Positions 1 to 57,193 of a stretch of 57,193 nucleotides of DNA are shown one piece after another. The stretch spans positions 1 through 57,193 of the forward strand of contig JAHEDG010000015.1 of assembly GCA_024641335.1 (NCBI GenBank), in the 5' to 3' direction. The first letter of the stretch is position 1. Every line of letters starts with the position of its first letter. The position numbers and the translations under genes were made by a program. This DNA is from Candidatus Zixiibacteriota bacterium. GTDB lineage: Bacteria; Zixibacteria; MSB-5A5; UBA10806. The notes under the pieces were generated by a model. That model had not been told where the DNA came from and ran no database searches. It was given only the letters and a program-made list of their open reading frames with translations.

Positions 1-2
1 GG

Positions 3-503
<501 letters not shown>

Positions 504-571
504 AAGGTTCAGGTTCGCCTGCTTCTTATTACGGAACACGGCGGCTGCCTTTTTATGGAGGAGGAATTAGT

Positions 572-2263
572 ATGGGCAAGACTCTCGCGGAAAAAATTCT
601 GGGCGGCCATGTTGGGCATGACGTTTCCGCCGGAGAGATCGTCATAGCCAACGTGGATTTATGCCTTTTTCAGGACGGTACTGGCCCTCTCGCGGTTCGT
701 CAGATTGAAAAATTGGGAGTTAAAAAGCTGGCTAATCCGGATAGAGTGGTGTTTTTTCTCGATCACTCGGCCCCGTCGTCACGCAAGGAAATTTCCAACG
801 ATCATATGTTTCTGAGGGAATTCGCCAAAAAAACAGGCGCCAGGGTTTCCGAAGTCGGAAAAGGGATTTGTCACGTGGTTATCAACGAGCAATATGTCAA
901 TCCGGGCGAAATCTTAATCGGGGCAGATAGCCATACCTGTACCGGCGGAGCGTTAGGATGCTTCGCCACAGGCATGGGATCGACTGATGTCGCTATCGGC
1001 ATGGCATTCGGCAAATCGTGGTTCAGAGTCCCGGAGACTTTTAAGGTTTATGTCACCGGGAAATTTCCTTTGGGAGTTTTTCCCAAGGATCTGATCCTGC
1101 ACCTGATAGGACTGATAGGCGCCGACGGAGCTACCTATAAATCACTGGAGTTCTGCGGTCCGACTATCGAAGCGATGGATATGGCTTCTCGTTTTACACT
1201 GTCCAATATGGCGGTCGAAGCCGGAGCCAAAGTAGGATTGATCGAATCCGACCAAACAACCCGCCGATACCTGGAATCCAGGGGGCGCGGCGATAAGTGG
1301 ATACCGCTGAAAGCGGATGCCGACGCCGCTTATGAACGGGTAATTGAGATAGATGTTTCCAAACTGACACCTGTTATCAGCTACCCTCATACAGTGGACA
1401 ATACTCATACGATCGATGAGGCCGCCGGTATCAAAATAAATCAGGTGTTTCTCGGTACCTGCACCAATTCTCGAATAGAGGATTGGGAAGTGGTGGCCAG
1501 AATGGTCAAAGGGAAAAAGATCGCCCCTGATATCAGATTTGTGGCTGTTCCCGGCTCGCTGGATGTTATGAAAGAGGCCATGGATAAGGGGTATTACCAG
1601 ACGCTGGTGGAATTCGGAGCGATAATGGTGGCTCCCGGCTGCGGTCCCTGTGTGGGTATCCATGCCGGAGTTCCTGGCGACGGCGAAGTGTGTCTGACTA
1701 CCCAGAACAGGAACTTTCAGGGAAGGATGGGTAATCCCGATGCCAGTATCTATCTGGGATCGCCCGCGGTTATAGCCGCTTCGGCCATCGAGGGTGTAAT
1801 AGCGGATCCCCGCAAATATTCCAAAGAACTCAAGATGGTGGGAAAAACACAAATCGTCGATACCGAATCGTTGAAAGCTATGGCGCATTCCGCCCAAAAA
1901 TCGGTGGAAAAATTGGCTGTGGATACGGCCGCGGTTATCGGACCCAAAGCCAGGGAAGCCTCGGACACCATGGAACGGATATCCCGCAAGGCCGCCGCCG
2001 AGTACGGTCCTAAAATTCGCAAAGCAGCCGAGGATTTCGAAAAGAATCTGGGCAGGTTAGCGGCCGATGTCAGTCGGTCGGTCAAGGCGGCACTTAAGAG
2101 TAGATCCAAAAAGACCCCGGCCTCGAAACCCGCGGCTAAAAAGACCGCGAATAAAACCGCCGCTAAACCGGGCGGCAAAACCGTCAAAAAAACAGTTGTT
2201 AAGGCCGCGAAGAAAAAGGCCGCGAAAAAGAAATCCACAACCAAGCGTTCGGGCAAAAGGTAG
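572..2263 (+). CDS. Aconitase/LeuC-family large subunit with histone-H1-like Lys/Ala tail
   Basis: Large subunit of a two-subunit hydro-lyase of the aconitase / 3-isopropylmalate dehydratase (LeuC, homoaconitase) family. The core (residues 1 to about 418) has the 4Fe-4S cysteines Cys297 (GTCTNSR) and Cys357/Cys360 (GCGPC) and the GADSHTC motif. LeuC-type large subunits usually end near 420 residues. Here about 145 residues follow: a charged, Ala-rich helical stretch (about 430-505), then a Lys/Ala/Thr-rich tail (about 505-563) resembling bacterial histone-H1-like proteins. The frame is uninterrupted and the small subunit starts 12 nt after the stop. A strong Shine-Dalgarno (GGAGGAGG) precedes ATG 572. 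Position between mdh and icd argues for aconitate hydratase rather than leucine biosynthesis; that is inference. The tail could bind nucleic acid or anionic surfaces. Confidence 0.93.
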   Translation: MGKTLAEKILGGHVGHDVSAGEIVIANVDLCLFQDGTGPLAVRQIEKLGVKKLANPDRVVFFLDHSAPSSRKEISNDHMFLREFAKKTGARVSEVGKGICHVVINEQYVNPGEILIGADSHTCTGGALGCFATGMGSTDVAIGMAFGKSWFRVPETFKVYVTGKFPLGVFPKDLILHLIGLIGADGATYKSLEFCGPTIEAMDMASRFTLSNMAVEAGAKVGLIESDQTTRRYLESRGRGDKWIPLKADADAAYERVIEIDVSKLTPVISYPHTVDNTHTIDEAAGIKINQVFLGTCTNSRIEDWEVVARMVKGKKIAPDIRFVAVPGSLDVMKEAMDKGYYQTLVEFGAIMVAPGCGPCVGIHAGVPGDGEVCLTTQNRNFQGRMGNPDASIYLGSPAVIAASAIEGVIADPRKYSKELKMVGKTQIVDTESLKAMAHSAQKSVEKLAVDTAAVIGPKAREASDTMERISRKAAAEYGPKIRKAAEDFEKNLGRLAADVSRSVKAALKSRSKKTPASKPAAKKTANKTAAKPGGKTVKKTVVKAAKKKAAKKKSTTKRSGKR

Positions 2264-2274
2264 GAGGCGAGTAT

Positions 2275-2772
2275 ATGCTTAAGGGAAAAGCCTGGAAATT
2301 CGGCGATGACATTTCAACCGATCATATCGCTCCCGGACGGTATTTTCACCTGCGTTCCAATCTTCCGGAGTTAGCGAAACATGTTTTGGAAGATGCCGAT
2401 ACCAAATTCGCTTCCAGCATGTCGCCCGGCGATTTTGTAGTGGGTGGAAGGAATTTCGGTCTGGGATCATCGAGGGAGCACGCTCCCACCATTATCAAAC
2501 TGGCCGGAGTATCCGCTGTTCTGGCCAAGTCGTTCGCCAGAATTTTCTTCCGTAACTCCATCAACGTCGGATTGCCGGTGCTGATTTGCGATACGGATAA
2601 GATAAGCGCCGGTGACGAGCTTGAAGTTGATCTGGAGCGCGGAGTAATCAGAGATGTGACCAACGGTCAGGAATTGACATTCAAACCTCTGCCATCGTCG
2701 ATGATCAAAATCCTGAACGACGGTGGGCTGGTGGCCCATATCCAGAAACATGGTGATTTCAAACTCGATTAG
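2275..2772 (+). CDS. Aconitase/LeuD-family small subunit
   Basis: Swivel-domain subunit that pairs with the LeuC-type subunit encoded just upstream. The 165-residue length fits LeuD/HacB-type small subunits. Visible hallmarks are the start WKFGDDISTDHIAPGRY and the substrate-loop motif NFGLGSSREHAP with the conserved Arg, followed by AKSFARIFFRNSINVGLP. The upstream stop codon TAG overlaps the Shine-Dalgarno (AGGAGG) of this gene, so the two subunits are probably translationally coupled. Together with mdh upstream and icd downstream it most likely acts as the TCA aconitase, converting citrate to isocitrate. Isopropylmalate or homocitrate specificity cannot be ruled out by eye. Confidence 0.94.
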   Translation: MLKGKAWKFGDDISTDHIAPGRYFHLRSNLPELAKHVLEDADTKFASSMSPGDFVVGGRNFGLGSSREHAPTIIKLAGVSAVLAKSFARIFFRNSINVGLPVLICDTDKISAGDELEVDLERGVIRDVTNGQELTFKPLPSSMIKILNDGGLVAHIQKHGDFKLD

Positions 2773-2793
2773 TGTTTCTTGAATGGGAGGATC

Positions 2794-2979
2794 ATGAGCA
2801 GGAAATATTCAGGTGTAGTTTGGGGGCTGGCCTTTATCCTGGTCGGCGCCATGATGCTGTTAGACAGACTCGGGATTATCTATTTTGATTTCGGTCATTT
2901 CATAGGCACCTGGTGGCCATTGATCCTGGTGATCATCGGAATCGGCATGATACTCGACAGCGGTCCCCGGCGCCGTTAA
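2794..2979 (+). CDS. Small two-helix membrane protein, LiaI/LiaF-TM-like
   Basis: A 61-residue membrane protein with two hydrophobic helices, GVVWGLAFILVGAMMLLDRL and WWPLILVIIGIGMIL, separated by a short aromatic loop. This is the pattern of the LiaI/LiaF-like transmembrane domain (DUF5668 type). ATG 2794 is chosen because GGGAGG lies at 2785-2790 immediately upstream; an in-frame TTG at 2779 has no ribosome site. It sits 21 nt after the aconitase small subunit and 22 nt before another protein with the same membrane domain, so all are probably co-transcribed. The family is linked to cell-envelope stress sensing in Firmicutes, but the role here is unknown. Confidence 0.8.
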   Translation: MSRKYSGVVWGLAFILVGAMMLLDRLGIIYFDFGHFIGTWWPLILVIIGIGMILDSGPRRR

Positions 2980-3001
2980 CCGGCGAAGGAAATGGGGTTC
3001 T

Positions 3002-3556
3002 ATGAGGAGAATTGACTGCAGAAAACTGACGGGCTGGGCTATTTTAGCCCTTGGCCTGCTCTCCCTGCTGGATAATTTCATCGGATTCGATTTCTGGAGT
3101 ATTATCTGGAAACTCTGGCCGCTGATTCTGATACTCCTCGGATTGTATATCCTGGTAGGCAGAGGACAATTCGGCAGTGATTCGTCAGCCGAAAATAAAT
3201 TCATCGGCGATCTGAAAATAAATTACGCCGGCCGGCAGATAGGTGATAGCCGATCCTCGATCTTTATGGGCGAGTTATCCATAGATTTGGCCGGAAGCGT
3301 TCTGAGGAATGGCCTGAACAGGCTGGAGATTTCATTCGGTATGGGGGATGTCGATATCAGCGTCCCGCGGGACTTCATTATCAGGGTGACCGCCAGATCC
3401 ATTGCCGGAGATTTGAAGTATGATAGCCAGAAAAGCGAGGGCTTTTTCCCCAAATTAGAATATTCTGATGATGGCTACGAATCGTCGGAGCGAAAATTGC
3501 ATATTGATGTTAGCGGTCTTTTTGGTGAACTATCGGTCAGGAAAATTCCCGGCTGA
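3002..3556 (+). CDS. LiaF-like membrane protein with C-terminal beta domain
   Basis: A 184-residue protein. The N-terminal part (about 1-55) repeats the two-helix LiaI/LiaF-like membrane domain seen in the preceding gene (LTGWAILALGLLSLLDN, WPLILILLGLYILV). The C-terminal part (about 70-184) is beta-rich, with FMGELSIDLAG, LEISFGMGDVDISVPRDF and a final GLFGELSVRKI, matching the LiaF C-terminal (cell-wall-active antibiotics response) domain. In Bacillus LiaF restrains an envelope-stress two-component system; no sensor kinase or regulator is encoded nearby, so that role is not supported here. It lies between the aconitase and icd genes in the same direction. Family call is good, function unknown. 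Confidence 0.8.
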   Translation: MRRIDCRKLTGWAILALGLLSLLDNFIGFDFWSIIWKLWPLILILLGLYILVGRGQFGSDSSAENKFIGDLKINYAGRQIGDSRSSIFMGELSIDLAGSVLRNGLNRLEISFGMGDVDISVPRDFIIRVTARSIAGDLKYDSQKSEGFFPKLEYSDDGYESSERKLHIDVSGLFGELSVRKIPG

Positions 3557-3595
3557 TTTTGATGCTTATTCAGATGTATTCAGGAGGAAACTGAA

Positions 3596-4837
3596 GTGAA
3601 GTTTAAAAAGATAGCCCCCCCTTCGGATGGGAAACCTATTACCGTTGTAAATAAAAAACTGAAAGTACCGGACAATCCCATAATTCCTGTTATCGAAGGC
3701 GACGGTATCGGACGGGACATCATGAAAGCGACACGGCGGGTTATCGATGCCGCGGTCGAGAAGACATACGGCGGCAAGAAACGGATCGCCTGGTTCGATA
3801 TTTACGCCGGCGAAGCCGCCCGGGAGAAATACGGCGAGTGGCTTCCGAAAGATACGTTAAGCGCCATCAAAACTTATATCGTCGCTCTTAAGGGCCCCTT
3901 GACCACCCCGGTCGGCGGCGGTTTCCGGTCTCTCAATGTCGCCTTGCGGCAGCTATTGAATCTCTACGCCTGTGTCCGCCCGGTAAGATATTTCGACGGT
4001 GTCCCCGCACCTGTAAAAACGCCGGAGAAAATGGACGTGGTGATTTACAGGGAAAACACTGAGGACGTTTACGCCGGAATCGAATGGGCCAAAGGCACCA
4101 AGGATGTCAAAAAGGTCATCAATTTCCTGAATAAGACCATGAAGACCAAGATCCGATCCGATTCGGGAATAGGGATCAAGCCTATATCGGTGACCGGCAC
4201 CACTCGTCTGGTCCGCAAAGCAATTCAGCATGCCATAGATAACAATCTGCCTTCGGTTACCCTGGTGCATAAAGGGAATATCATGAAATACACCGAGGGA
4301 GCCTTCCGCGATTGGGGATACGCCCTGGCCAAAAAAGAATTCGGGGCCAAAACCATCACCGAGGACGAACTCTGGAGCAAATATGACGGCAAGCAGCCTC
4401 AAGGGAAGATTGTCATAAAAGACAGGATCGCCGATTCGATGTTCCAGCAGATCCTGACCCGCACCGACGAGTACGACGTGATAGCCACTCCCAACTTAAA
4501 CGGCGATTATCTCTCCGATGCCTGCGCGGCCCAAGTCGGCGGGTTGGGGATGGCTCCAGGCGCCAATATCGGGGATTTCGTCGGGCTGTTCGAGGCCACG
4601 CACGGCACCGCGCCCAAGTACGCCGATAAGGATATGGTCAATCCAGGATCGCTTATTTTATCGGCGGTGATGATGCTGCAGTATTTGGGTTGGAAAGAAG
4701 CGGCCGACGCGGTGGAGCGCGCGATGGAGAAGACGATCTTGCAGAAGACGGTCACCTACGATCTGGAACGTCAGATGGAAGGGGCGACCAAGGTTTCGAC
4801 ATCGCAATACGGGACGCATATCATCGCGAATTTGTAG
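3596..4837 (+). CDS. icd: NADP-dependent isocitrate dehydrogenase
   Basis: Oxidative decarboxylation of isocitrate to 2-oxoglutarate in the TCA cycle. The 413-residue length is close to E. coli Icd. Visible motifs include [11 protein letters not shown], the substrate-binding loop [15 protein letters not shown] with the Ser that is the regulatory phosphorylation site in E. coli, [32 protein letters not shown] and [11 protein letters not shown]. The Lys-Tyr pair in [11 protein letters not shown] marks NADP rather than NAD use in this family. The start is GTG 3596 with AGGAGG at 3582-3587. It closes the mdh-aconitase-icd cluster. A GTAG-type hairpin just downstream may also serve as its transcription end. 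Confidence 0.97.
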
Positions 4838-4853
4838 TAAGAGAATGTGACAG

Positions 4854-4880
4854 GTGTCGGGTCGGGTGACCCGACACTAC
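4854..4880 (-). repeat. REP-like GTAG hairpin (single unit)
   Basis: A perfect 9-bp stem (GTGTCGGGT / ACCCGACAC) with a 6-nt loop lies at 4854-4877. On the minus strand it is immediately preceded by the tetranucleotide GTAG (CTAC at 4877-4880 on the plus strand). GTAG plus hairpin is the architecture of bacterial REP elements mobilised by TnpA-REP/RAYT transposases. The hairpin lies between the convergent ends of icd and the LVIVD gene and is followed by TTTTAT, so it could also work as a terminator for icd. Confidence 0.55.
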
Positions 4881-4903
4881 TTTTATAGCGCTGACGTTGC
4901 TGC

Positions 4904-5974
4904 TTAATGCTGGTATCCAAATATTATAAGACTGTCGGCTCCGATGAATATAATATCCTGTTGAACGAAGATCGTGCGAGGCCTATTCCCCAGCTTAAAT
5001 TTGCATACGCTTTTAGGCGCTTTCGGATCTTCGCAATTTATTATTTCGATTCCATCAAAATTGGGATAGCTTTCAATTATAAATACTTTTCCATCTGACA
5101 GATAAAAGTCGACAGGAGAACCCGGCGTATTCAAATGCGAAATTAAGAGGGGATTCGAAATGGTAGAAATATCGAATATTCTTAATCCGTCGTTAAAACC
5201 GGCGACATATAAATAATCGTCGCTTATCATCAAACGGTCCCAGGGAAGCAGTGAATCGTAGTGAGACACTTCAAATGGTTTTGCGGGATTTGAAATATCT
5301 ACAGTCACCAATTCGCAATACTCCTCACTATAATAGCAATGCAAAGACAATGCGTAATCGTCTTTTATGCCGATACTCGTACTATAATGCAAGGGCTCGT
5401 AATTGCCCGAGAAGAATGGAGCAGAAACATCTTTTACATTAATTATGGATAGGGACATTTTATCAACCAAATAGACGAAATCGCCCGAGATCTCCAGGTC
5501 CATAGGCTGGAAGTCTCCCATTAAGCCCGATAATTTTGAGGGCGAGCGGGGATCTGCTATGTCGACTATTTGGAGTCCTGAATCTATTGAGGCAATGTAC
5601 GCAATTCGATCTTTAATTATCACCTCTACCGCTTTCCCGAGGTTTGTCAAACGCCCGACGAGCTTTAAATCATTAAGATCAGTAATGTCGATTATTTGAA
5701 GCCCGGAATCGCCGTCAGCCACATAGCAATGATTATCTTCGACATAAAACGCTGACGCCAATGATGGTAGTTGGATGCTATTTATTCTAATAATATTTAT
5801 AGCATCTTGTCCTTTATTCTTCTCCTGGGTATTTGCCGAAAAGCCGACAAGAAGCATGGCGAGGATGAACATTGCCGCTTTATTTATCTTATTTCTTTTG
5901 CCTTCAGGTTGCCTGCCCTGACAGTTTCTTTGGGAAATCTCTCGCTCATGTAATATATTGTTGCACGTCTCCAT
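4904..5974 (-). CDS. Secreted LVIVD-repeat beta-propeller protein
   Basis: A 356-residue protein with repeated blades of the type GLQIIDITDL, GLQIVDIADP, LSIINVKDV, LVTVDISNP and GLRIFDISTI, the LVIVD repeat that builds a beta-propeller. Ligand and role are unknown. A hydrophobic signal segment (MFILAMLLVGFSA, from residue 35) shows export. The long basic region before it makes the start uncertain: ATG 5974 is the first codon after a promoter-like sequence (5989-6018), and Met35 (nt 5872) is the alternative; neither has a good Shine-Dalgarno. No T9SS sorting domain is visible. The gene is visibly richer in A and T than its neighbours and is flanked on both sides by GTAG-hairpin elements, so it may be a recent insertion. 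Confidence 0.82.
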   Translation of the reverse strand: METCNNILHEREISQRNCQGRQPEGKRNKINKAAMFILAMLLVGFSANTQEKNKGQDAINIIRINSIQLPSLASAFYVEDNHCYVADGDSGLQIIDITDLNDLKLVGRLTNLGKAVEVIIKDRIAYIASIDSGLQIVDIADPRSPSKLSGLMGDFQPMDLEISGDFVYLVDKMSLSIINVKDVSAPFFSGNYEPLHYSTSIGIKDDYALSLHCYYSEEYCELVTVDISNPAKPFEVSHYDSLLPWDRLMISDDYLYVAGFNDGLRIFDISTISNPLLISHLNTPGSPVDFYLSDGKVFIIESYPNFDGIEIINCEDPKAPKSVCKFKLGNRPRTIFVQQDIIFIGADSLIIFGYQH

Positions 5975-5988
5975 ATCAACTGCTGGTT

Positions 5989-6018
5989 ATAATAAGGGGC
6001 AGCAGGAGGGGGCGTCAA
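5989..6018 (-). promoter_or_regulatory. Possible sigma70-type promoter for the LVIVD gene
   Basis: On the minus strand, TTGACG (6018-6013) is followed by an 18-nt spacer and TATTAT (5994-5989). The predicted transcription start lies only a few nucleotides before ATG 5974, giving a very short leader. Call is by pattern only. Confidence 0.4.
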
Positions 6019-6052
6019 GTTAAATCAAGGCACACCTATGGAATCAAGGTTG

Positions 6053-6119
6053 GTAGGTCGAAACCTTTGCGGTTTCGACAATACTATATAATGTCGAAAG
6101 GGCGAGCCTTTCGACCTAC
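6053..6119. repeat. Inverted pair of GTAG hairpins (BIME-like element)
   Basis: Two hairpins face each other. The first is GTAG at 6053 followed by GTCGAAACC-TTTGC-GGTTTCGAC (9-bp stem, 5-nt loop, 6057-6079). The second is GTCGAAAGG-GCGAG-CCTTTCGAC (6093-6115) followed by CTAC (6116-6119), i.e. GTAG plus hairpin on the other strand. The outer ends GTAGGTCGAAA and TTTCGACCTAC form an 11-bp perfect inverted repeat. A 13-nt AT-rich spacer separates the hairpins. This is the head-to-tail-inverted REP pair layout known as a BIME. No transposase gene is in the window. Confidence 0.65.
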
Positions 6120-6134
6120 TATCACATATAAAGT

Positions 6135-6153
6135 GTCAGAAGTAACTTCTGAC
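6135..6153. repeat. Short perfect palindrome
   Basis: GTCAGAAGT and ACTTCTGAC form 9-bp arms around a single central A. It lies 15 nt after the paired GTAG hairpins and lacks a GTAG foot. It could be a further interspersed repeat family or a protein-binding site. Confidence 0.45.
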
Positions 6154-6175
6154 GCCACGGTTAGATACGATCGTA

Positions 6176-6208
6176 CAAAAAGGCCCCCCGCGTCGCCGCG
6201 GAGAGCCT
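6176..6208 (-). terminator. Rho-independent terminator of the anchor-V gene
   Basis: Read on the minus strand, AGGCTCTCCGCG and CGCGGGGGGCCT pair over 12 bp (two G-U pairs) around a GCGA loop, followed by TTTTTGT. It lies 30 nt after the stop codon of the minus-strand gene at 6239-7042. Confidence 0.85.
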
Positions 6209-6238
6209 CATTTAACCTATCGGAGAGAATAGGGAGTC

Positions 6239-7042
6239 TTACCGCAAAAGCATCATTTTCTTGGTGATATTTCCGCCATCCGATGTAAGCCGATAGAAAT
6301 ATATGCCTGTAGGTAATGCCCTGCCGTAGATGTCGGTGCCGTCCCAGCGGATATTAATCGTGCCTGGCTGAGAAATGAACTGACCCCAGCCGAAAACCAT
6401 ATGTCCGAGGATATTGGTGATGATAAAATCGACTCTCCTCGGCCTGTCAATTTCGATTTCCACCATAGTCTGGTTGTTGAACGGATTGGGATAATTCTGC
6501 TTCAACGCGAATTGGACAGGGGCACCGGGGATATAATCGATCCCGGTAACAGCGTCGCGCGAAATCAAGACTATCTGCGTATCGGCTCCAAACGATCTGA
6601 CCCCCTGCAGGCCGGCCCAATAGAGCCTGACTTCACCGGTGCCTGAATCGGGCGCTGTCCAGACGAAAGTGCCCGAATCGGTATCGGCCGTCGACCATCT
6701 GACTCCGTTCGTCTCATTGGAGATTTCGTAAATTTCTGTTCCATCGCCCGGCGATATGGTACCGCCGTTTTCCGATCCCGCGCTAATCCTGACCGAGGCG
6801 TTGAACTGGTTGATGGGCGAATCCGAAACATGGTTGACCATGATCGTATACTGGTTTCCAGGCTCATAAATTTCGGGGAACCCTGTCACAGTTACGCTGG
6901 GTGTAAAACTATATTGCGAGTGGCAGGACGCAGTACAGCTTCCGTTGGACCCGGGAGCGCCCGAATAACCTCTGTAAGTCGTATGTGCCGCCGTCATGCC
7001 TGGCAAACTTATTATTATTAAAAGAGTTATGAGTATTCTCAT
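6239..7042 (-). CDS. Secreted anchor-V-type protein with CX3CH motif and T9SS sorting domain
   Basis: A 267-residue exported protein. Residues 1-19 form a signal peptide (MRILITLLIIISLPGMTAA). Residues 20-165 match the choice-of-anchor-V/Reelin-like family: a GYSGAPG segment, then Cys36-X3-Cys40-His41, followed by a beta domain. The family usually has a CXXCH haem site; here three residues separate the cysteines. The C-terminal 85 residues carry NYPNPFN (183-189), GTDIYGRALPTGIYFYRL and a KKMMLLR end, the T9SS type A sorting domain, so the protein should cross the outer membrane and be anchored by the PorU/PorV system. The start has GGAGGAAG upstream. The gene stands alone with its own terminator. 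Confidence 0.85.
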   Translation of the reverse strand: MRILITLLIIISLPGMTAAHTTYRGYSGAPGSNGSCTASCHSQYSFTPSVTVTGFPEIYEPGNQYTIMVNHVSDSPINQFNASVRISAGSENGGTISPGDGTEIYEISNETNGVRWSTADTDSGTFVWTAPDSGTGEVRLYWAGLQGVRSFGADTQIVLISRDAVTGIDYIPGAPVQFALKQNYPNPFNNQTMVEIEIDRPRRVDFIITNILGHMVFGWGQFISQPGTINIRWDGTDIYGRALPTGIYFYRLTSDGGNITKKMMLLR

Positions 7043-7354
7043 AAGCTTCCTCCAGAATAAATTTGAGCCCTTTAAAATTCCCCTTCTTTATATAGCATAT
7101 CGGCTCGGCGGGGGACGGCTTGATAAAATTCATTGCTCTAAGCGACCTTTTCTGATAAGATTAATGTTGTTTGCGGCTCGGACCGGGGATAATAGCGGAC
7201 GGAGGACCGTTATAAAAACAGATAATTGTTGAATGTACCCGATCGAGCGATGGAACTTCGGGATATTTGATTCCCGCTTTGTAGGATAATAAGTGAAAAA
7301 TGGCGGGAAGTTAAGTCGGATAATAAAAAAGAAAGATAAAGATAAGGAGTATTT
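7043..7354. other. 312-nt intergenic region between divergent genes
   Basis: Separates the minus-strand anchor-V gene from the plus-strand H1-like gene, so it should hold both promoters. A TATATAAAG box (around 7086-7094, minus strand) lies about 45 nt before the anchor-V start but lacks a convincing -35. An AAGGAG ribosome site at 7343-7348 serves the H1-like gene, preceded by a purine-rich tract. No tRNA, small ORF or convincing structured RNA was recognised. Confidence 0.6.
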
Positions 7355-7867
7355 ATGCCGGCTAAGAAAAAAGCCATAGCGAAGAAAACCGCGAAAAAGG
7401 CGCCTAAAAAAACAGCGAAGAAAGCTGCCGCGAAAAAAGCTACAGCGAAGAAATCTACCGCGAAAAAAGCCGTAGCCAAAAAAGCGGTGAAAAAAACAGC
7501 CGCGAAAAAGGTTGTTAAGAAAAAATCGTCCCCGAAGAAAAAAACTGCGATAGTCGAAACGAAAAAAACATTTCCCGTGGAAACTCAACCGAAAATTCAG
7601 GCCGCCATTCAGGCGCCTCCGCCCGCGCCGGCCATGGAGAAAAAGCCGGAGGAACCGAAAAGAGAAAAGCTCGGAGTTCCCTGCGATCATTGCGACGCTA
7701 CCGGTATTTGCGCCGCCGGAGAACCGTACGATAAAACCCATGGTCAGGCGTTCGGAACCAAACCGAGGATAACCTCCTGTATGGAATGCCTGTTAAAAAC
7801 CGGGGAACATAAAAACTCCAAAAAGCTCGTGAACTGTAGAATCTGCGGCGGTGATGGAATAATGTAG
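7355..7867 (+). CDS. Histone-H1-like Lys/Ala repeat protein with C-terminal zinc finger
   Basis: A 170-residue protein in two parts. Residues 1-70 are AAKKxxAKK-type repeats of the bacterial histone-H1/AlgP-like kind, expected to bind DNA non-specifically. A Pro/Glu-rich linker (about 70-105) leads to a Cys-rich domain with Cys110/113, Cys119, Cys142/145 and Cys161/164: three CXXC pairs plus one extra Cys, with DnaJ-like surroundings (CDHCDATGIC, CRICGGDGIM). This should bind one or two zinc ions. AAGGAG precedes the ATG by 7 nt. The protein probably acts on the nucleoid; a role in RNA binding is also possible. The same Lys/Ala composition appears in the tail of the aconitase large subunit in this window. 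Confidence 0.82.
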   Translation: MPAKKKAIAKKTAKKAPKKTAKKAAAKKATAKKSTAKKAVAKKAVKKTAAKKVVKKKSSPKKKTAIVETKKTFPVETQPKIQAAIQAPPPAPAMEKKPEEPKREKLGVPCDHCDATGICAAGEPYDKTHGQAFGTKPRITSCMECLLKTGEHKNSKKLVNCRICGGDGIM

Positions 7868-7935
7868 ATCGTCCCGATTCAGCCATCTTTAATTAGCGAA
7901 AACGGACAGTCAAGACAATACGATCTACCTTTTTT
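7864..7935 (+). terminator. Inverted repeat plus T-tract after the H1-like gene
   Basis: GTAGATCGT (7864-7872, overlapping the stop codon) and ACGATCTAC (7920-7928) are perfect 9-bp complements 47 nt apart, followed by CTTTTTTC. If the arms pair they form a terminator-like stem with a long loop. The wide loop makes the call weak. Confidence 0.35.
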
Positions 7936-8088
7936 CGGCAATAGATTGCACAGCCTCGTCGCTTGTTATGTTCTGCATACCGTTCATTAATCAGGCGGAT
8001 TTCTCGTATCTTTTTTATTCACAGTCTGTTACGCTTTCGCCGACGAGTCTTTGACTGTAAAGGCATATCCTTTGCTTTGGTATTAGGC

Positions 8089-8586
8089 ATGAGTAATGAT
8101 AACGCGATCCAAGACAAGATCAGATGCTATTTTTTCGGTACTACGTTTAAGGATGATAAGCTGGAAAAAGGGCGCGGTTTGGCCTGTTTTGCTGTGCCGG
8201 ATCTGGGAATTATTTATCGAAGTCTGTTTACCGGCAATCTTTTCGAGTGCCAATACGCCGGCTTGATCGCCCTTTTGAGATTTATCGAATCGAATAAACC
8301 GTTTTTCCAGGGCAAAAGTATCGAGATACTCTCTGACAGCGCAGTTGTGGTCTATCAGGTTACTCACCGGAAATTTATCTCCCGCGATCTGCAGGCCTAT
8401 TTTACGGCCGCCATCAATTTTAAAAACAAGATCCCCTTTAAAATCAGCTGGGTGCCGTCCGGCGAAAACGCCGCCATCAGCGGTCCCGCCGAATTTCCTC
8501 CCATATCCACAGATCTGAACTTCGATTTCGAAATCAGAGATAAGGATAAAAATATGCAATTCGGAAAAGGGCATCTTCGTCTCTAA
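8089..8586 (+). CDS. RNase-H-fold protein with degenerate active site
   Basis: A 165-residue protein that follows the order of motifs of RNase HI-like domains: a first strand pair (IRCYFFGTTF, GLACFAVP), a helix with Glu53 (FECQYAGLIALLRFIE, like the RNase HI catalytic Glu helix), a strand with Asp83 (IEILSDSAVVVYQV, like TDSQYV), and a late WVPSGEN segment where RNase HI has WVKGH. The first catalytic Asp and the last Asp are not evident, so catalysis is doubtful. ATG 8089 is chosen because the upstream in-frame extension to 7963 is basic and unconserved in character; no strong ribosome site is visible. There is no obvious functional link to neighbours. Fold assignment is by motif pattern. 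Confidence 0.6.
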   Translation: MSNDNAIQDKIRCYFFGTTFKDDKLEKGRGLACFAVPDLGIIYRSLFTGNLFECQYAGLIALLRFIESNKPFFQGKSIEILSDSAVVVYQVTHRKFISRDLQAYFTAAINFKNKIPFKISWVPSGENAAISGPAEFPPISTDLNFDFEIRDKDKNMQFGKGHLRL

Positions 8587-8598
8587 GAATAAGTCCCC

Positions 8599-8627
8599 TT
8601 GACAATTAGCCCCACAGAGGTTAACTT
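8599..8627 (+). promoter_or_regulatory. Possible promoter of the subtilase gene
   Basis: TTGACA (8599-8604), 17-nt spacer, TAACTT (8622-8627). The -35 is perfect and the -10 weak. It lies about 40 nt before ATG 8670, which has its own GGAGG. Confidence 0.35.
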
Positions 8628-8669
8628 GTGTCAGAGAGTTAGTAATTAATTTGGCCCCTGGAGGATGAC

Positions 8670-11255
8670 ATGCGCTTTTTTTCGTTTCCGTTATTGGTCT
8701 TGATAGTAATTATGCCGTCAACCGCTCTGCTCGCGGGCAATCCGGTTGTCTGGGACAGCCCTTATACGCTGAAAATGTCTCAAGAGAATCCGGTTGTTGA
8801 TCAAAAGCTGAATAATCTTCTCAACTCGTCTGACGAAAATACCGCGTTCCCCGTCTGGGTTTTCTTCGCGGATAAAGGTATTTCGGAAAGTCTTGATTTT
8901 TATAATAAACTCTCCGAACAAAGAGCTCTGCTGACCGATGCCGCTCGTCAGAGACGGCAGATTTCCAGAGGCCGGGATAATCTCGTGGATATTCGCGATC
9001 TGCCGGTGTATCAGAAATATGTAGACGAAATTCTATCTTCCGGCGCCGAACTGCGCCATGTTCTCAGGTGGTTCAACGCGGCCACAGTCAACGCTACGCC
9101 GGCGGAGATTAGGGAAATTGCCGGAATGCCGTTCGTCCGCCTGGTGAAATCGGTAGCCTATTCCACCACCAATCTCAACCTGGATCTTTCTCCCATAGAG
9201 CCGGATATGTCGCTGGTATCATTGAATTACGGTCCCAGCGAAGGTCAACTGGCCCAGATAAACGCGATAACCGCGCACGAACTCGGATTCAAGGGGCAGG
9301 GCCGAATTGTCTGCATGATGGATACAGGCTTTCGGCAGGGACACGACGCTTTCCAGAATATCATCAATACCGGACGTTTGATAGCTCAGTACGATTTTAT
9401 CAACAACGACAGCAATACAGATTTCGATCCCAACCAGGACGTTTCCTCCCAGCCGAATCACGGCACCTTGACCTGGTCAACCCTTGGCGGGGAGGCCGAA
9501 GGGCATCTGTACGGACCATCGTACCTGGCAGGTTTCGTTCTCGCCAAAACCGAGGATCTGGCCTCCGAACGACATATCGAGGAAGATAACTGGGCCGCCG
9601 GCGCCGAATGGGCCGATTCTATTGGCGCCGTTGTTATTTCATCATCCCTGGGGTACAGATGGTTTGATTCCGGCGAGGGTGATTATTCCTACAATGATCT
9701 CGATGGAAACACAGCTATCGTAACCATAGCCGCCGACATGGCGGCCTATAATGGTATCACAGTCGCCACAGCTATGGGTAATTCGGGTAACGAAGGACCG
9801 GGATCTCTGATTACGCCGGCCGACGCCGACTCGGTTATCTCCTGCGGGGCGGTTAATCCTACCGGCGAATTAGCTTCGTTTTCGTCGAGAGGACCTACTT
9901 CCGACGGCAGGATCAAGCCGGAAGTCTGCGCCCAGGGCGTTGGCACAGTATGCGTTAACCCTGGCGATATTCACGGGTATACGACCGCCAGCGGCACATC
10001 GCTTTCGACTCCCCTGATCGGGGGAGCCAGCGGAGTTTTGCTATCGGCACATCCCAATTGGACTCCTATGATGGTTCGGGAAGCCTTGATGGCTACGGCC
10101 GATAATACTCAGACTCCCGATAATGACTTCGGCTGGGGTATTATGGATGTGGGTCGGGCGCTTTATTATCATCCCGATGGCGATATCGTTTTCAACCATA
10201 TCCCGGTTTTAAGCGCGTTGCCGAACCTGTCGGTTCCCGTTGAGGTAGCGATTGCCGGCGGAAACACAGTGACTAATGCCTATCTCTATTACAGGAATGG
10301 CGATAATGGCGACTTCACTGAAGCGGCCCTGGTTTACGACAGCTCGCGGTTCATCGGCTCGATACCGGCGCGGCCTTCAGGAGATATTCAGTATTACTTC
10401 AAAGCGGTGGACGCCAACGACGCCTACGCCTTTGATCCGCTGGGCGGAGAAATGAACCCTTATACATTTACAATCGGAGGGGTTTCTTCCGACGATTCAT
10501 TCGAGGCGGGTCTTCGAACCTGGATATCCGGCGGTGTCAATAATTTCTGGGGCCTGACCACCAAATACTCACGATCCGGAGAGCTCTCTATTACGGATTC
10601 CCCTACGACCAATTACGCCAATGATACAGACAGCTGGATGGAATCGACGTATTCTCTCGATCTCACCTACGTTACCGGCGTGAATATCACATTCTATTAC
10701 CGGGGTATACTCCAGGTGGATCAGGATTTTCTTTTCGTGGAAGCGTCCAGCGACGGCGGACAGAATTGGACTCCGTTCTCCGAAAGCATTACAGGTTCGA
10801 CATTCAGTTTCACCGAATATACGACGAGTCTGAACGATTTCATCGGCAATTCCGATGTCCGCCTGAGGTTCCATCTGGTCACCAATTCATCAGGTACAAG
10901 AGAAGGTATCTATATAGACGATTTTCGTATCGATTGGGCTACGACCGATGTAGATCACGAGCATACCGATCTTCCTCGGGCGCTCGAACTCCATCAGAAT
11001 TACCCCAACCCTTTCAACCCGTCAACGACCATTTCGTTTATACTGCCGGAAAAATCGTATACGTCGATAGAGGTTTTCGATCTGTTGGGCCGTCAGGTGA
11101 AGACTTTGGTTTCCGCCGAATTGGAAAGCGGCCGTTATGAGATTCTCTGGGACGGTACCGATGAGGGCGGACACGATGTTGCCAGCGGGATTTATCTTTA
11201 CAAACTCGATACCGGTGTTCAGAGCCGGGTCAGGCGGATGTCGCTTTTAAAATAG
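8670..11255 (+). CDS. Secreted subtilisin-like serine protease with T9SS sorting domain
   Basis: An 861-residue S8-family protease. Signal peptide at 1-22 (FPLLVLIVIMPSTALLA). A propeptide-like region is followed by the catalytic domain with Asp218 (CMMDTGF), His264 (PNHGT), the oxyanion Asn in AMGNSGNEGPG and the nucleophile Ser444 (GTSLSTP). After about residue 500 come beta-rich domains, including an MAM/jelly-roll-like segment with acidic DGGQNW and YIDDFRIDW motifs. The last 88 residues hold NYPNPFNPSTT and DEGGHDVASGIYLYKL, the T9SS type A sorting domain. The protein should be exported, cross the outer membrane and degrade external protein. GGAGG precedes the ATG, and a strong terminator follows the stop. 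Confidence 0.93.
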   Translation: MRFFSFPLLVLIVIMPSTALLAGNPVVWDSPYTLKMSQENPVVDQKLNNLLNSSDENTAFPVWVFFADKGISESLDFYNKLSEQRALLTDAARQRRQISRGRDNLVDIRDLPVYQKYVDEILSSGAELRHVLRWFNAATVNATPAEIREIAGMPFVRLVKSVAYSTTNLNLDLSPIEPDMSLVSLNYGPSEGQLAQINAITAHELGFKGQGRIVCMMDTGFRQGHDAFQNIINTGRLIAQYDFINNDSNTDFDPNQDVSSQPNHGTLTWSTLGGEAEGHLYGPSYLAGFVLAKTEDLASERHIEEDNWAAGAEWADSIGAVVISSSLGYRWFDSGEGDYSYNDLDGNTAIVTIAADMAAYNGITVATAMGNSGNEGPGSLITPADADSVISCGAVNPTGELASFSSRGPTSDGRIKPEVCAQGVGTVCVNPGDIHGYTTASGTSLSTPLIGGASGVLLSAHPNWTPMMVREALMATADNTQTPDNDFGWGIMDVGRALYYHPDGDIVFNHIPVLSALPNLSVPVEVAIAGGNTVTNAYLYYRNGDNGDFTEAALVYDSSRFIGSIPARPSGDIQYYFKAVDANDAYAFDPLGGEMNPYTFTIGGVSSDDSFEAGLRTWISGGVNNFWGLTTKYSRSGELSITDSPTTNYANDTDSWMESTYSLDLTYVTGVNITFYYRGILQVDQDFLFVEASSDGGQNWTPFSESITGSTFSFTEYTTSLNDFIGNSDVRLRFHLVTNSSGTREGIYIDDFRIDWATTDVDHEHTDLPRALELHQNYPNPFNPSTTISFILPEKSYTSIEVFDLLGRQVKTLVSAELESGRYEILWDGTDEGGHDVASGIYLYKLDTGVQSRVRRMSLLK

Positions 11256-11281
11256 CGGCAGCGCCGGAAAAAAATACCATT

Positions 11282-11318
11282 ATCCCCGTGAGAGCGATTC
11301 TCGCGGGGATTTTCTTTT
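11282..11318 (+). terminator. Rho-independent terminator of the subtilase gene
   Basis: ATCCCCGTGAGA and TCTCGCGGGGAT form a 12-bp stem (one G-U) with a GCGAT loop, followed by TTTTCTTTT. It lies 27 nt after the stop codon. Confidence 0.88.
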
Positions 11319-11422
11319 ATATTGCCATAGATATAGGAATAGCCCTATATATTGTCACTGATGGATAATTCGACAGATAAAACAGGCATTTATTATCCGC
11401 CGATTCCGACGGTTGATTAGAT

Positions 11423-12154
11423 TTGAATCCCGGCCGGTTCATCCTCGAGGCCAGAGACCTTTTCCGAACGGTTCGGGACGGCGATTCGGAGAAAGCGATT
11501 ATTCGCGGTTTCTCATTTAATTTCGAAAGAGGCGAAATATACAATATCATGGGGCCGTCCGGCTCGGGGAAATCATCCCTGCTTAGGATGTTCAATCGGC
11601 TGGACGAGGCATCGGATGGGCAGGTTTTATTCGAGGGGGCCGAATATCAGAGCTATCATCCATGCGAACTTCGGCGAAGAATAGGTTATATGTTTCAAAC
11701 TCCCTATCTTTTCCCCGGATCGATAAGGGAAAATCTTTTATACCCCGACTCCGGTTTGAGCGATACTCGCCTGCGAGAACTGATCACGGGGATCAAATTA
11801 GACCCGAATTTGCTCGATACCGACACCGATAATTTATCTCTCGGAGAGAAACAGCGAATCGCCCTGGCGCGTCTCCTGGCTGCCGGGCCGTCTATGGTTT
11901 TACTCGACGAACCGACATCCGCTCTCGATCCGGGTAATACCCTGGCTATCGAGGAGTTGATCCGGAATATCGCCAGGCGGCACGAACTCACGGTCATAAT
12001 GGTGACCCATAATCCCGAGCAGGCGGTGAGAATGGGAGGAGAGGCTCTTTTACTGTATAAAGGGGAGTTGGCGGAATGGGGTGGCAGCGATCAGGTTGTT
12101 AATAATCCCCGAACTGAAATCGGGCGGCGATATAAGGAAAAGGACTGCGGTTGA
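11423..12154 (+). CDS. fetA: ABC transporter ATP-binding protein, FetA-like
   Basis: A 243-residue ABC ATPase. Walker A is GPSGSGKSS, the Q-loop is YMFQTP, the signature is NLSLGEKQR, and Walker B plus D-loop is VLLDEPTSALDP. The switch His lies in VTHNPEQA. The next gene, overlapping by 4 nt, encodes an FetB/UPF0014 membrane protein, so the pair forms the FetAB-type exporter, which in E. coli lowers cytoplasmic iron and protects from oxidative stress. The substrate here is inferred from that homology. The chosen start is TTG 11423 because the protein N-terminus then fits the family; no Shine-Dalgarno is visible. Confidence 0.88.
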   Translation: MNPGRFILEARDLFRTVRDGDSEKAIIRGFSFNFERGEIYNIMGPSGSGKSSLLRMFNRLDEASDGQVLFEGAEYQSYHPCELRRRIGYMFQTPYLFPGSIRENLLYPDSGLSDTRLRELITGIKLDPNLLDTDTDNLSLGEKQRIALARLLAAGPSMVLLDEPTSALDPGNTLAIEELIRNIARRHELTVIMVTHNPEQAVRMGGEALLLYKGELAEWGGSDQVVNNPRTEIGRRYKEKDCG

Positions 12155-12912
12155 TTCATTACGGCTTGAGCCAGGTGTTGATGTCAGCGGCTCTTGTGGC
12201 CCTGGCTCTGATCATAGGGAGGTGGTGGAAAATCCCGGCCGGGAAGGAGATGCTTTTCGGTTCGGTCAGGGCCTTCATCCAGTTGATCGCCGTCGGCTAC
12301 GCTTTGAATTACATATTCGATCTGAAATCTCCATGGCTGGTTTTGGTCGTCATAATGATAATGATAACAGTGGGCGCCGGGGCGGCGTCGGGACGCTCTA
12401 AAAAACTGGCGGGATCGTTCCCGATCACTTTTGCCGCCATAGCCGCCGGATCGCTTATCACCATGGGTATCATGCTGGTATTGAATATTATCTCTTTGGA
12501 AGCCCGATATGTGATTCCGCTTTCCGGGATGATCATCAGCAACGCAATGAACGCCGCCGCCCTGACCATGAACCGGATTGTTTCGGATATCGGGTCCAAT
12601 CGTCTTCGAATTGAGACCGCTTTATCGCTGGGAAAAACCTGGCGCGAGGCCAGCCGTCCCTTCATGCAGGATTCCGCCATAGCCGGAATGACTTCGATAT
12701 TGAATTTTCTCAAGACTGTGGGAATAGTCGCTTTGCCGGGAGCCATGACCGGCATGATATTAGCCGGTGCCAGCCCGCTTGAGGCCGTCCTGCTCCAGAT
12801 TATCGTGGCCTATATGCTCTTAAGCTCGGTAACCATATCAACTGTCATCTCGCTGGAGCTGACGGTCAGACGGTTTTTCACTCCATCTCACCAGCTTAAA
12901 ATCCTGAAATAG
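12151..12912 (+). CDS. fetB: ABC transporter permease, FetB-like (UPF0014)
   Basis: A 253-residue membrane protein with about seven hydrophobic helices. It carries the UPF0014/FetB hallmarks: SVRAFIQLIAVGYAL near residue 45, the central PLSGMIISNAMNAAALTMNR segment and the later LKTVGIVALPGAMTGMILAG. It starts at TTG 12151, overlapping the TGA stop of the ATPase gene (TTGA), so translation is probably coupled. With FetA it forms an inner-membrane exporter, in E. coli connected with iron efflux. No terminator is obvious after it. Confidence 0.9.
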   Translation: MIHYGLSQVLMSAALVALALIIGRWWKIPAGKEMLFGSVRAFIQLIAVGYALNYIFDLKSPWLVLVVIMIMITVGAGAASGRSKKLAGSFPITFAAIAAGSLITMGIMLVLNIISLEARYVIPLSGMIISNAMNAAALTMNRIVSDIGSNRLRIETALSLGKTWREASRPFMQDSAIAGMTSILNFLKTVGIVALPGAMTGMILAGASPLEAVLLQIIVAYMLLSSVTISTVISLELTVRRFFTPSHQLKILK

Positions 12913-13004
12913 GCCGCTGCTGTCCTTCTGTCGATTTTCCGGTAATTGTATATTTAGCTCCATTATTCGAGGTTCTGCCGATAGAGTGATCGGCGACTTT
13001 TCAT

Positions 13005-13032
13005 TTGGAAATATGGGATACGCTGTTATATT
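13005..13032 (+). promoter_or_regulatory. Possible promoter of the secreted propeller gene
   Basis: TTGGAA (13005-13010), 16-nt spacer, TATATT (13027-13032). It would give a leader of roughly 95 nt before ATG 13133. Pattern match only. The rest of the 220-nt gap after fetB shows no other feature. Confidence 0.35.
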
Positions 13033-13132
13033 CAATACAAGATAAAGCCGCCATGATCGATTTTCCCCATGAGAGGAAATTCTATTGATGGCTATGGAAT
13101 CGCATAACCAAAGTTCGATTAGGAGGATCACG

Positions 13133-15892
13133 ATGAATAAGACGATAACGTTTTTCATGGTTTTATTCTTAATGAGTTCCGCGGCGGCCCTTGCCGATAA
13201 CCTGTCCCATTCATATCAATTCTCAGATGAAAACGGCAGTCGGCTGGTCAGAACCGAGACTCCGAATCAGGGGTATGCAGATGATCTCCTAAGCCGAAAA
13301 CTTCCCGTTAGAAATCCTCATATTCTGGCCCAGGTGGTATGGGTGGATCGGAATCACCAGAACGCCATCGCCGAGAGAGTGGCCGTTACCCCCGACGGAT
13401 CCGGGATATTCGCCGGATGGTGGCTGAATAACGAGCGGTTCTCGGCCTATGTTTCCGCCGGTATGCAAGCGCCTCTCTGGGCTTATAGTCAGGATGTCGA
13501 TTGGCAGATGCCGGTTGACGCTTCCAATAATAATTACGCAGGTACTGGTACGAGGCTTCCCGGTTTTATCTGGAGTCATGAATCTCCGATGTACGAAGAA
13601 GCCATAGAATTCGACCCGGGATATTTGGGCAGAGGCATTTCCTTTTCAGGCGATGGTAATCTGGTCGCCTCGGTAGCTTCTCTGAATTCCGATGAAGCGA
13701 TTTTGGTAGTCTATGATCTGAATCTCGACGACACACTTTATACCAGGCATTTCGTGCCGACAACAGGACTCTATGGAGTGGATTTTTCCAAAGACGGTTC
13801 GACTATTGTTGTCTCCAACTACGGCGGCCTGCTGGTTTATAATGTACCCAACGGCGATCTTATCGGGACAATTTACAACTACTCGCAGAATACAGCCAAA
13901 ATCTCGGCCGACGGTTCGTTGATTGTAATCGGGACATTTACCGGCGTCGTTTATCTGCATGAATGGAACGGTTCACAATACGAATCCAGATGGATCAGAT
14001 CGACCGGAGATGACTGGGTTACGGCTCTGGACGTATCGGCTGACGGTTCCACGGTGGCTTGCGGAACATTGGATTTCGAGAACAGTCAGATAGCCGGCGG
14101 GAAATTTATGCTGTTTGACGCCGAGTCGGGCAGCACTTTGATAGATTATGATGAGTATGGAGATGAAGTCGGATCTGTGGCCCTTTCCGCTGACGGCCGT
14201 TACGCTATCGCCGGAAGCTGGGGACAATATGGAGGCACCTTCGGCGATGTTGTCACCTGCTTTATCAGAGATACCGATATTCCCATTTTCCAGCTTCTTG
14301 ATGATACCGACGAACCGGGCTCGGTTTTCGGAGTGGCTATTTCCGATTCAGGGCATTATGCAGCCGCCGGTGGCAAAGCGGTACATGCCAGAGAATTCGG
14401 CAACGGAGGCATGTTATATTCAATTAAAATTAACGATCCTTTAACCAATGACGCCGCTGTCGCTTCCATAGACGAGCCGGGCGAGTTTGTCGATCCGGGA
14501 TCATCGGTCATCCCGACCGCCACATTTATAAACGTCGGTTCCGAAGACGCCAGTTTCACGGCGTCCTGTGTTGTCAGTAATATGGAAACCGATTCCGTCG
14601 TCTACAGCGCAAGCTCCGAAATCAACGGATTGCCGTCGTTTTCTACAAACGTCGTCTATTTTTCGCCGGATTTCGTCATGCCTGCCGAGGGCAGATATCG
14701 GATGGAATTCATAGCTTCCATGGGCGGAGATCAGGATAACTCCAATAATCATCTGGCCCTGGTGATAAGAAGCTGGCACGATTTGAAAGCCGTCGGTATT
14801 TCATCCCCATTCGACGAGATTACATTGAACTGGCCCATGACCGGCCTGGCGATCTTCCGGAATATGGGATCATATTATGAAACCGCCGATATCTCCCTGG
14901 CAATTTATGATTCCACTCAAACCGAAGTCTATTCATCGATATCCACGGTTTATGGCCTGGCTCCGTATATGGAGGCCGAGGTTCAGTTCGATGAATGGAA
15001 TCCCGATCGCGACGGATCATATCGGGCCGTTTTCAGCGCGGATCTTTCCGATGACCGCTTTCCCGACGATAATACCATCGAAAGGAATTTCGTTGTAGTC
15101 GATGAGATGATTTACGACGACGGCATTGCCGATAATCCGTTCTGGGTCGGTCCCTATCCGAATTATCATAATCGTAAATTCGCTCAGCGGTTCGAGCCTA
15201 ATATCGACGCCCCGTTCTCGATAACCAATTCCCGTTTCTATTTGGGGAATGTAAACTACACAGGGAGTTTCGATCATCTCGCGGTGGCCAAAGATATGGA
15301 CAATCTGCCGGATACCGCTAATTACCTGGCGTTCCAGGCGAACCCGGAGCTATCCGGACCCGGAAGCTGGACAAGTGTCGATCTGGACGGGTTCTCTAAC
15401 GATAATCTGGCGCTTTGGGTTATCCTGCGCTGGGCCGATACCGATCAGCCGGGGCCATATATCGGGGCGGATAACAGCGGTATCCTGAACAGACAGGCAT
15501 ACTGGTATACCGACGAAAACGGCTGGAATCAATATCCGTTCTTCGATTGGATGATCAGGCTGACCGTTCAAACCTCCACCGGTATAGAATCCGAGTATTT
15601 CAGCGGATTGCCCGAAAAAATATCCCTTCTGCCAAATTACCCCAATCCCTTCAATCCGGTCACAAATATCAGGTTTGCGCTTCCCGATCCGGGCAGAGTC
15701 ACTATAGATATCTATAATACTCTGGGACAGAAAGTGCGGACCCTTTCCGATTCTTATTTCGAAGCGGGATATCATACCCTGGTATGGGACGGTAAATCGG
15801 ACGCCAGTGCCGAGGTATCGAGCGGAGCGTATTATTACCGTCTTATTACCGGCGATAGACAGATTACCAGAAAAATGCTGCTGCTCAAATAA
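13133..15892 (+). CDS. Secreted WD40/YVTN-type propeller protein with T9SS sorting domain
   Basis: A 919-residue exported protein. ATG 13133 is chosen because AGGAGG lies at 13121-13126 and the product then begins with a signal peptide (MNKTITFFMVLFLMSSAAALA). Residues about 60-430 are propeller blades with repeated SGDGNLVAS, SKDGSTIVVSN, SADGSLIVIG, SADGSTVACG and SADGRYAIAG motifs. Two CARDB-like beta domains follow (about 440-680), each with paired strands ending in LPSFSTNVVYF or LAPYMEAEVQF. A further beta domain leads to the C-terminal NYPNPFNPVTN and YYYRLITGDRQITRKMLLLK, a T9SS type A sorting domain. Its substrate is unknown; a surface-displayed binding or adhesion role is likely. 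It is monocistronic, with a terminator after the stop. Confidence 0.87.
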   Translation: MNKTITFFMVLFLMSSAAALADNLSHSYQFSDENGSRLVRTETPNQGYADDLLSRKLPVRNPHILAQVVWVDRNHQNAIAERVAVTPDGSGIFAGWWLNNERFSAYVSAGMQAPLWAYSQDVDWQMPVDASNNNYAGTGTRLPGFIWSHESPMYEEAIEFDPGYLGRGISFSGDGNLVASVASLNSDEAILVVYDLNLDDTLYTRHFVPTTGLYGVDFSKDGSTIVVSNYGGLLVYNVPNGDLIGTIYNYSQNTAKISADGSLIVIGTFTGVVYLHEWNGSQYESRWIRSTGDDWVTALDVSADGSTVACGTLDFENSQIAGGKFMLFDAESGSTLIDYDEYGDEVGSVALSADGRYAIAGSWGQYGGTFGDVVTCFIRDTDIPIFQLLDDTDEPGSVFGVAISDSGHYAAAGGKAVHAREFGNGGMLYSIKINDPLTNDAAVASIDEPGEFVDPGSSVIPTATFINVGSEDASFTASCVVSNMETDSVVYSASSEINGLPSFSTNVVYFSPDFVMPAEGRYRMEFIASMGGDQDNSNNHLALVIRSWHDLKAVGISSPFDEITLNWPMTGLAIFRNMGSYYETADISLAIYDSTQTEVYSSISTVYGLAPYMEAEVQFDEWNPDRDGSYRAVFSADLSDDRFPDDNTIERNFVVVDEMIYDDGIADNPFWVGPYPNYHNRKFAQRFEPNIDAPFSITNSRFYLGNVNYTGSFDHLAVAKDMDNLPDTANYLAFQANPELSGPGSWTSVDLDGFSNDNLALWVILRWADTDQPGPYIGADNSGILNRQAYWYTDENGWNQYPFFDWMIRLTVQTSTGIESEYFSGLPEKISLLPNYPNPFNPVTNIRFALPDPGRVTIDIYNTLGQKVRTLSDSYFEAGYHTLVWDGKSDASAEVSSGAYYYRLITGDRQITRKMLLLK

Positions 15893-15927
15893 ACGAGCGC
15901 GTCAAGTTCTGAGCCTCATAAGGCCGA

Positions 15928-15954
15928 GGGCCGGTTAACCGCCGGCCCTTTTTA
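15928..15954 (+). terminator. Rho-independent terminator of the propeller gene
   Basis: GGGCCGG (15928-15934) pairs with CCGGCCC (15942-15948) around TTAACCG, followed by TTTTTA. It lies 36 nt after the stop codon at 15892. Confidence 0.82.
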
Positions 15955-16008
15955 TTGGTTTCAATCCGGGCCGTCCGCTCCCTTATTTCGCCTATCGGAC
16001 CTTTCTCG

Positions 16009-16037
16009 TTGCCAAAAATCTTCTTTCCATATAAAAT
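16009..16037 (+). promoter_or_regulatory. Possible promoter giving a leaderless lptD mRNA
   Basis: TTGCCA (16009-16014), 17-nt spacer, TAAAAT (16032-16037). The -10 box ends only 5 nt before ATG 16043, so transcription would start at or next to the start codon. No Shine-Dalgarno is present. Confidence 0.45.
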
Positions 16038-16042
16038 ACCGG

Positions 16043-19000
16043 ATGAAAATGGCCGGTTTGTTCGTAAAAAAAGGTATGAGGATTATCACGCTATCAATTT
16101 TTACGCTTATACCGGTTTTTTCGCCGATGGATATCCGGGCAGACGATACCTCCCCGCCATTGATACTGGAACATGCCGACCAGCTTTCTGGCGCCGGCGG
16201 AAACAGCGATATCTGGAATCTTCTTGGTAATGTCCATCTTTCGCACGAGGGCACCCATATCTACAGCCATCGGGCTACCTGGTACCGTAAAACTGGATTG
16301 GTCCAGTTCATCGATTCGGTCAGGGTCGTCGATACCGATAAAACCATTAACGCCCGTAGAGTCACCTATTTCCGCAGGGAGAAACGAGCCATAGCGGAGG
16401 GCAACGTACGGATCGAAGATACCGCCCGGGATATGCTCCTGCTTTGCGGAAAGGCGGATTATTTCAGGCAGTCCCGTCAGTTCCAGGCTATGGATGATCC
16501 GGTTCTTTTTCTGAATGTGTCCGACGATTCCTCCAAAATGAAAATCCAGTCCAAACGAATGGAATATTTCGCCGATCAAGCCAGGGGAACCGCTTACGAT
16601 TCTGTGGTTATTCGTAAGAGCAATATGACTGCCACAGGAGGCCGGGCCGATTTTCAAAGAGACCCCGAAGTCGCCATTCTTTATAACGATCCGGTTGTAA
16701 TCCAGGGAGAGAATCGCCTGGCCGGCGATACCATCTCCATTTTTACCCGCGAACGAGCCATCGAACGTCTGCTGGTCGAGGGCAACGCCAAAGCCTTTTA
16801 TCAAAATCAGCCGGATACCCTTTTGAGCGAATTCACCACCGCCGAGATTACAGGTAAAGAGCTGGAAGTGTTTTTCAAAGGCGATGAGATCGACAGGGCC
16901 ATTACACGCCGTAACGCTATCTCAGTTTATGTACCGGCGGTCACCGATACCCTGACCCGCGGAACAAACGTCGCTTCCGGCGATTCCATAATTCTATATT
17001 TCGATCGCGGGTCGATTCAAAGAGTCTTAATCTCCGGCGGAGCCGAGGGGAAATATATCGAGCCAAATATCGGGGCGGAGGAAAAAATCGTTTATGACAC
17101 CACCAAATATTCCGCCAGGCAGATCGATTACGATTTCAGCTTATCCAAAATTAGCCTCCTGAACAACGGTATGCTGGAATATCAGGACATGCTGCTGAAC
17201 GCCGGGGATATCGAGTATGATCTGAACGAAAAAATACTCTCGGCCCGCGGTATTAAGGACGATTCCACCGATGATGTCTGGGAGGAGCCGGTTCTTCAGC
17301 AGGGAGCCGATAAACTCTACGGTTCTCGCATGACCTATAATCTGGACACGGAGAAAGGCCAGGTTTCCACCGCCCGCACCAAATATGAGGGGGGATTTTA
17401 TTATGGAAAAGCCATCAGGCAAATATCTGAAGATGAGATGTTCGTATCCCAGGGGAATTACTCATCGTGCGATCAAGAAGAGGACACCCATTATCATTTT
17501 CAGAGCAGGCGGATGAAGATGATCAGCAAAGATAAGGTAGTGGCCAAACCGGTCATCCTTGTAATCGGCGAGCTTCCGGTTTTCGCGGTTCCGTATTATG
17601 TTTTTCCCATCAAAAAGGGCCGTCATTCCGGCTTCCTGCCCTTCGAGATAGGGAATTTCGAGCGTGGCGAACGGTTTATCAGGAATGTCGGGTATTACTG
17701 GGCCGCTTCCGAATACTGGGACCTGGAGACCGGTTTCGATTATTATGAAAGCCGCAGAATTATTCTCAACACCGGACTCAGATATAATCTGCTCTATCAC
17801 TTCAATGGAGGACTAAGATTCAACTATGCCAGGGAAACAAGCTGGGTTAATTACAAACATGTTGTCGAGCCGAGCTGGCGTTTGGATATGAATCACCACC
17901 AGGATGTTTCCCAGACCATAGTTCTGACAGCGTCAGGCGGTTTTGTCTCTGATAAAAGCTTCACTACGAAAAACGTCTACGATCTCGAGGAGCGTCTGAA
18001 TAGGACCGTTCGTTCGGATATCAGTATTAATAAGAAATGGCCGTCATCGGCCTCGTCGTTGGTTATTTCAGGAGGCCATACCTGGAATCTCGACACCGAT
18101 GTCCGAGAGGAGCGCTTGCCCAAATTTACATTTTCCAGATCCGCCTGGCAGTTGTTCCCAGCATCGTCCGGATCGAAAAAAAATAAGCGATTGAAGCCCT
18201 GGGAAGAACCGGTCGAACCGAAAACCAGATTTTACAACACTCTTAGCTTAAATATCAGTACATCGGGACAGAATATTAATAATCATATCATGGCCGCCGA
18301 CAGCTCATTTTACTGGCGGGGATATCAGACTCTACTCAGCCAGGCCGATTTGAGCGCCCCGCAGAATATTTTCGGCGTTTTGACATTGACCCCCGACGCC
18401 GATTTCACACATACTCTTTATCATTTGAACTGGAATACCGAGATCGAAAAAGACACTCTGGCAAATCTGAGGACAGACAGGCTTTTCACCCGCGAAACAT
18501 ACTCTTTGGGCCTTTCGGCCAGAACCGATCTTTATGGTATGGTTTATCCGAATATACTGGGTCTGACCGCCCTGCGTCATGTCGCAACCCCGAGCATCAC
18601 CTATCGCTTTAAACCGGATATTTTGAATAATGAAAAGTATCGCGATTACACGGGAATCGGAAACAGTTCCCGCCGATCAAAAACATTGTCATATTCGTTG
18701 AAAAACGTCTTTCAGGCCAAGTATCGCTCGGGCGAGACAGAGAAAAAAACCAATCTGTTCAACATGGATATAAGCGGAGCCTACGATTTTGTCCCGGAAA
18801 TCAAAAAGATAAAGGACGTAACCGTATATATGCGGGCTGACGCCATACCCATAATAAATCTGACCTATAATTCACAATATTCTTTTTATAATTTCGATGA
18901 CAGCCGACGGCCGCTGAACAACCCTCGTTTGGTCAACTCCACTATCGCCTCTTCGTTTAGAGGAAGTTTCAAGCCGGGGAAAACGTCCGAAAAGGGCGAA

Positions 19001-19414
19001 GATGAGCTCGAAGATGAATCGCGGAAAACAGATGAGATATGGGCCAAAGGTAAAGCCGGGGGCAAAGGCGTAAATATCTCGGAGATCGGGATAGAATATT
19101 CAGTCTCGCACAATTATACAATAACCAAAAGCGCAAGCGGAACAATCAAAAGCCAGTGGTTTAAGTTCGGACTTATCTTAACGCCCACAGTCGGCTGGGG
19201 CGTGGAATACGATTGTAATTATGATATGGAAAGCGACAGGATAAACTCTCAGGGATTGAACATCAAGCGAGATATGCATTGCTGGGAGGGATATCTCACA
19301 TGGATACCGTCGGGACCGGTGGCCGGATATTATGTCAGGATCAATATCAAATCGCTGCCCGATATCAAAATAGAGAAATCCGAGGGTGGAGTTGGAGGTA
19401 GATCTTTTAGATGA
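16043..19414 (+). CDS. lptD: LPS-assembly outer-membrane protein LptD (OstA)
   Basis: An 1123-residue LptD-type protein that inserts lipopolysaccharide into the outer leaflet. An N-terminal signal segment (RIITLSIFTLIPVFSPMDIRA) is followed by an unusually long OstA/LptA-like region (about 35-470) with repeated strands such as LLGNVHLSHEGTHIYSHRA, AEGNVRIED, VEGNAKAFY and TAEITGKELEVFF. From about residue 475 the LptD barrel domain begins (NYSSCDQEEDTHYHFQSRRM, PVFAVPYYVFPIKKGRHSGFLPFEIG). E. coli LptD is 784 residues, so the extra length is mainly N-terminal jelly roll. Three in-frame ATGs occur (16043, 16049, 16076); 16043 fits the upstream promoter, 16076 is the alternative. No lptE or lptA gene is adjacent. 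Confidence 0.92.
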   Translation: MKMAGLFVKKGMRIITLSIFTLIPVFSPMDIRADDTSPPLILEHADQLSGAGGNSDIWNLLGNVHLSHEGTHIYSHRATWYRKTGLVQFIDSVRVVDTDKTINARRVTYFRREKRAIAEGNVRIEDTARDMLLLCGKADYFRQSRQFQAMDDPVLFLNVSDDSSKMKIQSKRMEYFADQARGTAYDSVVIRKSNMTATGGRADFQRDPEVAILYNDPVVIQGENRLAGDTISIFTRERAIERLLVEGNAKAFYQNQPDTLLSEFTTAEITGKELEVFFKGDEIDRAITRRNAISVYVPAVTDTLTRGTNVASGDSIILYFDRGSIQRVLISGGAEGKYIEPNIGAEEKIVYDTTKYSARQIDYDFSLSKISLLNNGMLEYQDMLLNAGDIEYDLNEKILSARGIKDDSTDDVWEEPVLQQGADKLYGSRMTYNLDTEKGQVSTARTKYEGGFYYGKAIRQISEDEMFVSQGNYSSCDQEEDTHYHFQSRRMKMISKDKVVAKPVILVIGELPVFAVPYYVFPIKKGRHSGFLPFEIGNFERGERFIRNVGYYWAASEYWDLETGFDYYESRRIILNTGLRYNLLYHFNGGLRFNYARETSWVNYKHVVEPSWRLDMNHHQDVSQTIVLTASGGFVSDKSFTTKNVYDLEERLNRTVRSDISINKKWPSSASSLVISGGHTWNLDTDVREERLPKFTFSRSAWQLFPASSGSKKNKRLKPWEEPVEPKTRFYNTLSLNISTSGQNINNHIMAADSSFYWRGYQTLLSQADLSAPQNIFGVLTLTPDADFTHTLYHLNWNTEIEKDTLANLRTDRLFTRETYSLGLSARTDLYGMVYPNILGLTALRHVATPSITYRFKPDILNNEKYRDYTGIGNSSRRSKTLSYSLKNVFQAKYRSGETEKKTNLFNMDISGAYDFVPEIKKIKDVTVYMRADAIPIINLTYNSQYSFYNFDDSRRPLNNPRLVNSTIASSFRGSFKPGKTSEKGEDELEDESRKTDEIWAKGKAGGKGVNISEIGIEYSVSHNYTITKSASGTIKSQWFKFGLILTPTVGWGVEYDCNYDMESDRINSQGLNIKRDMHCWEGYLTWIPSGPVAGYYVRINIKSLPDIKIEKSEGGVGGRSFR

Positions 19415-19472
19415 TGTCCAAACTTCCGGGCTCTAGTAACGGAAGATTATTCCCGTGAATGTTAAAAAGCGG

Positions 19473-19501
19473 TTGACTTTCAGACATTATTTGGATAAAA
19501 A
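19473..19501 (+). promoter_or_regulatory. Possible promoter of the HU gene
   Basis: TTGACT (19473-19478), 17-nt spacer, TAAAAA (19496-19501). A start near 19508 would leave a leader of about 35 nt containing the AGAGGAAG ribosome site. Confidence 0.45.
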
Positions 19502-19543
19502 GAATCTGGAAATGTAAATTAAACAAATAAGCAAGAGGAAGTG

Positions 19544-19816
19544 ATGACAAAAGACGAATTGATCGACAAAATGGCCGATGAAGCCGGTATTACCAAAATT
19601 CAAGCCAGTCAGGCGATGAAATCTATTCTGGATAACATCACCGAAAGTCTTAAGAGCGGAAACAAAGTTGCCTTTTCCGGTTTCGGTACATTCGATGTCT
19701 CCAGACGCAAGGCTCGTGTGGGACGAAACCCACAGACCGGCGAGTCCATTAACATTCCCGAATTGAACGTTCCCAAATTCAAAGCGGGAAAATCGCTTAA
19801 GGACGCGCTTAGATAA
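19544..19816 (+). CDS. HU-family nucleoid DNA-binding protein
   Basis: A 90-residue protein with the complete HU/IHF fold: an N-terminal helical pair (MTKDELIDKMADEAGITKIQASQAM), GNKVAFSGFGTFDVSRRKAR and the DNA-inserting arm GRNPQTGESINIPELNVPKFKAGKSLKDAL, with the Pro at the arm tip conserved. ATG 19544 is preferred over GTG 19541 because AGAGGAAG then has better spacing. It bends and compacts DNA in the nucleoid. It has its own promoter-like sequence and a strong terminator, so it is monocistronic. HU or an IHF-like subunit cannot be distinguished by eye. Confidence 0.96.
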   Translation: MTKDELIDKMADEAGITKIQASQAMKSILDNITESLKSGNKVAFSGFGTFDVSRRKARVGRNPQTGESINIPELNVPKFKAGKSLKDALR

Positions 19817-19837
19817 AGACCAGCATGTTCTTCTAAG

Positions 19838-19864
19838 AGCCCCGCGAAATCGGGGCTTTTTTTA
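19838..19864 (+). terminator. Rho-independent terminator of the HU gene
   Basis: AGCCCCG (19838-19844) pairs with CGGGGCT (19851-19857) around CGAAAT, followed by seven T residues. The next promoter-like sequence starts right after the T-tract. Confidence 0.9.
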
Positions 19865-19894
19865 TGGACATATGCCTTTGAATTTCTTTACAAT
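19865..19894 (+). promoter_or_regulatory. Possible promoter giving a leaderless mRNA for the AsmA-like operon
   Basis: TGGACA (19865-19870), 18-nt spacer, TACAAT (19889-19894). Both boxes match the consensus at 5 of 6 positions. The -10 box ends 6 nt before ATG 19901 and no Shine-Dalgarno lies between. Confidence 0.5.
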
Positions 19895-19900
19895 TCGATT

Positions 19901-22900
19901 ATGGCCAAAACCCTGAAAATAGTCTCCGCTGCGGCGGCATTGTTTTTTCTGACTATTATACTGTTAGCGCTGGCGGCCAGACTGTATTTCAGCGATACCC
20001 GAATAAAAGGGCTCTTGGAAAATTACGCCGGTCAGTCGCTGGATAGCCGTGCGACTATCGATTCTCTGACGATAAACGGTTGGCTGGATCTGGATATTCG
20101 CGATCTCAAAATCTCCGAAAAGAATACCGGCACGCCCTGGCTGGTCATTGAAGATCTGCGGATGAGTTTCGATCCCTTTGCGCTCCTCTCAGCGAGGTTA
20201 TCGATCGATGAGCTGATAGTCTCTCGCGGGTTTCTTGATTACTCGAAAATTCCGGCTGTCGGATCGGGAGAATCTGAAACTGCTGAAACTGATTCGGGGC
20301 TTAAGACACCGCTCGATATTACCCTGAACCGCTGCCGGGTGAACGATTTCGAAATCACCGGCCCCGAAGCCGATTTCGCCGTCAATATCGATATAGCTGG
20401 TTTCGAATTCTCTGATCTGAATGATTTCTCCTCGAGTTTCGGGATCATAATAAAAGACGGCCTGATTCACTATCTATCCGACTCATTGCGGGCGGACGGT
20501 TCTTTCGAGTTCGACCTTACCGGCCATATCGCTTCCGAAGGAAAGACCGAACAGAAATTGAGCTTATCGCTTCGCGATCTAATGATTTCAATTGGAGATA
20601 CATATCCTGTCGGTGATATCGACCTTGCCTCCGAGATCTCCGCCGATATAGCCGAAAAATCGATCGCCATCAATAACCTGCGGATCGATTTTGATAATAC
20701 CAAGTTGATCGAGTTCTCCGGGCTCGTCGATCTAAAAGAGCCCCCGAAGCTAGATCTTAAGGCTCGCGAAGCAGACTGGAAACTCGCCAAATTCGATAGG
20801 CTCGTCAAGCAATGGGGCATCCCGCTCGATCTTCGCGGAGATCTCTCCCTGGAGGAGGCTGAAATCAGGGTTACGCCATCCGCCGTTTCATACGATTTTA
20901 CTCTGGCTCTCTCGAATATAGAAACAGGATACTCCGATCAAATCAGAATCGATGGCATCAACGGCAGGATATTTTCAAGCGGAGATATGGGAGAGATTAT
21001 TTTCGGCAGTTCCCTGGATATCGATTCGGTGACAGGCACAAAGGCCGACGGTTCGGTTGTCCGGCTGCGGAAAATCTCGACAGCGATCGAAACCGAAATT
21101 ACCGATGCCGATTTTAATTTCAATATCACTTCCGGCATATCGGATTTTATGGGCGGAGCTTTCGATCTTTCGGCTTTCAGCCAGAATTCTCGGGTGCAGG
21201 GAGAGCTGAAAGCGGCTAATTTGGATTTGGCCGAGATATCTTCCCGGGTCGCCGGACGAAATGATACTTCGGTTTTCGGAATCTTCAATCTGACCGTCGA
21301 TTTATCCGGAGTCCTCGATTCGATCAACGCCCGGATATCGGCCAGGGCGGACGGCATGCGAATTGTCGAGGATAGCGATACGCTCAGTCTGGGAACCCAG
21401 AATTTTACCATGTCCGCCATTACGATTATTAGAAATGGATTTATCGATTCAAAAGCCGACTACCGGGCCGGGGATGTGATCGTCGGAAAAGCGTCGGTAA
21501 ACCTGCCTATACAGACCAGCAGCCGGGATAGTCTGGTTTTTTCCTTCGATTTGGATATCGATAACGCCCTGATTCCCGGGTATTTGCCTCCCTCGCTGAT
21601 CTCCGCCGTGGGGGCCCTGGATCTTTCAGGCCAAAGCGCTTTGTCCGGACGCTTCGCCAGCTCGACTGACAGCGTCAGCTTCAGAGGAACATCCAGCCTG
21701 ACAATCAAACCGACCGATATTCTGATAGAGGATTTTCAGAGCCTGTTTTCCAATCTGGTAGGAATTTCGGAAGTGAAGATCGATGAAAAAGGGGTATCTA
21801 TCTCATCCAATAACGATATCGGTGAGCTCTACGCGGAAAACTATTCGGATATTACCTTCCCCATGGTCAATTTCTCCGGCGAGATCATCTCGAGTTCGGA
21901 TACCACCTGGCGTCTGACCAATGCCATGATAATGATACCATCGATAAAAACTTCAGTAGCGGCCGTTGGGGAGATAGGGTATTCTCAAAATGTGCCGTTT
22001 TCGAATATAACGCTTCATATCGGTTTTGAATCGCCTGATCCGGTACGATTAGCGAAAGAAATTACTATTGACGGGGCGTTTCAGGCCGATCTCAATCTGG
22101 CGCAAACCGGCGATTTATTGAGTATCTCCGGCGGATTTGATCCTTATAACGTAAATATCGTAATGCTCGAAGAATATCGGGTACGGGGGATCAGCGGCCA
22201 CCTGCCGATCAGGGGGGAATTCAATCTTGCCGAATCGCTTTTTGTCGGGACGTCGGACCCCGCGGATATTATCAGCTCGAGATATATCCGGGAACGGTCC
22301 TCAGGCACGGCGTCAGAATTGACCGGACAGATCGATATTCAGAAGATCCTGGCCGGCCCGATAGTCGTCTCCGAAATCGGAGTGGATATAGCTTTCGAAA
22401 ACGGAGTATTGCGGATTCCTGATTTTTCAGGGACACTTCTCGGAGGGAATTTCTCCGGTCAGATTTTGGCTGATTTTGGGAATGTCAACCTGATGAGAGA
22501 GTTTCCGGACTACGAAAAATTAAAATACCGTTTCGCCATAGAGATGACCGGGCTCGATTTCAATCGGCTGGTCAACCAATTCGGGCCGTATGAAAAGAAA
22601 GCCGAATTCAGCGCTGATGCCTCATTTGCCGGAAGAGGGATAATCGCGAAAGGAGAAAATTTCACCATCGACGGGAATTTCCATATCTCCGAGATGGGCT
22701 CCGACGTGGCCAACAGGATTCTGGATGTTCTCGATCCGGATAATCAAAACCCCGGCGTTACTCAGACCAGATCGCTAATGAACAGAAAATTCCTCGGCAT
22801 CATCGATTTGAGCTATCGGCCGGATAATTTTTCATTCGAATTGAAGCACGGTTCGGTATATCCCCGGTTGTTCATGGATCAGCCGTTTTTCGCCGAGGCC

Positions 22901-22990
22901 ATTCCTATCATAAGAATACCCATGCCCATCGAATACGGGCGAATTCCTTTGAAGACAATACTCAATGCCGTAAAGGAGACGTCATGGTAA
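19901..22990 (+). CDS. AsmA/YdbH-like intermembrane lipid-transport protein
   Basis: A 1029-residue protein with one N-terminal membrane helix (LKIVSAAAALFFLTIILLALAARLYF) followed by a long periplasmic stretch of amphipathic beta strands, beginning with the typical GLLENYAGQSLDSRATIDSL / NGWLDLDIRDLKI pattern of AsmA-family proteins. The C-terminal end (SYRPDNFSFELKHGSVYPR, PIPIIRIP-like segment, PIEYGRIPLKTIL) resembles the YdbH branch. AsmA-family proteins form hydrophobic grooves bridging inner and outer membranes. The next gene overlaps its stop codon by 7 nt and encodes a DUF1318 lipoprotein; in E. coli YdbH works with YnbE and YdbL, so the context supports the YdbH assignment. Homology at family level is good, the specific subfamily is inference. 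Confidence 0.82.
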   Translation: MAKTLKIVSAAAALFFLTIILLALAARLYFSDTRIKGLLENYAGQSLDSRATIDSLTINGWLDLDIRDLKISEKNTGTPWLVIEDLRMSFDPFALLSARLSIDELIVSRGFLDYSKIPAVGSGESETAETDSGLKTPLDITLNRCRVNDFEITGPEADFAVNIDIAGFEFSDLNDFSSSFGIIIKDGLIHYLSDSLRADGSFEFDLTGHIASEGKTEQKLSLSLRDLMISIGDTYPVGDIDLASEISADIAEKSIAINNLRIDFDNTKLIEFSGLVDLKEPPKLDLKAREADWKLAKFDRLVKQWGIPLDLRGDLSLEEAEIRVTPSAVSYDFTLALSNIETGYSDQIRIDGINGRIFSSGDMGEIIFGSSLDIDSVTGTKADGSVVRLRKISTAIETEITDADFNFNITSGISDFMGGAFDLSAFSQNSRVQGELKAANLDLAEISSRVAGRNDTSVFGIFNLTVDLSGVLDSINARISARADGMRIVEDSDTLSLGTQNFTMSAITIIRNGFIDSKADYRAGDVIVGKASVNLPIQTSSRDSLVFSFDLDIDNALIPGYLPPSLISAVGALDLSGQSALSGRFASSTDSVSFRGTSSLTIKPTDILIEDFQSLFSNLVGISEVKIDEKGVSISSNNDIGELYAENYSDITFPMVNFSGEIISSSDTTWRLTNAMIMIPSIKTSVAAVGEIGYSQNVPFSNITLHIGFESPDPVRLAKEITIDGAFQADLNLAQTGDLLSISGGFDPYNVNIVMLEEYRVRGISGHLPIRGEFNLAESLFVGTSDPADIISSRYIRERSSGTASELTGQIDIQKILAGPIVVSEIGVDIAFENGVLRIPDFSGTLLGGNFSGQILADFGNVNLMREFPDYEKLKYRFAIEMTGLDFNRLVNQFGPYEKKAEFSADASFAGRGIIAKGENFTIDGNFHISEMGSDVANRILDVLDPDNQNPGVTQTRSLMNRKFLGIIDLSYRPDNFSFELKHGSVYPRLFMDQPFFAEAIPIIRIPMPIEYGRIPLKTILNAVKETSW

Positions 22991-23556
22991 GATATGGATT
23001 ATCGTTGTGTTTGCTTGCCGGAACGTTAACAGCGGGCTGCACTATCAAACCGCCTGAAGTTCATGTTACATCCGATAAAACAGCGTTGGAGTATCAGCTC
23101 TTCGGCCAACAGGGGAAACTCTCCGACGATCCGGCGACAACGGCATCGGTCTGGGCGCTCTACTCGATGTCCGATTATGAATCCGGGCAGCTGGATGATC
23201 TTATGTCCTTCCACGAAGAATATTATAAGCGAAAAATAATGCTGGCCCAGATTCGCCGCAAAACCACGCGTGAAAATATCGACGAGCTTAAGCGCTATGG
23301 GCTGCTGGGAGAGCGATCCGACGGCCGAATTCGGGCCATGTCAGATACTTTGAAACAGGCCGATGAATTGTCCCGGATTGTTACCGCCGAAAATAACGAC
23401 CGCGAGATTATCTGGGAGTTCTACGCCAGAACCCATGGCCTCAATAGTGATGAAGAACTGGAATCGCTGAAAACGGATTTTGCGGGTATCATGGCCAGGC
23501 TTTCGCCTTCCGGTACATGGATAGAAGATAAAGAAGGGAAATGGTATCAGAAATAG
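22984..23556 (+). CDS. Lipoprotein combining YnbE-like and YdbL-like (DUF1318) parts
   Basis: A 190-residue lipoprotein. The signal peptide ends in a lipobox, LTAGC, with Cys19. Directly after it, CTIKPPEVHVTSDKTALEYQL resembles the short outer-membrane lipoprotein YnbE (CTPRIEV...). The C-terminal half (about 85-190) ends in LSPSGTWIEDKEGKWYQK, like the conserved end of YdbL/DUF1318 proteins (PGEYVRGINGKWLRK). In E. coli YdbH, YnbE and YdbL are separate proteins that together maintain outer-membrane lipid balance; here the last two appear to be one polypeptide. The ATG overlaps the stop of the AsmA-like gene (ATGGTAA). The next gene starts on the base after its stop codon, which implies tight co-translation. 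Confidence 0.75.
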   Translation: MVRYGLSLCLLAGTLTAGCTIKPPEVHVTSDKTALEYQLFGQQGKLSDDPATTASVWALYSMSDYESGQLDDLMSFHEEYYKRKIMLAQIRRKTTRENIDELKRYGLLGERSDGRIRAMSDTLKQADELSRIVTAENNDREIIWEFYARTHGLNSDEELESLKTDFAGIMARLSPSGTWIEDKEGKWYQK

Positions 23557-26500
23557 ATGAGATTGATTAAAATTATATCTATCGCAGCCTTTCTGTTCCC
23601 GATTGGCCTTTCCGGAGCATTCGCCGCGGCGTTAAATTTACCCGAGCCGGTTACTCTGGGGCCGGGCATCGAATATGATCCCGCGATATCGCCCGATGGC
23701 AAATTGCTGGCCTATTGCTCGAATGCCGGCGGGAATGAGGATATATGGATAATGAACCTGTCGAATAATACCCGATGGAAAATGACCGATCACACAGCCG
23801 CCGATTATTCTCCGGGTTTTGTAGGCAATGATAAAATAGCGTTTGTATCGAGAAGGGAGAGCGGCGGCGGCGCTATTTACATATCGAATATCGATGGAAG
23901 CGATATCAAAAAAATCATCGGAGGTCAGGGATATTTCGACCGGCCGGCCTGCTCGCCGGATAAAAAATGGATAGCTTATGTTCACGCCGATCGGGGAGAA
24001 TCTCCCAGGCTGATGATTTATAATTCGAAAACCAAACATCAATTGCCCGGTCCGGCGGGTATTGCCCCCATCTTCTCACGATCAGGAGACAGCCTGATAT
24101 TCATCGCCGACAGGTACAACCGAAACTCCTTTTCCACTCTGGCTGTCTACAACCTTAAAGATTCATCGGTGACTTATCCCGATACCGGACCCGGTGTGGA
24201 TGCCGAGCCCTGTTACGATCCCGCGGGCAAAAAAGTGATTTTTATTAAATATCCCGGCGATACCAATAATGACGGGACAATCACGACCTTGGATGACCCT
24301 GTGCTGATGATATATGATCTTTCAGCCAATACAAAGCGGATAATTTATCCGGGGCTCCGGTTTTTCGATATCTCGGTCTCCTCGAATGGCGCGATTTACG
24401 CCGAGAAAGATGACGGGAATATTTTCAGATTGTCAGTAAATGGCGTAATGAACGAAGAGTGGGACGACAATCGAAATATGGTATCCTTCGATTCTCTCGT
24501 TTTCCATGCGGAGTCGTTCGATGATTCGATCATGGCCGCGGCTGTCGGTTACGATATCTTTCTTCTGACCGGTTCGGAGAATCTGGAGACGCTTATTAAA
24601 TCAGCCGAAATATATACTGGCTTGAAGATGTACCATTTGGCGGGATATCTGCTGGATGCCGCGAATATCGAACAACCATCGGCGGATAATTATAAAGTCG
24701 ATCTGGAGAAAGGGAAATTGGCTTTCAAGGAAATGAAGGAAAGATCCCTGCATAAGGCCTGGTATGATATTTACCGTCTTTGCCGCCATTACCAGCGTAA
24801 TCCCGATATTCCCCCCGATCTGGCTAAGGAAGCCTGTTTATTTGGTATGGAAGCCTGTTTTGCGGCCGCGAAATACGCCGAGGGGGATTCTCTGGCCGCT
24901 GACGGTCTCCAGAGATTCGCTGATGATACCCTGTTTTCGGCCCGTGTCCGGCGATGGAATCTGATGTACACTCTAGCGTCCTACGCCGGAGATCCGGCGG
25001 ACCTGACTCCCCTGTTTATCGAATATTCGGATAGTTATTCCGAATATCCGTTTCTATGCGATTCGGCGGCTATCGATTTGATTTCGCGTACCCGCCGTTA
25101 CGATACCGATATGTCGATAACCGCGTTGGGAAATATAAGATCCGAGGGAATATCTTCGAGGCCGATTGTCATCCGGTCTTTGATCGAGCAGGCGTCGAGG
25201 CTCCGCGCGGCAGGACGTAATTCTCTGGCCGAACTGATATATCAGGAGATACTTGAAGAATTTACTGATATTCCGCAATTAAGATATGAGGTGTTTGTGG
25301 AATTAGGGGATATCTCCCTGGCGGCCGGAAGGATCGTTCCGGCGCGAGCTTACCTTGATTCGGCGGCCGCGTATCTCGGCACGGTTAATGATTATGGCAA
25401 AGTAGGCCGTTTCAAGAGAAATTACGCGTCATTGTACGCCTTTCTCGGGCAAAATAGTATCGATAGCAATTCGGTCAGGGCGGAGCAGTTATTCCGGATA
25501 TCATTGAAATACTATTCGGATAATTATTATGCCTTATGGGGACTCGCCGAAAGCATGGCCCGGCAAAAAAAATGGGACCGTTGGAACAATGCCGACGAAT
25601 TGTTGCCGTCGAATGTCCAGAAGGAGTATTTTGCCGCCCTGAAATATATCACCGCATTCGAATTTAACCATGACCGGAAGGATCTGCGATCCGCCAGAGT
25701 TCATTTGCTTTCTGCCATCGAGATCGACCCCCGGTATCCGCCGCCATATTTGAGTATCGGATATGTTGATTGTCTTTTGGAGAATCTGCAAAAAAAGCCG
25801 GGAAAGTATTTTGAGGAATCTATCGAACTCTCGCTGCAGGGCATGGCGGCCGCTAAAGGCAGCCGGTATCTCGAATCCGGGTTTTATATAAACCTGGCCG
25901 AAGCTAATTACGGCCTGGAGCAGTATGAGGACTCTTATTATTATTTTATCCGAGCCCTTGAATCGGACTCAACTGCGAGTGCCGATATGTTATTCGCCGG
26001 TCATTTGGCCGAAACGGCCTTTCAGCTCGATAGTCTGAAACAATCCCTGCGGTATTTCTCCGAATTGTACGACCGGGCATTATCCCAGGCCGACGAATCT
26101 TCGAGAGCCAGCCACGCTCTCAAGCTGGGCACGATCTGCTATCTTTCAGGAGAACATGATAAGTCGATAGAATATTACTCTATTGCCGAACCGTACTATT
26201 TATCGATCGGCGAACTGACGACGGTCGCCAATATCTATAAAGCCCGGGCTCTCGGTTTCAGGGCGATCGGCGAATACAGGCATGCGGCGGAATTGGCCCG
26301 CAAAAGCCTGGACCTGCTGACCAAAACAAAGCGAATAAAATCTCCATACGATAACCGGGTCAAATTTATAGTCTGGCCGTTCGGATGGGAGATACCTCTC
26401 TTGAGCATGCCCCCTCTGACCTTCGGCGGATCGATATATCCGCGAGGCTTAACCGCCCCGGCAGAGGATGCTTTTCTGTACTCGCTGATGGACAGGACAT

Positions 26501-29500
26501 TCGATCAGTCCGGCGCGATAGATCTGCTGATCAAGGAGATCGATTTGCTCGATAAAGGGGGCGAGCGGTATAATACCGCCGATCTCTGGAACCGTCTCGG
26601 ATTTTTGTATTTTGAAATCGGTTATACCGTATCGGCACAGGTGGCTTTCGAAAAAGCTTACCTGATTGCCCGCGATCTGGAATATTATGCTGTCGCGTAT
26701 ACCGCTATGGTTAACAGGGCAACAGCGCTTTTCTCGAGCCTGACTCTTGCGCCCGACGATATTTCTATTGAAAGTATCACCGGATTTCAAAAAGACGCTT
26801 CGGATTTATATGACAATATCCTGCCGTCATACCCTGTGGCCAGAGCCAATATTAAAGGCCTGGTTGGAGCGGCTGAATTCGTCCTGGGTCTGCTCGAATT
26901 AAACGAATCAAAAACCGAAATCGGCGGAGATATAGCGGAATGGTTCGATCATGTCGATGGCTTTTCTTCCAAGATCGCCGCCCGCTTCGAAAACAGCGGA
27001 TTCTATTACAATGAGGCGTTGGCTCAACTGGTACCAGGCGAATACCCCAGGTTGGAATCTGCGTTGATGATCGATAAGGCGGTATCATTTCTGGCCCTCG
27101 GCGATTTCGAATCGGCGGACCGTTCGCTTGAACAAGCCGTCCGGTTGGCTTCTATTTCGGAATCCGGCCTGCTTTTTGCCGAGGCAACCGGCCTGCATGG
27201 ATTAATCTTAGAAACAGACGGAGCGGACAAATACGGCAAGTTGCAGGATGCCATGGCAGTATTTCAGGATATGCCGCCGGGAATTCGGTTTTTGGCTGAG
27301 ATGCCCCTGATCGCGGGGTTCTCGAATAAAGCCTTCAATATGTCCGCTGTGTCCGAGCTGCCTATGAAATCGCTTTTCGACCACGAACTGTTTAAGAAAT
27401 ATAATATTGTCAACCGGTCCCGGTTGTATATCCCGGAAAAAGGTCGAAATAACCTGGCCGGAGCTTACCTTCGTCAGCTTCTTATTAATGAAAAGGAGTT
27501 GTTCGATTTATTGGCGGTAAAGAGGAAGCTTCTGGCGCTCGGAATAATCGGGCAGGTGGAATTGAAAAAGCAAAACGAGTTGATTTCTAAAAAACGATTG
27601 GCTTACTTCGATCTCAAACAAAAGATCAGAAAGTCGGATCCGTTCTTGATCTCGACCCTTTTTCCCGAATTATCGTTCGGCGCGGTTTCGCCCCCGGCAA
27701 TTCCGCCGGACGAGCTATTTCTCAGCGCGAAGTATACATCAAGAGGAATAACTATATGGGCCGGCGATTCAGCCGGGACGGAAATGTCGGAGATAACCGC
27801 TCCTCAAGAGATACTGAAAACCGAACTGCTGAAAAAGATCGAGAGTTACGGTACAATCACCATCGCCGAAATCGGCGGTCCGGGTGATTCTCTTGAATCA
27901 ATGATCCGCGGTCAGTTCCCTGATATGACAGTTAAGAGATCATATTCCGTCGATGAAGCTTATTCACGGCGGGATGCCGGCCGGGCGTTTTCCAACCGGG
28001 TAGCTATAATAAGATTCAAAGGGTATGTCGTCACCGATGAGCAGGCGGCTATGATTTCGGCGGATATTATCACCCCTGATACTATTGGCGGCATCATGGA
28101 AGCGGGGACCTATGGCTGGCTGGTTTTTGACGGCGAATTTATTAAAAACAAAATCAATCCGAACTTGTCCGGCTGGGAGTTGATTTCAAGAGAAGTGCTT
28201 TCTAACAGCGAATCTCGATATTGCGTTCATAATATCGATGACTCGCGATTTCAGGCCGCTGGCGCGATATTGCTGAATTCGCCGATTTCGGGGGAGGCAG
28301 CCGATTGGGCGCTGGCGATTAAGGCCTTAACCGATTCGGGTATTGGAACTGTTATAACGGTCTCAGCCGACAGCGGACGGCAAAACCCGATTCCTATGCT
28401 GAAGATGTTTTTCGAGTTATCGCGGGAGAAAAGACCGATCGAATCCTTTAAATTGCTTAAGGAAACAGGATATTCCGGCCTACGGTATTTCGGCCGGGAC
28501 GGCTGGAGCTTGAATTCGAGCGGAGATATGGCGGAAAAATGGCAGAGGGAGAGAATCTTCCTGGCCAATCAGGCGTCGCTTACGCGCAACTGGGATTTAG
28601 CCATCGAAAATTATATCCTCATTCTCGAATATCTGCGTGAAAACAATATTATGCGAAAAGGCGGCAATGATATTTTAAACAGGCTCATCAGTGTTTGCAG
28701 AAAGGCCGGAATTTATCAAAAGGAATTAAATTCGAGGGGCGATGACCTTCTGCGTTTTGCCGAAGAATCAGGCGATACCGTTACCTTGGCGGGAATCTAT
28801 CTCGATCTTTCAGCCGAATTCGTCGAGTCCGGAGATTATGGTAAAGCCATCGATTTTTCCTCCAGTGGAATCGAACTTTCCAGTAGTCGCGAAAATTCCG
28901 CTTTGGAATCAAAAGGGAAACTGATCCGGGCGGAAACATATTTGAGGACCGGGCAATATAATAAGGCAAAGGATGATATCTCGGCGGTCATATTATCGGC
29001 GGCGGCTCTCGGTAACGATGAAGGGAAATTCAAGGCTATGGCCTTGCTTGGAGAGTATTATAATAATACGGGAGAATATCTTCCGGCCAGGGAAAAATTG
29101 AAGGCCGCTTTCCGATATTTCCAATCGAAAGGCGATACCCCCGATGCCTTACGATGCCGGTATCATCTTGCGGATAATTACTTGAAAGCCGGGCAATTCG
29201 CCAGGGCCGGCGGAATCGTCCGGGAGATTATCGGCAATCGTGAGGTTTACGCCGATGCCGTATTGCTGTTGGGCAGAATCATGCTCTGCCAGGGAGACCT
29301 GGATTCCGCCTATGCCGTCGCCCTCGAAGGATTAAGAATCATCAAAGCCGGGGGGGGCGGCGGAGATCTTTCAAAAGCTCACGAACTGCTTGGCGATCTG
29401 AATTCGCTTAAAGGGGATAATCAGGGAGCCGGCGAACAATACGCGCTGGCCGGGAAATATAAAAGTGAATCGACGGATGAAGCCGGTTTGGATTTGCTAT

Positions 29501-30954
29501 TGTATAAATCAACTATTACCTCTGTTAGCGACCGACAGGCCGAAGAAATTCCGCTTTTGCTGGAAGTAGAGCATAGAATGAACAGCCAGTTTACCGGAGA
29601 TCTTTGCGGGTACAGACTCGGATTGGCCTATCTGAGTAGCGGCGATAATAAAACCGCCCGACAGTATTTCGAAAAAACGCTGAATTCCGAGAATTATGAT
29701 ACGAAAAGATACCTCGGCTGGCGCGCCCTTTACAATCTCGCCTTCTTAACCGACAGCCGATCCGAAGTCGAATTTCTGGTTAGAGCCGATTCGATGGTTC
29801 GGGAGATAATTCCGGAGCCTGATTATATCCTACCCCTATATGGTCTGGATATCAGCCAGGCCGATATAGATAACGCTTTGGGAAAGATAGCGCTGAACAA
29901 GGGCGAGACAATGGCGGCCCTCGATTTTTATGAAAGAGGATTCGCCGAGAAAACAGCCGCCGGATATTTCTCGCTGGGGTTATTTGACGATCTCGAATTA
30001 TCCATGCTGGATACGCTGAATGGTCGACGGCCGAAGGCAGAGGGTTTTTCGGGAAAGTCGGATAGATACAAAGTTCTCTGGGGAATACCCGAAATATCGG
30101 CGGATGATCTCAAGAAAAACATGGGGCCAACTGACGGATTAATTAGATTTTATCAGGTTGGCTCGAAGACCGTAGCCTTTTATATCGATCCCGATACTGT
30201 TTTCTGCCTTCAATATGATTTGGATTCTTCCGCCCTGGAAAGAGGGAGAAAGGAGATCCCGGGCTTGCTTCGTTATCAATCCCGGGCTGATTCGATCCTT
30301 GAGCTCTGGTATTCCGACCTGGTGGCCGGCTTCGATGACCTGATCGGCAAAAAAGAAAATATCTACCTGGTGCCTGATGGCACTCTCTGGTATTTTCCTC
30401 TGGAGACATTGAAGATGCCCGACGGCGATTATCTATGCGAAATTTATTCGGTGGCCAGACTGACACATCTGCAGGCGAAGATACCAAAGGATTCATTCCG
30501 CCCCATTTACCCGGGAAACGGCCCGGGGACATACAATATCTGGAATGATAACCTGGAGCTGATAGAGTATATCGCCGAAACAGTCGGCGAAGGTCCGGAG
30601 AAAAACAAAGATAGAGCCTTTTTTACCCCCAATGCTTACAATCAATACATTTATGGGCAAGGCTTCGATCAAGGTCTGGTTGTCTGCGAGACAGATCCGG
30701 TTCGGGCGAACCGCCGGTCAGATATGCCATTGAGCGCGCTTATGGCCCGGCGCGACGGCTATCTGGGATTCATTCAGACCTTATGGACGATCCCCGATCA
30801 GGGGATTTCCTATTACTATTGGAAATTCCTGAACGGTCTTTATTCAGGAAAAGGGCTCAACGCTTCCAATCGCGACGGTTCATCCTTGCTTTTCGGTAAG
30901 TATAAGGGCTTACCCTACTATTGGGGGTTTTCCGCCTCGATAAACCTGAATTAA
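23557..30954 (+). CDS. Secreted giant PD40-TPR protein with two degenerate CHAT-like domains
   Basis: A 2465-residue protein with a signal peptide (IISIAAFLFPIGLSGAFA). Residues about 35-330 are PD40/TolB-like propeller blades (AISPDGKLLAYCSNAGGNEDIWIMN, CSPDKKWIAYVHADRG). TPR-like helical repeats cover about 340-1300 and 1660-2150. At about 1310-1650 a coiled linker leads into a CHAT-like domain (DELFLSAKYTSRGITIWAG) whose usual catalytic His and Cys positions read VAIIRFKG and LLNSPISG, so both residues are absent. A second CHAT-like domain (about 2175-2465) keeps a Cys (Cys2377 in LVVCETDP) and the LWTIPDQG and LPYYWGF segments, but no matching His is visible. CHAT is a caspase-like peptidase fold. 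Translation probably couples to the preceding lipoprotein (TAG directly followed by ATG). Confidence 0.8.
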   Translation: MRLIKIISIAAFLFPIGLSGAFAAALNLPEPVTLGPGIEYDPAISPDGKLLAYCSNAGGNEDIWIMNLSNNTRWKMTDHTAADYSPGFVGNDKIAFVSRRESGGGAIYISNIDGSDIKKIIGGQGYFDRPACSPDKKWIAYVHADRGESPRLMIYNSKTKHQLPGPAGIAPIFSRSGDSLIFIADRYNRNSFSTLAVYNLKDSSVTYPDTGPGVDAEPCYDPAGKKVIFIKYPGDTNNDGTITTLDDPVLMIYDLSANTKRIIYPGLRFFDISVSSNGAIYAEKDDGNIFRLSVNGVMNEEWDDNRNMVSFDSLVFHAESFDDSIMAAAVGYDIFLLTGSENLETLIKSAEIYTGLKMYHLAGYLLDAANIEQPSADNYKVDLEKGKLAFKEMKERSLHKAWYDIYRLCRHYQRNPDIPPDLAKEACLFGMEACFAAAKYAEGDSLAADGLQRFADDTLFSARVRRWNLMYTLASYAGDPADLTPLFIEYSDSYSEYPFLCDSAAIDLISRTRRYDTDMSITALGNIRSEGISSRPIVIRSLIEQASRLRAAGRNSLAELIYQEILEEFTDIPQLRYEVFVELGDISLAAGRIVPARAYLDSAAAYLGTVNDYGKVGRFKRNYASLYAFLGQNSIDSNSVRAEQLFRISLKYYSDNYYALWGLAESMARQKKWDRWNNADELLPSNVQKEYFAALKYITAFEFNHDRKDLRSARVHLLSAIEIDPRYPPPYLSIGYVDCLLENLQKKPGKYFEESIELSLQGMAAAKGSRYLESGFYINLAEANYGLEQYEDSYYYFIRALESDSTASADMLFAGHLAETAFQLDSLKQSLRYFSELYDRALSQADESSRASHALKLGTICYLSGEHDKSIEYYSIAEPYYLSIGELTTVANIYKARALGFRAIGEYRHAAELARKSLDLLTKTKRIKSPYDNRVKFIVWPFGWEIPLLSMPPLTFGGSIYPRGLTAPAEDAFLYSLMDRTFDQSGAIDLLIKEIDLLDKGGERYNTADLWNRLGFLYFEIGYTVSAQVAFEKAYLIARDLEYYAVAYTAMVNRATALFSSLTLAPDDISIESITGFQKDASDLYDNILPSYPVARANIKGLVGAAEFVLGLLELNESKTEIGGDIAEWFDHVDGFSSKIAARFENSGFYYNEALAQLVPGEYPRLESALMIDKAVSFLALGDFESADRSLEQAVRLASISESGLLFAEATGLHGLILETDGADKYGKLQDAMAVFQDMPPGIRFLAEMPLIAGFSNKAFNMSAVSELPMKSLFDHELFKKYNIVNRSRLYIPEKGRNNLAGAYLRQLLINEKELFDLLAVKRKLLALGIIGQVELKKQNELISKKRLAYFDLKQKIRKSDPFLISTLFPELSFGAVSPPAIPPDELFLSAKYTSRGITIWAGDSAGTEMSEITAPQEILKTELLKKIESYGTITIAEIGGPGDSLESMIRGQFPDMTVKRSYSVDEAYSRRDAGRAFSNRVAIIRFKGYVVTDEQAAMISADIITPDTIGGIMEAGTYGWLVFDGEFIKNKINPNLSGWELISREVLSNSESRYCVHNIDDSRFQAAGAILLNSPISGEAADWALAIKALTDSGIGTVITVSADSGRQNPIPMLKMFFELSREKRPIESFKLLKETGYSGLRYFGRDGWSLNSSGDMAEKWQRERIFLANQASLTRNWDLAIENYILILEYLRENNIMRKGGNDILNRLISVCRKAGIYQKELNSRGDDLLRFAEESGDTVTLAGIYLDLSAEFVESGDYGKAIDFSSSGIELSSSRENSALESKGKLIRAETYLRTGQYNKAKDDISAVILSAAALGNDEGKFKAMALLGEYYNNTGEYLPAREKLKAAFRYFQSKGDTPDALRCRYHLADNYLKAGQFARAGGIVREIIGNREVYADAVLLLGRIMLCQGDLDSAYAVALEGLRIIKAGGGGGDLSKAHELLGDLNSLKGDNQGAGEQYALAGKYKSESTDEAGLDLLLYKSTITSVSDRQAEEIPLLLEVEHRMNSQFTGDLCGYRLGLAYLSSGDNKTARQYFEKTLNSENYDTKRYLGWRALYNLAFLTDSRSEVEFLVRADSMVREIIPEPDYILPLYGLDISQADIDNALGKIALNKGETMAALDFYERGFAEKTAAGYFSLGLFDDLELSMLDTLNGRRPKAEGFSGKSDRYKVLWGIPEISADDLKKNMGPTDGLIRFYQVGSKTVAFYIDPDTVFCLQYDLDSSALERGRKEIPGLLRYQSRADSILELWYSDLVAGFDDLIGKKENIYLVPDGTLWYFPLETLKMPDGDYLCEIYSVARLTHLQAKIPKDSFRPIYPGNGPGTYNIWNDNLELIEYIAETVGEGPEKNKDRAFFTPNAYNQYIYGQGFDQGLVVCETDPVRANRRSDMPLSALMARRDGYLGFIQTLWTIPDQGISYYYWKFLNGLYSGKGLNASNRDGSSLLFGKYKGLPYYWGFSASINLN

Positions 30955-30966
30955 AATCGTTATCGG

Positions 30967-30995
30967 TTGACACCGGAACCGGGGAATGGTAGATT
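30967..30995 (+). promoter_or_regulatory. Possible promoter giving a leaderless ftsK mRNA
   Basis: TTGACA (30967-30972), 17-nt spacer, TAGATT (30990-30995). The -10 box ends 6 nt before ATG 31002, so transcription would start at the initiation codon. No Shine-Dalgarno is present. Confidence 0.5.
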
Positions 30996-31001
30996 TTATC
31001 T

Positions 31002-33284
31002 ATGAGATTATTAAAAGAGCTGGAAAAAGATAACAGGGATAAGATACTCGGGTTGCTTTTGGCCGCCTTGTCTCTGCTGCTGTTTATCAGCTTGATCACT
31101 TATGATTTCAACGATGATCACGCCAGAATAAAATCGGCCTTCTCCGAAGGCGGTTACGGATCGCTATTTTCAGGGCTCAATAACAGGGGAGGAGTGGTCG
31201 GCGCGCTGATCGCTTTCCTGATGTTCAATATATTCGGGTACTTTGCCTTTTTTATCCCCGCTGGTTTGGTAGTTTGGGGCTGGAACAGGTTTCTCGGCAA
31301 ACCGATTATAGCTATAAAAAAATGGAGCCTTATTTCCGTCGCTTTCGCCGCGCTTCTGATGACCCTGGTTTCCCTGCCGGGAGGAATGGAGAATCTCGTC
31401 GATCCCGCTGCCTCACCGGGAGGGATTATCGGGCATTTTATCGCCAGAATGACTCTCACGTTATTCGGATCGGTCTTCTCCTGGGCTTTGACTATTTCCT
31501 TGATTCTAACAGGTTTGATTCTGGTGATCCCTTCAGCCTTCGGACGGCTGGCCACAGCGTCGCTGACATTCATTAAGGGTAATTTCCAAAATCTGGCCGG
31601 TCTGCTCCGTTCCCGACTTGCCAATAAAACAACCATAACCGACCAACCGAAACACTCCGGGGATAAAAAAGAGAGCTTCCTCTCGGGTATAATCAGAATA
31701 AAAAAGAAAAAACATGATCGTGCGGAAATTCCAATTGATGAATCCCCCGATCTCGATATTCAAGCTGCCGGCAACAGGGATGATTCGGGGACGGCTGATG
31801 ATTCGCGGGACGAGATTCCCGGTCCGGTCCGAAAACGGGTATCTGTTCCCCAGGGTAAAAAAGGATTTTATCAGTTGCCTCCGGTTGAACTTCTGAACGA
31901 CCCTCCCGATGATATTCCGGCTCCGGATAAAACCGATTATCGTAAAACCGCCGATGCTTTGCGTCATACACTATTAACATTCGGAGTGGAGATCGATTCG
32001 GGCGAGGTCAATATCTACCCCGGCCCTGTTATTACCCGATTCGAGTTCAAGCCCGCCAGCGGGATAAAGGTCTCGCAGATCACCAACTTAGCTGATGATC
32101 TGGCCCTGGCCATGCAGGCGGAGAGAATCAGAATAGTAGCTCCCATTCCCGGAAAATCGGCCGTCGGAGTCGAGATCCCCAATCGAGCCAAAAGTGGTAT
32201 TTTCATAAAAGATATTCTATCGTCGGGGCAGTTCAAAACCCCGGATTCCAATCTCCTTTTAGCTCTTGGAAAAACAACTTCCGGCGAACCGTTCATGGCC
32301 GATCTGGCGGCTATGCCTCATCTGCTGATCGCCGGATCTACCGGATCGGGGAAATCGGTCTGTCTGAACTGCCTGATAATCAGCCTGATCTTCGGACTGC
32401 ATCCAGATCTTTTGAGATTTATCCTGATCGATCCCAAACGACTGGAGCTTTCGGTCTATGACGGTTTGCCTCACTTGGAACGGCCGGTTGTTACCGATAT
32501 GCGCGACGCCGAAAAACTCCTCGGGGACGCCGTCCTGGAGATGGAGGAACGTTATCGCAAGCTGGCCAGGGCGGGAGTCAGGAATATCGCGGATTATAAT
32601 AAACGAGAAAAAGAGGTTCTTCCGTACCTCGTAATTGTGGTCGATGAACTGGCTGATATGATGATGAGCGGCTTAAGCCGAGTGGAATCTCTAATTACCC
32701 GTCTGGCCCAGATGGCCAGGGCGGTGGGGATTCACCTTGTGCTGGCCACTCAAAGACCGTCAGTGGATGTTATCACCGGTCTGATCAAGGCCAATTTTTC
32801 TACCAGGATAGCCTTCCAGACAGCCACCAAGGTCGATTCACGTACAATTCTTGATGCCAACGGAGCCGAGAAGCTCCTGGGCAAAGGGGATATGCTCTTC
32901 TCCAGGCCGGGGTTGGCCGAACCGATCAGAATTCACGGGGCTTACATTTCGAGCGAGGAGATCGAACGGACGGTCGAATTTATCGCTCAGCAGGAATACC
33001 GAACCAAACCGGTAGAGACTTTCGATAAAAGCTCGGCAAGCTCCATTCCCGGTTTCGATCCCTCCAATGATCCTTTGTATAAAGAAGCGGTGGAACTGGT
33101 GATTCGTCATAAGCAGGGTTCCGTTTCTCTTTTGCAGCGCCGACTGGGCATCGGGTACCAGCGGGCCGCCCGTCTGATCGATCAACTGGAGCATACCGGA
33201 ATTGTCGGGCCGTATGACGGCAGCAAAGCCAGGGAGGTTCTGGTCACCGAGACATTCCTCGAATCAGATGAGAGTAAGAAATGA
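31002..33284 (+). CDS. ftsK: DNA translocase FtsK/SpoIIIE
   Basis: A 760-residue septal DNA pump that moves chromosome termini at cell division. Four hydrophobic helices lie within residues 15-170. A charged linker (about 200-310) precedes the motor: GVEIDSGEVNIYPGPVITRFEF (alpha domain), then Walker A AGSTGSGKSVC with Lys451, Walker B LVIVVDELADMM, and LATQRPSVDVITGLIKANF. The C-terminal winged-helix gamma domain that recognises KOPS-type sequences is present (SVSLLQRRLGIGYQRAARLID). The gene overlaps the lolA gene by 4 nt (ATGA), and the ftsK-lolA order is also found in E. coli. Confidence 0.97.
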   Translation: MRLLKELEKDNRDKILGLLLAALSLLLFISLITYDFNDDHARIKSAFSEGGYGSLFSGLNNRGGVVGALIAFLMFNIFGYFAFFIPAGLVVWGWNRFLGKPIIAIKKWSLISVAFAALLMTLVSLPGGMENLVDPAASPGGIIGHFIARMTLTLFGSVFSWALTISLILTGLILVIPSAFGRLATASLTFIKGNFQNLAGLLRSRLANKTTITDQPKHSGDKKESFLSGIIRIKKKKHDRAEIPIDESPDLDIQAAGNRDDSGTADDSRDEIPGPVRKRVSVPQGKKGFYQLPPVELLNDPPDDIPAPDKTDYRKTADALRHTLLTFGVEIDSGEVNIYPGPVITRFEFKPASGIKVSQITNLADDLALAMQAERIRIVAPIPGKSAVGVEIPNRAKSGIFIKDILSSGQFKTPDSNLLLALGKTTSGEPFMADLAAMPHLLIAGSTGSGKSVCLNCLIISLIFGLHPDLLRFILIDPKRLELSVYDGLPHLERPVVTDMRDAEKLLGDAVLEMEERYRKLARAGVRNIADYNKREKEVLPYLVIVVDELADMMMSGLSRVESLITRLAQMARAVGIHLVLATQRPSVDVITGLIKANFSTRIAFQTATKVDSRTILDANGAEKLLGKGDMLFSRPGLAEPIRIHGAYISSEEIERTVEFIAQQEYRTKPVETFDKSSASSIPGFDPSNDPLYKEAVELVIRHKQGSVSLLQRRLGIGYQRAARLIDQLEHTGIVGPYDGSKAREVLVTETFLESDESKK

Positions 33285-33868
33285 TAAGAGTTTTGATAAT
33301 GATTCTGATCATGGCCAATTCTTCCGGAGAGGAACTGCTCGATTCCATCTCGACCCGATACTCGTCCGCGGCAGGGATACAATGGCAGGTGCGGTCGGTG
33401 GTTTATTCGGAGATCTTCGAGGAGGCCGATACGTCGCTGGTTCGGTTTATGTACTCCCCTCCCGATACCTTTTCTCTGGTCAGCGATCGGGAAAAAATAA
33501 TCGGGATAGGAGATACCTTGTGGGTTCTCTCCGAAAGACATCGGCAGATCCAGAAAAAAACTATGGATAGCGCGCTTCTGCCGTATAATTTTATCATCAA
33601 CTGGAGCCAAAGCTACGATATCGAGAGTTACAGCCGGGAAGGTTCTGAAAATAGATTCGACTTGAGGAGTAAAGAGAGTATCTCGCCGGATTATTTGGTA
33701 TTATCGGCTGACAAAAAACAAAGAATCCGCTCAATTTCGTATGTAGATTCCAAGGGCGATGAAGTGACCATGAGTTTCCTTGAAGAACAACTCAATCGTC
33801 CGGATAAATTCGATTTCTTTTTCCAGCAAATCCCCGATGGCTTTGAGTTTATAGATCTTACTGAATAA
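33281..33868 (+). CDS. lolA: LolA-like outer-membrane lipoprotein carrier
   Basis: A 195-residue periplasmic protein with a short hydrophobic N-terminus (MIRVLIMILIMANSS). It shows the LolA pattern: an early helix ELLDSISTRYSSAAGIQWQVRSVVY, an FMYSPPDTFSLVSD strand pair, IGIGDTLWVLSERHRQ and a C-terminal DKFDFFFQQIPDGFEFIDL. LolA shuttles lipoproteins from the inner membrane to the outer membrane. The ATG overlaps the ftsK stop codon (ATGA), so translation is probably coupled. Sequence similarity is low, as is usual for LolA, but the gene order supports the call. Confidence 0.85.
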   Translation: MIRVLIMILIMANSSGEELLDSISTRYSSAAGIQWQVRSVVYSEIFEEADTSLVRFMYSPPDTFSLVSDREKIIGIGDTLWVLSERHRQIQKKTMDSALLPYNFIINWSQSYDIESYSREGSENRFDLRSKESISPDYLVLSADKKQRIRSISYVDSKGDEVTMSFLEEQLNRPDKFDFFFQQIPDGFEFIDLTE

Positions 33869-33957
33869 GGTTTCCGATTTAGAAAAATCCGTCCTTTTTA
33901 CGGTCTTGATTGCTTATATTGAGTTATTATGAAATATGTCAGGAGTGTGCGGCGATA

Positions 33958-35256
33958 ATGATTGATACTCATAAAAGCTATTTTCTGGCTACCCTGGGAT
34001 GCTCTAAAAACGAGATCGATTCCGAAAGGATCGAGTCGAATCTTCTGGCCGCCGGGATGAACAAAGCCGATGATCCATCAAAGGCCGATTTGATAATAGT
34101 CAATAGCTGCGGCTTTATTATCGATGCCAAAATCGAATCGATCGATACCGCTCTCACGCTTCATCGGGATCGTCGGAAAGGATCCGTCCTGGTTATGGCC
34201 GGCTGTCTTCCGGCCAGATACCAGTTGAAAGAATCTTTAGGGGAAGTCGATCTTTATCTGCCGTCCGCCGAGCACGACCGTCTGGTTCCGTATCTTAAAA
34301 GTATAGGCTGGGAACTCGGTGCTCCCGACTCTGCAATCGGCCGTTTGAAACCCAATGTCCCTTTTGGGTACTTGAAGATCTCGGAAGGTTGTGATAACCG
34401 CTGCACTTATTGTGCTATACCCGATATCAAGGGTTCATTTGTAAGCAGGAAAGTCGATGATATTGTGCGGGAAGCCGATTACCTTTGTTCCAATGGCGTC
34501 CGGGAACTGGTTTTGATCGGACAGGATACCACCCTCTACGGCCAGGATCTTGAACATGACAACGGCCTGGCGGATCTTATCGGCCGATTGTCGGGTATAA
34601 TGGATTGTCGCTGGATTCGGCTTATGTACGCCCATCCGGCGCACCTGGACGATAGGGTAATTGAAATTTTGGCCTCTAATGAGAAAACAGTCAAATACAT
34701 CGATCTACCCCTTCAGCATATTAACAGCAGGATATTGAAATTGATGAACCGCAGGATCGACCGACAAAAAGTGGAATCGCTTCTAAAAAGACTGCGTCGG
34801 GATATCCCCGGCCTCGTATTGCGTACTACCTTTATCGTTGGTTTTCCCGGGGAAACGGATAACGAATTCGGCGAACTGCTCGATTTTTGCGAAGGATTCC
34901 GGTTCGAAAATGTCGGAGCGTTCAAGTATTCCCCGGAGGACGGTACACCGGCGGAGAAGTTCTCGGGGCGAAACAACGATCAGACTATCGAGGAAAGATA
35001 CTTGACTCTTTTGGATTTGCAGAATAATATCTCCGGTGACATTTTGAAGACACGCGTAGGTGAAAAGGGGAAGGTTCTGATTCACGAAATCAACAGCGAC
35101 CGGATCGGATTCGGCCGGGCCTGGTTCCAGGCTCCGGAGGTTGACGGACAGGTGATCATCGAAAGATGTTCCGCGGTTCCGGGCGATTTCGCCGATGTTG
35201 AGTATGTGGGAGCTGACGCTTACGATCTTTTTGCCGAACAAGTGAAAACAGGGTAG
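33958..35256 (+). CDS. rimO: Ribosomal protein S12 methylthiotransferase RimO
   Basis: A radical-SAM enzyme of 432 residues that methylthiolates the conserved Asp of ribosomal protein S12. The N-terminal domain binds one iron-sulfur cluster through ATLGCSKNEIDSE, VNSCGFI and MAGCLPARY. The radical-SAM motif is CDNRCTYCAIP. The TTFIVGFPGETDNEF segment and a C-terminal TRAM domain (about 365-430) follow. The wording LGCSKN and the GYLKISEGCDNRCTYC context favour RimO over MiaB. ATG 33958 is chosen because AGGAG lies upstream at 33940-33944; an earlier in-frame TTG at 33910 has no such site. Confidence 0.95.
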   Translation: MIDTHKSYFLATLGCSKNEIDSERIESNLLAAGMNKADDPSKADLIIVNSCGFIIDAKIESIDTALTLHRDRRKGSVLVMAGCLPARYQLKESLGEVDLYLPSAEHDRLVPYLKSIGWELGAPDSAIGRLKPNVPFGYLKISEGCDNRCTYCAIPDIKGSFVSRKVDDIVREADYLCSNGVRELVLIGQDTTLYGQDLEHDNGLADLIGRLSGIMDCRWIRLMYAHPAHLDDRVIEILASNEKTVKYIDLPLQHINSRILKLMNRRIDRQKVESLLKRLRRDIPGLVLRTTFIVGFPGETDNEFGELLDFCEGFRFENVGAFKYSPEDGTPAEKFSGRNNDQTIEERYLTLLDLQNNISGDILKTRVGEKGKVLIHEINSDRIGFGRAWFQAPEVDGQVIIERCSAVPGDFADVEYVGADAYDLFAEQVKTG

Positions 35257-35260
35257 GAAT

Positions 35261-35923
35261 TTGTCGATTTTTGAGCGAAAACTGAAAAGCTCCGTGATAT
35301 TCATTTCGCGGCCGGTAGCTATTCTCCTGCTGGTTGTCTATTCGCTCCAGTTGTTTGCCTTAGCGACCCTGGTATGGCTCTATATAGATCAAAAAGCCGC
35401 TGTCAAAGAACAGAAAGCCAAAATCGAGGAGTTGGAAAATCGGCTTAAGATTCTCGATATAATAGAAGATTACGAGATCGGCTTTTCTGATGATGAGGTC
35501 ACCATACTGGCCAACGTTATCTATGACGAGAGCGTAAAATTAGGCATGGATCCTTTACTTATAATGGCTGTTATCATCACCGAAAGCTCTTTTAAGAAAC
35601 ATCAGAAATCGCATGTAGGGGCCGAGGGTCTGATGCAGATTAAGCCGTCCATAGCTAAAAGTGTAGCCAAAAAATGGGGCATCGAATGGAGCGAATCCGA
35701 TGGTTTATGGGATCCGGGACTGAACATAACCGTAGGTTCGGCTTATCTTTTCGAGCTGATTGTAAAATTCCAGGACGTTCGAAAGGCGATTATCGCCTAT
35801 AATCTCGGTGAAACAGTCACCCGGGAATATTATTATCTTGGAGCGCTTCCTCCGCCTCGCTATTTTGATAAAGTGAAAGAGAATTACCTGATGCTCCGGA
35901 GAAAATTTGAAAATAAGGGGTAG
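35261..35923 (+). CDS. Membrane-anchored lytic transglycosylase (SLT domain)
   Basis: A 220-residue peptidoglycan-cleaving enzyme. Residues 15-41 form a membrane anchor (AILLLVVYSLQLFALATLVWLY), followed by a short coiled coil (AAVKEQKAKIEELENRLK) and an SLT/goose-lysozyme-like domain. The catalytic Glu is in IITESSF, followed by GAEGLMQIKPSIAKSVA, NITVGSAYL and AIIAYNLG, in the normal order. The start is TTG 35261, five nt after the rimO stop. The next gene starts inside its last codons. It lies in a division and envelope gene run (ftsK, lolA, bamD), which fits a role in septal or general wall turnover. Confidence 0.9.
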   Translation: MSIFERKLKSSVIFISRPVAILLLVVYSLQLFALATLVWLYIDQKAAVKEQKAKIEELENRLKILDIIEDYEIGFSDDEVTILANVIYDESVKLGMDPLLIMAVIITESSFKKHQKSHVGAEGLMQIKPSIAKSVAKKWGIEWSESDGLWDPGLNITVGSAYLFELIVKFQDVRKAIIAYNLGETVTREYYYLGALPPPRYFDKVKENYLMLRRKFENKG

Positions 35924-36518
35924 AACTATATATATTGCCCTGATCGGGATACTCTGGATGGCCTTGTCCTCGGCCTCGGCCAATCCGCTTACCAACGAGC
36001 AAATGGTTATATCGTCTGTTCGCGACGGTGTGTTTGAGGATCTCAAACAGCTTGATTTGAAATCAGTCCGGCTGGATCTGAATGCCAACGGCTTGAAAAA
36101 AACAGTTGCCGGCGGGATTGTCGAAGGCCTGAAAAACGCGGGGGTGGATGTTTATAACGCCGATTTATCGGATACTGTCGGATACGAACTTCGTTTCGAT
36201 ATTATGGGGTTCGATTTTAGCTATAAAAACGGAAAGTCAAGAGGCTTTCTGCGCAAAAGGATGATAAATCGAGTTTTTGACAGTATAATCAGAATCACAG
36301 TAATCGAGCTGGAAAACGGAGCGGTTCGATTATTGAAGGATATCTCGATCAGTTCCTCCGACCAGATAGATCCCGAACTCGTTCAGTTAGTCAGAAGCCG
36401 TGAGATCCCGGAATTAGCCCCGACACAACCGTCGTCGGGCTGGTCCAGATTAATAGAACCCGCGGTCGTTAGTGTCGCTGTGGGAGCGCTTGTGTATCTC
36501 TTTTTCGCGAATAGATGA
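35907..36518 (+). CDS. Exported protein of unknown function with C-terminal membrane helix
   Basis: Not recognised. The 203-residue protein begins with an export signal (IYIALIGILWMALSSASA). The middle is an alternating alpha/beta segment (SVRLDLNANGLKKTVAGGIVEGLKNAGVDVYNADLSD, YELRFDIMGFDFSYK), then RITVIELENGAVRLLKDI, a Pro-rich linker with SSGWSR and a final hydrophobic helix (VVSVAVGALVYLFFANR). It would be periplasmic with a C-terminal membrane anchor. The start is TTG 35907, with GGAG about 6 nt upstream, overlapping the transglycosylase gene by 17 nt. BamD follows after 7 nt. Context suggests an envelope role, but no function can be assigned. Confidence 0.7.
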   Translation: MKIRGRTIYIALIGILWMALSSASANPLTNEQMVISSVRDGVFEDLKQLDLKSVRLDLNANGLKKTVAGGIVEGLKNAGVDVYNADLSDTVGYELRFDIMGFDFSYKNGKSRGFLRKRMINRVFDSIIRITVIELENGAVRLLKDISISSSDQIDPELVQLVRSREIPELAPTQPSSGWSRLIEPAVVSVAVGALVYLFFANR

Positions 36519-36525
36519 GGTGAAT

Positions 36526-37293
36526 ATGCGACATGGTTTAGTAGGTATCGCCGCCGGTTTATTGCTTGCAGTCTCGGTTCTTTCCTGCTCCAGAGGAGCT
36601 GTTAACGAACAGGAACCTCCCAGACAGCAATTCGATAGAGCGATGGAGTATTATAACAACGGCAAATATTTCAAGGCTCAAATGGCTCTTAAAAGGCTTA
36701 CTTTCAGCTTTCCGGGCCAGACCTTTATAGACACCGCCCAGTTTTATCTAGGCAAATCGCTCTATGAACTGGAGAATTATCCCGAGGCGGTCGGTGAATT
36801 CAGAAGACTTCTCACCGCCTACCCGTCTTCGCCGTTTGCCGATGACGCCTTGTATCATATCGCCATGTGCCATTATAGCCAATCTCCGAAATACTCTCTC
36901 GATCAGGAGGAGACCTTCGATGCCATCGACGAGTTCAGCTCGTTTATCAGCCGTTATCCCAAAAGCCCGCTTCAGGATGACGCTGCGGCCAAGCTTCTTG
37001 AACTGTACGATAAACTGGCTAAAAAGATGTTTAAAAACGGCGAATTGTATTTGAAAACGCATGACTACGAACAGGCTGTCATGTATTTCGAACAGGTCAG
37101 GGATAATTATCCCAACACCGAATGGGCGAGATACGCTTTGTACTATACGGGCGAGGCCTTGCTGGGGTTGGAAAGAGATTCAGACGCCCTGGAAACATTT
37201 CAGAATTTCGTGATGGCTTTCCCCGAGCATAAATTAACCGATAAGGCCAGAAAAAATATCGCCAGGTTGCAGGCCGATGAGGCCGGAGGCTGA
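36526..37293 (+). CDS. bamD: Outer-membrane assembly lipoprotein BamD
   Basis: A 255-residue lipoprotein with lipobox SVLSC (Cys21) and about five TPR-type repeats: AMEYYNNGKYFKAQMALKRL, GKSLYELENYPEAVGEFRRL, HYSQSPKYSLDQEETFDAI, YLKTHDYEQAVMYFEQV and GEALLGLERDSDALETF. The motif FPGQTFIDTAQFYLGKSL with the following repeats and the length are typical of BamD (YfiO), a partner of the BamA outer-membrane protein insertase. ATG 36526 is chosen because GAGGTG precedes it; upstream in-frame sequence belongs to the previous gene. nadD follows after 3 nt. Confidence 0.92.
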   Translation: MRHGLVGIAAGLLLAVSVLSCSRGAVNEQEPPRQQFDRAMEYYNNGKYFKAQMALKRLTFSFPGQTFIDTAQFYLGKSLYELENYPEAVGEFRRLLTAYPSSPFADDALYHIAMCHYSQSPKYSLDQEETFDAIDEFSSFISRYPKSPLQDDAAAKLLELYDKLAKKMFKNGELYLKTHDYEQAVMYFEQVRDNYPNTEWARYALYYTGEALLGLERDSDALETFQNFVMAFPEHKLTDKARKNIARLQADEAGG

Positions 37294-37296
37294 TTC

Positions 37297-37878
37297 TTGC
37301 CCCGCATCGGTATACTGGGGGGAACTTTCGATCCGCCGCATAACGGCCATATCGCGCTGGCTCTGGCCGCTTTGAATGAGCTCGGATTGGAAAAGGTGTT
37401 GTTTATCCCCGCCAGAATTCCTCCGCATAAATCGAATAAGGTAGTATCATCGAAGGAAGACAGGCTGGCCATGCTCGAGCTGGCTTTGACCGGTCATGAT
37501 CAATTCGAAATCTCCCGTCTGGAACTTGACAGGGAAGGAACCTCGTACACTATTGATACACTCAAGAAGTTGAAGAAAACTCTCCCCGGAATCGATCTCT
37601 ATTTTCTGATAGGGGCCGACAATATTTCCGAAATCGAAAATTGGCATCAACCGGAGAAGATCTTTAAGGAGGCGATCATTGCCGCCGCCGGACGTCCCGG
37701 CTTTATTCCGGGAGGAAAATTCGCCGGACAGATTGAAATGTTCAAAATGAACCCGACAGATATTTCATCCAGCGGAATAAGAGAGAAGATCGGCGGTAAC
37801 CGGCCTGTAACCGGGCTTCTTCCGCCGGCTGTCGAACAGTATATCGAAAAAAAAGGACTGTATAAAAAAAGTGAGTAA
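37297..37878 (+). CDS. nadD: Nicotinate-nucleotide adenylyltransferase NadD
   Basis: A 193-residue enzyme that adenylates nicotinate mononucleotide in NAD synthesis. It has the nucleotidyltransferase motifs GGTFDPPHNGHI near the N-terminus, FIPARIPPHK, LIGADNISEIENWH and the C-terminal ISSSGIREKI, all in standard order. The start is TTG 37297, with GGAGG at 37285-37289. The end overlaps the polA start by 8 nt. The compact arrangement bamD-nadD-polA-coaE suggests one transcription unit. Confidence 0.95.
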   Translation: MPRIGILGGTFDPPHNGHIALALAALNELGLEKVLFIPARIPPHKSNKVVSSKEDRLAMLELALTGHDQFEISRLELDREGTSYTIDTLKKLKKTLPGIDLYFLIGADNISEIENWHQPEKIFKEAIIAAAGRPGFIPGGKFAGQIEMFKMNPTDISSSGIREKIGGNRPVTGLLPPAVEQYIEKKGLYKKSE

Positions 37879-40558
37879 GCTGGTATTGGTCGACGGGTCC
37901 GCGGTAGCTTATAGAAGCTATTTTGGTTTTATAAGGAATCCGCTGATAAATTCCAGAGGCGAGAATACGGGCGCGGTTTTCGGTTTTATCAATTCACTCA
38001 ATAAGGTGATTCAGGACTTCAAACCCGAATATATCGCGGTCGTTTTCGATACGCCGGAGCCGACATTCCGCCATAAGATTTACTCGGAATATAAATCCAC
38101 CAGAGCCAAAACACCTGACGAGCTTGTGGAACAATTCCCCTGGATCGATCTGGCCGTCGAGGCGCTCAATATCGAGATTATCAGAAATCCCGGGTATGAA
38201 GCCGATGATATAATCGGGACATTATCGGTCAAAGCCGTCGCCGCCGGAATAGAAGTGTTGATGTTTACCGGTGACAAAGACTTTTTCCAGCTGGTCAACG
38301 ATCAGGTCAAAATTCTCCATCCCAGGGATTACAGTATCATAGATGCCCCGGCTGTGAAAGACAAGTTCGGAGTGCTGCCCGATAAGGTCGTGGATACCCT
38401 CGCCCTTATGGGAGATTCGTCGGATAATGTTCCAGGGGTGCCGGGAATCGGCCCCAAGACCGCGGTTAGTCTTATTGAGGAATTCGGTAATCTGGAAACA
38501 GTTCTGCAGGACGGCCCTAGAAAGAAGAAAGGGAAGATCGCGTTATCGCTGGCCGAATATAAAGAGCAAGCCGAGCTTTCCAGAGAACTGGTGACCATCA
38601 AACTCGATTGTCCCGTCGAACTGGAGCTTGATAGATTTAAAATAAAGGAACCTCATACAGAAAAACTGGTCGAGCTTTTCCGCCGTCTGGAGTTCAAGAC
38701 CCTGGCCGAGAAATACGCCGCGCCGCGGGCCGACTCGCTCTTTGCGGAAAGCCAGGAGAGACCGGCCGCCGATTATAAAACGATTCGGAATTTGAAAGAA
38801 CTGGACGATCTCTTCGCGGTGGTTGTACAAAAAGGAGAAGTCGCTGTCGATACCGAGACGACATCTCTGAATTCTCTCGATGCCGGCCTGGTTGGAATAT
38901 CGATTTCATGCCGGGAGGGAACCGGATATTATATCCCTGTCGGGCATACAGTAGGAGAAAATCTCCCGATGGATGATATCCTCGGCAGAATGAGGGCCCT
39001 TTTCTCGTCCGATACGAAAATTATCGGCCAGAATATAAAATACGATCGGCAGATCTTTAAAAATTACGACGTTCATCTCGAAAAACCGTATTTCGATACC
39101 ATGATCGCGGCCTATCTTTTGAACCCCGGGGGACGAGGCTATAATCTGGACAGCCTGGCTCTGGAAAAACTGAATTATAAAATGATGCCGATAACCGAGC
39201 TTATAGGTTCCGGGAAAAAACAGATTAGTTTCGCCGAAACCGATATCGATCGGGCGACGTTTTACGCTTGCGAGGATGCCGATTTCACGTTGAGGCTTAA
39301 GAATATTCTCGAACCGCAAATTAAAAAACTGTCGCTGTCGAAACTCCTTGAATCGATAGAAATACCGCTCATCGGAGTTCTCGGCGATATGGAAGAAACA
39401 GGGGTCAGGATCGATTCGGAATTTCTGAAGACCCTCTCGGTTTCATACGGCGAAAAGCTCCAGAGTATTGAGGATGCTATTTACCGGGAGGTGGGGGGGA
39501 TATTCAATATCAACTCTCCCAGGCAGCTCGGCGATATTCTGTTCGATAAACTGAATTTGGCGTCGACCCGCAAGACCGCCGGCGGGGGCGCCAGATCGAC
39601 ATCGGTGGATGTGCTCGAAAAACTAGCCGAAATCCACCCAGTGCCGGGAATGGTCTTGCGATATCGCCAGTTCATGAAGCTAAAATCCACCTATATCGAT
39701 GCTTTACCGGAGATGGTAAATAAAAAAACCGGGAGAGTGCATACCAATTTCAACCAAACCATAGCCGCCACCGGACGGTTGTCGTCAACCGATCCGAATC
39801 TGCAGAATATCCCGATCCGCACTGACGAGGGACGGGAAATCAGAAAAGCGTTTATACCCGCCGGCGATGGAAATATAATTATGTCGGCCGACTATTCGCA
39901 GGTAGAGCTCAGGATAATGGCTCATTTCGCCGACGATCAAACCATGATAAATTCCTTTCAATCGAATGAAGATATTCATCGGAGAACGGCCGCCGAGGTT
40001 TATGGCGTCAGTATCAACGAAGTCACCGATGAGCAGAGAAGGGCCGCCAAAACCGCCAATTTCGCCATAATATATGGCGTTTCGGCCTATGGGTTATCCC
40101 AGCAGTCAGAGCTTTCCTTTACCCAATCAAAGGACTTCATCGATATCTATTTCGAGCGTTATCCCGGAATCAAGCTCTATATGGAAAATGTCATAAATTT
40201 CGCCAGGGATAACGGCTATGTGGCCACCCTGTTTGATCGTCGAAGATACCTGCCCGATATCAACGCCAAATCGGTCCAGGCGCGGCAATTCGCCGAGAGG
40301 ACAGCTATTAACACTCCTATCCAGGGGACCGCGGCTGATATGATAAAAATCGCTATGATAAAAATCGCCGTTCAGATCAAGGGCATGCGCTCGAAGATGA
40401 TTCTCCAGGTTCATGACGAACTGGTTTTCGACGTGTACAAGCCGGAACTCGATGATCTCCGGGTAATCGTTAAAAATGAAATGGAGAACGCTGTAAAACT
40501 CAAAGTGCCGGTGAGAATTGATATGGGTACCGGCAATAACTGGCTGGAGGCGCATTAA
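37871..40558 (+). CDS. polA: DNA polymerase I
   Basis: An 895-residue polymerase with all three domains. The 5' nuclease domain covers about 1-290 (LVDGSAVAYRSYFGF, YEADDIIGTLS, MGDSSDNVPGVPGIGPKTA). The 3'-5' proofreading domain (about 310-490) keeps the acidic pair in AVDTETTS and the later Tyr/Asp motif, so it looks active. The polymerase domain shows motif A DYSQVELRIMAHF, motif B RRAAKTANFAIIYGVSAYGL and motif C QVHDELVF. The start is GTG 37871, overlapping nadD. It acts in repair and Okazaki-fragment processing. coaE follows after 6 nt. Confidence 0.97.
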   Translation: MSKLVLVDGSAVAYRSYFGFIRNPLINSRGENTGAVFGFINSLNKVIQDFKPEYIAVVFDTPEPTFRHKIYSEYKSTRAKTPDELVEQFPWIDLAVEALNIEIIRNPGYEADDIIGTLSVKAVAAGIEVLMFTGDKDFFQLVNDQVKILHPRDYSIIDAPAVKDKFGVLPDKVVDTLALMGDSSDNVPGVPGIGPKTAVSLIEEFGNLETVLQDGPRKKKGKIALSLAEYKEQAELSRELVTIKLDCPVELELDRFKIKEPHTEKLVELFRRLEFKTLAEKYAAPRADSLFAESQERPAADYKTIRNLKELDDLFAVVVQKGEVAVDTETTSLNSLDAGLVGISISCREGTGYYIPVGHTVGENLPMDDILGRMRALFSSDTKIIGQNIKYDRQIFKNYDVHLEKPYFDTMIAAYLLNPGGRGYNLDSLALEKLNYKMMPITELIGSGKKQISFAETDIDRATFYACEDADFTLRLKNILEPQIKKLSLSKLLESIEIPLIGVLGDMEETGVRIDSEFLKTLSVSYGEKLQSIEDAIYREVGGIFNINSPRQLGDILFDKLNLASTRKTAGGGARSTSVDVLEKLAEIHPVPGMVLRYRQFMKLKSTYIDALPEMVNKKTGRVHTNFNQTIAATGRLSSTDPNLQNIPIRTDEGREIRKAFIPAGDGNIIMSADYSQVELRIMAHFADDQTMINSFQSNEDIHRRTAAEVYGVSINEVTDEQRRAAKTANFAIIYGVSAYGLSQQSELSFTQSKDFIDIYFERYPGIKLYMENVINFARDNGYVATLFDRRRYLPDINAKSVQARQFAERTAINTPIQGTAADMIKIAMIKIAVQIKGMRSKMILQVHDELVFDVYKPELDDLRVIVKNEMENAVKLKVPVRIDMGTGNNWLEAH

Positions 40559-40564
40559 ACGATT

Positions 40565-41164
40565 ATGGCCATAATCGGATTAACCGGAGGGCCCGGGGCC
40601 GGCAAGTCTCTGGCCGCGGAATACCTGAAAAAGCTCGGGGCGGTAGTAATCTCCGGTGATGATGCCGGCAGGGAGGTTATTGCCTCGATACCGTCGGTAC
40701 TGAAAAAACTCGTCCGGGCTTTTGGACGGGAAATTTTAAATCCCGATGGAACATTGGATAGAGGCAGGTTGGCAACCATTGTATTCGGTGACAGACAAGC
40801 CCTGCTCACTCTAAACAGCATAGTGCATCCTCCCCTTCTTAAAATAATTAAAAAGAAAATCGAAGGTTCTCGACGCGAGTTTCCCCGAAAAGTTATAGTA
40901 GTCGATGCCGCGCTGATATTCGAATGGGGTATCGCCAATTGGTTCGATTATATCCTGGTGATCGCCGCCAGCCGGGATATTCGTTTAGAGCGGATGGTAA
41001 ACGGCGGTCTTTCCAAAAAAGCGGCTTCCGATAGAATCGCTTCGCAGATACCGCAGAAAGATAAAATAAAGCTGGCCGATTATATTATTGAGAATAACGG
41101 CACCAGGACAGGAGTGAAAAAGAAGATCCTCTCCTTTTGGGAAATCCTGAATAAATTCAGATAA
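40565..41164 (+). CDS. coaE: Dephospho-CoA kinase
   Basis: A 199-residue kinase that makes coenzyme A in its last step. The P-loop is GLTGGPGAGKS, followed by VISGDDAGREV (the Asp near the substrate site), NSIVHPPL and VIVVDAALIFEWG, and the lid segment RMVNGGLSKKAASDRIASQ with the conserved Arg. Length is normal. The ATG follows the polA stop by a few nt with no clear Shine-Dalgarno, so expression probably depends on upstream translation. Confidence 0.94.
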   Translation: MAIIGLTGGPGAGKSLAAEYLKKLGAVVISGDDAGREVIASIPSVLKKLVRAFGREILNPDGTLDRGRLATIVFGDRQALLTLNSIVHPPLLKIIKKKIEGSRREFPRKVIVVDAALIFEWGIANWFDYILVIAASRDIRLERMVNGGLSKKAASDRIASQIPQKDKIKLADYIIENNGTRTGVKKKILSFWEILNKFR

Positions 41165-41192
41165 AGAGGACCATAAAGGGGGCGGAATTCTC

Positions 41193-41220
41193 TTGAATTA
41201 TCCGTAAAAACCCCTTAAAT
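41193..41220 (+). promoter_or_regulatory. Possible promoter of the DUF554 gene
   Basis: TTGAAT (41193-41198), 16-nt spacer, TTAAAT (41215-41220), 10 nt before ATG 41231. The predicted transcript would have only a few leader bases, and no Shine-Dalgarno is visible. Confidence 0.3.
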
Positions 41221-41230
41221 AAAGTAGCTT

Positions 41231-41914
41231 ATGCATATCTGGGGATATCTGGCCAATACAGGCGCTGTGATTCTGGGCTCAATCCTGGGGCTATTAGCGG
41301 GATCCCGGCTGCCGGAACCGTTAAAAAAGATTATGCTATCGGCAATGGGATTATCGACTCTGATTATTGGTATCCAGATGGCCCTCGGAACCAAGAATCT
41401 CTTTTTGATAATCGGTTCCATGATCGGAGGCGGAATTATCGGTCAGTTGATCGGAATAGAGGAATGGCTGGATTCTATTGGGGAGAAACTGAAAAACAAA
41501 GTCGGTTCATCTTCTTCGACTTTTGTTCTCGGTTTCGTTACCGCCTCTCTTCTATTCTGCGGAGGACCGTTGACCATTATCGGGTCTTTGGAGGATGGTT
41601 TCGCGCATAAGGCCGACCTTATCTATATAAAGTCTTTACTCGATGGCGCGTCGTCGATTGCCCTGGCCGCGTCATTGGGAACCGGTGTTATTTTTTCCGC
41701 TTTGACAGTTCTCATTATTCAGGGTATTCTTACATATCTGGGAATGGCCATGGGGGATTTTATCAGCGAAGCGGTTCTTAACGAGATCGGCGCCGCGGGA
41801 GGGGTATTGATATTAGGTCTGGGGATAAATCTGCTGGGTATCGGGAAAATTAAGGTGGGGAATCTCCTGCCCGCCTTGCTTCTGGCCGGGCTGCTGGCCT
41901 GGCGGCTAATGTAA
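41231..41914 (+). CDS. DUF554 integral membrane protein
   Basis: A 227-residue inner-membrane protein with six to seven hydrophobic helices, matching the DUF554 (YdfK/YqgA-like) family: GAVILGSILGLLAGSRLPEPL, GLSTLIIGIQMALG, GSMIGGGIIGQLIGIEEWLD, FVTASLLFCGGPLTIIGSLEDG and a C-terminal GGVLILGLGINLLGI. Function in this family is not established. It follows coaE after 66 nt and may have its own promoter. The next gene begins 57 nt further on with a strong ribosome site. Confidence 0.88.
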   Translation: MHIWGYLANTGAVILGSILGLLAGSRLPEPLKKIMLSAMGLSTLIIGIQMALGTKNLFLIIGSMIGGGIIGQLIGIEEWLDSIGEKLKNKVGSSSSTFVLGFVTASLLFCGGPLTIIGSLEDGFAHKADLIYIKSLLDGASSIALAASLGTGVIFSALTVLIIQGILTYLGMAMGDFISEAVLNEIGAAGGVLILGLGINLLGIGKIKVGNLLPALLLAGLLAWRLM

Positions 41915-41971
41915 GATGAAACAAATGAACAGGTTGTTCGGTTTAAGATATGAGAGTTCCAAGGAGGAAAA

Positions 41972-43045
41972 ATGAGTTTCGACAAATTACTGGAAATACG
42001 TCCTGATAATATCAAGAAAAAGCTGGGAGCCAAATCCAAAGTTTGCCTGATAAACGGCCGCGATGTCTTCTCTAATATAAGGGAAGATAAAATCATCATA
42101 ATGGCCTGTAACACCAGGATCAAACATGTCATCCCCGGCATAATGAAAGCGTCCATGGACACCGACGCTATCGTAGCCTTCGAACTGGCCAAATCGGAAT
42201 CGGATCTTAAGGGAGGCTATACCGGTTTGACTCCCGAAGATTATTTCGATGTCATAGTTGCCTATGCTGAAGAAATCGGCTATGACCGGCCGTTCCTGAT
42301 TCACGGAGATCACCTGACTGTAAAAACCACTAAGGAAGAGGATATCAAATCCACCGAGGAATTGATCCAGGCTCAGATTCAGGCCGGATTCACCAGTTAC
42401 GCCCTCGACGCTTCTTTTAACGAAGAGGATGATAACATAGTAATAACCTCCCGTATGGCTAAGCCTATAGTTGAAAAAGGGTTCGGCCTCGAAACCGAAG
42501 TTGGTGAAATAAAATCTGTTGGTTCGTCGGGTGAAATTACCACTGTTGACGAGGCCAGAACTTTCATCGAAGGGCTTCACGACAACGGAATAACACCCGA
42601 TCTTCTCGGTATAAACAACGGGTCCAAGCACGGAAATTATCTCGAAGGTGAGGCGATTTCTATCGATCTGGAAAGAACCGGTGATTGTTATGAGGCGGTC
42701 AAATCCTATGGTGTTTGCATAGCCCAGCATGGTATCACCGGCACCCCCCTTCATCTGGTGGGGAAATTCGCCGATTATGGCATTAGAAAAGGGAATGTGG
42801 GGACCGAATGGCAGAACATCGCCCATAAAAATCTGCCCCCGGATCTCATGGCCGAAATGAAAAAATGGGCCGGAGAAGCCGGCAAAGACGTTAAATTTGC
42901 CACTAAACAGTTTTTCAAGGAAATAGGAGATATTCCCGAAAAATACAAGAAAGCCATCGAAGATGAGTCCAGAAAAACGGCGGTCGAGTATTTCAAGGCT
43001 TTCAGGGCCGTAGGATCAGCCAGTCTGCTTTCGGGAAAAATCTGA
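41972..43045 (+). CDS. Class II fructose-bisphosphate aldolase family protein
   Basis: A 357-residue zinc-dependent aldolase of the class II family. Likely metal ligands lie in LIHGDHLTVK, GLETEVGEIKS, NNGSKHGNY and IAQHGITGTP, each in the place of the usual HTDH, ELG, HG and HGGSG elements. The family's phosphate-binding segments differ: GGSG is replaced by GITG, and the NIDTDTQ-like element reads NVGTEWQN. The protein therefore belongs to a divergent branch and may act on fructose-1,6-bisphosphate or a related sugar phosphate. AAGGAGG precedes the ATG. No sugar-metabolism gene is adjacent. Confidence 0.82.
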   Translation: MSFDKLLEIRPDNIKKKLGAKSKVCLINGRDVFSNIREDKIIIMACNTRIKHVIPGIMKASMDTDAIVAFELAKSESDLKGGYTGLTPEDYFDVIVAYAEEIGYDRPFLIHGDHLTVKTTKEEDIKSTEELIQAQIQAGFTSYALDASFNEEDDNIVITSRMAKPIVEKGFGLETEVGEIKSVGSSGEITTVDEARTFIEGLHDNGITPDLLGINNGSKHGNYLEGEAISIDLERTGDCYEAVKSYGVCIAQHGITGTPLHLVGKFADYGIRKGNVGTEWQNIAHKNLPPDLMAEMKKWAGEAGKDVKFATKQFFKEIGDIPEKYKKAIEDESRKTAVEYFKAFRAVGSASLLSGKI

Positions 43046-43057
43046 TGAAAAATACGC

Positions 43058-43085
43058 TTGACAAATCTACGGATTCTTTTATTTT
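43058..43085 (+). promoter_or_regulatory. Possible promoter of the porU block
   Basis: TTGACA (43058-43063), 16-nt spacer, TATTTT (43080-43085). It lies 160 nt before ATG 43245, leaving a leader of about 150 nt in which no clear riboswitch or hairpin was recognised. Confidence 0.4.
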
Positions 43086-43244
43086 AGATCAAATCCAAAT
43101 AGAAAGGATCTGCTTATCGTAAGTTGCTAAAGGGTTTTTGTAGAAAAGTTGAACAGCAAGAGATAACTTGATCTACATGAGCCTGATGGTCATATTATGC
43201 CCGGTTGGATAGTTGGTCAGGGGCATATTCGATGAGGAGGTATT

Positions 43245-46200
43245 ATGAAAACCCCGCTGATTATCGCGGCGGCAATAATGATCGTCCTGGGATCGCTAAC
43301 GGTTCCTTCCGGTTTTTCCGTTGCCGGAACAGTTTTCGATAACGATATCGAAATTCTGGAATCTGATCAGTTCGGTGTTACCCTGCGATATTCTGTTCCC
43401 GATCCGGTTTTCGAGCAATTGGATATCGATCGGAAAGAACTATATAAAATGAATATTCCCGGAACAGCGATGATTCGGGAGAACGGCCGTGTGTCCATTC
43501 CGGTTAAGATGGTTCCCATAGGGCTGCCTCCACTGGCCGTCCCCGGAATCAAAATAGTAGGCCGGGAGTTTTATCAATCCCCATTTAAGAAGATCGCTCC
43601 ATTTTTCTCCGAATCCACTGAAGACGATTTCCGGGCGGCCTTTTCTTCGCCGCTGGCTGAAAATCCGAAGATACCGTCATCGGCGCCGTATGTCGTATCG
43701 CTCGATAATATCCGGGGATTGAATGTCGCCAGGATTGGGATTCCAGCGGCAGACTATTCCGAAAATCCTCAAAACCTTTCTATTCTGAAATCCATTACTC
43801 TGAGGATTGACTTTGAAAATGCCCGGCCGGATATTTCAGTCGGTTTCAGGAATCCTGGGAATAGTTTTAATAAAATATTCCGAAAAGTTATCGCCAATTA
43901 CGACGCGGCCTCCGAATGGTTTATGGCCAGGGAAAGCGAATCGTTGAGCCTGGCGACCACCTCTTCGCCTTTCGATTCGGCCGTGACCTGGATTAGAATG
44001 GAAATATCGTCCGAGGGTGTTTATAAATTCGGCTGGCTGGAATTCAGATCTGTAGATATCGATCCCTTGAGTATCGATCCAGACCGGATCAGGATTTTCA
44101 ATGGCGGCGGAAGAGAATTGCCGGTGCTGAATTCCGATCCGAGACCGCAATTGACGGAAATCCCGCTGGAAGTTATGGGCGGTTCCGATGGTCAGTTTGA
44201 TAACGGCGATTATATTGTTTTTTACGCCGATGCTGTCGATGGCTGGGAGTATTCCGATATTCTGAATGAATTCTCTCATTATAGAAATCACTACACCTCC
44301 AAAAACGTTTATTGGATCGCCCTGGACGGCGATTTCGCCGACCCGCCGAAAAGATTCACTGCAGTTGACGGTTCTCCGGACGGTTCTTTCGATTTATCTG
44401 TCGATTCATATACCGCTATAACCCACAAAGAGGTCGAGTGGATATTCTGGAGGATATCACCGACTGCCGGCATTCATGACGTGTTTGACTGGTACTGGGA
44501 CTATCGCAAGGTATTTACCACCTCGATACAGTTGTTTGATGTCGTGCCCGGAGGACAATCCAAAGTGATTATCAGGCACAGAAGCGGAACCCCTTATCTG
44601 ACTATCAATAGTTCAAGTCCTTTGGCCCCGACCCCTGTTTCGCTGTTCTCAACCTATTCGACCGCCGATCTGTCGAGCGGGCTCAACAATCTGCAGTTAA
44701 ACTCCACTCGGGATTTCTATCTCGATTACATAAGCGTTTATTATCCGAGATGGCTGCGGCTTATCGACGGTGTTATGCGCTTCGCCCAGCCGGATACGTT
44801 CGGCGTCATAGAATATAATCTGACTTCGGTTCCGTCGGCTTTCATGCTGTTGGATATCACCGATGTGAGCAATCCGGTTAAAATAACCGGAGGGCAGTTG
44901 AATGCCGGCGACCTCGTATTTCATAACCAAGCCGATTCAAGTTCGCGCAAACAATTTTATATTTCCACCCTGGATAGAATGAAAAGCCCGGGAGCTTTGG
45001 CTTTGGTTCAGCATGACGATCTTCGGGATATATCCTCTTCGAATAACAGAGCGGATGAAATTATAATAACATACGATGGTTTCTACGATCAGGCGGCCAG
45101 GCTGGCTGAGCACAGAACACGCGAATATAATATAACGGTCCGGGTGGTCAAAATCTCCGATATTTATAATCAGTTCTCCTGGGGGCTGACCGATGCTGTA
45201 GCCATCCGCGATTTCCTCAAATATGCCTACGAAAACTGGCCAGCCCCGGCCCCGACATTCGCTCTGCTTTTGGGTGACGGCCACTATGATTATCGCGGCA
45301 ATCTCGGGAATTTCCCTTACTTTATCCCGCCGTTTGAAAATACTACCTATATGACCGACGAGCATTTCATTTATTTCGGCGCGGAAGGCCGTCTCGATTC
45401 CGATCTCAACGGCGCTCCCGATATGATGATCGGACGTATCCCGGCCAATTCTGTTCGAGACGCAACGGAAATGATCGATAAAATAATCGCTTATGACAGT
45501 GATCCCGATCTCGGCATGTGGAGAAACAGAGTGGTTGTTGTAGCCGACGACAATATCACTCCTCGGGGCAACGGCGAAACCATTCATACCACTCAGGCAG
45601 AGACTCTAAGCAATCTTCATGTTCCCCGGAGCTTCGATGTGGCCAAGATCTACCTGGTCGAATATCCCATGCGCGCCGGATTCGAAAAACCCGAAGCGCG
45701 CGAAGCTCTCCTGGGGGCGTTTAATCAGGGTTCGATCTTGATAAATTATATTGGACATGGAAGCCCCGGATTGTGGGCCGATGAACATATCTTCAGAAAA
45801 GCCGAGGATATACCCCGTCTTCTTAATGGCAAAAGATTGCCGCTGATCTTTACCGCTTCCTGTTCGATAGGTTTTTTCGATGACCCCACAGTCGAGAGTT
45901 TCGGCGAAGATCTGATCAGAAACGGCCGGCGAGGCGCCGTGGCGGTTATTTCCGCTACCAGAGCTGTTTATTCTCAACCGAACGCCGCCTTCAACTATCT
46001 GGTGTTTGACCAGATTCTGGGAAATGATTCGATCGGAATAGGCGAGGCGATGTATATCGCCAAATTTCTCCGTGACGGACCCGGAGATCCGACACCTACC
46101 AACGACAGGCTTTACGTGCTCTTCGGCGATCCGTCGCAGATTCTTCAGTTTCCAAAATTCGATATACGTTTTACCTCGCGTCCTGATTCACTCGCGGCCT

Positions 46201-47249
46201 TGAGCCTGAATAGTGTCGGCGGGGAGATCACCGACAGTAATGGCAATCTCATGAGTGATTTCAACGGAACCGCGATCATTACCGTAAAAGACGGTACTAT
46301 CAATAGATCAGTAGTGCTTAGAGATAGACAGAGCAACCCGCTTCCCGGCTCGAACAATACGATCAGCTTTCTGTCGCCCGGAGCGACGATCTTCGTAGGC
46401 CCTGTGGACGTAGTCAACGGCAGGTTTTCCAGTCAGTTTTTTGTGCCTAAGGATGTCTCCTATGGCAGCCAGGGGGCCAGGATTTATGCCTACGGCGAGA
46501 ACGGCGAATATGACGGGATCGGCGTAGTGGATTCCATCCTGATATCGGGCGCTATCCCGACCGTTGTCGATTCTACCGGACCGGGTATCGTCCTGCTGGC
46601 CGACGGGCGGGAGTTCGATCCGGGAATCACCCTGGTTCATTCGGGGTTTACTCTCTCCGCGCGAGTTTCGGACGAGCATGGAGTAAATATTACCGGGCAG
46701 CTCGGACACGGTATCGTGCTCAAGGTCGATAACGGCGAACTTTATGAGGCCGACGCCACCGGCTATTTCCGATATAACAGGGGTGAATTTACCGGCGGGA
46801 CGATGGAATTGACTATGCCGTCGCTGCCCCAGGGCGAACATGAAATTTCAATCAAAGCCTGGGATAATTTTAACAATTCCACTCTGGTTACCAAGACAAT
46901 CGAGGTGGTATCGTCGGAAAACCTGCGGCTTTCCGAGGTCATGAATTACCCGAATCCCATAAGATCGGGTATGGCCTCTACCTCGTTTCAATATTGCCTG
47001 AATAATGATGTCGACCGGATAAGTATCGGAATTTTCACCGTGTCGGGCAGAAAAATAAAGACTATCGATATCTCATCACCGGATTTGACTCAGATCGGCT
47101 GCCATCAGATCCCCTGGAACATAAGGGACGGTGACGGCTATGAATTGGCGAATGGAGTTTACATTTTCAAGATTTCGGCCTACGGACAAAATCCTGATGG
47201 CGGAAAGGCTAAAACGGAGCAAACGAAAAAACTGGCGATATTGCGGTAA
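43245..47249 (+). CDS. porU: PorU-type gingipain-family (C25) T9SS sortase
   Basis: A 1334-residue exported cysteine peptidase. After a signal peptide (PLIIAAAIMIVLGSLTVPSGFSVAG) and a long N-terminal beta region comes the C25 domain (about 640-970): ADEIIITYDGFYDQAARLAE, LLLGDGHYDYRG, FIYFGAEGR, DMMIGRIPANS, the catalytic His838 in NYIGHGSPGLW and Cys873 in TASCSIGFF. Immunoglobulin-like beta domains follow, then a C-terminal sorting-type domain from about residue 1233 (MNYPNPIRSG, YELANGVYIFKI). In T9SS, PorU removes the C-terminal signal of cargo and links it to a surface anchor. A gene for a PorV-type partner follows. GAGGAGG precedes the ATG. A stand-alone secreted C25 protease is the alternative. 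Confidence 0.87.
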   Translation: MKTPLIIAAAIMIVLGSLTVPSGFSVAGTVFDNDIEILESDQFGVTLRYSVPDPVFEQLDIDRKELYKMNIPGTAMIRENGRVSIPVKMVPIGLPPLAVPGIKIVGREFYQSPFKKIAPFFSESTEDDFRAAFSSPLAENPKIPSSAPYVVSLDNIRGLNVARIGIPAADYSENPQNLSILKSITLRIDFENARPDISVGFRNPGNSFNKIFRKVIANYDAASEWFMARESESLSLATTSSPFDSAVTWIRMEISSEGVYKFGWLEFRSVDIDPLSIDPDRIRIFNGGGRELPVLNSDPRPQLTEIPLEVMGGSDGQFDNGDYIVFYADAVDGWEYSDILNEFSHYRNHYTSKNVYWIALDGDFADPPKRFTAVDGSPDGSFDLSVDSYTAITHKEVEWIFWRISPTAGIHDVFDWYWDYRKVFTTSIQLFDVVPGGQSKVIIRHRSGTPYLTINSSSPLAPTPVSLFSTYSTADLSSGLNNLQLNSTRDFYLDYISVYYPRWLRLIDGVMRFAQPDTFGVIEYNLTSVPSAFMLLDITDVSNPVKITGGQLNAGDLVFHNQADSSSRKQFYISTLDRMKSPGALALVQHDDLRDISSSNNRADEIIITYDGFYDQAARLAEHRTREYNITVRVVKISDIYNQFSWGLTDAVAIRDFLKYAYENWPAPAPTFALLLGDGHYDYRGNLGNFPYFIPPFENTTYMTDEHFIYFGAEGRLDSDLNGAPDMMIGRIPANSVRDATEMIDKIIAYDSDPDLGMWRNRVVVVADDNITPRGNGETIHTTQAETLSNLHVPRSFDVAKIYLVEYPMRAGFEKPEAREALLGAFNQGSILINYIGHGSPGLWADEHIFRKAEDIPRLLNGKRLPLIFTASCSIGFFDDPTVESFGEDLIRNGRRGAVAVISATRAVYSQPNAAFNYLVFDQILGNDSIGIGEAMYIAKFLRDGPGDPTPTNDRLYVLFGDPSQILQFPKFDIRFTSRPDSLAALSLNSVGGEITDSNGNLMSDFNGTAIITVKDGTINRSVVLRDRQSNPLPGSNNTISFLSPGATIFVGPVDVVNGRFSSQFFVPKDVSYGSQGARIYAYGENGEYDGIGVVDSILISGAIPTVVDSTGPGIVLLADGREFDPGITLVHSGFTLSARVSDEHGVNITGQLGHGIVLKVDNGELYEADATGYFRYNRGEFTGGTMELTMPSLPQGEHEISIKAWDNFNNSTLVTKTIEVVSSENLRLSEVMNYPNPIRSGMASTSFQYCLNNDVDRISIGIFTVSGRKIKTIDISSPDLTQIGCHQIPWNIRDGDGYELANGVYIFKISAYGQNPDGGKAKTEQTKKLAILR

Positions 47250-47307
47250 GATATTCAGCTTGACCGACCGACAATATGTATGATAGTTTTTTCATTATGG
47301 AGGAAAA

Positions 47308-49887
47308 ATGAGGCCGTATAAATTAGCGATTTTATTCATGTTAATCCTATCTTCAGGGGCCGCCGCTCAGGTTTCCCAGACCGCGGTGCAGTTTTTGCTC
47401 ATCGCGCCGGGCGCTCGGGCCGGCGGTATGGGCGAAACCTTTGTCGCTGTCTCCGACGACGCCACGGCGGTGCATTGGAATCCCGCAGGCCTGGGACGGT
47501 ACCCGCTCACCGGCAGCTGGTTAGAGTACAAGACCGCCCGGGAAGATACTGTCGACGCTACAGTCCTGGTCAAAAACAACCTGCCCGAGGTGAATTTCAA
47601 TCAGTATGATATCTGGGGTTTGGTTGACGGTAATCTGGGGCGCTGGGACGGCGAAAAGTGGGTGTTCGGTACCTCGCAAATTCTGGGTGAAGGATCAAGC
47701 CTCGAATCGCTGGTTTTACGGTATACGGGACTGCCGGAAGAAGCCGCCGCCGGATATATCGACAGACTCTCCAGGTCTAATAACGAAATCACTCCGGAAT
47801 CTATAGATTCGATGCAGGCGGCGATAACAGAAGTTCTACCTGAAGATTACCCGTACAAAGAAGATCTCGACTATGGATTCGAAAAACTCCACAGGGCTTA
47901 TTCCCGGCTGCGTATTAACACGAAAGGCTATCTGCTGATTAAAGCTGATATAGATAAAGCGGTTGTTTCCTCGCCGCTGGATCGGGAAACGCTCGATAAA
48001 TTAACCTTCGGATTCGACCGGGCCATATCTTCCAAAGGGGATCGACGCGTATGGATTCCATATAACCTGATCCTGCCGGAGAAAATCAACTGCCTCGGTT
48101 CGGATGATGAATTCGTTTATATCGGGGCTGACGGAGGCCTCTTCAAATTCGATCCGGCCAAATTCAGATGGTCGTCTTTCACCGCGGAAAACGACTCTCT
48201 GCCGTCGAATAACGTTACAGTTGTGGCTAAGGTGGGCCGCAGACTCATGTATATTGGTACAGATAAAGGCGTGGTCAGTTTTACCGGACGGCAGGTCAAA
48301 AAATTCCCCGCCGAGAGCAACGTACCGGTTGGCTTTATATCCAGTATTGCCGCGACCGGCGACCGTGACGCCTGGATTGTTTCGGATAACAATCTGTATC
48401 ACTATGACGGATCCGGCTGGTTTTCCTCCAAAGAAGATGAAATCTCCATCGGCGAAAATCTCGGAACTACAGTTAAGAAGTTCTACGGTCAGTTCGGCCA
48501 GGCCTGGTATGACAGGATTATGGGCCAGATAGCCGCCGCCAACGGCAACTCTATAGATACGGTCGAGGAAGGTCGCATCATACATTTGCCCTATAATCTC
48601 GGATTTAAAGGGGAGATAACCGATATCGGTGTCGATCCCCGCGGCGATCTATGGCTGGGAACTACCAAAGGTATAGTCTATCTGGGAAACGAGGGTTTCA
48701 GACAGTTCGGATATAAACTTTATACTGTTACCGAAGAGGGAGCGACCGCCGAAGAGGTTGCCGGGCAGTATATTCCCGATAAAAATCCTGCCAAAGTCGA
48801 GAAATTAGCGGAATTGATTACCGAATTCAATGGGTTGGAAAGCGAACAATTCGCTCCCGGCGCGGAAGTACTGGTATACGCTAATTCTCTCGGATCCGAG
48901 ATATACGCTGTCAATCCCGTATCTGCTGGTAAAGCGTTGATAGCCACCTCCTACGGAGTAGTGGAGTATGATAAAGGCAAATGGAGCAGAATGCATAATC
49001 TCGGCCTTTCCGACGCGAAAATCTCAGATATTTATGAGCGCGACGGGGAAATGTGGTTCAGCTCCGATGATAAAGTAACCGTGTACGCCGCCGCCCAGAA
49101 ACAGATTACTTTTATGCATTCGAACTATCTCGTTCAGTTGGCCGACGATCTCTATTATGATTACTTCTCTTTTGTTTATCCTACAAGCGAATGGGGTACT
49201 TTCGGGTTGGGAATTACATTCTTATCATACGGTAAACAGGAGAGAACCGATGAGTTCGGCAACTCTCTCGGATCGTTTTTCTCCTACGATATGGCCATGA
49301 CACTTTCCTATGGCACTCAGCTGGCCAAAGATATTTCAGGGGGAGTTTCGCTTCGCTATATCAATTCGCATCTGGCCGAAGTGGGAGCGGGTTCCGAACG
49401 GGGCAAAGGAACCGGCTATTCGCTGGCGGTTGACGCCGGTATTCTGTACGATTTGTCCCACCGACTGACTCTGGCCGCAACTGTGACTAACCTCGGCCCG
49501 GATATAGCCTATATCGATGCCGATCAGGCTGATCCTCTGCCGCGCAAACTGGCTTTCGGATTTAATTATAAACTGGTCGATTCTCCCTTCAATAAGGTGC
49601 TTATTCTCGGTGAGGCCGATAAACTTCTGGTCGATCTCAACGATGATATCACCACGGAGCTGGAAGAGATCATTCCTCATATTGGCCTGGAATACTGGTA
49701 TTCCAATTATGTCAGCTTGAGAACCGGTTATGTCTATGACGATAAGGGTGTTCAGAGATATCTGACACTCGGCGCTTCGTTGCAGTATACTAATTACAGG
49801 TTCGATTTCTCGTATATACCTGCCAGCAACGAAAAATACAATCGTCTGGGCAACACCATGCGATTCTCTATGAACGTGGGGTTCTGA
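47308..49887 (+). CDS. porV: PorV-like outer-membrane barrel interrupted by a beta-propeller
   Basis: An 859-residue outer-membrane protein. Residues 1-20 are a signal peptide. Residues 22-70 match the PorV/PorQ N-terminus: AVQFLLIAPGARAGGMGETFVAVSDDATAVHWNPAGLG. From about residue 85 to 600 a different domain intervenes, with two-component-regulator-propeller-type blades (NDSLPSNNVTVVAKVGRRLMYIGTDKGVV, FISSIAATGDRDAWIVSDNNLYHYDGSGW, ITDIGVDPRGDLWLGTTKGIV). From about 602 barrel strands resume (NYLVQLADDLYYDYFSFVYP) and end in RFSMNVGF. PorV proteins usually have about 400 residues. In T9SS, PorV binds cargo signals after export and passes them to PorU. GGAGGA precedes the ATG. Confidence 0.82.
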   Translation: MRPYKLAILFMLILSSGAAAQVSQTAVQFLLIAPGARAGGMGETFVAVSDDATAVHWNPAGLGRYPLTGSWLEYKTAREDTVDATVLVKNNLPEVNFNQYDIWGLVDGNLGRWDGEKWVFGTSQILGEGSSLESLVLRYTGLPEEAAAGYIDRLSRSNNEITPESIDSMQAAITEVLPEDYPYKEDLDYGFEKLHRAYSRLRINTKGYLLIKADIDKAVVSSPLDRETLDKLTFGFDRAISSKGDRRVWIPYNLILPEKINCLGSDDEFVYIGADGGLFKFDPAKFRWSSFTAENDSLPSNNVTVVAKVGRRLMYIGTDKGVVSFTGRQVKKFPAESNVPVGFISSIAATGDRDAWIVSDNNLYHYDGSGWFSSKEDEISIGENLGTTVKKFYGQFGQAWYDRIMGQIAAANGNSIDTVEEGRIIHLPYNLGFKGEITDIGVDPRGDLWLGTTKGIVYLGNEGFRQFGYKLYTVTEEGATAEEVAGQYIPDKNPAKVEKLAELITEFNGLESEQFAPGAEVLVYANSLGSEIYAVNPVSAGKALIATSYGVVEYDKGKWSRMHNLGLSDAKISDIYERDGEMWFSSDDKVTVYAAAQKQITFMHSNYLVQLADDLYYDYFSFVYPTSEWGTFGLGITFLSYGKQERTDEFGNSLGSFFSYDMAMTLSYGTQLAKDISGGVSLRYINSHLAEVGAGSERGKGTGYSLAVDAGILYDLSHRLTLAATVTNLGPDIAYIDADQADPLPRKLAFGFNYKLVDSPFNKVLILGEADKLLVDLNDDITTELEEIIPHIGLEYWYSNYVSLRTGYVYDDKGVQRYLTLGASLQYTNYRFDFSYIPASNEKYNRLGNTMRFSMNVGF

Positions 49888-49891
49888 TATT

Positions 49892-52800
49892 TTGATTTTA
49901 AAAAGATGGCGCGGGATTTTCCCTTTGGTTGTTTTGCTGGCCGCTCCCGCCGGTCGGGTTTCCGCCGAAAAAATGTATCGGCCGGTAAGAGTAGCTCCGA
50001 TAGAGGTTCCCCCGACGGATGGCGGCGCCAGTCCTGGTTTTAAATCGGATGTATCGCGGAAAAACCTGCTCGGACTTGAAAGGCCGGCGCCATTGGCTAT
50101 GCCCACCGCCAGGCACGGAATTCCCATCACCTCGACAACCGCGGTCGATACGCTGAATGTGCTGGTCTTGAAAATCGAGTTTCTGGCCGAAGTTCCTGAT
50201 AACCCCAGGACCACCGGAGACGGTACTTTCGATATGCGGAGCTTCGATCAGTTCTATAGTGACGAAAACCACTACATCGATCCCGCTCCGCATGGAAACG
50301 GCTATTTCAATTCCCACATGGAGGCTTTGCGCCGCTACTGGTATTTTGTATCTGATAAAAAACTGGATTTGAGCTGGGATATATACCCCCAGCAGGAAAC
50401 ACTGGCTTTTCAGCTTCCTGTCTCTATGTCATATTATGGGCCTCAGGGCCATTGGCCGGGCACGGACAATATCGCCGATCGTTTGGGCTATTTCTTCATC
50501 GACGCTATCCATCTGGCCGATTCGCTGGCTCCCCAGATAGATTTTTCCAGCTATCAATCGATAATTCTCTTTCACGCCGGCTCTGATCAGCAAAACAATA
50601 TCGCTTTCATCAATGATACTCCCGATGATTTCTTCACCGGATTTCTTATCCTGTCCGAGCCGCTTTTCGTGGATAACGGACTGGCCACCGTTCAGGAAGG
50701 GTTGATCATGCCGGAGACCGCTACCCAGGACAACCGGGTGACCGCTCTCAACGCTGTCCTGGCTCATGAGTTCGGACATCAACTGGGATTGATCGATCTT
50801 TACAATACCTCGAATTTTATGACCCAGGTCGGTGATTTCGCGCTTATGGACAACAATGGTCTTTCGGTCGGAGTGCAGTTCCCCGATATAAGGCCCACAG
50901 TGGGCGGGACTCTGCCGGTATATCCATCGGCCTGGTCCAGAGCCTACCTCGGGTTCGATGTGCCGGCGCTGATCAGCGACAGCCTGAATGTCCCGATAAC
51001 CGCCGCGGCTCTTCATCATGACGATTCGGAAATTGTCAGAGTCCCGGTCACCGATTTCGAATATTTCCTGATTGAAAACCGTCAGGTCGACGCTGATACG
51101 CTTCCGTATAATTATCCGTTCGATAATATCCTTATAGGCGATTCCATTTCGGGCGTCATACTGGGACCAGGATATGCCTATTTCGAAGGGAACGATACCA
51201 TTCTAGTGTCCAATTCCGAATATGACAGACTTTTGCCGGGCAGCGGAATGCTTATCTGGCATGTCGACGAATACGTTGCTTATCAGGGTTTTCGGGATCC
51301 CAGCGGACAATTCAACAATTATCAAACCAATTCTCTCCAATGGAACAGCGCCAGACGATTCTTAACACTGGTGGAAGCCGACGGCATAATTGATTTCGGC
51401 GGCAACTATTATCGAGGTTACGGTTCCTATAGAGATTTTTTCCGGCCGGGAATTAGCACATCTATGACCCCATACACCAGACCTTCGTCGCGTTCGAATC
51501 TCGGCGCTGATTCGCATATTTTCGTCACCGATATCAGCGTCTCGGATACTCTGATGACCTGCGATATCGCTGTTGACTGGCTCCTGCCCGGCTGGCCGCG
51601 GATGAGTCATCCCGTGAGGAGATCTCACCCGCTGCTGATCGATCTCGATGACAACGATTCTCTGGAAGTTCTGGCGGCAGGAGATTCTGTCCTCCTGGCA
51701 TTTCGGTATAACGGCGGGGAATTCGTCCCCAATTCCGATTCAATCGGAATACGCTCCTTTGACGGAAGCGTACAGGTAATGCCCTGGGCGGTGGCGGCCT
51801 CCATAGACGCGGCCATTACCAATGGGCCGGTAGCGGCCGATCTGAATGGAGATAACATTCCCGAGATCGCCCTGGCTGATTCCGCCGGCTATCTCTATCT
51901 ATTCGAAAGTACCGATCTGGATTTTGACGGACGGCTGGATCCTGTAATCGGTTCGCCTGTCTTTATTCCTCCGAATCCTCAAGCATCCGGGCAGGCGATA
52001 GTTTCGCTGATGGCCGTCGATTTTGATTCATCTTCAGACGGTTCCGAACTGCTGGCAGTAGATAATAGCGGTAATATTCATATTATATCGTCGGATGGAG
52101 CGGATAATATAATCTATACTCAGGCGGAGATCAACTCAGCCGCCGCTTATACTGTCGATGGCAAAAACGTGATCGATATTTCCTATCACGGAAGCGGCGG
52201 CGCGTCTTTGTTTGTCACCCGCCTTAGCGCCGATTCCGGTTCCCTTGGCGTAGCTATCGAATTCTCCACCGGTATCGGTTCCGGTGCCTCCTGCTCAATA
52301 GTATCCACCGATATAAATAGAGACGGCGGGCTTCCGGAGCTGATTGCGATAGCCTCGAATAAAATTACTATGCTCGAATCCAATGGTTCTATAGCCTGGA
52401 CTGTCAATTCAGATTTCCAACTCGGTCTCCCGGCTCTCGGGGATATTAATTCCGATGGTTATACCGAATTGGTTGTCTGCGCCGGATCGTCCGTTCTGGC
52501 ATACAACCGTCAAGGTTTGCCGCTGACAGATTTCCCGATAAATCTCGGGCTGTATGATCTGGCCGATATCATAACGGCCCCGCCGGTATTAGCCGATATC
52601 GACGGTGATCAAAAGCCGGATATAATAGTCGGGCTGCCGTCCGGATCAGTATATGCCTTCAACTACAGAGGAGACAGGATAGGCGGCTTCCCTCTGCCCA
52701 GTTCCTTTGGAATTGAAAACGCCTGCGCCGCCGGTGATCTCGATAACGACGGCGATATCGATCTGGTCACAATCGAAGGATCGGGGATTGCCAGCGCCTG

Positions 52801-53197
52801 GGATATATCGTCAGCTTTCGTTGCCTTGAACGCCCCCTGGAGTATGTCCGGCGGAGGGCCGTCCTACAACAACTATCTTTCGACGTTCTATGAGAAACCG
52901 GTTATAGCCGCCGATCCACAGCTTCCCGAAAATTCCGTTTACAACTACCCCAATCCGGCGTCGAACTCCACGACTATCAGGTATTATCTGAACAGCTCCT
53001 CTGATGTCAGTATCGATATATATGATTTCATGGGCGAGCTGGTTCATTCGACGAATCTTCGGGGCCTGGCGCATATGGATAATGAATATGTCTGGAATTG
53101 CTCCGATATCGCTTCGGGCGTTTATTTTTGTCGGGTGGAAGCGGATAACGGTGTCGAACAAGAATGGAGAATGATAAAAATTGCCCTGGTTAAATAG
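49892..53197 (+). CDS. Secreted M6-type metalloprotease with FG-GAP-like repeats and T9SS sorting domain
   Basis: A 1101-residue exported protease. Signal peptide at 1-22 (FPLVVLLAAPAGRVSA). The zinc site is HEFGHQLGLID: His292, Glu293, His296 and a third ligand candidate Asp302, as in immune-inhibitor-A-like M6 proteases. MLIWHVDEYVA near residue 450 is the conserved second M6 element. From about 560 to 960 there are propeller repeats with DLNGDNIPEIALAD, DINSDGYTELVVCAG, DIDGDQKPDIIVGLP and DLDNDGDIDLV, which are calcium-binding FG-GAP/VCBS-like. The C-terminal 85 residues hold NYPNPASNSTT and DIASGVYFCRVEADNG, a T9SS sorting domain. The start is TTG 49892, four nt after the porV stop, with only a weak ribosome site. 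Confidence 0.9.
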   Translation: MILKRWRGIFPLVVLLAAPAGRVSAEKMYRPVRVAPIEVPPTDGGASPGFKSDVSRKNLLGLERPAPLAMPTARHGIPITSTTAVDTLNVLVLKIEFLAEVPDNPRTTGDGTFDMRSFDQFYSDENHYIDPAPHGNGYFNSHMEALRRYWYFVSDKKLDLSWDIYPQQETLAFQLPVSMSYYGPQGHWPGTDNIADRLGYFFIDAIHLADSLAPQIDFSSYQSIILFHAGSDQQNNIAFINDTPDDFFTGFLILSEPLFVDNGLATVQEGLIMPETATQDNRVTALNAVLAHEFGHQLGLIDLYNTSNFMTQVGDFALMDNNGLSVGVQFPDIRPTVGGTLPVYPSAWSRAYLGFDVPALISDSLNVPITAAALHHDDSEIVRVPVTDFEYFLIENRQVDADTLPYNYPFDNILIGDSISGVILGPGYAYFEGNDTILVSNSEYDRLLPGSGMLIWHVDEYVAYQGFRDPSGQFNNYQTNSLQWNSARRFLTLVEADGIIDFGGNYYRGYGSYRDFFRPGISTSMTPYTRPSSRSNLGADSHIFVTDISVSDTLMTCDIAVDWLLPGWPRMSHPVRRSHPLLIDLDDNDSLEVLAAGDSVLLAFRYNGGEFVPNSDSIGIRSFDGSVQVMPWAVAASIDAAITNGPVAADLNGDNIPEIALADSAGYLYLFESTDLDFDGRLDPVIGSPVFIPPNPQASGQAIVSLMAVDFDSSSDGSELLAVDNSGNIHIISSDGADNIIYTQAEINSAAAYTVDGKNVIDISYHGSGGASLFVTRLSADSGSLGVAIEFSTGIGSGASCSIVSTDINRDGGLPELIAIASNKITMLESNGSIAWTVNSDFQLGLPALGDINSDGYTELVVCAGSSVLAYNRQGLPLTDFPINLGLYDLADIITAPPVLADIDGDQKPDIIVGLPSGSVYAFNYRGDRIGGFPLPSSFGIENACAAGDLDNDGDIDLVTIEGSGIASAWDISSAFVALNAPWSMSGGGPSYNNYLSTFYEKPVIAADPQLPENSVYNYPNPASNSTTIRYYLNSSSDVSIDIYDFMGELVHSTNLRGLAHMDNEYVWNCSDIASGVYFCRVEADNGVEQEWRMIKIALVK

Positions 53198-53228
53198 GGC
53201 GAGTTAATCTGTAAGGGAGGTTTCTGTC

Positions 53229-54074
53229 ATGCGAATAATATTGCCATTATCGCTAATTCTGGTTCTCGCCGCGCCGCCAGCCTGGTCAGCCGGAGGTGGG
53301 GTGACAAAAATATCATCGGTCGAAGGCAGATTCCAGGCTGATTATTTATCCTTATCTATGGAAAGGTGTTTCAGCCGTGAATTGAGAATAAAGGACCAGG
53401 GAGAATTGGAAACGGTTGAAATTTATGAGTACAAAAATAAATCTCCTTTCAAGGCTTTCATGTTCTCTCTGGCAGTACCCGGAGCCGGCGAATATTATGT
53501 CGGGCATAAATATAAAGCCGCCTCTTTCCTGGCGGTGGATGCTCTTCTCTGGACCGGTTATCTTTTTTACAATAATAAAGGAAATGACAAGGAAGATGAG
53601 TTCCGAAGCTATGCCGATAACGAATATTCCTGGCAGACATTTATGCAGTGGTGGAATACACTCCCCGACAGTGTCAAAACGTCATATTCGCATAGATTGC
53701 CCTGGGATGAGCAAAACAACAGTCCCATTTTCAATCATGAGTATTATGAGAATATCGGCAAATACGATCAGTTTCAGGTCGGCTGGGGCGCTGACGGTAT
53801 AAACCATCCGCCGGGTTCTAATGAACCGTCCTGGATGGGAGAATTGAATCAAAGGGGATCCTACCTGGATATGCGCAGGCAATCCAATGATTATTTCTCC
53901 AACGCAACTACTTCGGCTATGGTTTCTATCGCCAATCATATTGTCTCGGCGTTCGACGCCGCCATCAGCGCCAAGAAATTCAATAAAGGCGGAAGACAGT
54001 ATTCGATGAAATTGAAAACCAAAAATATCGACGGCAAGACAATACCGTACTTAACCCTAACCGCGAAATTCTAA
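53229..54074 (+). CDS. Small envelope protein, DUF5683-like (paralogue 1)
   Basis: A 281-residue exported protein with a signal peptide (IILPLSLILVLAAPPAWS). The core KAFMFSLAVPGAGEYYVGHKYKAASFLAVDALLWTGYLFYNNKG gives two hydrophobic helices around PGAGEYY and resembles DUF5683/P13-type proteins. The C-terminal TTSAMVSIANHIVSAFDAAISAKKF adds another helix. The next gene encodes a paralogue with the same layout. GGGAGG precedes the ATG. Function is unknown; the position behind the PorU/PorV/M6 genes suggests a role linked to the outer membrane. Confidence 0.7.
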   Translation: MRIILPLSLILVLAAPPAWSAGGGVTKISSVEGRFQADYLSLSMERCFSRELRIKDQGELETVEIYEYKNKSPFKAFMFSLAVPGAGEYYVGHKYKAASFLAVDALLWTGYLFYNNKGNDKEDEFRSYADNEYSWQTFMQWWNTLPDSVKTSYSHRLPWDEQNNSPIFNHEYYENIGKYDQFQVGWGADGINHPPGSNEPSWMGELNQRGSYLDMRRQSNDYFSNATTSAMVSIANHIVSAFDAAISAKKFNKGGRQYSMKLKTKNIDGKTIPYLTLTAKF

Positions 54075-54081
54075 CGGCAGG

Positions 54082-54837
54082 ATGATGAGAAAAACGGTTG
54101 TTCTGATTATTGTCTGTCTGCTGACCGCTGAAAGCGCGGCTATCGCCGGACAGATACGGCAGGAATTATCCGCCCGAATCGAGCGGATCGAGATCGATGA
54201 CGATTTGAATATCCACGACTTCGGAAATGATCTTAATTTGGGTGAGGGCGGTAAATCGAAATGGAAAGCGCTGGGGTTTTCGCTGCTTTTACCGGGCGCG
54301 GGCCAATATTACACGCGGAACGATAAGAAAGCTCTTTTCTTCGGTGGGGCCGAGGTTCTCGTCTGGTCCGGTTTCTTTGGCCTGCGGACATACGGCCGCT
54401 GGAAGAAAGAGGATTATAAAGCCTGGGCCGCGTTCCATGCCGGAGCCGATATAAACGGTAAATCGGAATCCTATTTCGAAAAACTTACCTATTACGATAA
54501 TCTCGACGAATATAATCAGCTCGAATTGGTCTATGAGGGTTCCAGGGCCGAAATATTCCCGTCCACTCCCGGTTACTATTGGAACTGGGATTCCGACCAG
54601 TCGAGAGGACATTATAGAGATCTTAGGAATATCAGCAAAAACGCTTTCCGGCGATCTCTGCTGGTTGCAGGGGCCGCGGTTATTAATCGGCTGCTTTCGG
54701 GTATCGACGCCTACCGTTCGGCGGGCGCGTTCAACCGGGGACTCGAATTCAGTGATACCGGCTGGAAAATCTATTATTCTGATCCCGGCTTTACGGGAGA
54801 CGGCGAAGTTGAAATCGGTCTGTCCCTCAATTTCTAA
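54082..54837 (+). CDS. Small envelope protein, DUF5683-like (paralogue 2)
   Basis: A 251-residue exported protein built like the preceding gene product: signal peptide, then GFSLLLPGAGQYYTRNDKKALFFGGAEVLVWSGFFGL, and a late helix LLVAGAAVINRLLSGIDAYRSAGAF that matches VSIANHIVSAFDAAISAKKF of the paralogue. The end is a short beta-rich strand pair (EVEIGLSLNF), which is typical of outer-membrane proteins. Two adjacent ATGs (54082 and 54085) occur behind GGCAGG, and either may be used. The next gene starts within its last 29 nt. Function is unknown. Confidence 0.7.
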   Translation: MMRKTVVLIIVCLLTAESAAIAGQIRQELSARIERIEIDDDLNIHDFGNDLNLGEGGKSKWKALGFSLLLPGAGQYYTRNDKKALFFGGAEVLVWSGFFGLRTYGRWKKEDYKAWAAFHAGADINGKSESYFEKLTYYDNLDEYNQLELVYEGSRAEIFPSTPGYYWNWDSDQSRGHYRDLRNISKNAFRRSLLVAGAAVINRLLSGIDAYRSAGAFNRGLEFSDTGWKIYYSDPGFTGDGEVEIGLSLNF

Positions 54838-55783
54838 GACCGCTCTTTTATTAACGATTCTTCTAATAAATGGATGCGGATCATCCGTTAAGCAGGGCGA
54901 TATTGCTGCCGACCAGGCTCTGACGGCATCGATTCTCAATCTCAAACTTATTTCATCAATCGGCCCGATTGTCGCGGATGGTATCTCCATTATCGAACCT
55001 GACGGCATAGTTGTTAGCAAATTCGGCGATATATTCCTTTCCGATAAAGGCCGAAATTCGGTCTTGAGATTTTCCTCCGATCTGAAATTTTATGCCGGAG
55101 AGGGAGGTATGGGCGTATTCCAGGGTGGGTTCAACCGGCCGGCCGGCCTGGCCTGCGATGCGGCCTTGAACCTGTATGTGGCGGATAGCGGCAACAAGCG
55201 AATTCAAATCCTCGATAGAAACCTCCGTTATGCCAGGTCGATAGATTCATATTATGATGACAAGGGGGAGTCGGTATCGTTCGTCAATCCCGAAGGCCTT
55301 ACCCTTGATAGCGAGGGAAGTTTATGGATCGCCGATGACGACAGAGTCTTGAGGCTCGATCCCTTCTACAAATTGCAGCTGGAGCTTTCCTATAATGTCC
55401 CCGGAGGAATCGGAATCGGACGGGCCGTCGATGTAGCAGTTTCATCCAATGATAAAATCGCGGTGGCCGATTTCGATAACGGCCGCGTCGCCGTATTATC
55501 GATTTACGGCGGCAGAATCTCCGATTTTCGCGTGGAGGCCCCTTCATCGGTTGTCTGGGATAACACCGGAGTTTTATGGGTGGCCCAAAAAGATCGACGC
55601 ATGATTACGGCTTTCGATATCTATGGAAATCCGCTCTTCGCATATTCCGACGAGTCTCCGGGTTCCAGGCCTGCCCGCCTGGCTGTTGATTCGCGGGGGA
55701 GACTGCTTATCACCGACAGCGGGTTGAGAAAAATTATGTTATTTGAGATCATTCGGGGATCAGGTGATTCCCGGATAAGGTAA
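54809..55783 (+). CDS. NHL-type beta-propeller lipoprotein
   Basis: A 324-residue lipoprotein. TTG 54809 is chosen because GGGAGA lies 8 nt upstream and the product then begins with a short signal peptide ending in ILLINGC. Blades of NHL type follow: DGIVVSKFGDIFLSDKGRNSVLRF, PAGLACDAALNLYVADSGNKRIQIL, PEGLTLDSEGSLWIADDDRVLRLD, VDVAVSSNDKIAVADFDNGRVAVL and ARLAVDSRGRLLITDSGLRKIMLFE. It overlaps the previous gene by 29 nt in another frame, so the two are likely co-translated. The propeller probably binds a protein or glycan at the outer membrane; the partner is unknown. Confidence 0.78.
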   Translation: MKSVCPSISKTALLLTILLINGCGSSVKQGDIAADQALTASILNLKLISSIGPIVADGISIIEPDGIVVSKFGDIFLSDKGRNSVLRFSSDLKFYAGEGGMGVFQGGFNRPAGLACDAALNLYVADSGNKRIQILDRNLRYARSIDSYYDDKGESVSFVNPEGLTLDSEGSLWIADDDRVLRLDPFYKLQLELSYNVPGGIGIGRAVDVAVSSNDKIAVADFDNGRVAVLSIYGGRISDFRVEAPSSVVWDNTGVLWVAQKDRRMITAFDIYGNPLFAYSDESPGSRPARLAVDSRGRLLITDSGLRKIMLFEIIRGSGDSRIR

Positions 55784-55793
55784 ACTCTCCCGC

Positions 55794-57193
55794 ATGAAAA
55801 TAAATCTCGCCATATCGCTTATCATGGCCATTACATCGTCCGCCTTAGCTATTCTCCCGGAGGAGTCCGTGATTATTCAGGGCAAAGGCACAAAAGGTCC
55901 ATATTCGTTGGGATTCCGGCATATTATTAAAAATTCTTTGCGTATCGTCGAAAAGGAAGCCGAACTTCCCGCTGAAGAGTTCGAGATAGATTACGCCGAA
56001 GGTATAATCATGTTCGATCTGCCGATCCCTCTCGGTGATACGCTCGTCGCCATTTTCAGGTATCTTCCTCTCGGCCTTTATCCCAGATATTATCTCCATG
56101 AGTTCTCGCCTGAGGAGAAGAGTGGCCGAATGGAACGTTCTCCCGTCGCGCCGGTCTCGGATTACTCCCGATCTGATATCACTGTCAGGGGGAGCAAGGG
56201 ATTCTCGATACAAACCGGACAAGGGGGAGGAGGGCTTTCGCAGTCTTTGAATCTTACTATCAACGGGCAGTTGGTACCCGGCCTGATGACCTCAGCTCAT
56301 ATTTCCGATAATTCCGCCGGCGGAAACGCTGTCTCCAGACGTATCGATGAATTGGACAGGATCTTCGTCAAAGCTGAATCAGATCATTTCGTGGGGACAT
56401 TCGGCGATTTCGATTATAGCGAGCGATCCGACAGGTTCTTGAAACTGGAAAAGAAACTGACAGGGCTGAGCGCCGCCTATACCGCCCGATCCGCGGGAAT
56501 AAGGGGAGCGGCCGGATTCTTCCCGGGAGAATATAAATCCATCACCATTAACGGCATCGACGGCCGTCTGGGGCCGTATTATCTGACAGATAACGGCGGA
56601 CGTCAGGGGGCAGTCATAATTCCAGGATCTGAAAAAGTCTATTTGGACGGTGTTCCCCAGACGCGGGGCAGCCAGAACGACTATACCGTTGAATACGGTT
56701 CCGGGGCGATTCAGTTTTCGCCGCCGAAAATTATAAGAGACGAAACGCGCATAACCATTGAATACGAACTATCCCGCGATGAATATAGCCGGGCATTCTA
56801 CGCTTCCTCCGGAAATTTCAAACCGGCGGACGGCTTAACAATTTTCGGAAGCGTCATCCAGGAGGGGGACAATAAAAATAGTCCGAAAACTTACGAGCTG
56901 ACTCCGCAGGTTGAGGGAATTTTGGAGAGCGCGGGGGGAAACAGGCTGGACGCTGCTCGGCAGGGAGCCGAATATGTCGGCCCAACACTTGGTGATTACC
57001 GAGTGCTGATCGATACCCTGGGGAATTCCATTTACCAGTACGCCGGACCGGAGCAGGGAGATTACCTGGTGTCATTCTCGTTCATCGCCGCCAACGCAGG
57101 ATCGTATCGGACATTGGAGCAGGAGTATTCGAGTATGTCGGCCCCGGTAACGGCGGCTACGAACCTATCATACTTATTCCATTGCCCGAGATG
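55794..57193 (+). CDS. Large exported outer-membrane-type protein, 5' part, with apparent frameshift near its visible end
   Basis: The reading frame opens at ATG 55794 and runs past the window end. It starts with a signal peptide (INLAISLIMAITSSALA) and continues as a beta-rich chain with RGSKGFSIQTGQGG, LSQSLNLTINGQLVPGLM, TFGDFDYSERSDRF, YTVEYGSGAIQFSPPK and repeated EYVGPxxGDY motifs, a pattern I associate with large uncharacterised outer-membrane proteins of FCB bacteria; a relation to SprA-type translocons is possible but unproven. At about 57111 one base seems missing: the frame from 55794 turns into SSMSAPVTAATNLSY, whereas the next frame reads IGAGVFEYVGPGNGGYEPI, which continues the EYVGP repeat. 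So the gene is either frameshifted or carries an assembly error. Confidence 0.6.
   Translation, partial: MKINLAISLIMAITSSALAILPEESVIIQGKGTKGPYSLGFRHIIKNSLRIVEKEAELPAEEFEIDYAEGIIMFDLPIPLGDTLVAIFRYLPLGLYPRYYLHEFSPEEKSGRMERSPVAPVSDYSRSDITVRGSKGFSIQTGQGGGGLSQSLNLTINGQLVPGLMTSAHISDNSAGGNAVSRRIDELDRIFVKAESDHFVGTFGDFDYSERSDRFLKLEKKLTGLSAAYTARSAGIRGAAGFFPGEYKSITINGIDGRLGPYYLTDNGGRQGAVIIPGSEKVYLDGVPQTRGSQNDYTVEYGSGAIQFSPPKIIRDETRITIEYELSRDEYSRAFYASSGNFKPADGLTIFGSVIQEGDNKNSPKTYELTPQVEGILESAGGNRLDAARQGAEYVGPTLGDYRVLIDTLGNSIYQYAGPEQGDYLVSFSFIAANAGSYRTLEQEYSSMSAPVTAATNLSYLFHCPR

Follow-up and report, generated by a model that had tools for sequence, protein, structure and literature searches.

Csx29, the TPR-CHAT protein of type III-E CRISPR (Craspase), carries a TPR array followed by a CHAT fold, keeps its His-Cys dyad (H585/C627; PMC9729208) and acts with the CRISPR effector gRAMP. 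A CHAT is also present in a membrane/envelope protein, the solved transmembrane protein DdvA (PDB 8rot, 8rw5), which is an anti-sigma factor according to its entry title; our literature search found no paper on its structure or on exported dead CHATs. Bacteria are known to have dead caspase-like proteins, among them the pseudo-orthocaspases, which combine a caspase-like fold with a substituted dyad that is conserved as such, although they belong to the p20 domain family and not to CHAT (PMC6426788). With regard to the cell envelope, three AsmA-like proteins of E. coli, YdbH among them, have been proposed to move phospholipids to the outer membrane, and ydbH shares a single locus with ynbE and ydbL (PMC8593681). 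YdbH interacts with the lipoprotein YnbE, and even in E. coli it is described as unclear which other factors take part in AsmA-like bridge complexes (PMC12977461).

We analysed a stretch of 57,193 nucleotides (the window) from a Candidatus Zixiibacteriota genome (G000), which encodes a giant exported protein of 2465 residues at 23557..30954 (+ strand, as for all features of this protein and of its upstream genes given below). It begins with a Sec signal peptide (23557..23628) with cleavage near AFA-A, judged by eye, which bears out the export proposed by the first-pass annotation; the N-termini of its relatives are hydrophobic too. A TolB-like PD40 beta-propeller follows (residues 30-300, 23644..24456; Pfam PD40 E 7e-15), and the TolB model TIGR02800 of NCBIfam matched the protein at E 1.5e-24, below that model's own cut-off. 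A first TPR region (residues 311-1290, 24487..27426; Pfam TPR_12 at 851-922, plus others) and a long helical linker lead to a first CHAT domain, CHAT1 (residues 1381-1660, 27697..28536). A second TPR region (residues 1661-2150, 28537..30006; Pfam TPRs at 1785-2045) separates it from CHAT2 (residues 2172-2465, 30070..30951), located at the C-terminus. No transmembrane helix was seen by eye after the signal peptide, and neither a T9SS tail nor a lipobox was detected in the giant.

That both regions adopt a CHAT-like fold, as the first-pass annotation had proposed, holds on different evidence for each. The profile search that it had suggested was only partly successful: CHAT1 of the window protein gave no Pfam CHAT match, and CHAT2 gave a weak one (PF12770, E 0.0096 with the full-length query, residues 2267-2305), which is below the cut-off. 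The structure prediction was more informative for CHAT1, where the AF2 model (pLDDT 75.5, pTM 0.71) resembled Csx29/TPR-CHAT (best E 5.2e-8) and DdvA as its top PDB matches in Foldseek. A CHAT1 profile built from the three closest sequences retrieved nothing significant among intact CHATs, and sequence searches of the PDB with the domain alignments of CHAT1 and CHAT2 yielded chance matches only. For CHAT2, a comparison of its profile with those of intact CHATs from the same class gave 97-98% probability. Its AF2 model had a mean pLDDT of 49.9 with an unreliable second half, and the C-terminal half carries none of our claims; the first ~130 residues alone matched the CHAT fold (E 2.6e-5), again with TPR-CHAT/Csx29 as the best Foldseek match. 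CHAT1 is thus placed in the CHAT fold via its model match to Csx29, and CHAT2 over its N-terminal ~130 residues only. The CHAT identity of both regions is settled by the relatives, since these pass the Pfam CHAT cut-off for one or both domains: G007 for both (CHAT1 4.5e-28, CHAT2 3.8e-21), G120 and G122 for CHAT1, and G119 and G120 for CHAT2.

The catalytic dyad appears to be lost from both modules, with residue positions resting on alignments and predicted strands. In CHAT1, both alignments and model confirmed that the Cys strand LLNSPISG (residues 1572-1579, 28270..28293) has no Cys. VAIIRFKG (residues 1482-1489), correctly quoted like the ORF and its coordinates, had been taken as the His position and lies one strand too early. 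The proper site is YGWLVFDGEF (residues 1519-1528, 28111..28140), where Gly1526 or Glu1527 takes the place of the His, with a register that is uncertain by one residue. The sole His and Cys in this domain of the window protein, H1558 and C1556, are not conserved. In CHAT2, the motifs LVVCETDP (2374-2381), LWTIPDQG (2409-2416) and LPYYWGF (2452-2458) were all found as described, and so was the retained Cys without a matching His. This residue, Cys2377 (30685..30687), stands 33 residues ahead of the Trp in LW, which equals the spacing in intact CHATs, and its conservation extends to three genomes, those of the window protein and of the two closest orthologues. The only His in CHAT2, H2304, lies ~70 residues upstream and is not conserved. 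Compared with intact CHATs, CHAT2 has far fewer residues between its early strands and Cys2377, and the His strand itself may therefore be lost. An alternative profile-profile alignment puts LVVCETDP on the His strand, in which case CHAT2 would be without a catalytic Cys as well.

The nine giants together have 18 CHAT domains. A catalytic His at the aligned position was found in none of these and a catalytic Cys in four: spacing and conservation place it in CHAT2 of the window protein and both orthologues, and alignment places it in CHAT2 of G119. The two dyad residues occur together in 0/18. Of the 30 best ordinary CHATs examined in the phylum, whose motifs are HLATHG and LSACESG, all have the Cys motif and most the His (HG) motif. 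It is well supported by these comparisons that both CHAT modules are catalytically dead, and their dead state is, as judged from the alignments, a conserved condition in nine genomes of four families and not that of one decayed gene. The pair had earlier been called unusual as a tandem, exported and apparently non-peptidase arrangement; this description stands, but DdvA and dead bacterial caspase-like proteins are already known. In DdvA, the Cys is visible in the alignment (LAACEGG) and the His region falls outside it.

The arrangement also differs from Csx29 in that the giant is exported and has two CHAT copies without a dyad. No CRISPR genes were recognised alongside it, and a search with a defence-system library gave no meaningful match. 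Within the same class, ordinary TPR-CHAT proteins (L023 and L025-L027 among others) resemble the giant in their signal-peptide-like N-terminus, TPRs and C-terminal CHAT, but they are about 1,000-1,250 residues long, lack the propeller and carry a single CHAT in which LHLATHG and LSACESG are intact. At L023 3029-14010, three paralogous TPR-CHAT genes stand in tandem, their His and Cys motifs intact. In the genome of the window protein, the dead CHAT is the only CHAT match.

A broad scan of named genomes, with search patterns that reach close relatives only, returned two orthologues, both from Candidatus Zixiibacteriota. Orthologues and a profile search across 132 genomes of the phylum added eight full-length giants, about 2,400-2,750 residues long, with the same layout; across families, identity to the window protein is 18-31%. 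The giant is present in 9/132 genomes, belonging to four families. In G115 a scaffold gap of 100 N interrupts it, and the start of the giant adjoins the lipoprotein gene as in other genomes. Gaps of 100 N are found in the G115 assembly (CP070813.1) at each half of the giant (L022 15034-15133, L092 8119-8218), and the chromosome is probably mis-joined there.

The strict genomic linkage of the giant had been overlooked by the first-pass annotation. Directly upstream lies a gene for a predicted lipoprotein with a YdbL-like DUF1318 domain (22984..23556; PF07027 E 3.2e-10), whose stop abuts the giant's ATG (junction TAGATG) and whose lipobox Cys19 is invariant across relatives. Its start is overlapped by the end of a gene for an AsmA-like protein of 1029 residues (19901..22990); all six of the relatives of the latter that were scanned match the AsmA family in Pfam (best 4.5e-18), and one of the six matched YdbH-like at 0.001. 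The gene for the LPS export protein LptD (16043..19414) is upstream here and in several relatives too. Giant and lipoprotein are adjacent in 9/9 genomes and the genes maintain the order AsmA-lipoprotein-giant; further downstream, gene order is conserved in part only. The lipoprotein starts with an invariant CxxKPPE-like motif (KPP invariant), and YnbE and YdbL functions are perhaps merged in this one chain.

DUF1318 occurs in exactly the nine giant-bearing genomes and in no other of the 132, and family-specific profiles for the lipoprotein and the AsmA-like protein return the same 9/132 genomes with a wide score gap. The co-occurrence of the three genes has a Fisher p of 4e-14 under the assumption that genomes are independent; as the genomes are related, the true significance is lower. 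Weakly matching lipoprotein candidates in G084, G087 and G096 were rejected as other lipoproteins that share little beyond an SKPPE / SKAPE start. A second, commoner AsmA-like family (800-1,000 residues; e.g., L093-L097 from G117, G027, G089, G010 and G020) is nearly universal in the phylum. Counted as strong at E below 1e-30, it is found in 116/123 genomes without the three-gene set vs. 1/9 with it (Fisher p 3e-8, the true significance again being lower among related genomes), as if one AsmA type had replaced the other. The one genome with both types is G112 (9% contamination).

Like E. coli YdbH-YnbE-YdbL, the set encodes an AsmA-like bridge protein, a lipoprotein predicted to serve the outer membrane, and DUF1318 (YdbL) together. 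Unlike in that system, DUF1318 is itself on the predicted lipoprotein and a giant TPR/pseudo-CHAT protein is added; the YnbE family had no match in the three-gene set. Given the missing YnbE and the lipoprotein-borne DUF1318, we do not file the set as a member of that system, only as working like one. We know of no such giant at the E. coli ydbH locus.

By analogy with ydbH-ynbE-ydbL, we read the three genes as a lipid bridge with an added giant, and we consider the chances about even that the giant is a periplasmic scaffold or regulator of a YdbH-type AsmA-like lipid bridge. This reading is based on the lost dyad, the co-occurrence in nine genomes, the kept gene order, the near-exclusion of the commoner AsmA-like family and the upstream LptD in several genomes. 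In this scheme, the bridge would consist of the AsmA-like protein, held in the inner membrane, and its partner on the outer-membrane side would be the lipoprotein that carries the YdbL-like domain. Sec would export the giant into the periplasm, where its propeller, TPR arrays and two CHAT modules could hold or regulate the bridge, with CHAT1 and CHAT2 acting solely as binding or folding modules. Anatomy and linkage suggest that a propeller, TPRs and dead CHATs fit a periplasmic scaffold, and genome context points to a partnership of the giant with the AsmA-like protein and the lipoprotein. We infer its periplasmic location, its membership of a complex and its link to lipid transport; a binding role of the CHAT modules, and what they would bind, is conjecture. 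The wider claim is more tentative, that the giant is a hitherto undescribed further component of AsmA-like lipid bridges, its two dead CHAT modules having been recruited to organise lipid transport to the outer membrane. A protein encoded strictly alongside an AsmA-like bridge is a direct candidate for such a further factor. If true, CHAT, a fold known for protease activity, can persist as a non-enzymatic module outside the cytoplasm.

The bridge reading needs to be weighed against the non-independence of the genomes, as no more than about four events of gain or retention may underlie the set. Genes passed on together in one operon co-occur even if their products never touch, and Pfam does not clearly identify the AsmA-like protein as YdbH (the single match noted above). 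The giant could be an envelope scaffold of unrelated function that is inherited with the AsmA set, given that just nine genomes in four families carry it and that co-inheritance inflates the statistics. We regard this as rather unlikely, because the three genes are jointly absent even in G117 and G118, close relatives from the same family, and persist together across four families despite their strong divergence.

It is less probable still that the giant is a periplasmic sensor or signalling protein, in which dead TPR-CHAT modules bind envelope-stress peptides and relay a signal, as DdvA may do via its CHAT. In favour of this, DdvA ranks with the best structural matches of CHAT1, and it alone was matched in the PDB by the sequences of ordinary CHATs of the same class. 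However, no sigma factor, anti-sigma factor or kinase was recognised among the conserved neighbours, the protein has no transmembrane helix by eye beyond the signal peptide, and its linkage is to AsmA and DUF1318. A role as an accessory of type IX secretion, comparable to that of PorW and PorE, which are TPR/propeller proteins, is improbable: PorU and a PorV-like protein are encoded 12-19 kb downstream and the TPR region weakly resembles PorW/SprE (E 1.3e-5, likely generic TPR), but PorU is found in 128/132 genomes vs. nine for the giant. A core part in the T9SS was rejected, as the system is near universal and the giant does not share its distribution. The least probable reading is an active peptidase with unusual catalysis, in which Cys2377, at canonical spacing and conserved in the three closest genomes, would employ another base, as CHAT2 has no conserved His, the Cys is missing from most relatives and the shortened middle may have removed the His strand.

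Six C25 (gingipain-type) peptidase genes are present in the genome of the window protein (in the window and on contigs C16, C34 and C56), one of which is PorU (window 43245-47249). Adjoining PorU, an ORF at 47308-49887 matches Reg_prop propeller repeats and PorV, in what looks to be a fusion of a PorZ-like propeller with PorV.

Follow-up and report, generated by a model that had tools for sequence, protein, structure and literature searches.

What does a large additional domain do in a secretion carrier, and on which side of the outer membrane does it lie? PorV is the shuttle for type A cargo, which it draws from the T9SS translocon. The window, that is the whole stretch of DNA analysed here (57,193 nucleotides from a Candidatus Zixiibacteriota bacterium), contains an open frame of 859 amino acids (47308-49887, + strand) that begins with a signal peptide, recognised by eye in the translation (residues 1-20, 47308-47367). 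Between its PorV-like ends lie Reg_prop matches (Pfam, E 8e-9). The original prediction described a PorV-type barrel, encoded just downstream of the PorU sortase, with a large beta-propeller inserted after the first strands, and proposed that the propeller could change cargo capture or serve as a surface receptor.

Judged by its sequence, the 859-residue protein is the PorV ortholog (type A carrier) of this Zixibacteria T9SS, and cargo carriage is predicted for it. Orthology is based on the top equivalog score among ten PorV-family proteins, on the kept porU-porV-M6-DUF5683 gene order and on the presence of SprA. The predicted PorV-type barrel is borne out by a Pfam PorV match over residues 594-776 (E 7e-20), by the PorV/PorQ family NF033709 (244.5 bits, cut-off 90) and by FjPorV (6h3i_F), which aligns colinearly as residues 6-61, 597-776 and 779-859. 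A profile made from ten barrels spans FjPorV 73-395 in a single stretch (E 2.1e-37), and the barrel half shares 44-48% identity with four short PorVs in the alignment. The PorV equivalog NF033710 gives 181.6 bits, below its cut-off of 250. This cut-off is also missed by four short PorVs of other phyla (207.9, 244.4, 213.1 and 153.8 bits) and passed by none of the 132 Zixibacteria genomes, so it looks tuned to Bacteroidota. A second full-length PorV in the same genome was considered and rejected: nine other PorV-family proteins reach at most 80.4 bits with this model, in a scoring that covered these nine and one PorZ-like protein and left out the weaker family matches L020 and L023-L028. In other Zixibacteria genomes short PorV paralogues score about 100 bits per stretch, and the claim of a sole PorV is therefore limited to the window's genome. 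One paralogue of this genome (L015, G000 C9:81676-82470; 636 aa) continues beyond its PorV-family barrel into a long C-terminal part of repeat-like character.

The PorU sortase gene lies upstream of porV, as had been claimed (43245-47249, +; NF033707, 707.6 bits, cut-off 420). Downstream follow a gene for an M6-like inactive metalloprotease with a T9SS sorting domain (49892-53197, +; NF052323, 360 bits, below the cut-off of 600; Por_Secre_tail, 43 bits, cut-off 23) and two DUF5683-like genes (53229-54837, +), identified by family matches and synteny and placed after the M6 gene in other phyla too. Within the stretches compared, named relatives share the order porU-porV-M6-DUF5683, and so do other phyla, whether their PorV is short or carries the insert. 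SprA scores above its cut-off in all five genomes of the family, in the window's genome on contig C25. With PorU, SprA, a PorZ-like and a PorQ-like protein present, the T9SS appears to be a working-looking set in which PorV itself is enlarged.

The enlargement amounts to about 530 residues between the N-terminal hatch and barrel strand 1. The hatch, of FadL/PorV type with an NPA motif (residues 21-66, 47368-47505, +; phmmer to FjPorV 6h3i_F residues 6-64), ends in NPAGLG and is followed by the inserted propeller domain (residues 67-597, 47506-49098, +) and by the PorV beta-barrel (residues 598-859, 49099-49884, +), assigned by profile to FjPorV and by Foldseek. The succession of hatch (...WNPAGLG), insert and barrel (from about residue 598) is found in 30 of 30 aligned Zixibacteria proteins, which are the window protein and the 29 best-scoring loci and not a random sample; an insertion at the same site in all of them is not due to chance. 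In short PorVs of other phyla only a few residues part the hatch from strand 1. The insert therefore has no strand of the barrel in front of it and all 14 inferred strands behind it, which corrects the earlier placement after the first strands. Insert length is 523-582 residues in the Zixibacteria rows other than L060 and L061, where it is about 190 residues longer (715 and 714).

In the full-length AlphaFold2 model the barrel has a pLDDT of 20-45 and is not shown. A model of the barrel by itself (pLDDT 47) has PorV (8gl6_F, 2e-7) and FadL as its top Foldseek matches; in VIA, PorV comes out with Z 12.1 (4.7 A, 220 residues) and is outranked by several barrels of 12 strands (FapF, Z 17.0), probably because strands 1-2 are poorly built in the model. 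A search of viral contigs for sequences to add to the barrel model found none. Strand ends were taken from the two models, whose confidence is low in the barrel, and from the alternation of short turns and longer loops. This assignment gives lengths of 3-7 residues for the supposed periplasmic turns and of 5-29 residues for the outer loops; loop 5 excepted, the latter show few gaps or none when aligned with the short PorVs of other phyla.

The insert itself is modelled by AlphaFold2 from five sequences as one closed propeller, with pLDDT mostly 71-92 over residues 70-594, so the propeller of the original prediction is upheld. When residues 67-597 were aligned with VIA, single closed propellers (WD40, G-beta and Vgb) were retrieved with Z 21.9-23.3, rmsd 2.7-4.1 A and 261-281 residues. 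On our reading of the strand list in the model, the blades would number seven. The best Foldseek matches of the insert are Reg_prop sensor domains (8e-12), and propellers of sensor kinases rank above PorZ (5m11, 5e-8).

What the original prediction overlooked are three beta-alpha-alpha-beta segments looped out between the propeller blades. They are LysM-like module 1 (residues 119-258, 47662-48081, +), which includes an extra helical stretch of about 70 residues, module 2 (residues 370-432, 48415-48603, +) and module 3 (residues 466-530, 48703-48897, +). At E up to 1, Pfam LysM (PF01476) has a match in 21 of the 33 proteins with the insert, the best at 1.2e-12, and four of ten isolated segments pass its gathering score (module 2 of L041, L048 and L054; module 3 of L085). 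The whole 859-residue protein has no match to Pfam LysM, nor has its module 3, the only one of its segments scanned apart. A profile of module 2 finds the LysM of LytE (4e-11) and other LysM proteins, together with weak non-LysM matches such as 9l08 (2.9e-4), and a profile of module 3 finds LytE (5e-4); hhalign relates modules 2 and 3 at 98.4%. The LysM relationship of modules 2 and 3 is thus supported by Pfam or profile searches on relatives. For module 1 it is weakly indicated: hhalign relates its first half to module 2 (92.9%) and in one relative it matches Pfam LysM (0.0099); a search of the PDB with its profile returned no LysM. While modules 2 and 3 resemble the LysM domains of LytE and others in their modelled fold and their profile matches, all three modules differ from these in being looped out between blades in an outer-membrane carrier, and module 1 is much extended, unlike LysM. 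We infer that the modules bind peptidoglycan. LysM modules may also bind other sugars, or proteins only.

The insert is most likely periplasmic, hanging at the barrel's periplasmic mouth. The accessible part of a report on FjPorV names residues 193-199 a periplasmic loop (PMC10994853), and this loop aligns with the turn following strand 6. Counting from the insert site to that turn gives six strands, which places both on the same side of the membrane. As the barrel was never modelled with confidence, the side is deduced from strand counting.

Enlarged PorVs are found throughout the phylum. With the window protein as query, 128 of 132 Zixibacteria genomes give matches at E up to 1e-30; most of the matches fall in insert-spanning frames of some 850-1060 aa, and several are cut by contig ends. 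Outside the phylum 41 of 156 genomes have a match at 1e-15 or better. PorV homologues of other phyla were checked for the same insertion, as the original prediction had proposed: the propeller insert is present in five of these 41 genomes (G134, G267 and G282; more diverged in G219 and in G230, the latter cut by a contig end), and 35 look short at the insert site, three of them judged by frame length alone. Pfam Reg_prop scores over its cut-off in G219, G134, G267 and G282 and below it in G230. In the remaining genome, G260, the hatch-strand 1 site is occupied by an insert of another kind, some 470 residues that look mostly helical by eye (L125, 4262-6763, -). The junction of hatch and strand 1 hence accepts whole domains, a propeller here and a helical one in another lineage. 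In a tree with the insert excluded, insert-bearing rows fall in three places (Zixibacteria with G134 and G282; G267; G219 with G230), and a single clade of all 35 insert-bearing rows is not rejected (AU p 0.315). The tree is compatible with a single origin of the insert; long branches leave the choice between one and several origins unsure.

A comparable layout is known from Porphyromonas. In the accessible parts of two reports, P. gingivalis PorE combines a propeller with a domain for peptidoglycan binding; it binds PorP, a barrel, and has been proposed as the bridge from PorP to the cell wall (PMC9143113, PMC7192894). Like the pair of PorE (PG1058) and PorP, as far as these sources describe it, the window protein links an outer-membrane barrel, of the superfamily to which PorP belongs, with a propeller, most likely periplasmic, and with a putative peptidoglycan-binding module. 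PorE, however, is a separate lipoprotein with an OmpA_C-type domain that serves the type B partner PorP, whereas the module in the window protein is LysM-like and built into a type A carrier; a Pfam scan of the window protein, which is an outer-membrane barrel, detected none of the PorE domains TPR, CRD and OmpA_C. FjPorV (6h3i chain F) shares with it the hatch and the 14-strand FadL-type barrel in colinear order and is devoid of an insert, while the window PorV has some 530 extra residues of propeller and LysM-like modules. In the open-access literature on PorV in connection with propellers, PorZ, LysM or peptidoglycan binding, and on the T9SS of Zixibacteria or outside Bacteroidota, we found no paper that describes such a carrier.

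By analogy with the PorE-PorP layout, and given the LysM relatedness and the deduced periplasmic side, we consider it somewhat probable that the protein is a carrier with a built-in tether or guide to the cell wall. In this reading PorV has acquired some 530 residues where the hatch meets strand 1, and the new domain would hang from the barrel's periplasmic mouth as a closed propeller of Reg_prop type, with LysM-like modules looped out from its blades. Barrel and outer loops would still take cargo from SprA and pass it to PorU. The propeller would act as a periplasmic scaffold and its LysM modules would bind peptidoglycan, thereby tethering the carrier or guiding it along the cell wall, all in a single polypeptide. 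It counts against a tether that a shuttling carrier might not be expected to be tethered.

The main rival also leaves the insert in the periplasm, where it would dock PorV to periplasmic T9SS proteins (SprE/PorW, a Skp-like protein or a component of the energy chain), with the LysM-like modules as degenerate linkers. The periplasmic base of FjPorV touches SkpA in the extended translocon, according to the accessible part of PMC10994853, and propellers are common protein scaffolds, according to that of PMC9143113; that the window protein itself lacks a Pfam LysM match fits degenerate linkers, and the helical insert of G260 gives the impression of a docking site that was enlarged on two occasions. 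Set against this is the persistence of LysM signatures in 21 of 33 relatives, one of which (L085) does not belong to the phylum, and we hold docking to be unlikely, though worth reckoning with.

The other two alternatives would put the propeller to work at the cell surface. A fusion resembling PorV with PorZ, in which the propeller binds a polysaccharide of the cell surface for presentation to PorU, the way PorZ presents A-LPS, seems quite improbable to us. PorZ is likewise made of Reg_prop-type propellers and acts in the same T9SS attachment pathway, and the insert has a weak match to the PorZ model (1.5e-7) besides the Foldseek match to 5m11. PorZ, however, lies at the cell surface and has a sorting domain in addition to its two propellers, whereas the window protein scores 30.3 bits with the PorZ model NF052228 (cut-off 260) and has no CTD match. 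The genome encodes a separate and full-length PorZ homolog of 742 aa (191.7 bits over model positions 1-757, cut-off 260) as well as a PorQ-like protein (169.5 bits, cut-off 220), sensor-kinase propellers precede PorZ in Foldseek, and the insert site is periplasmic by strand count. Replacement of PorZ by the propeller was rejected as the main reading because of the separate homolog elsewhere in the genome. The role first suggested, a surface-exposed propeller that alters cargo capture or is a receptor, fares worst and is very improbable. An outward hatch extension does have a precedent that counts against the periplasmic side, since the hatches of Treponema FadL proteins are predicted, in the accessible part of PMC12369335, to extend out to the surface. 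The insert nevertheless comes ahead of strand 1, on the membrane face that has the loop published as periplasmic, and contains LysM-like modules; the outer loops, which bind type A cargo in FjPorV according to the accessible part of PMC10994853, are close in length to those of short PorVs except for loop 5.

Within the reading of a carrier tethered or guided by its own LysM-like modules, a link of the insert to the pulling of carriers from the translocon is possible. For Bacteroidota, the accessible part of PMC12635249 describes a disulfide-linked track for PorG and SprF. In T9SS lineages outside Bacteroidota, the carrier could take over the role of PorE and make the connection with the cell wall on its own; this might even contribute to drawing carriers out of the translocon where no GldM/GldK energy chain can be recognised. 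We regard this suggestion as rather unlikely; if true, the propeller-LysM arm would be a periplasmic coupling device of a new type, borne by the carrier. GldM (TIGR03517) was found in none of five genomes, a set that held no known GldM genome and so shows no absence, and GldK passed its cut-off in none of the five. At E up to 0.1, GldM had a match in one of 48 PorV-bearing genomes (E 0.098), short-PorV genomes included; this set, too, held no known GldM genome, so neither an absence nor a link with the insert is shown. The subject is relevant to how T9SS carriers are energised and positioned in the envelope, for which a phylum-wide PorV with a likely cell-wall-binding arm at its base provides a natural handle and predicts the carrier's periplasmic contact site.

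Four further frames of the window, all on the + strand, deserve mention. As listed, an NHL frame (54082-55783) shares about 300 bases with the second DUF5683 gene; in truth it probably starts further downstream. The frame at 55794-57191 is cut by the contig end and has a weak SprA match (7e-5); its relative in G115 is a frame of 1105 aa. A frame of 2465 aa (23557-30954) has a TolB-like propeller at its start, TPR repeats and a weak PorW/SprE match (1.3e-5). Finally, a frame of 1123 aa (16043-19414) contains LptC-like (158-214), LptA-like (304-406) and LptD-like (424-641) stretches, none above cut-off, and is possibly a fused LPS-export bridge.
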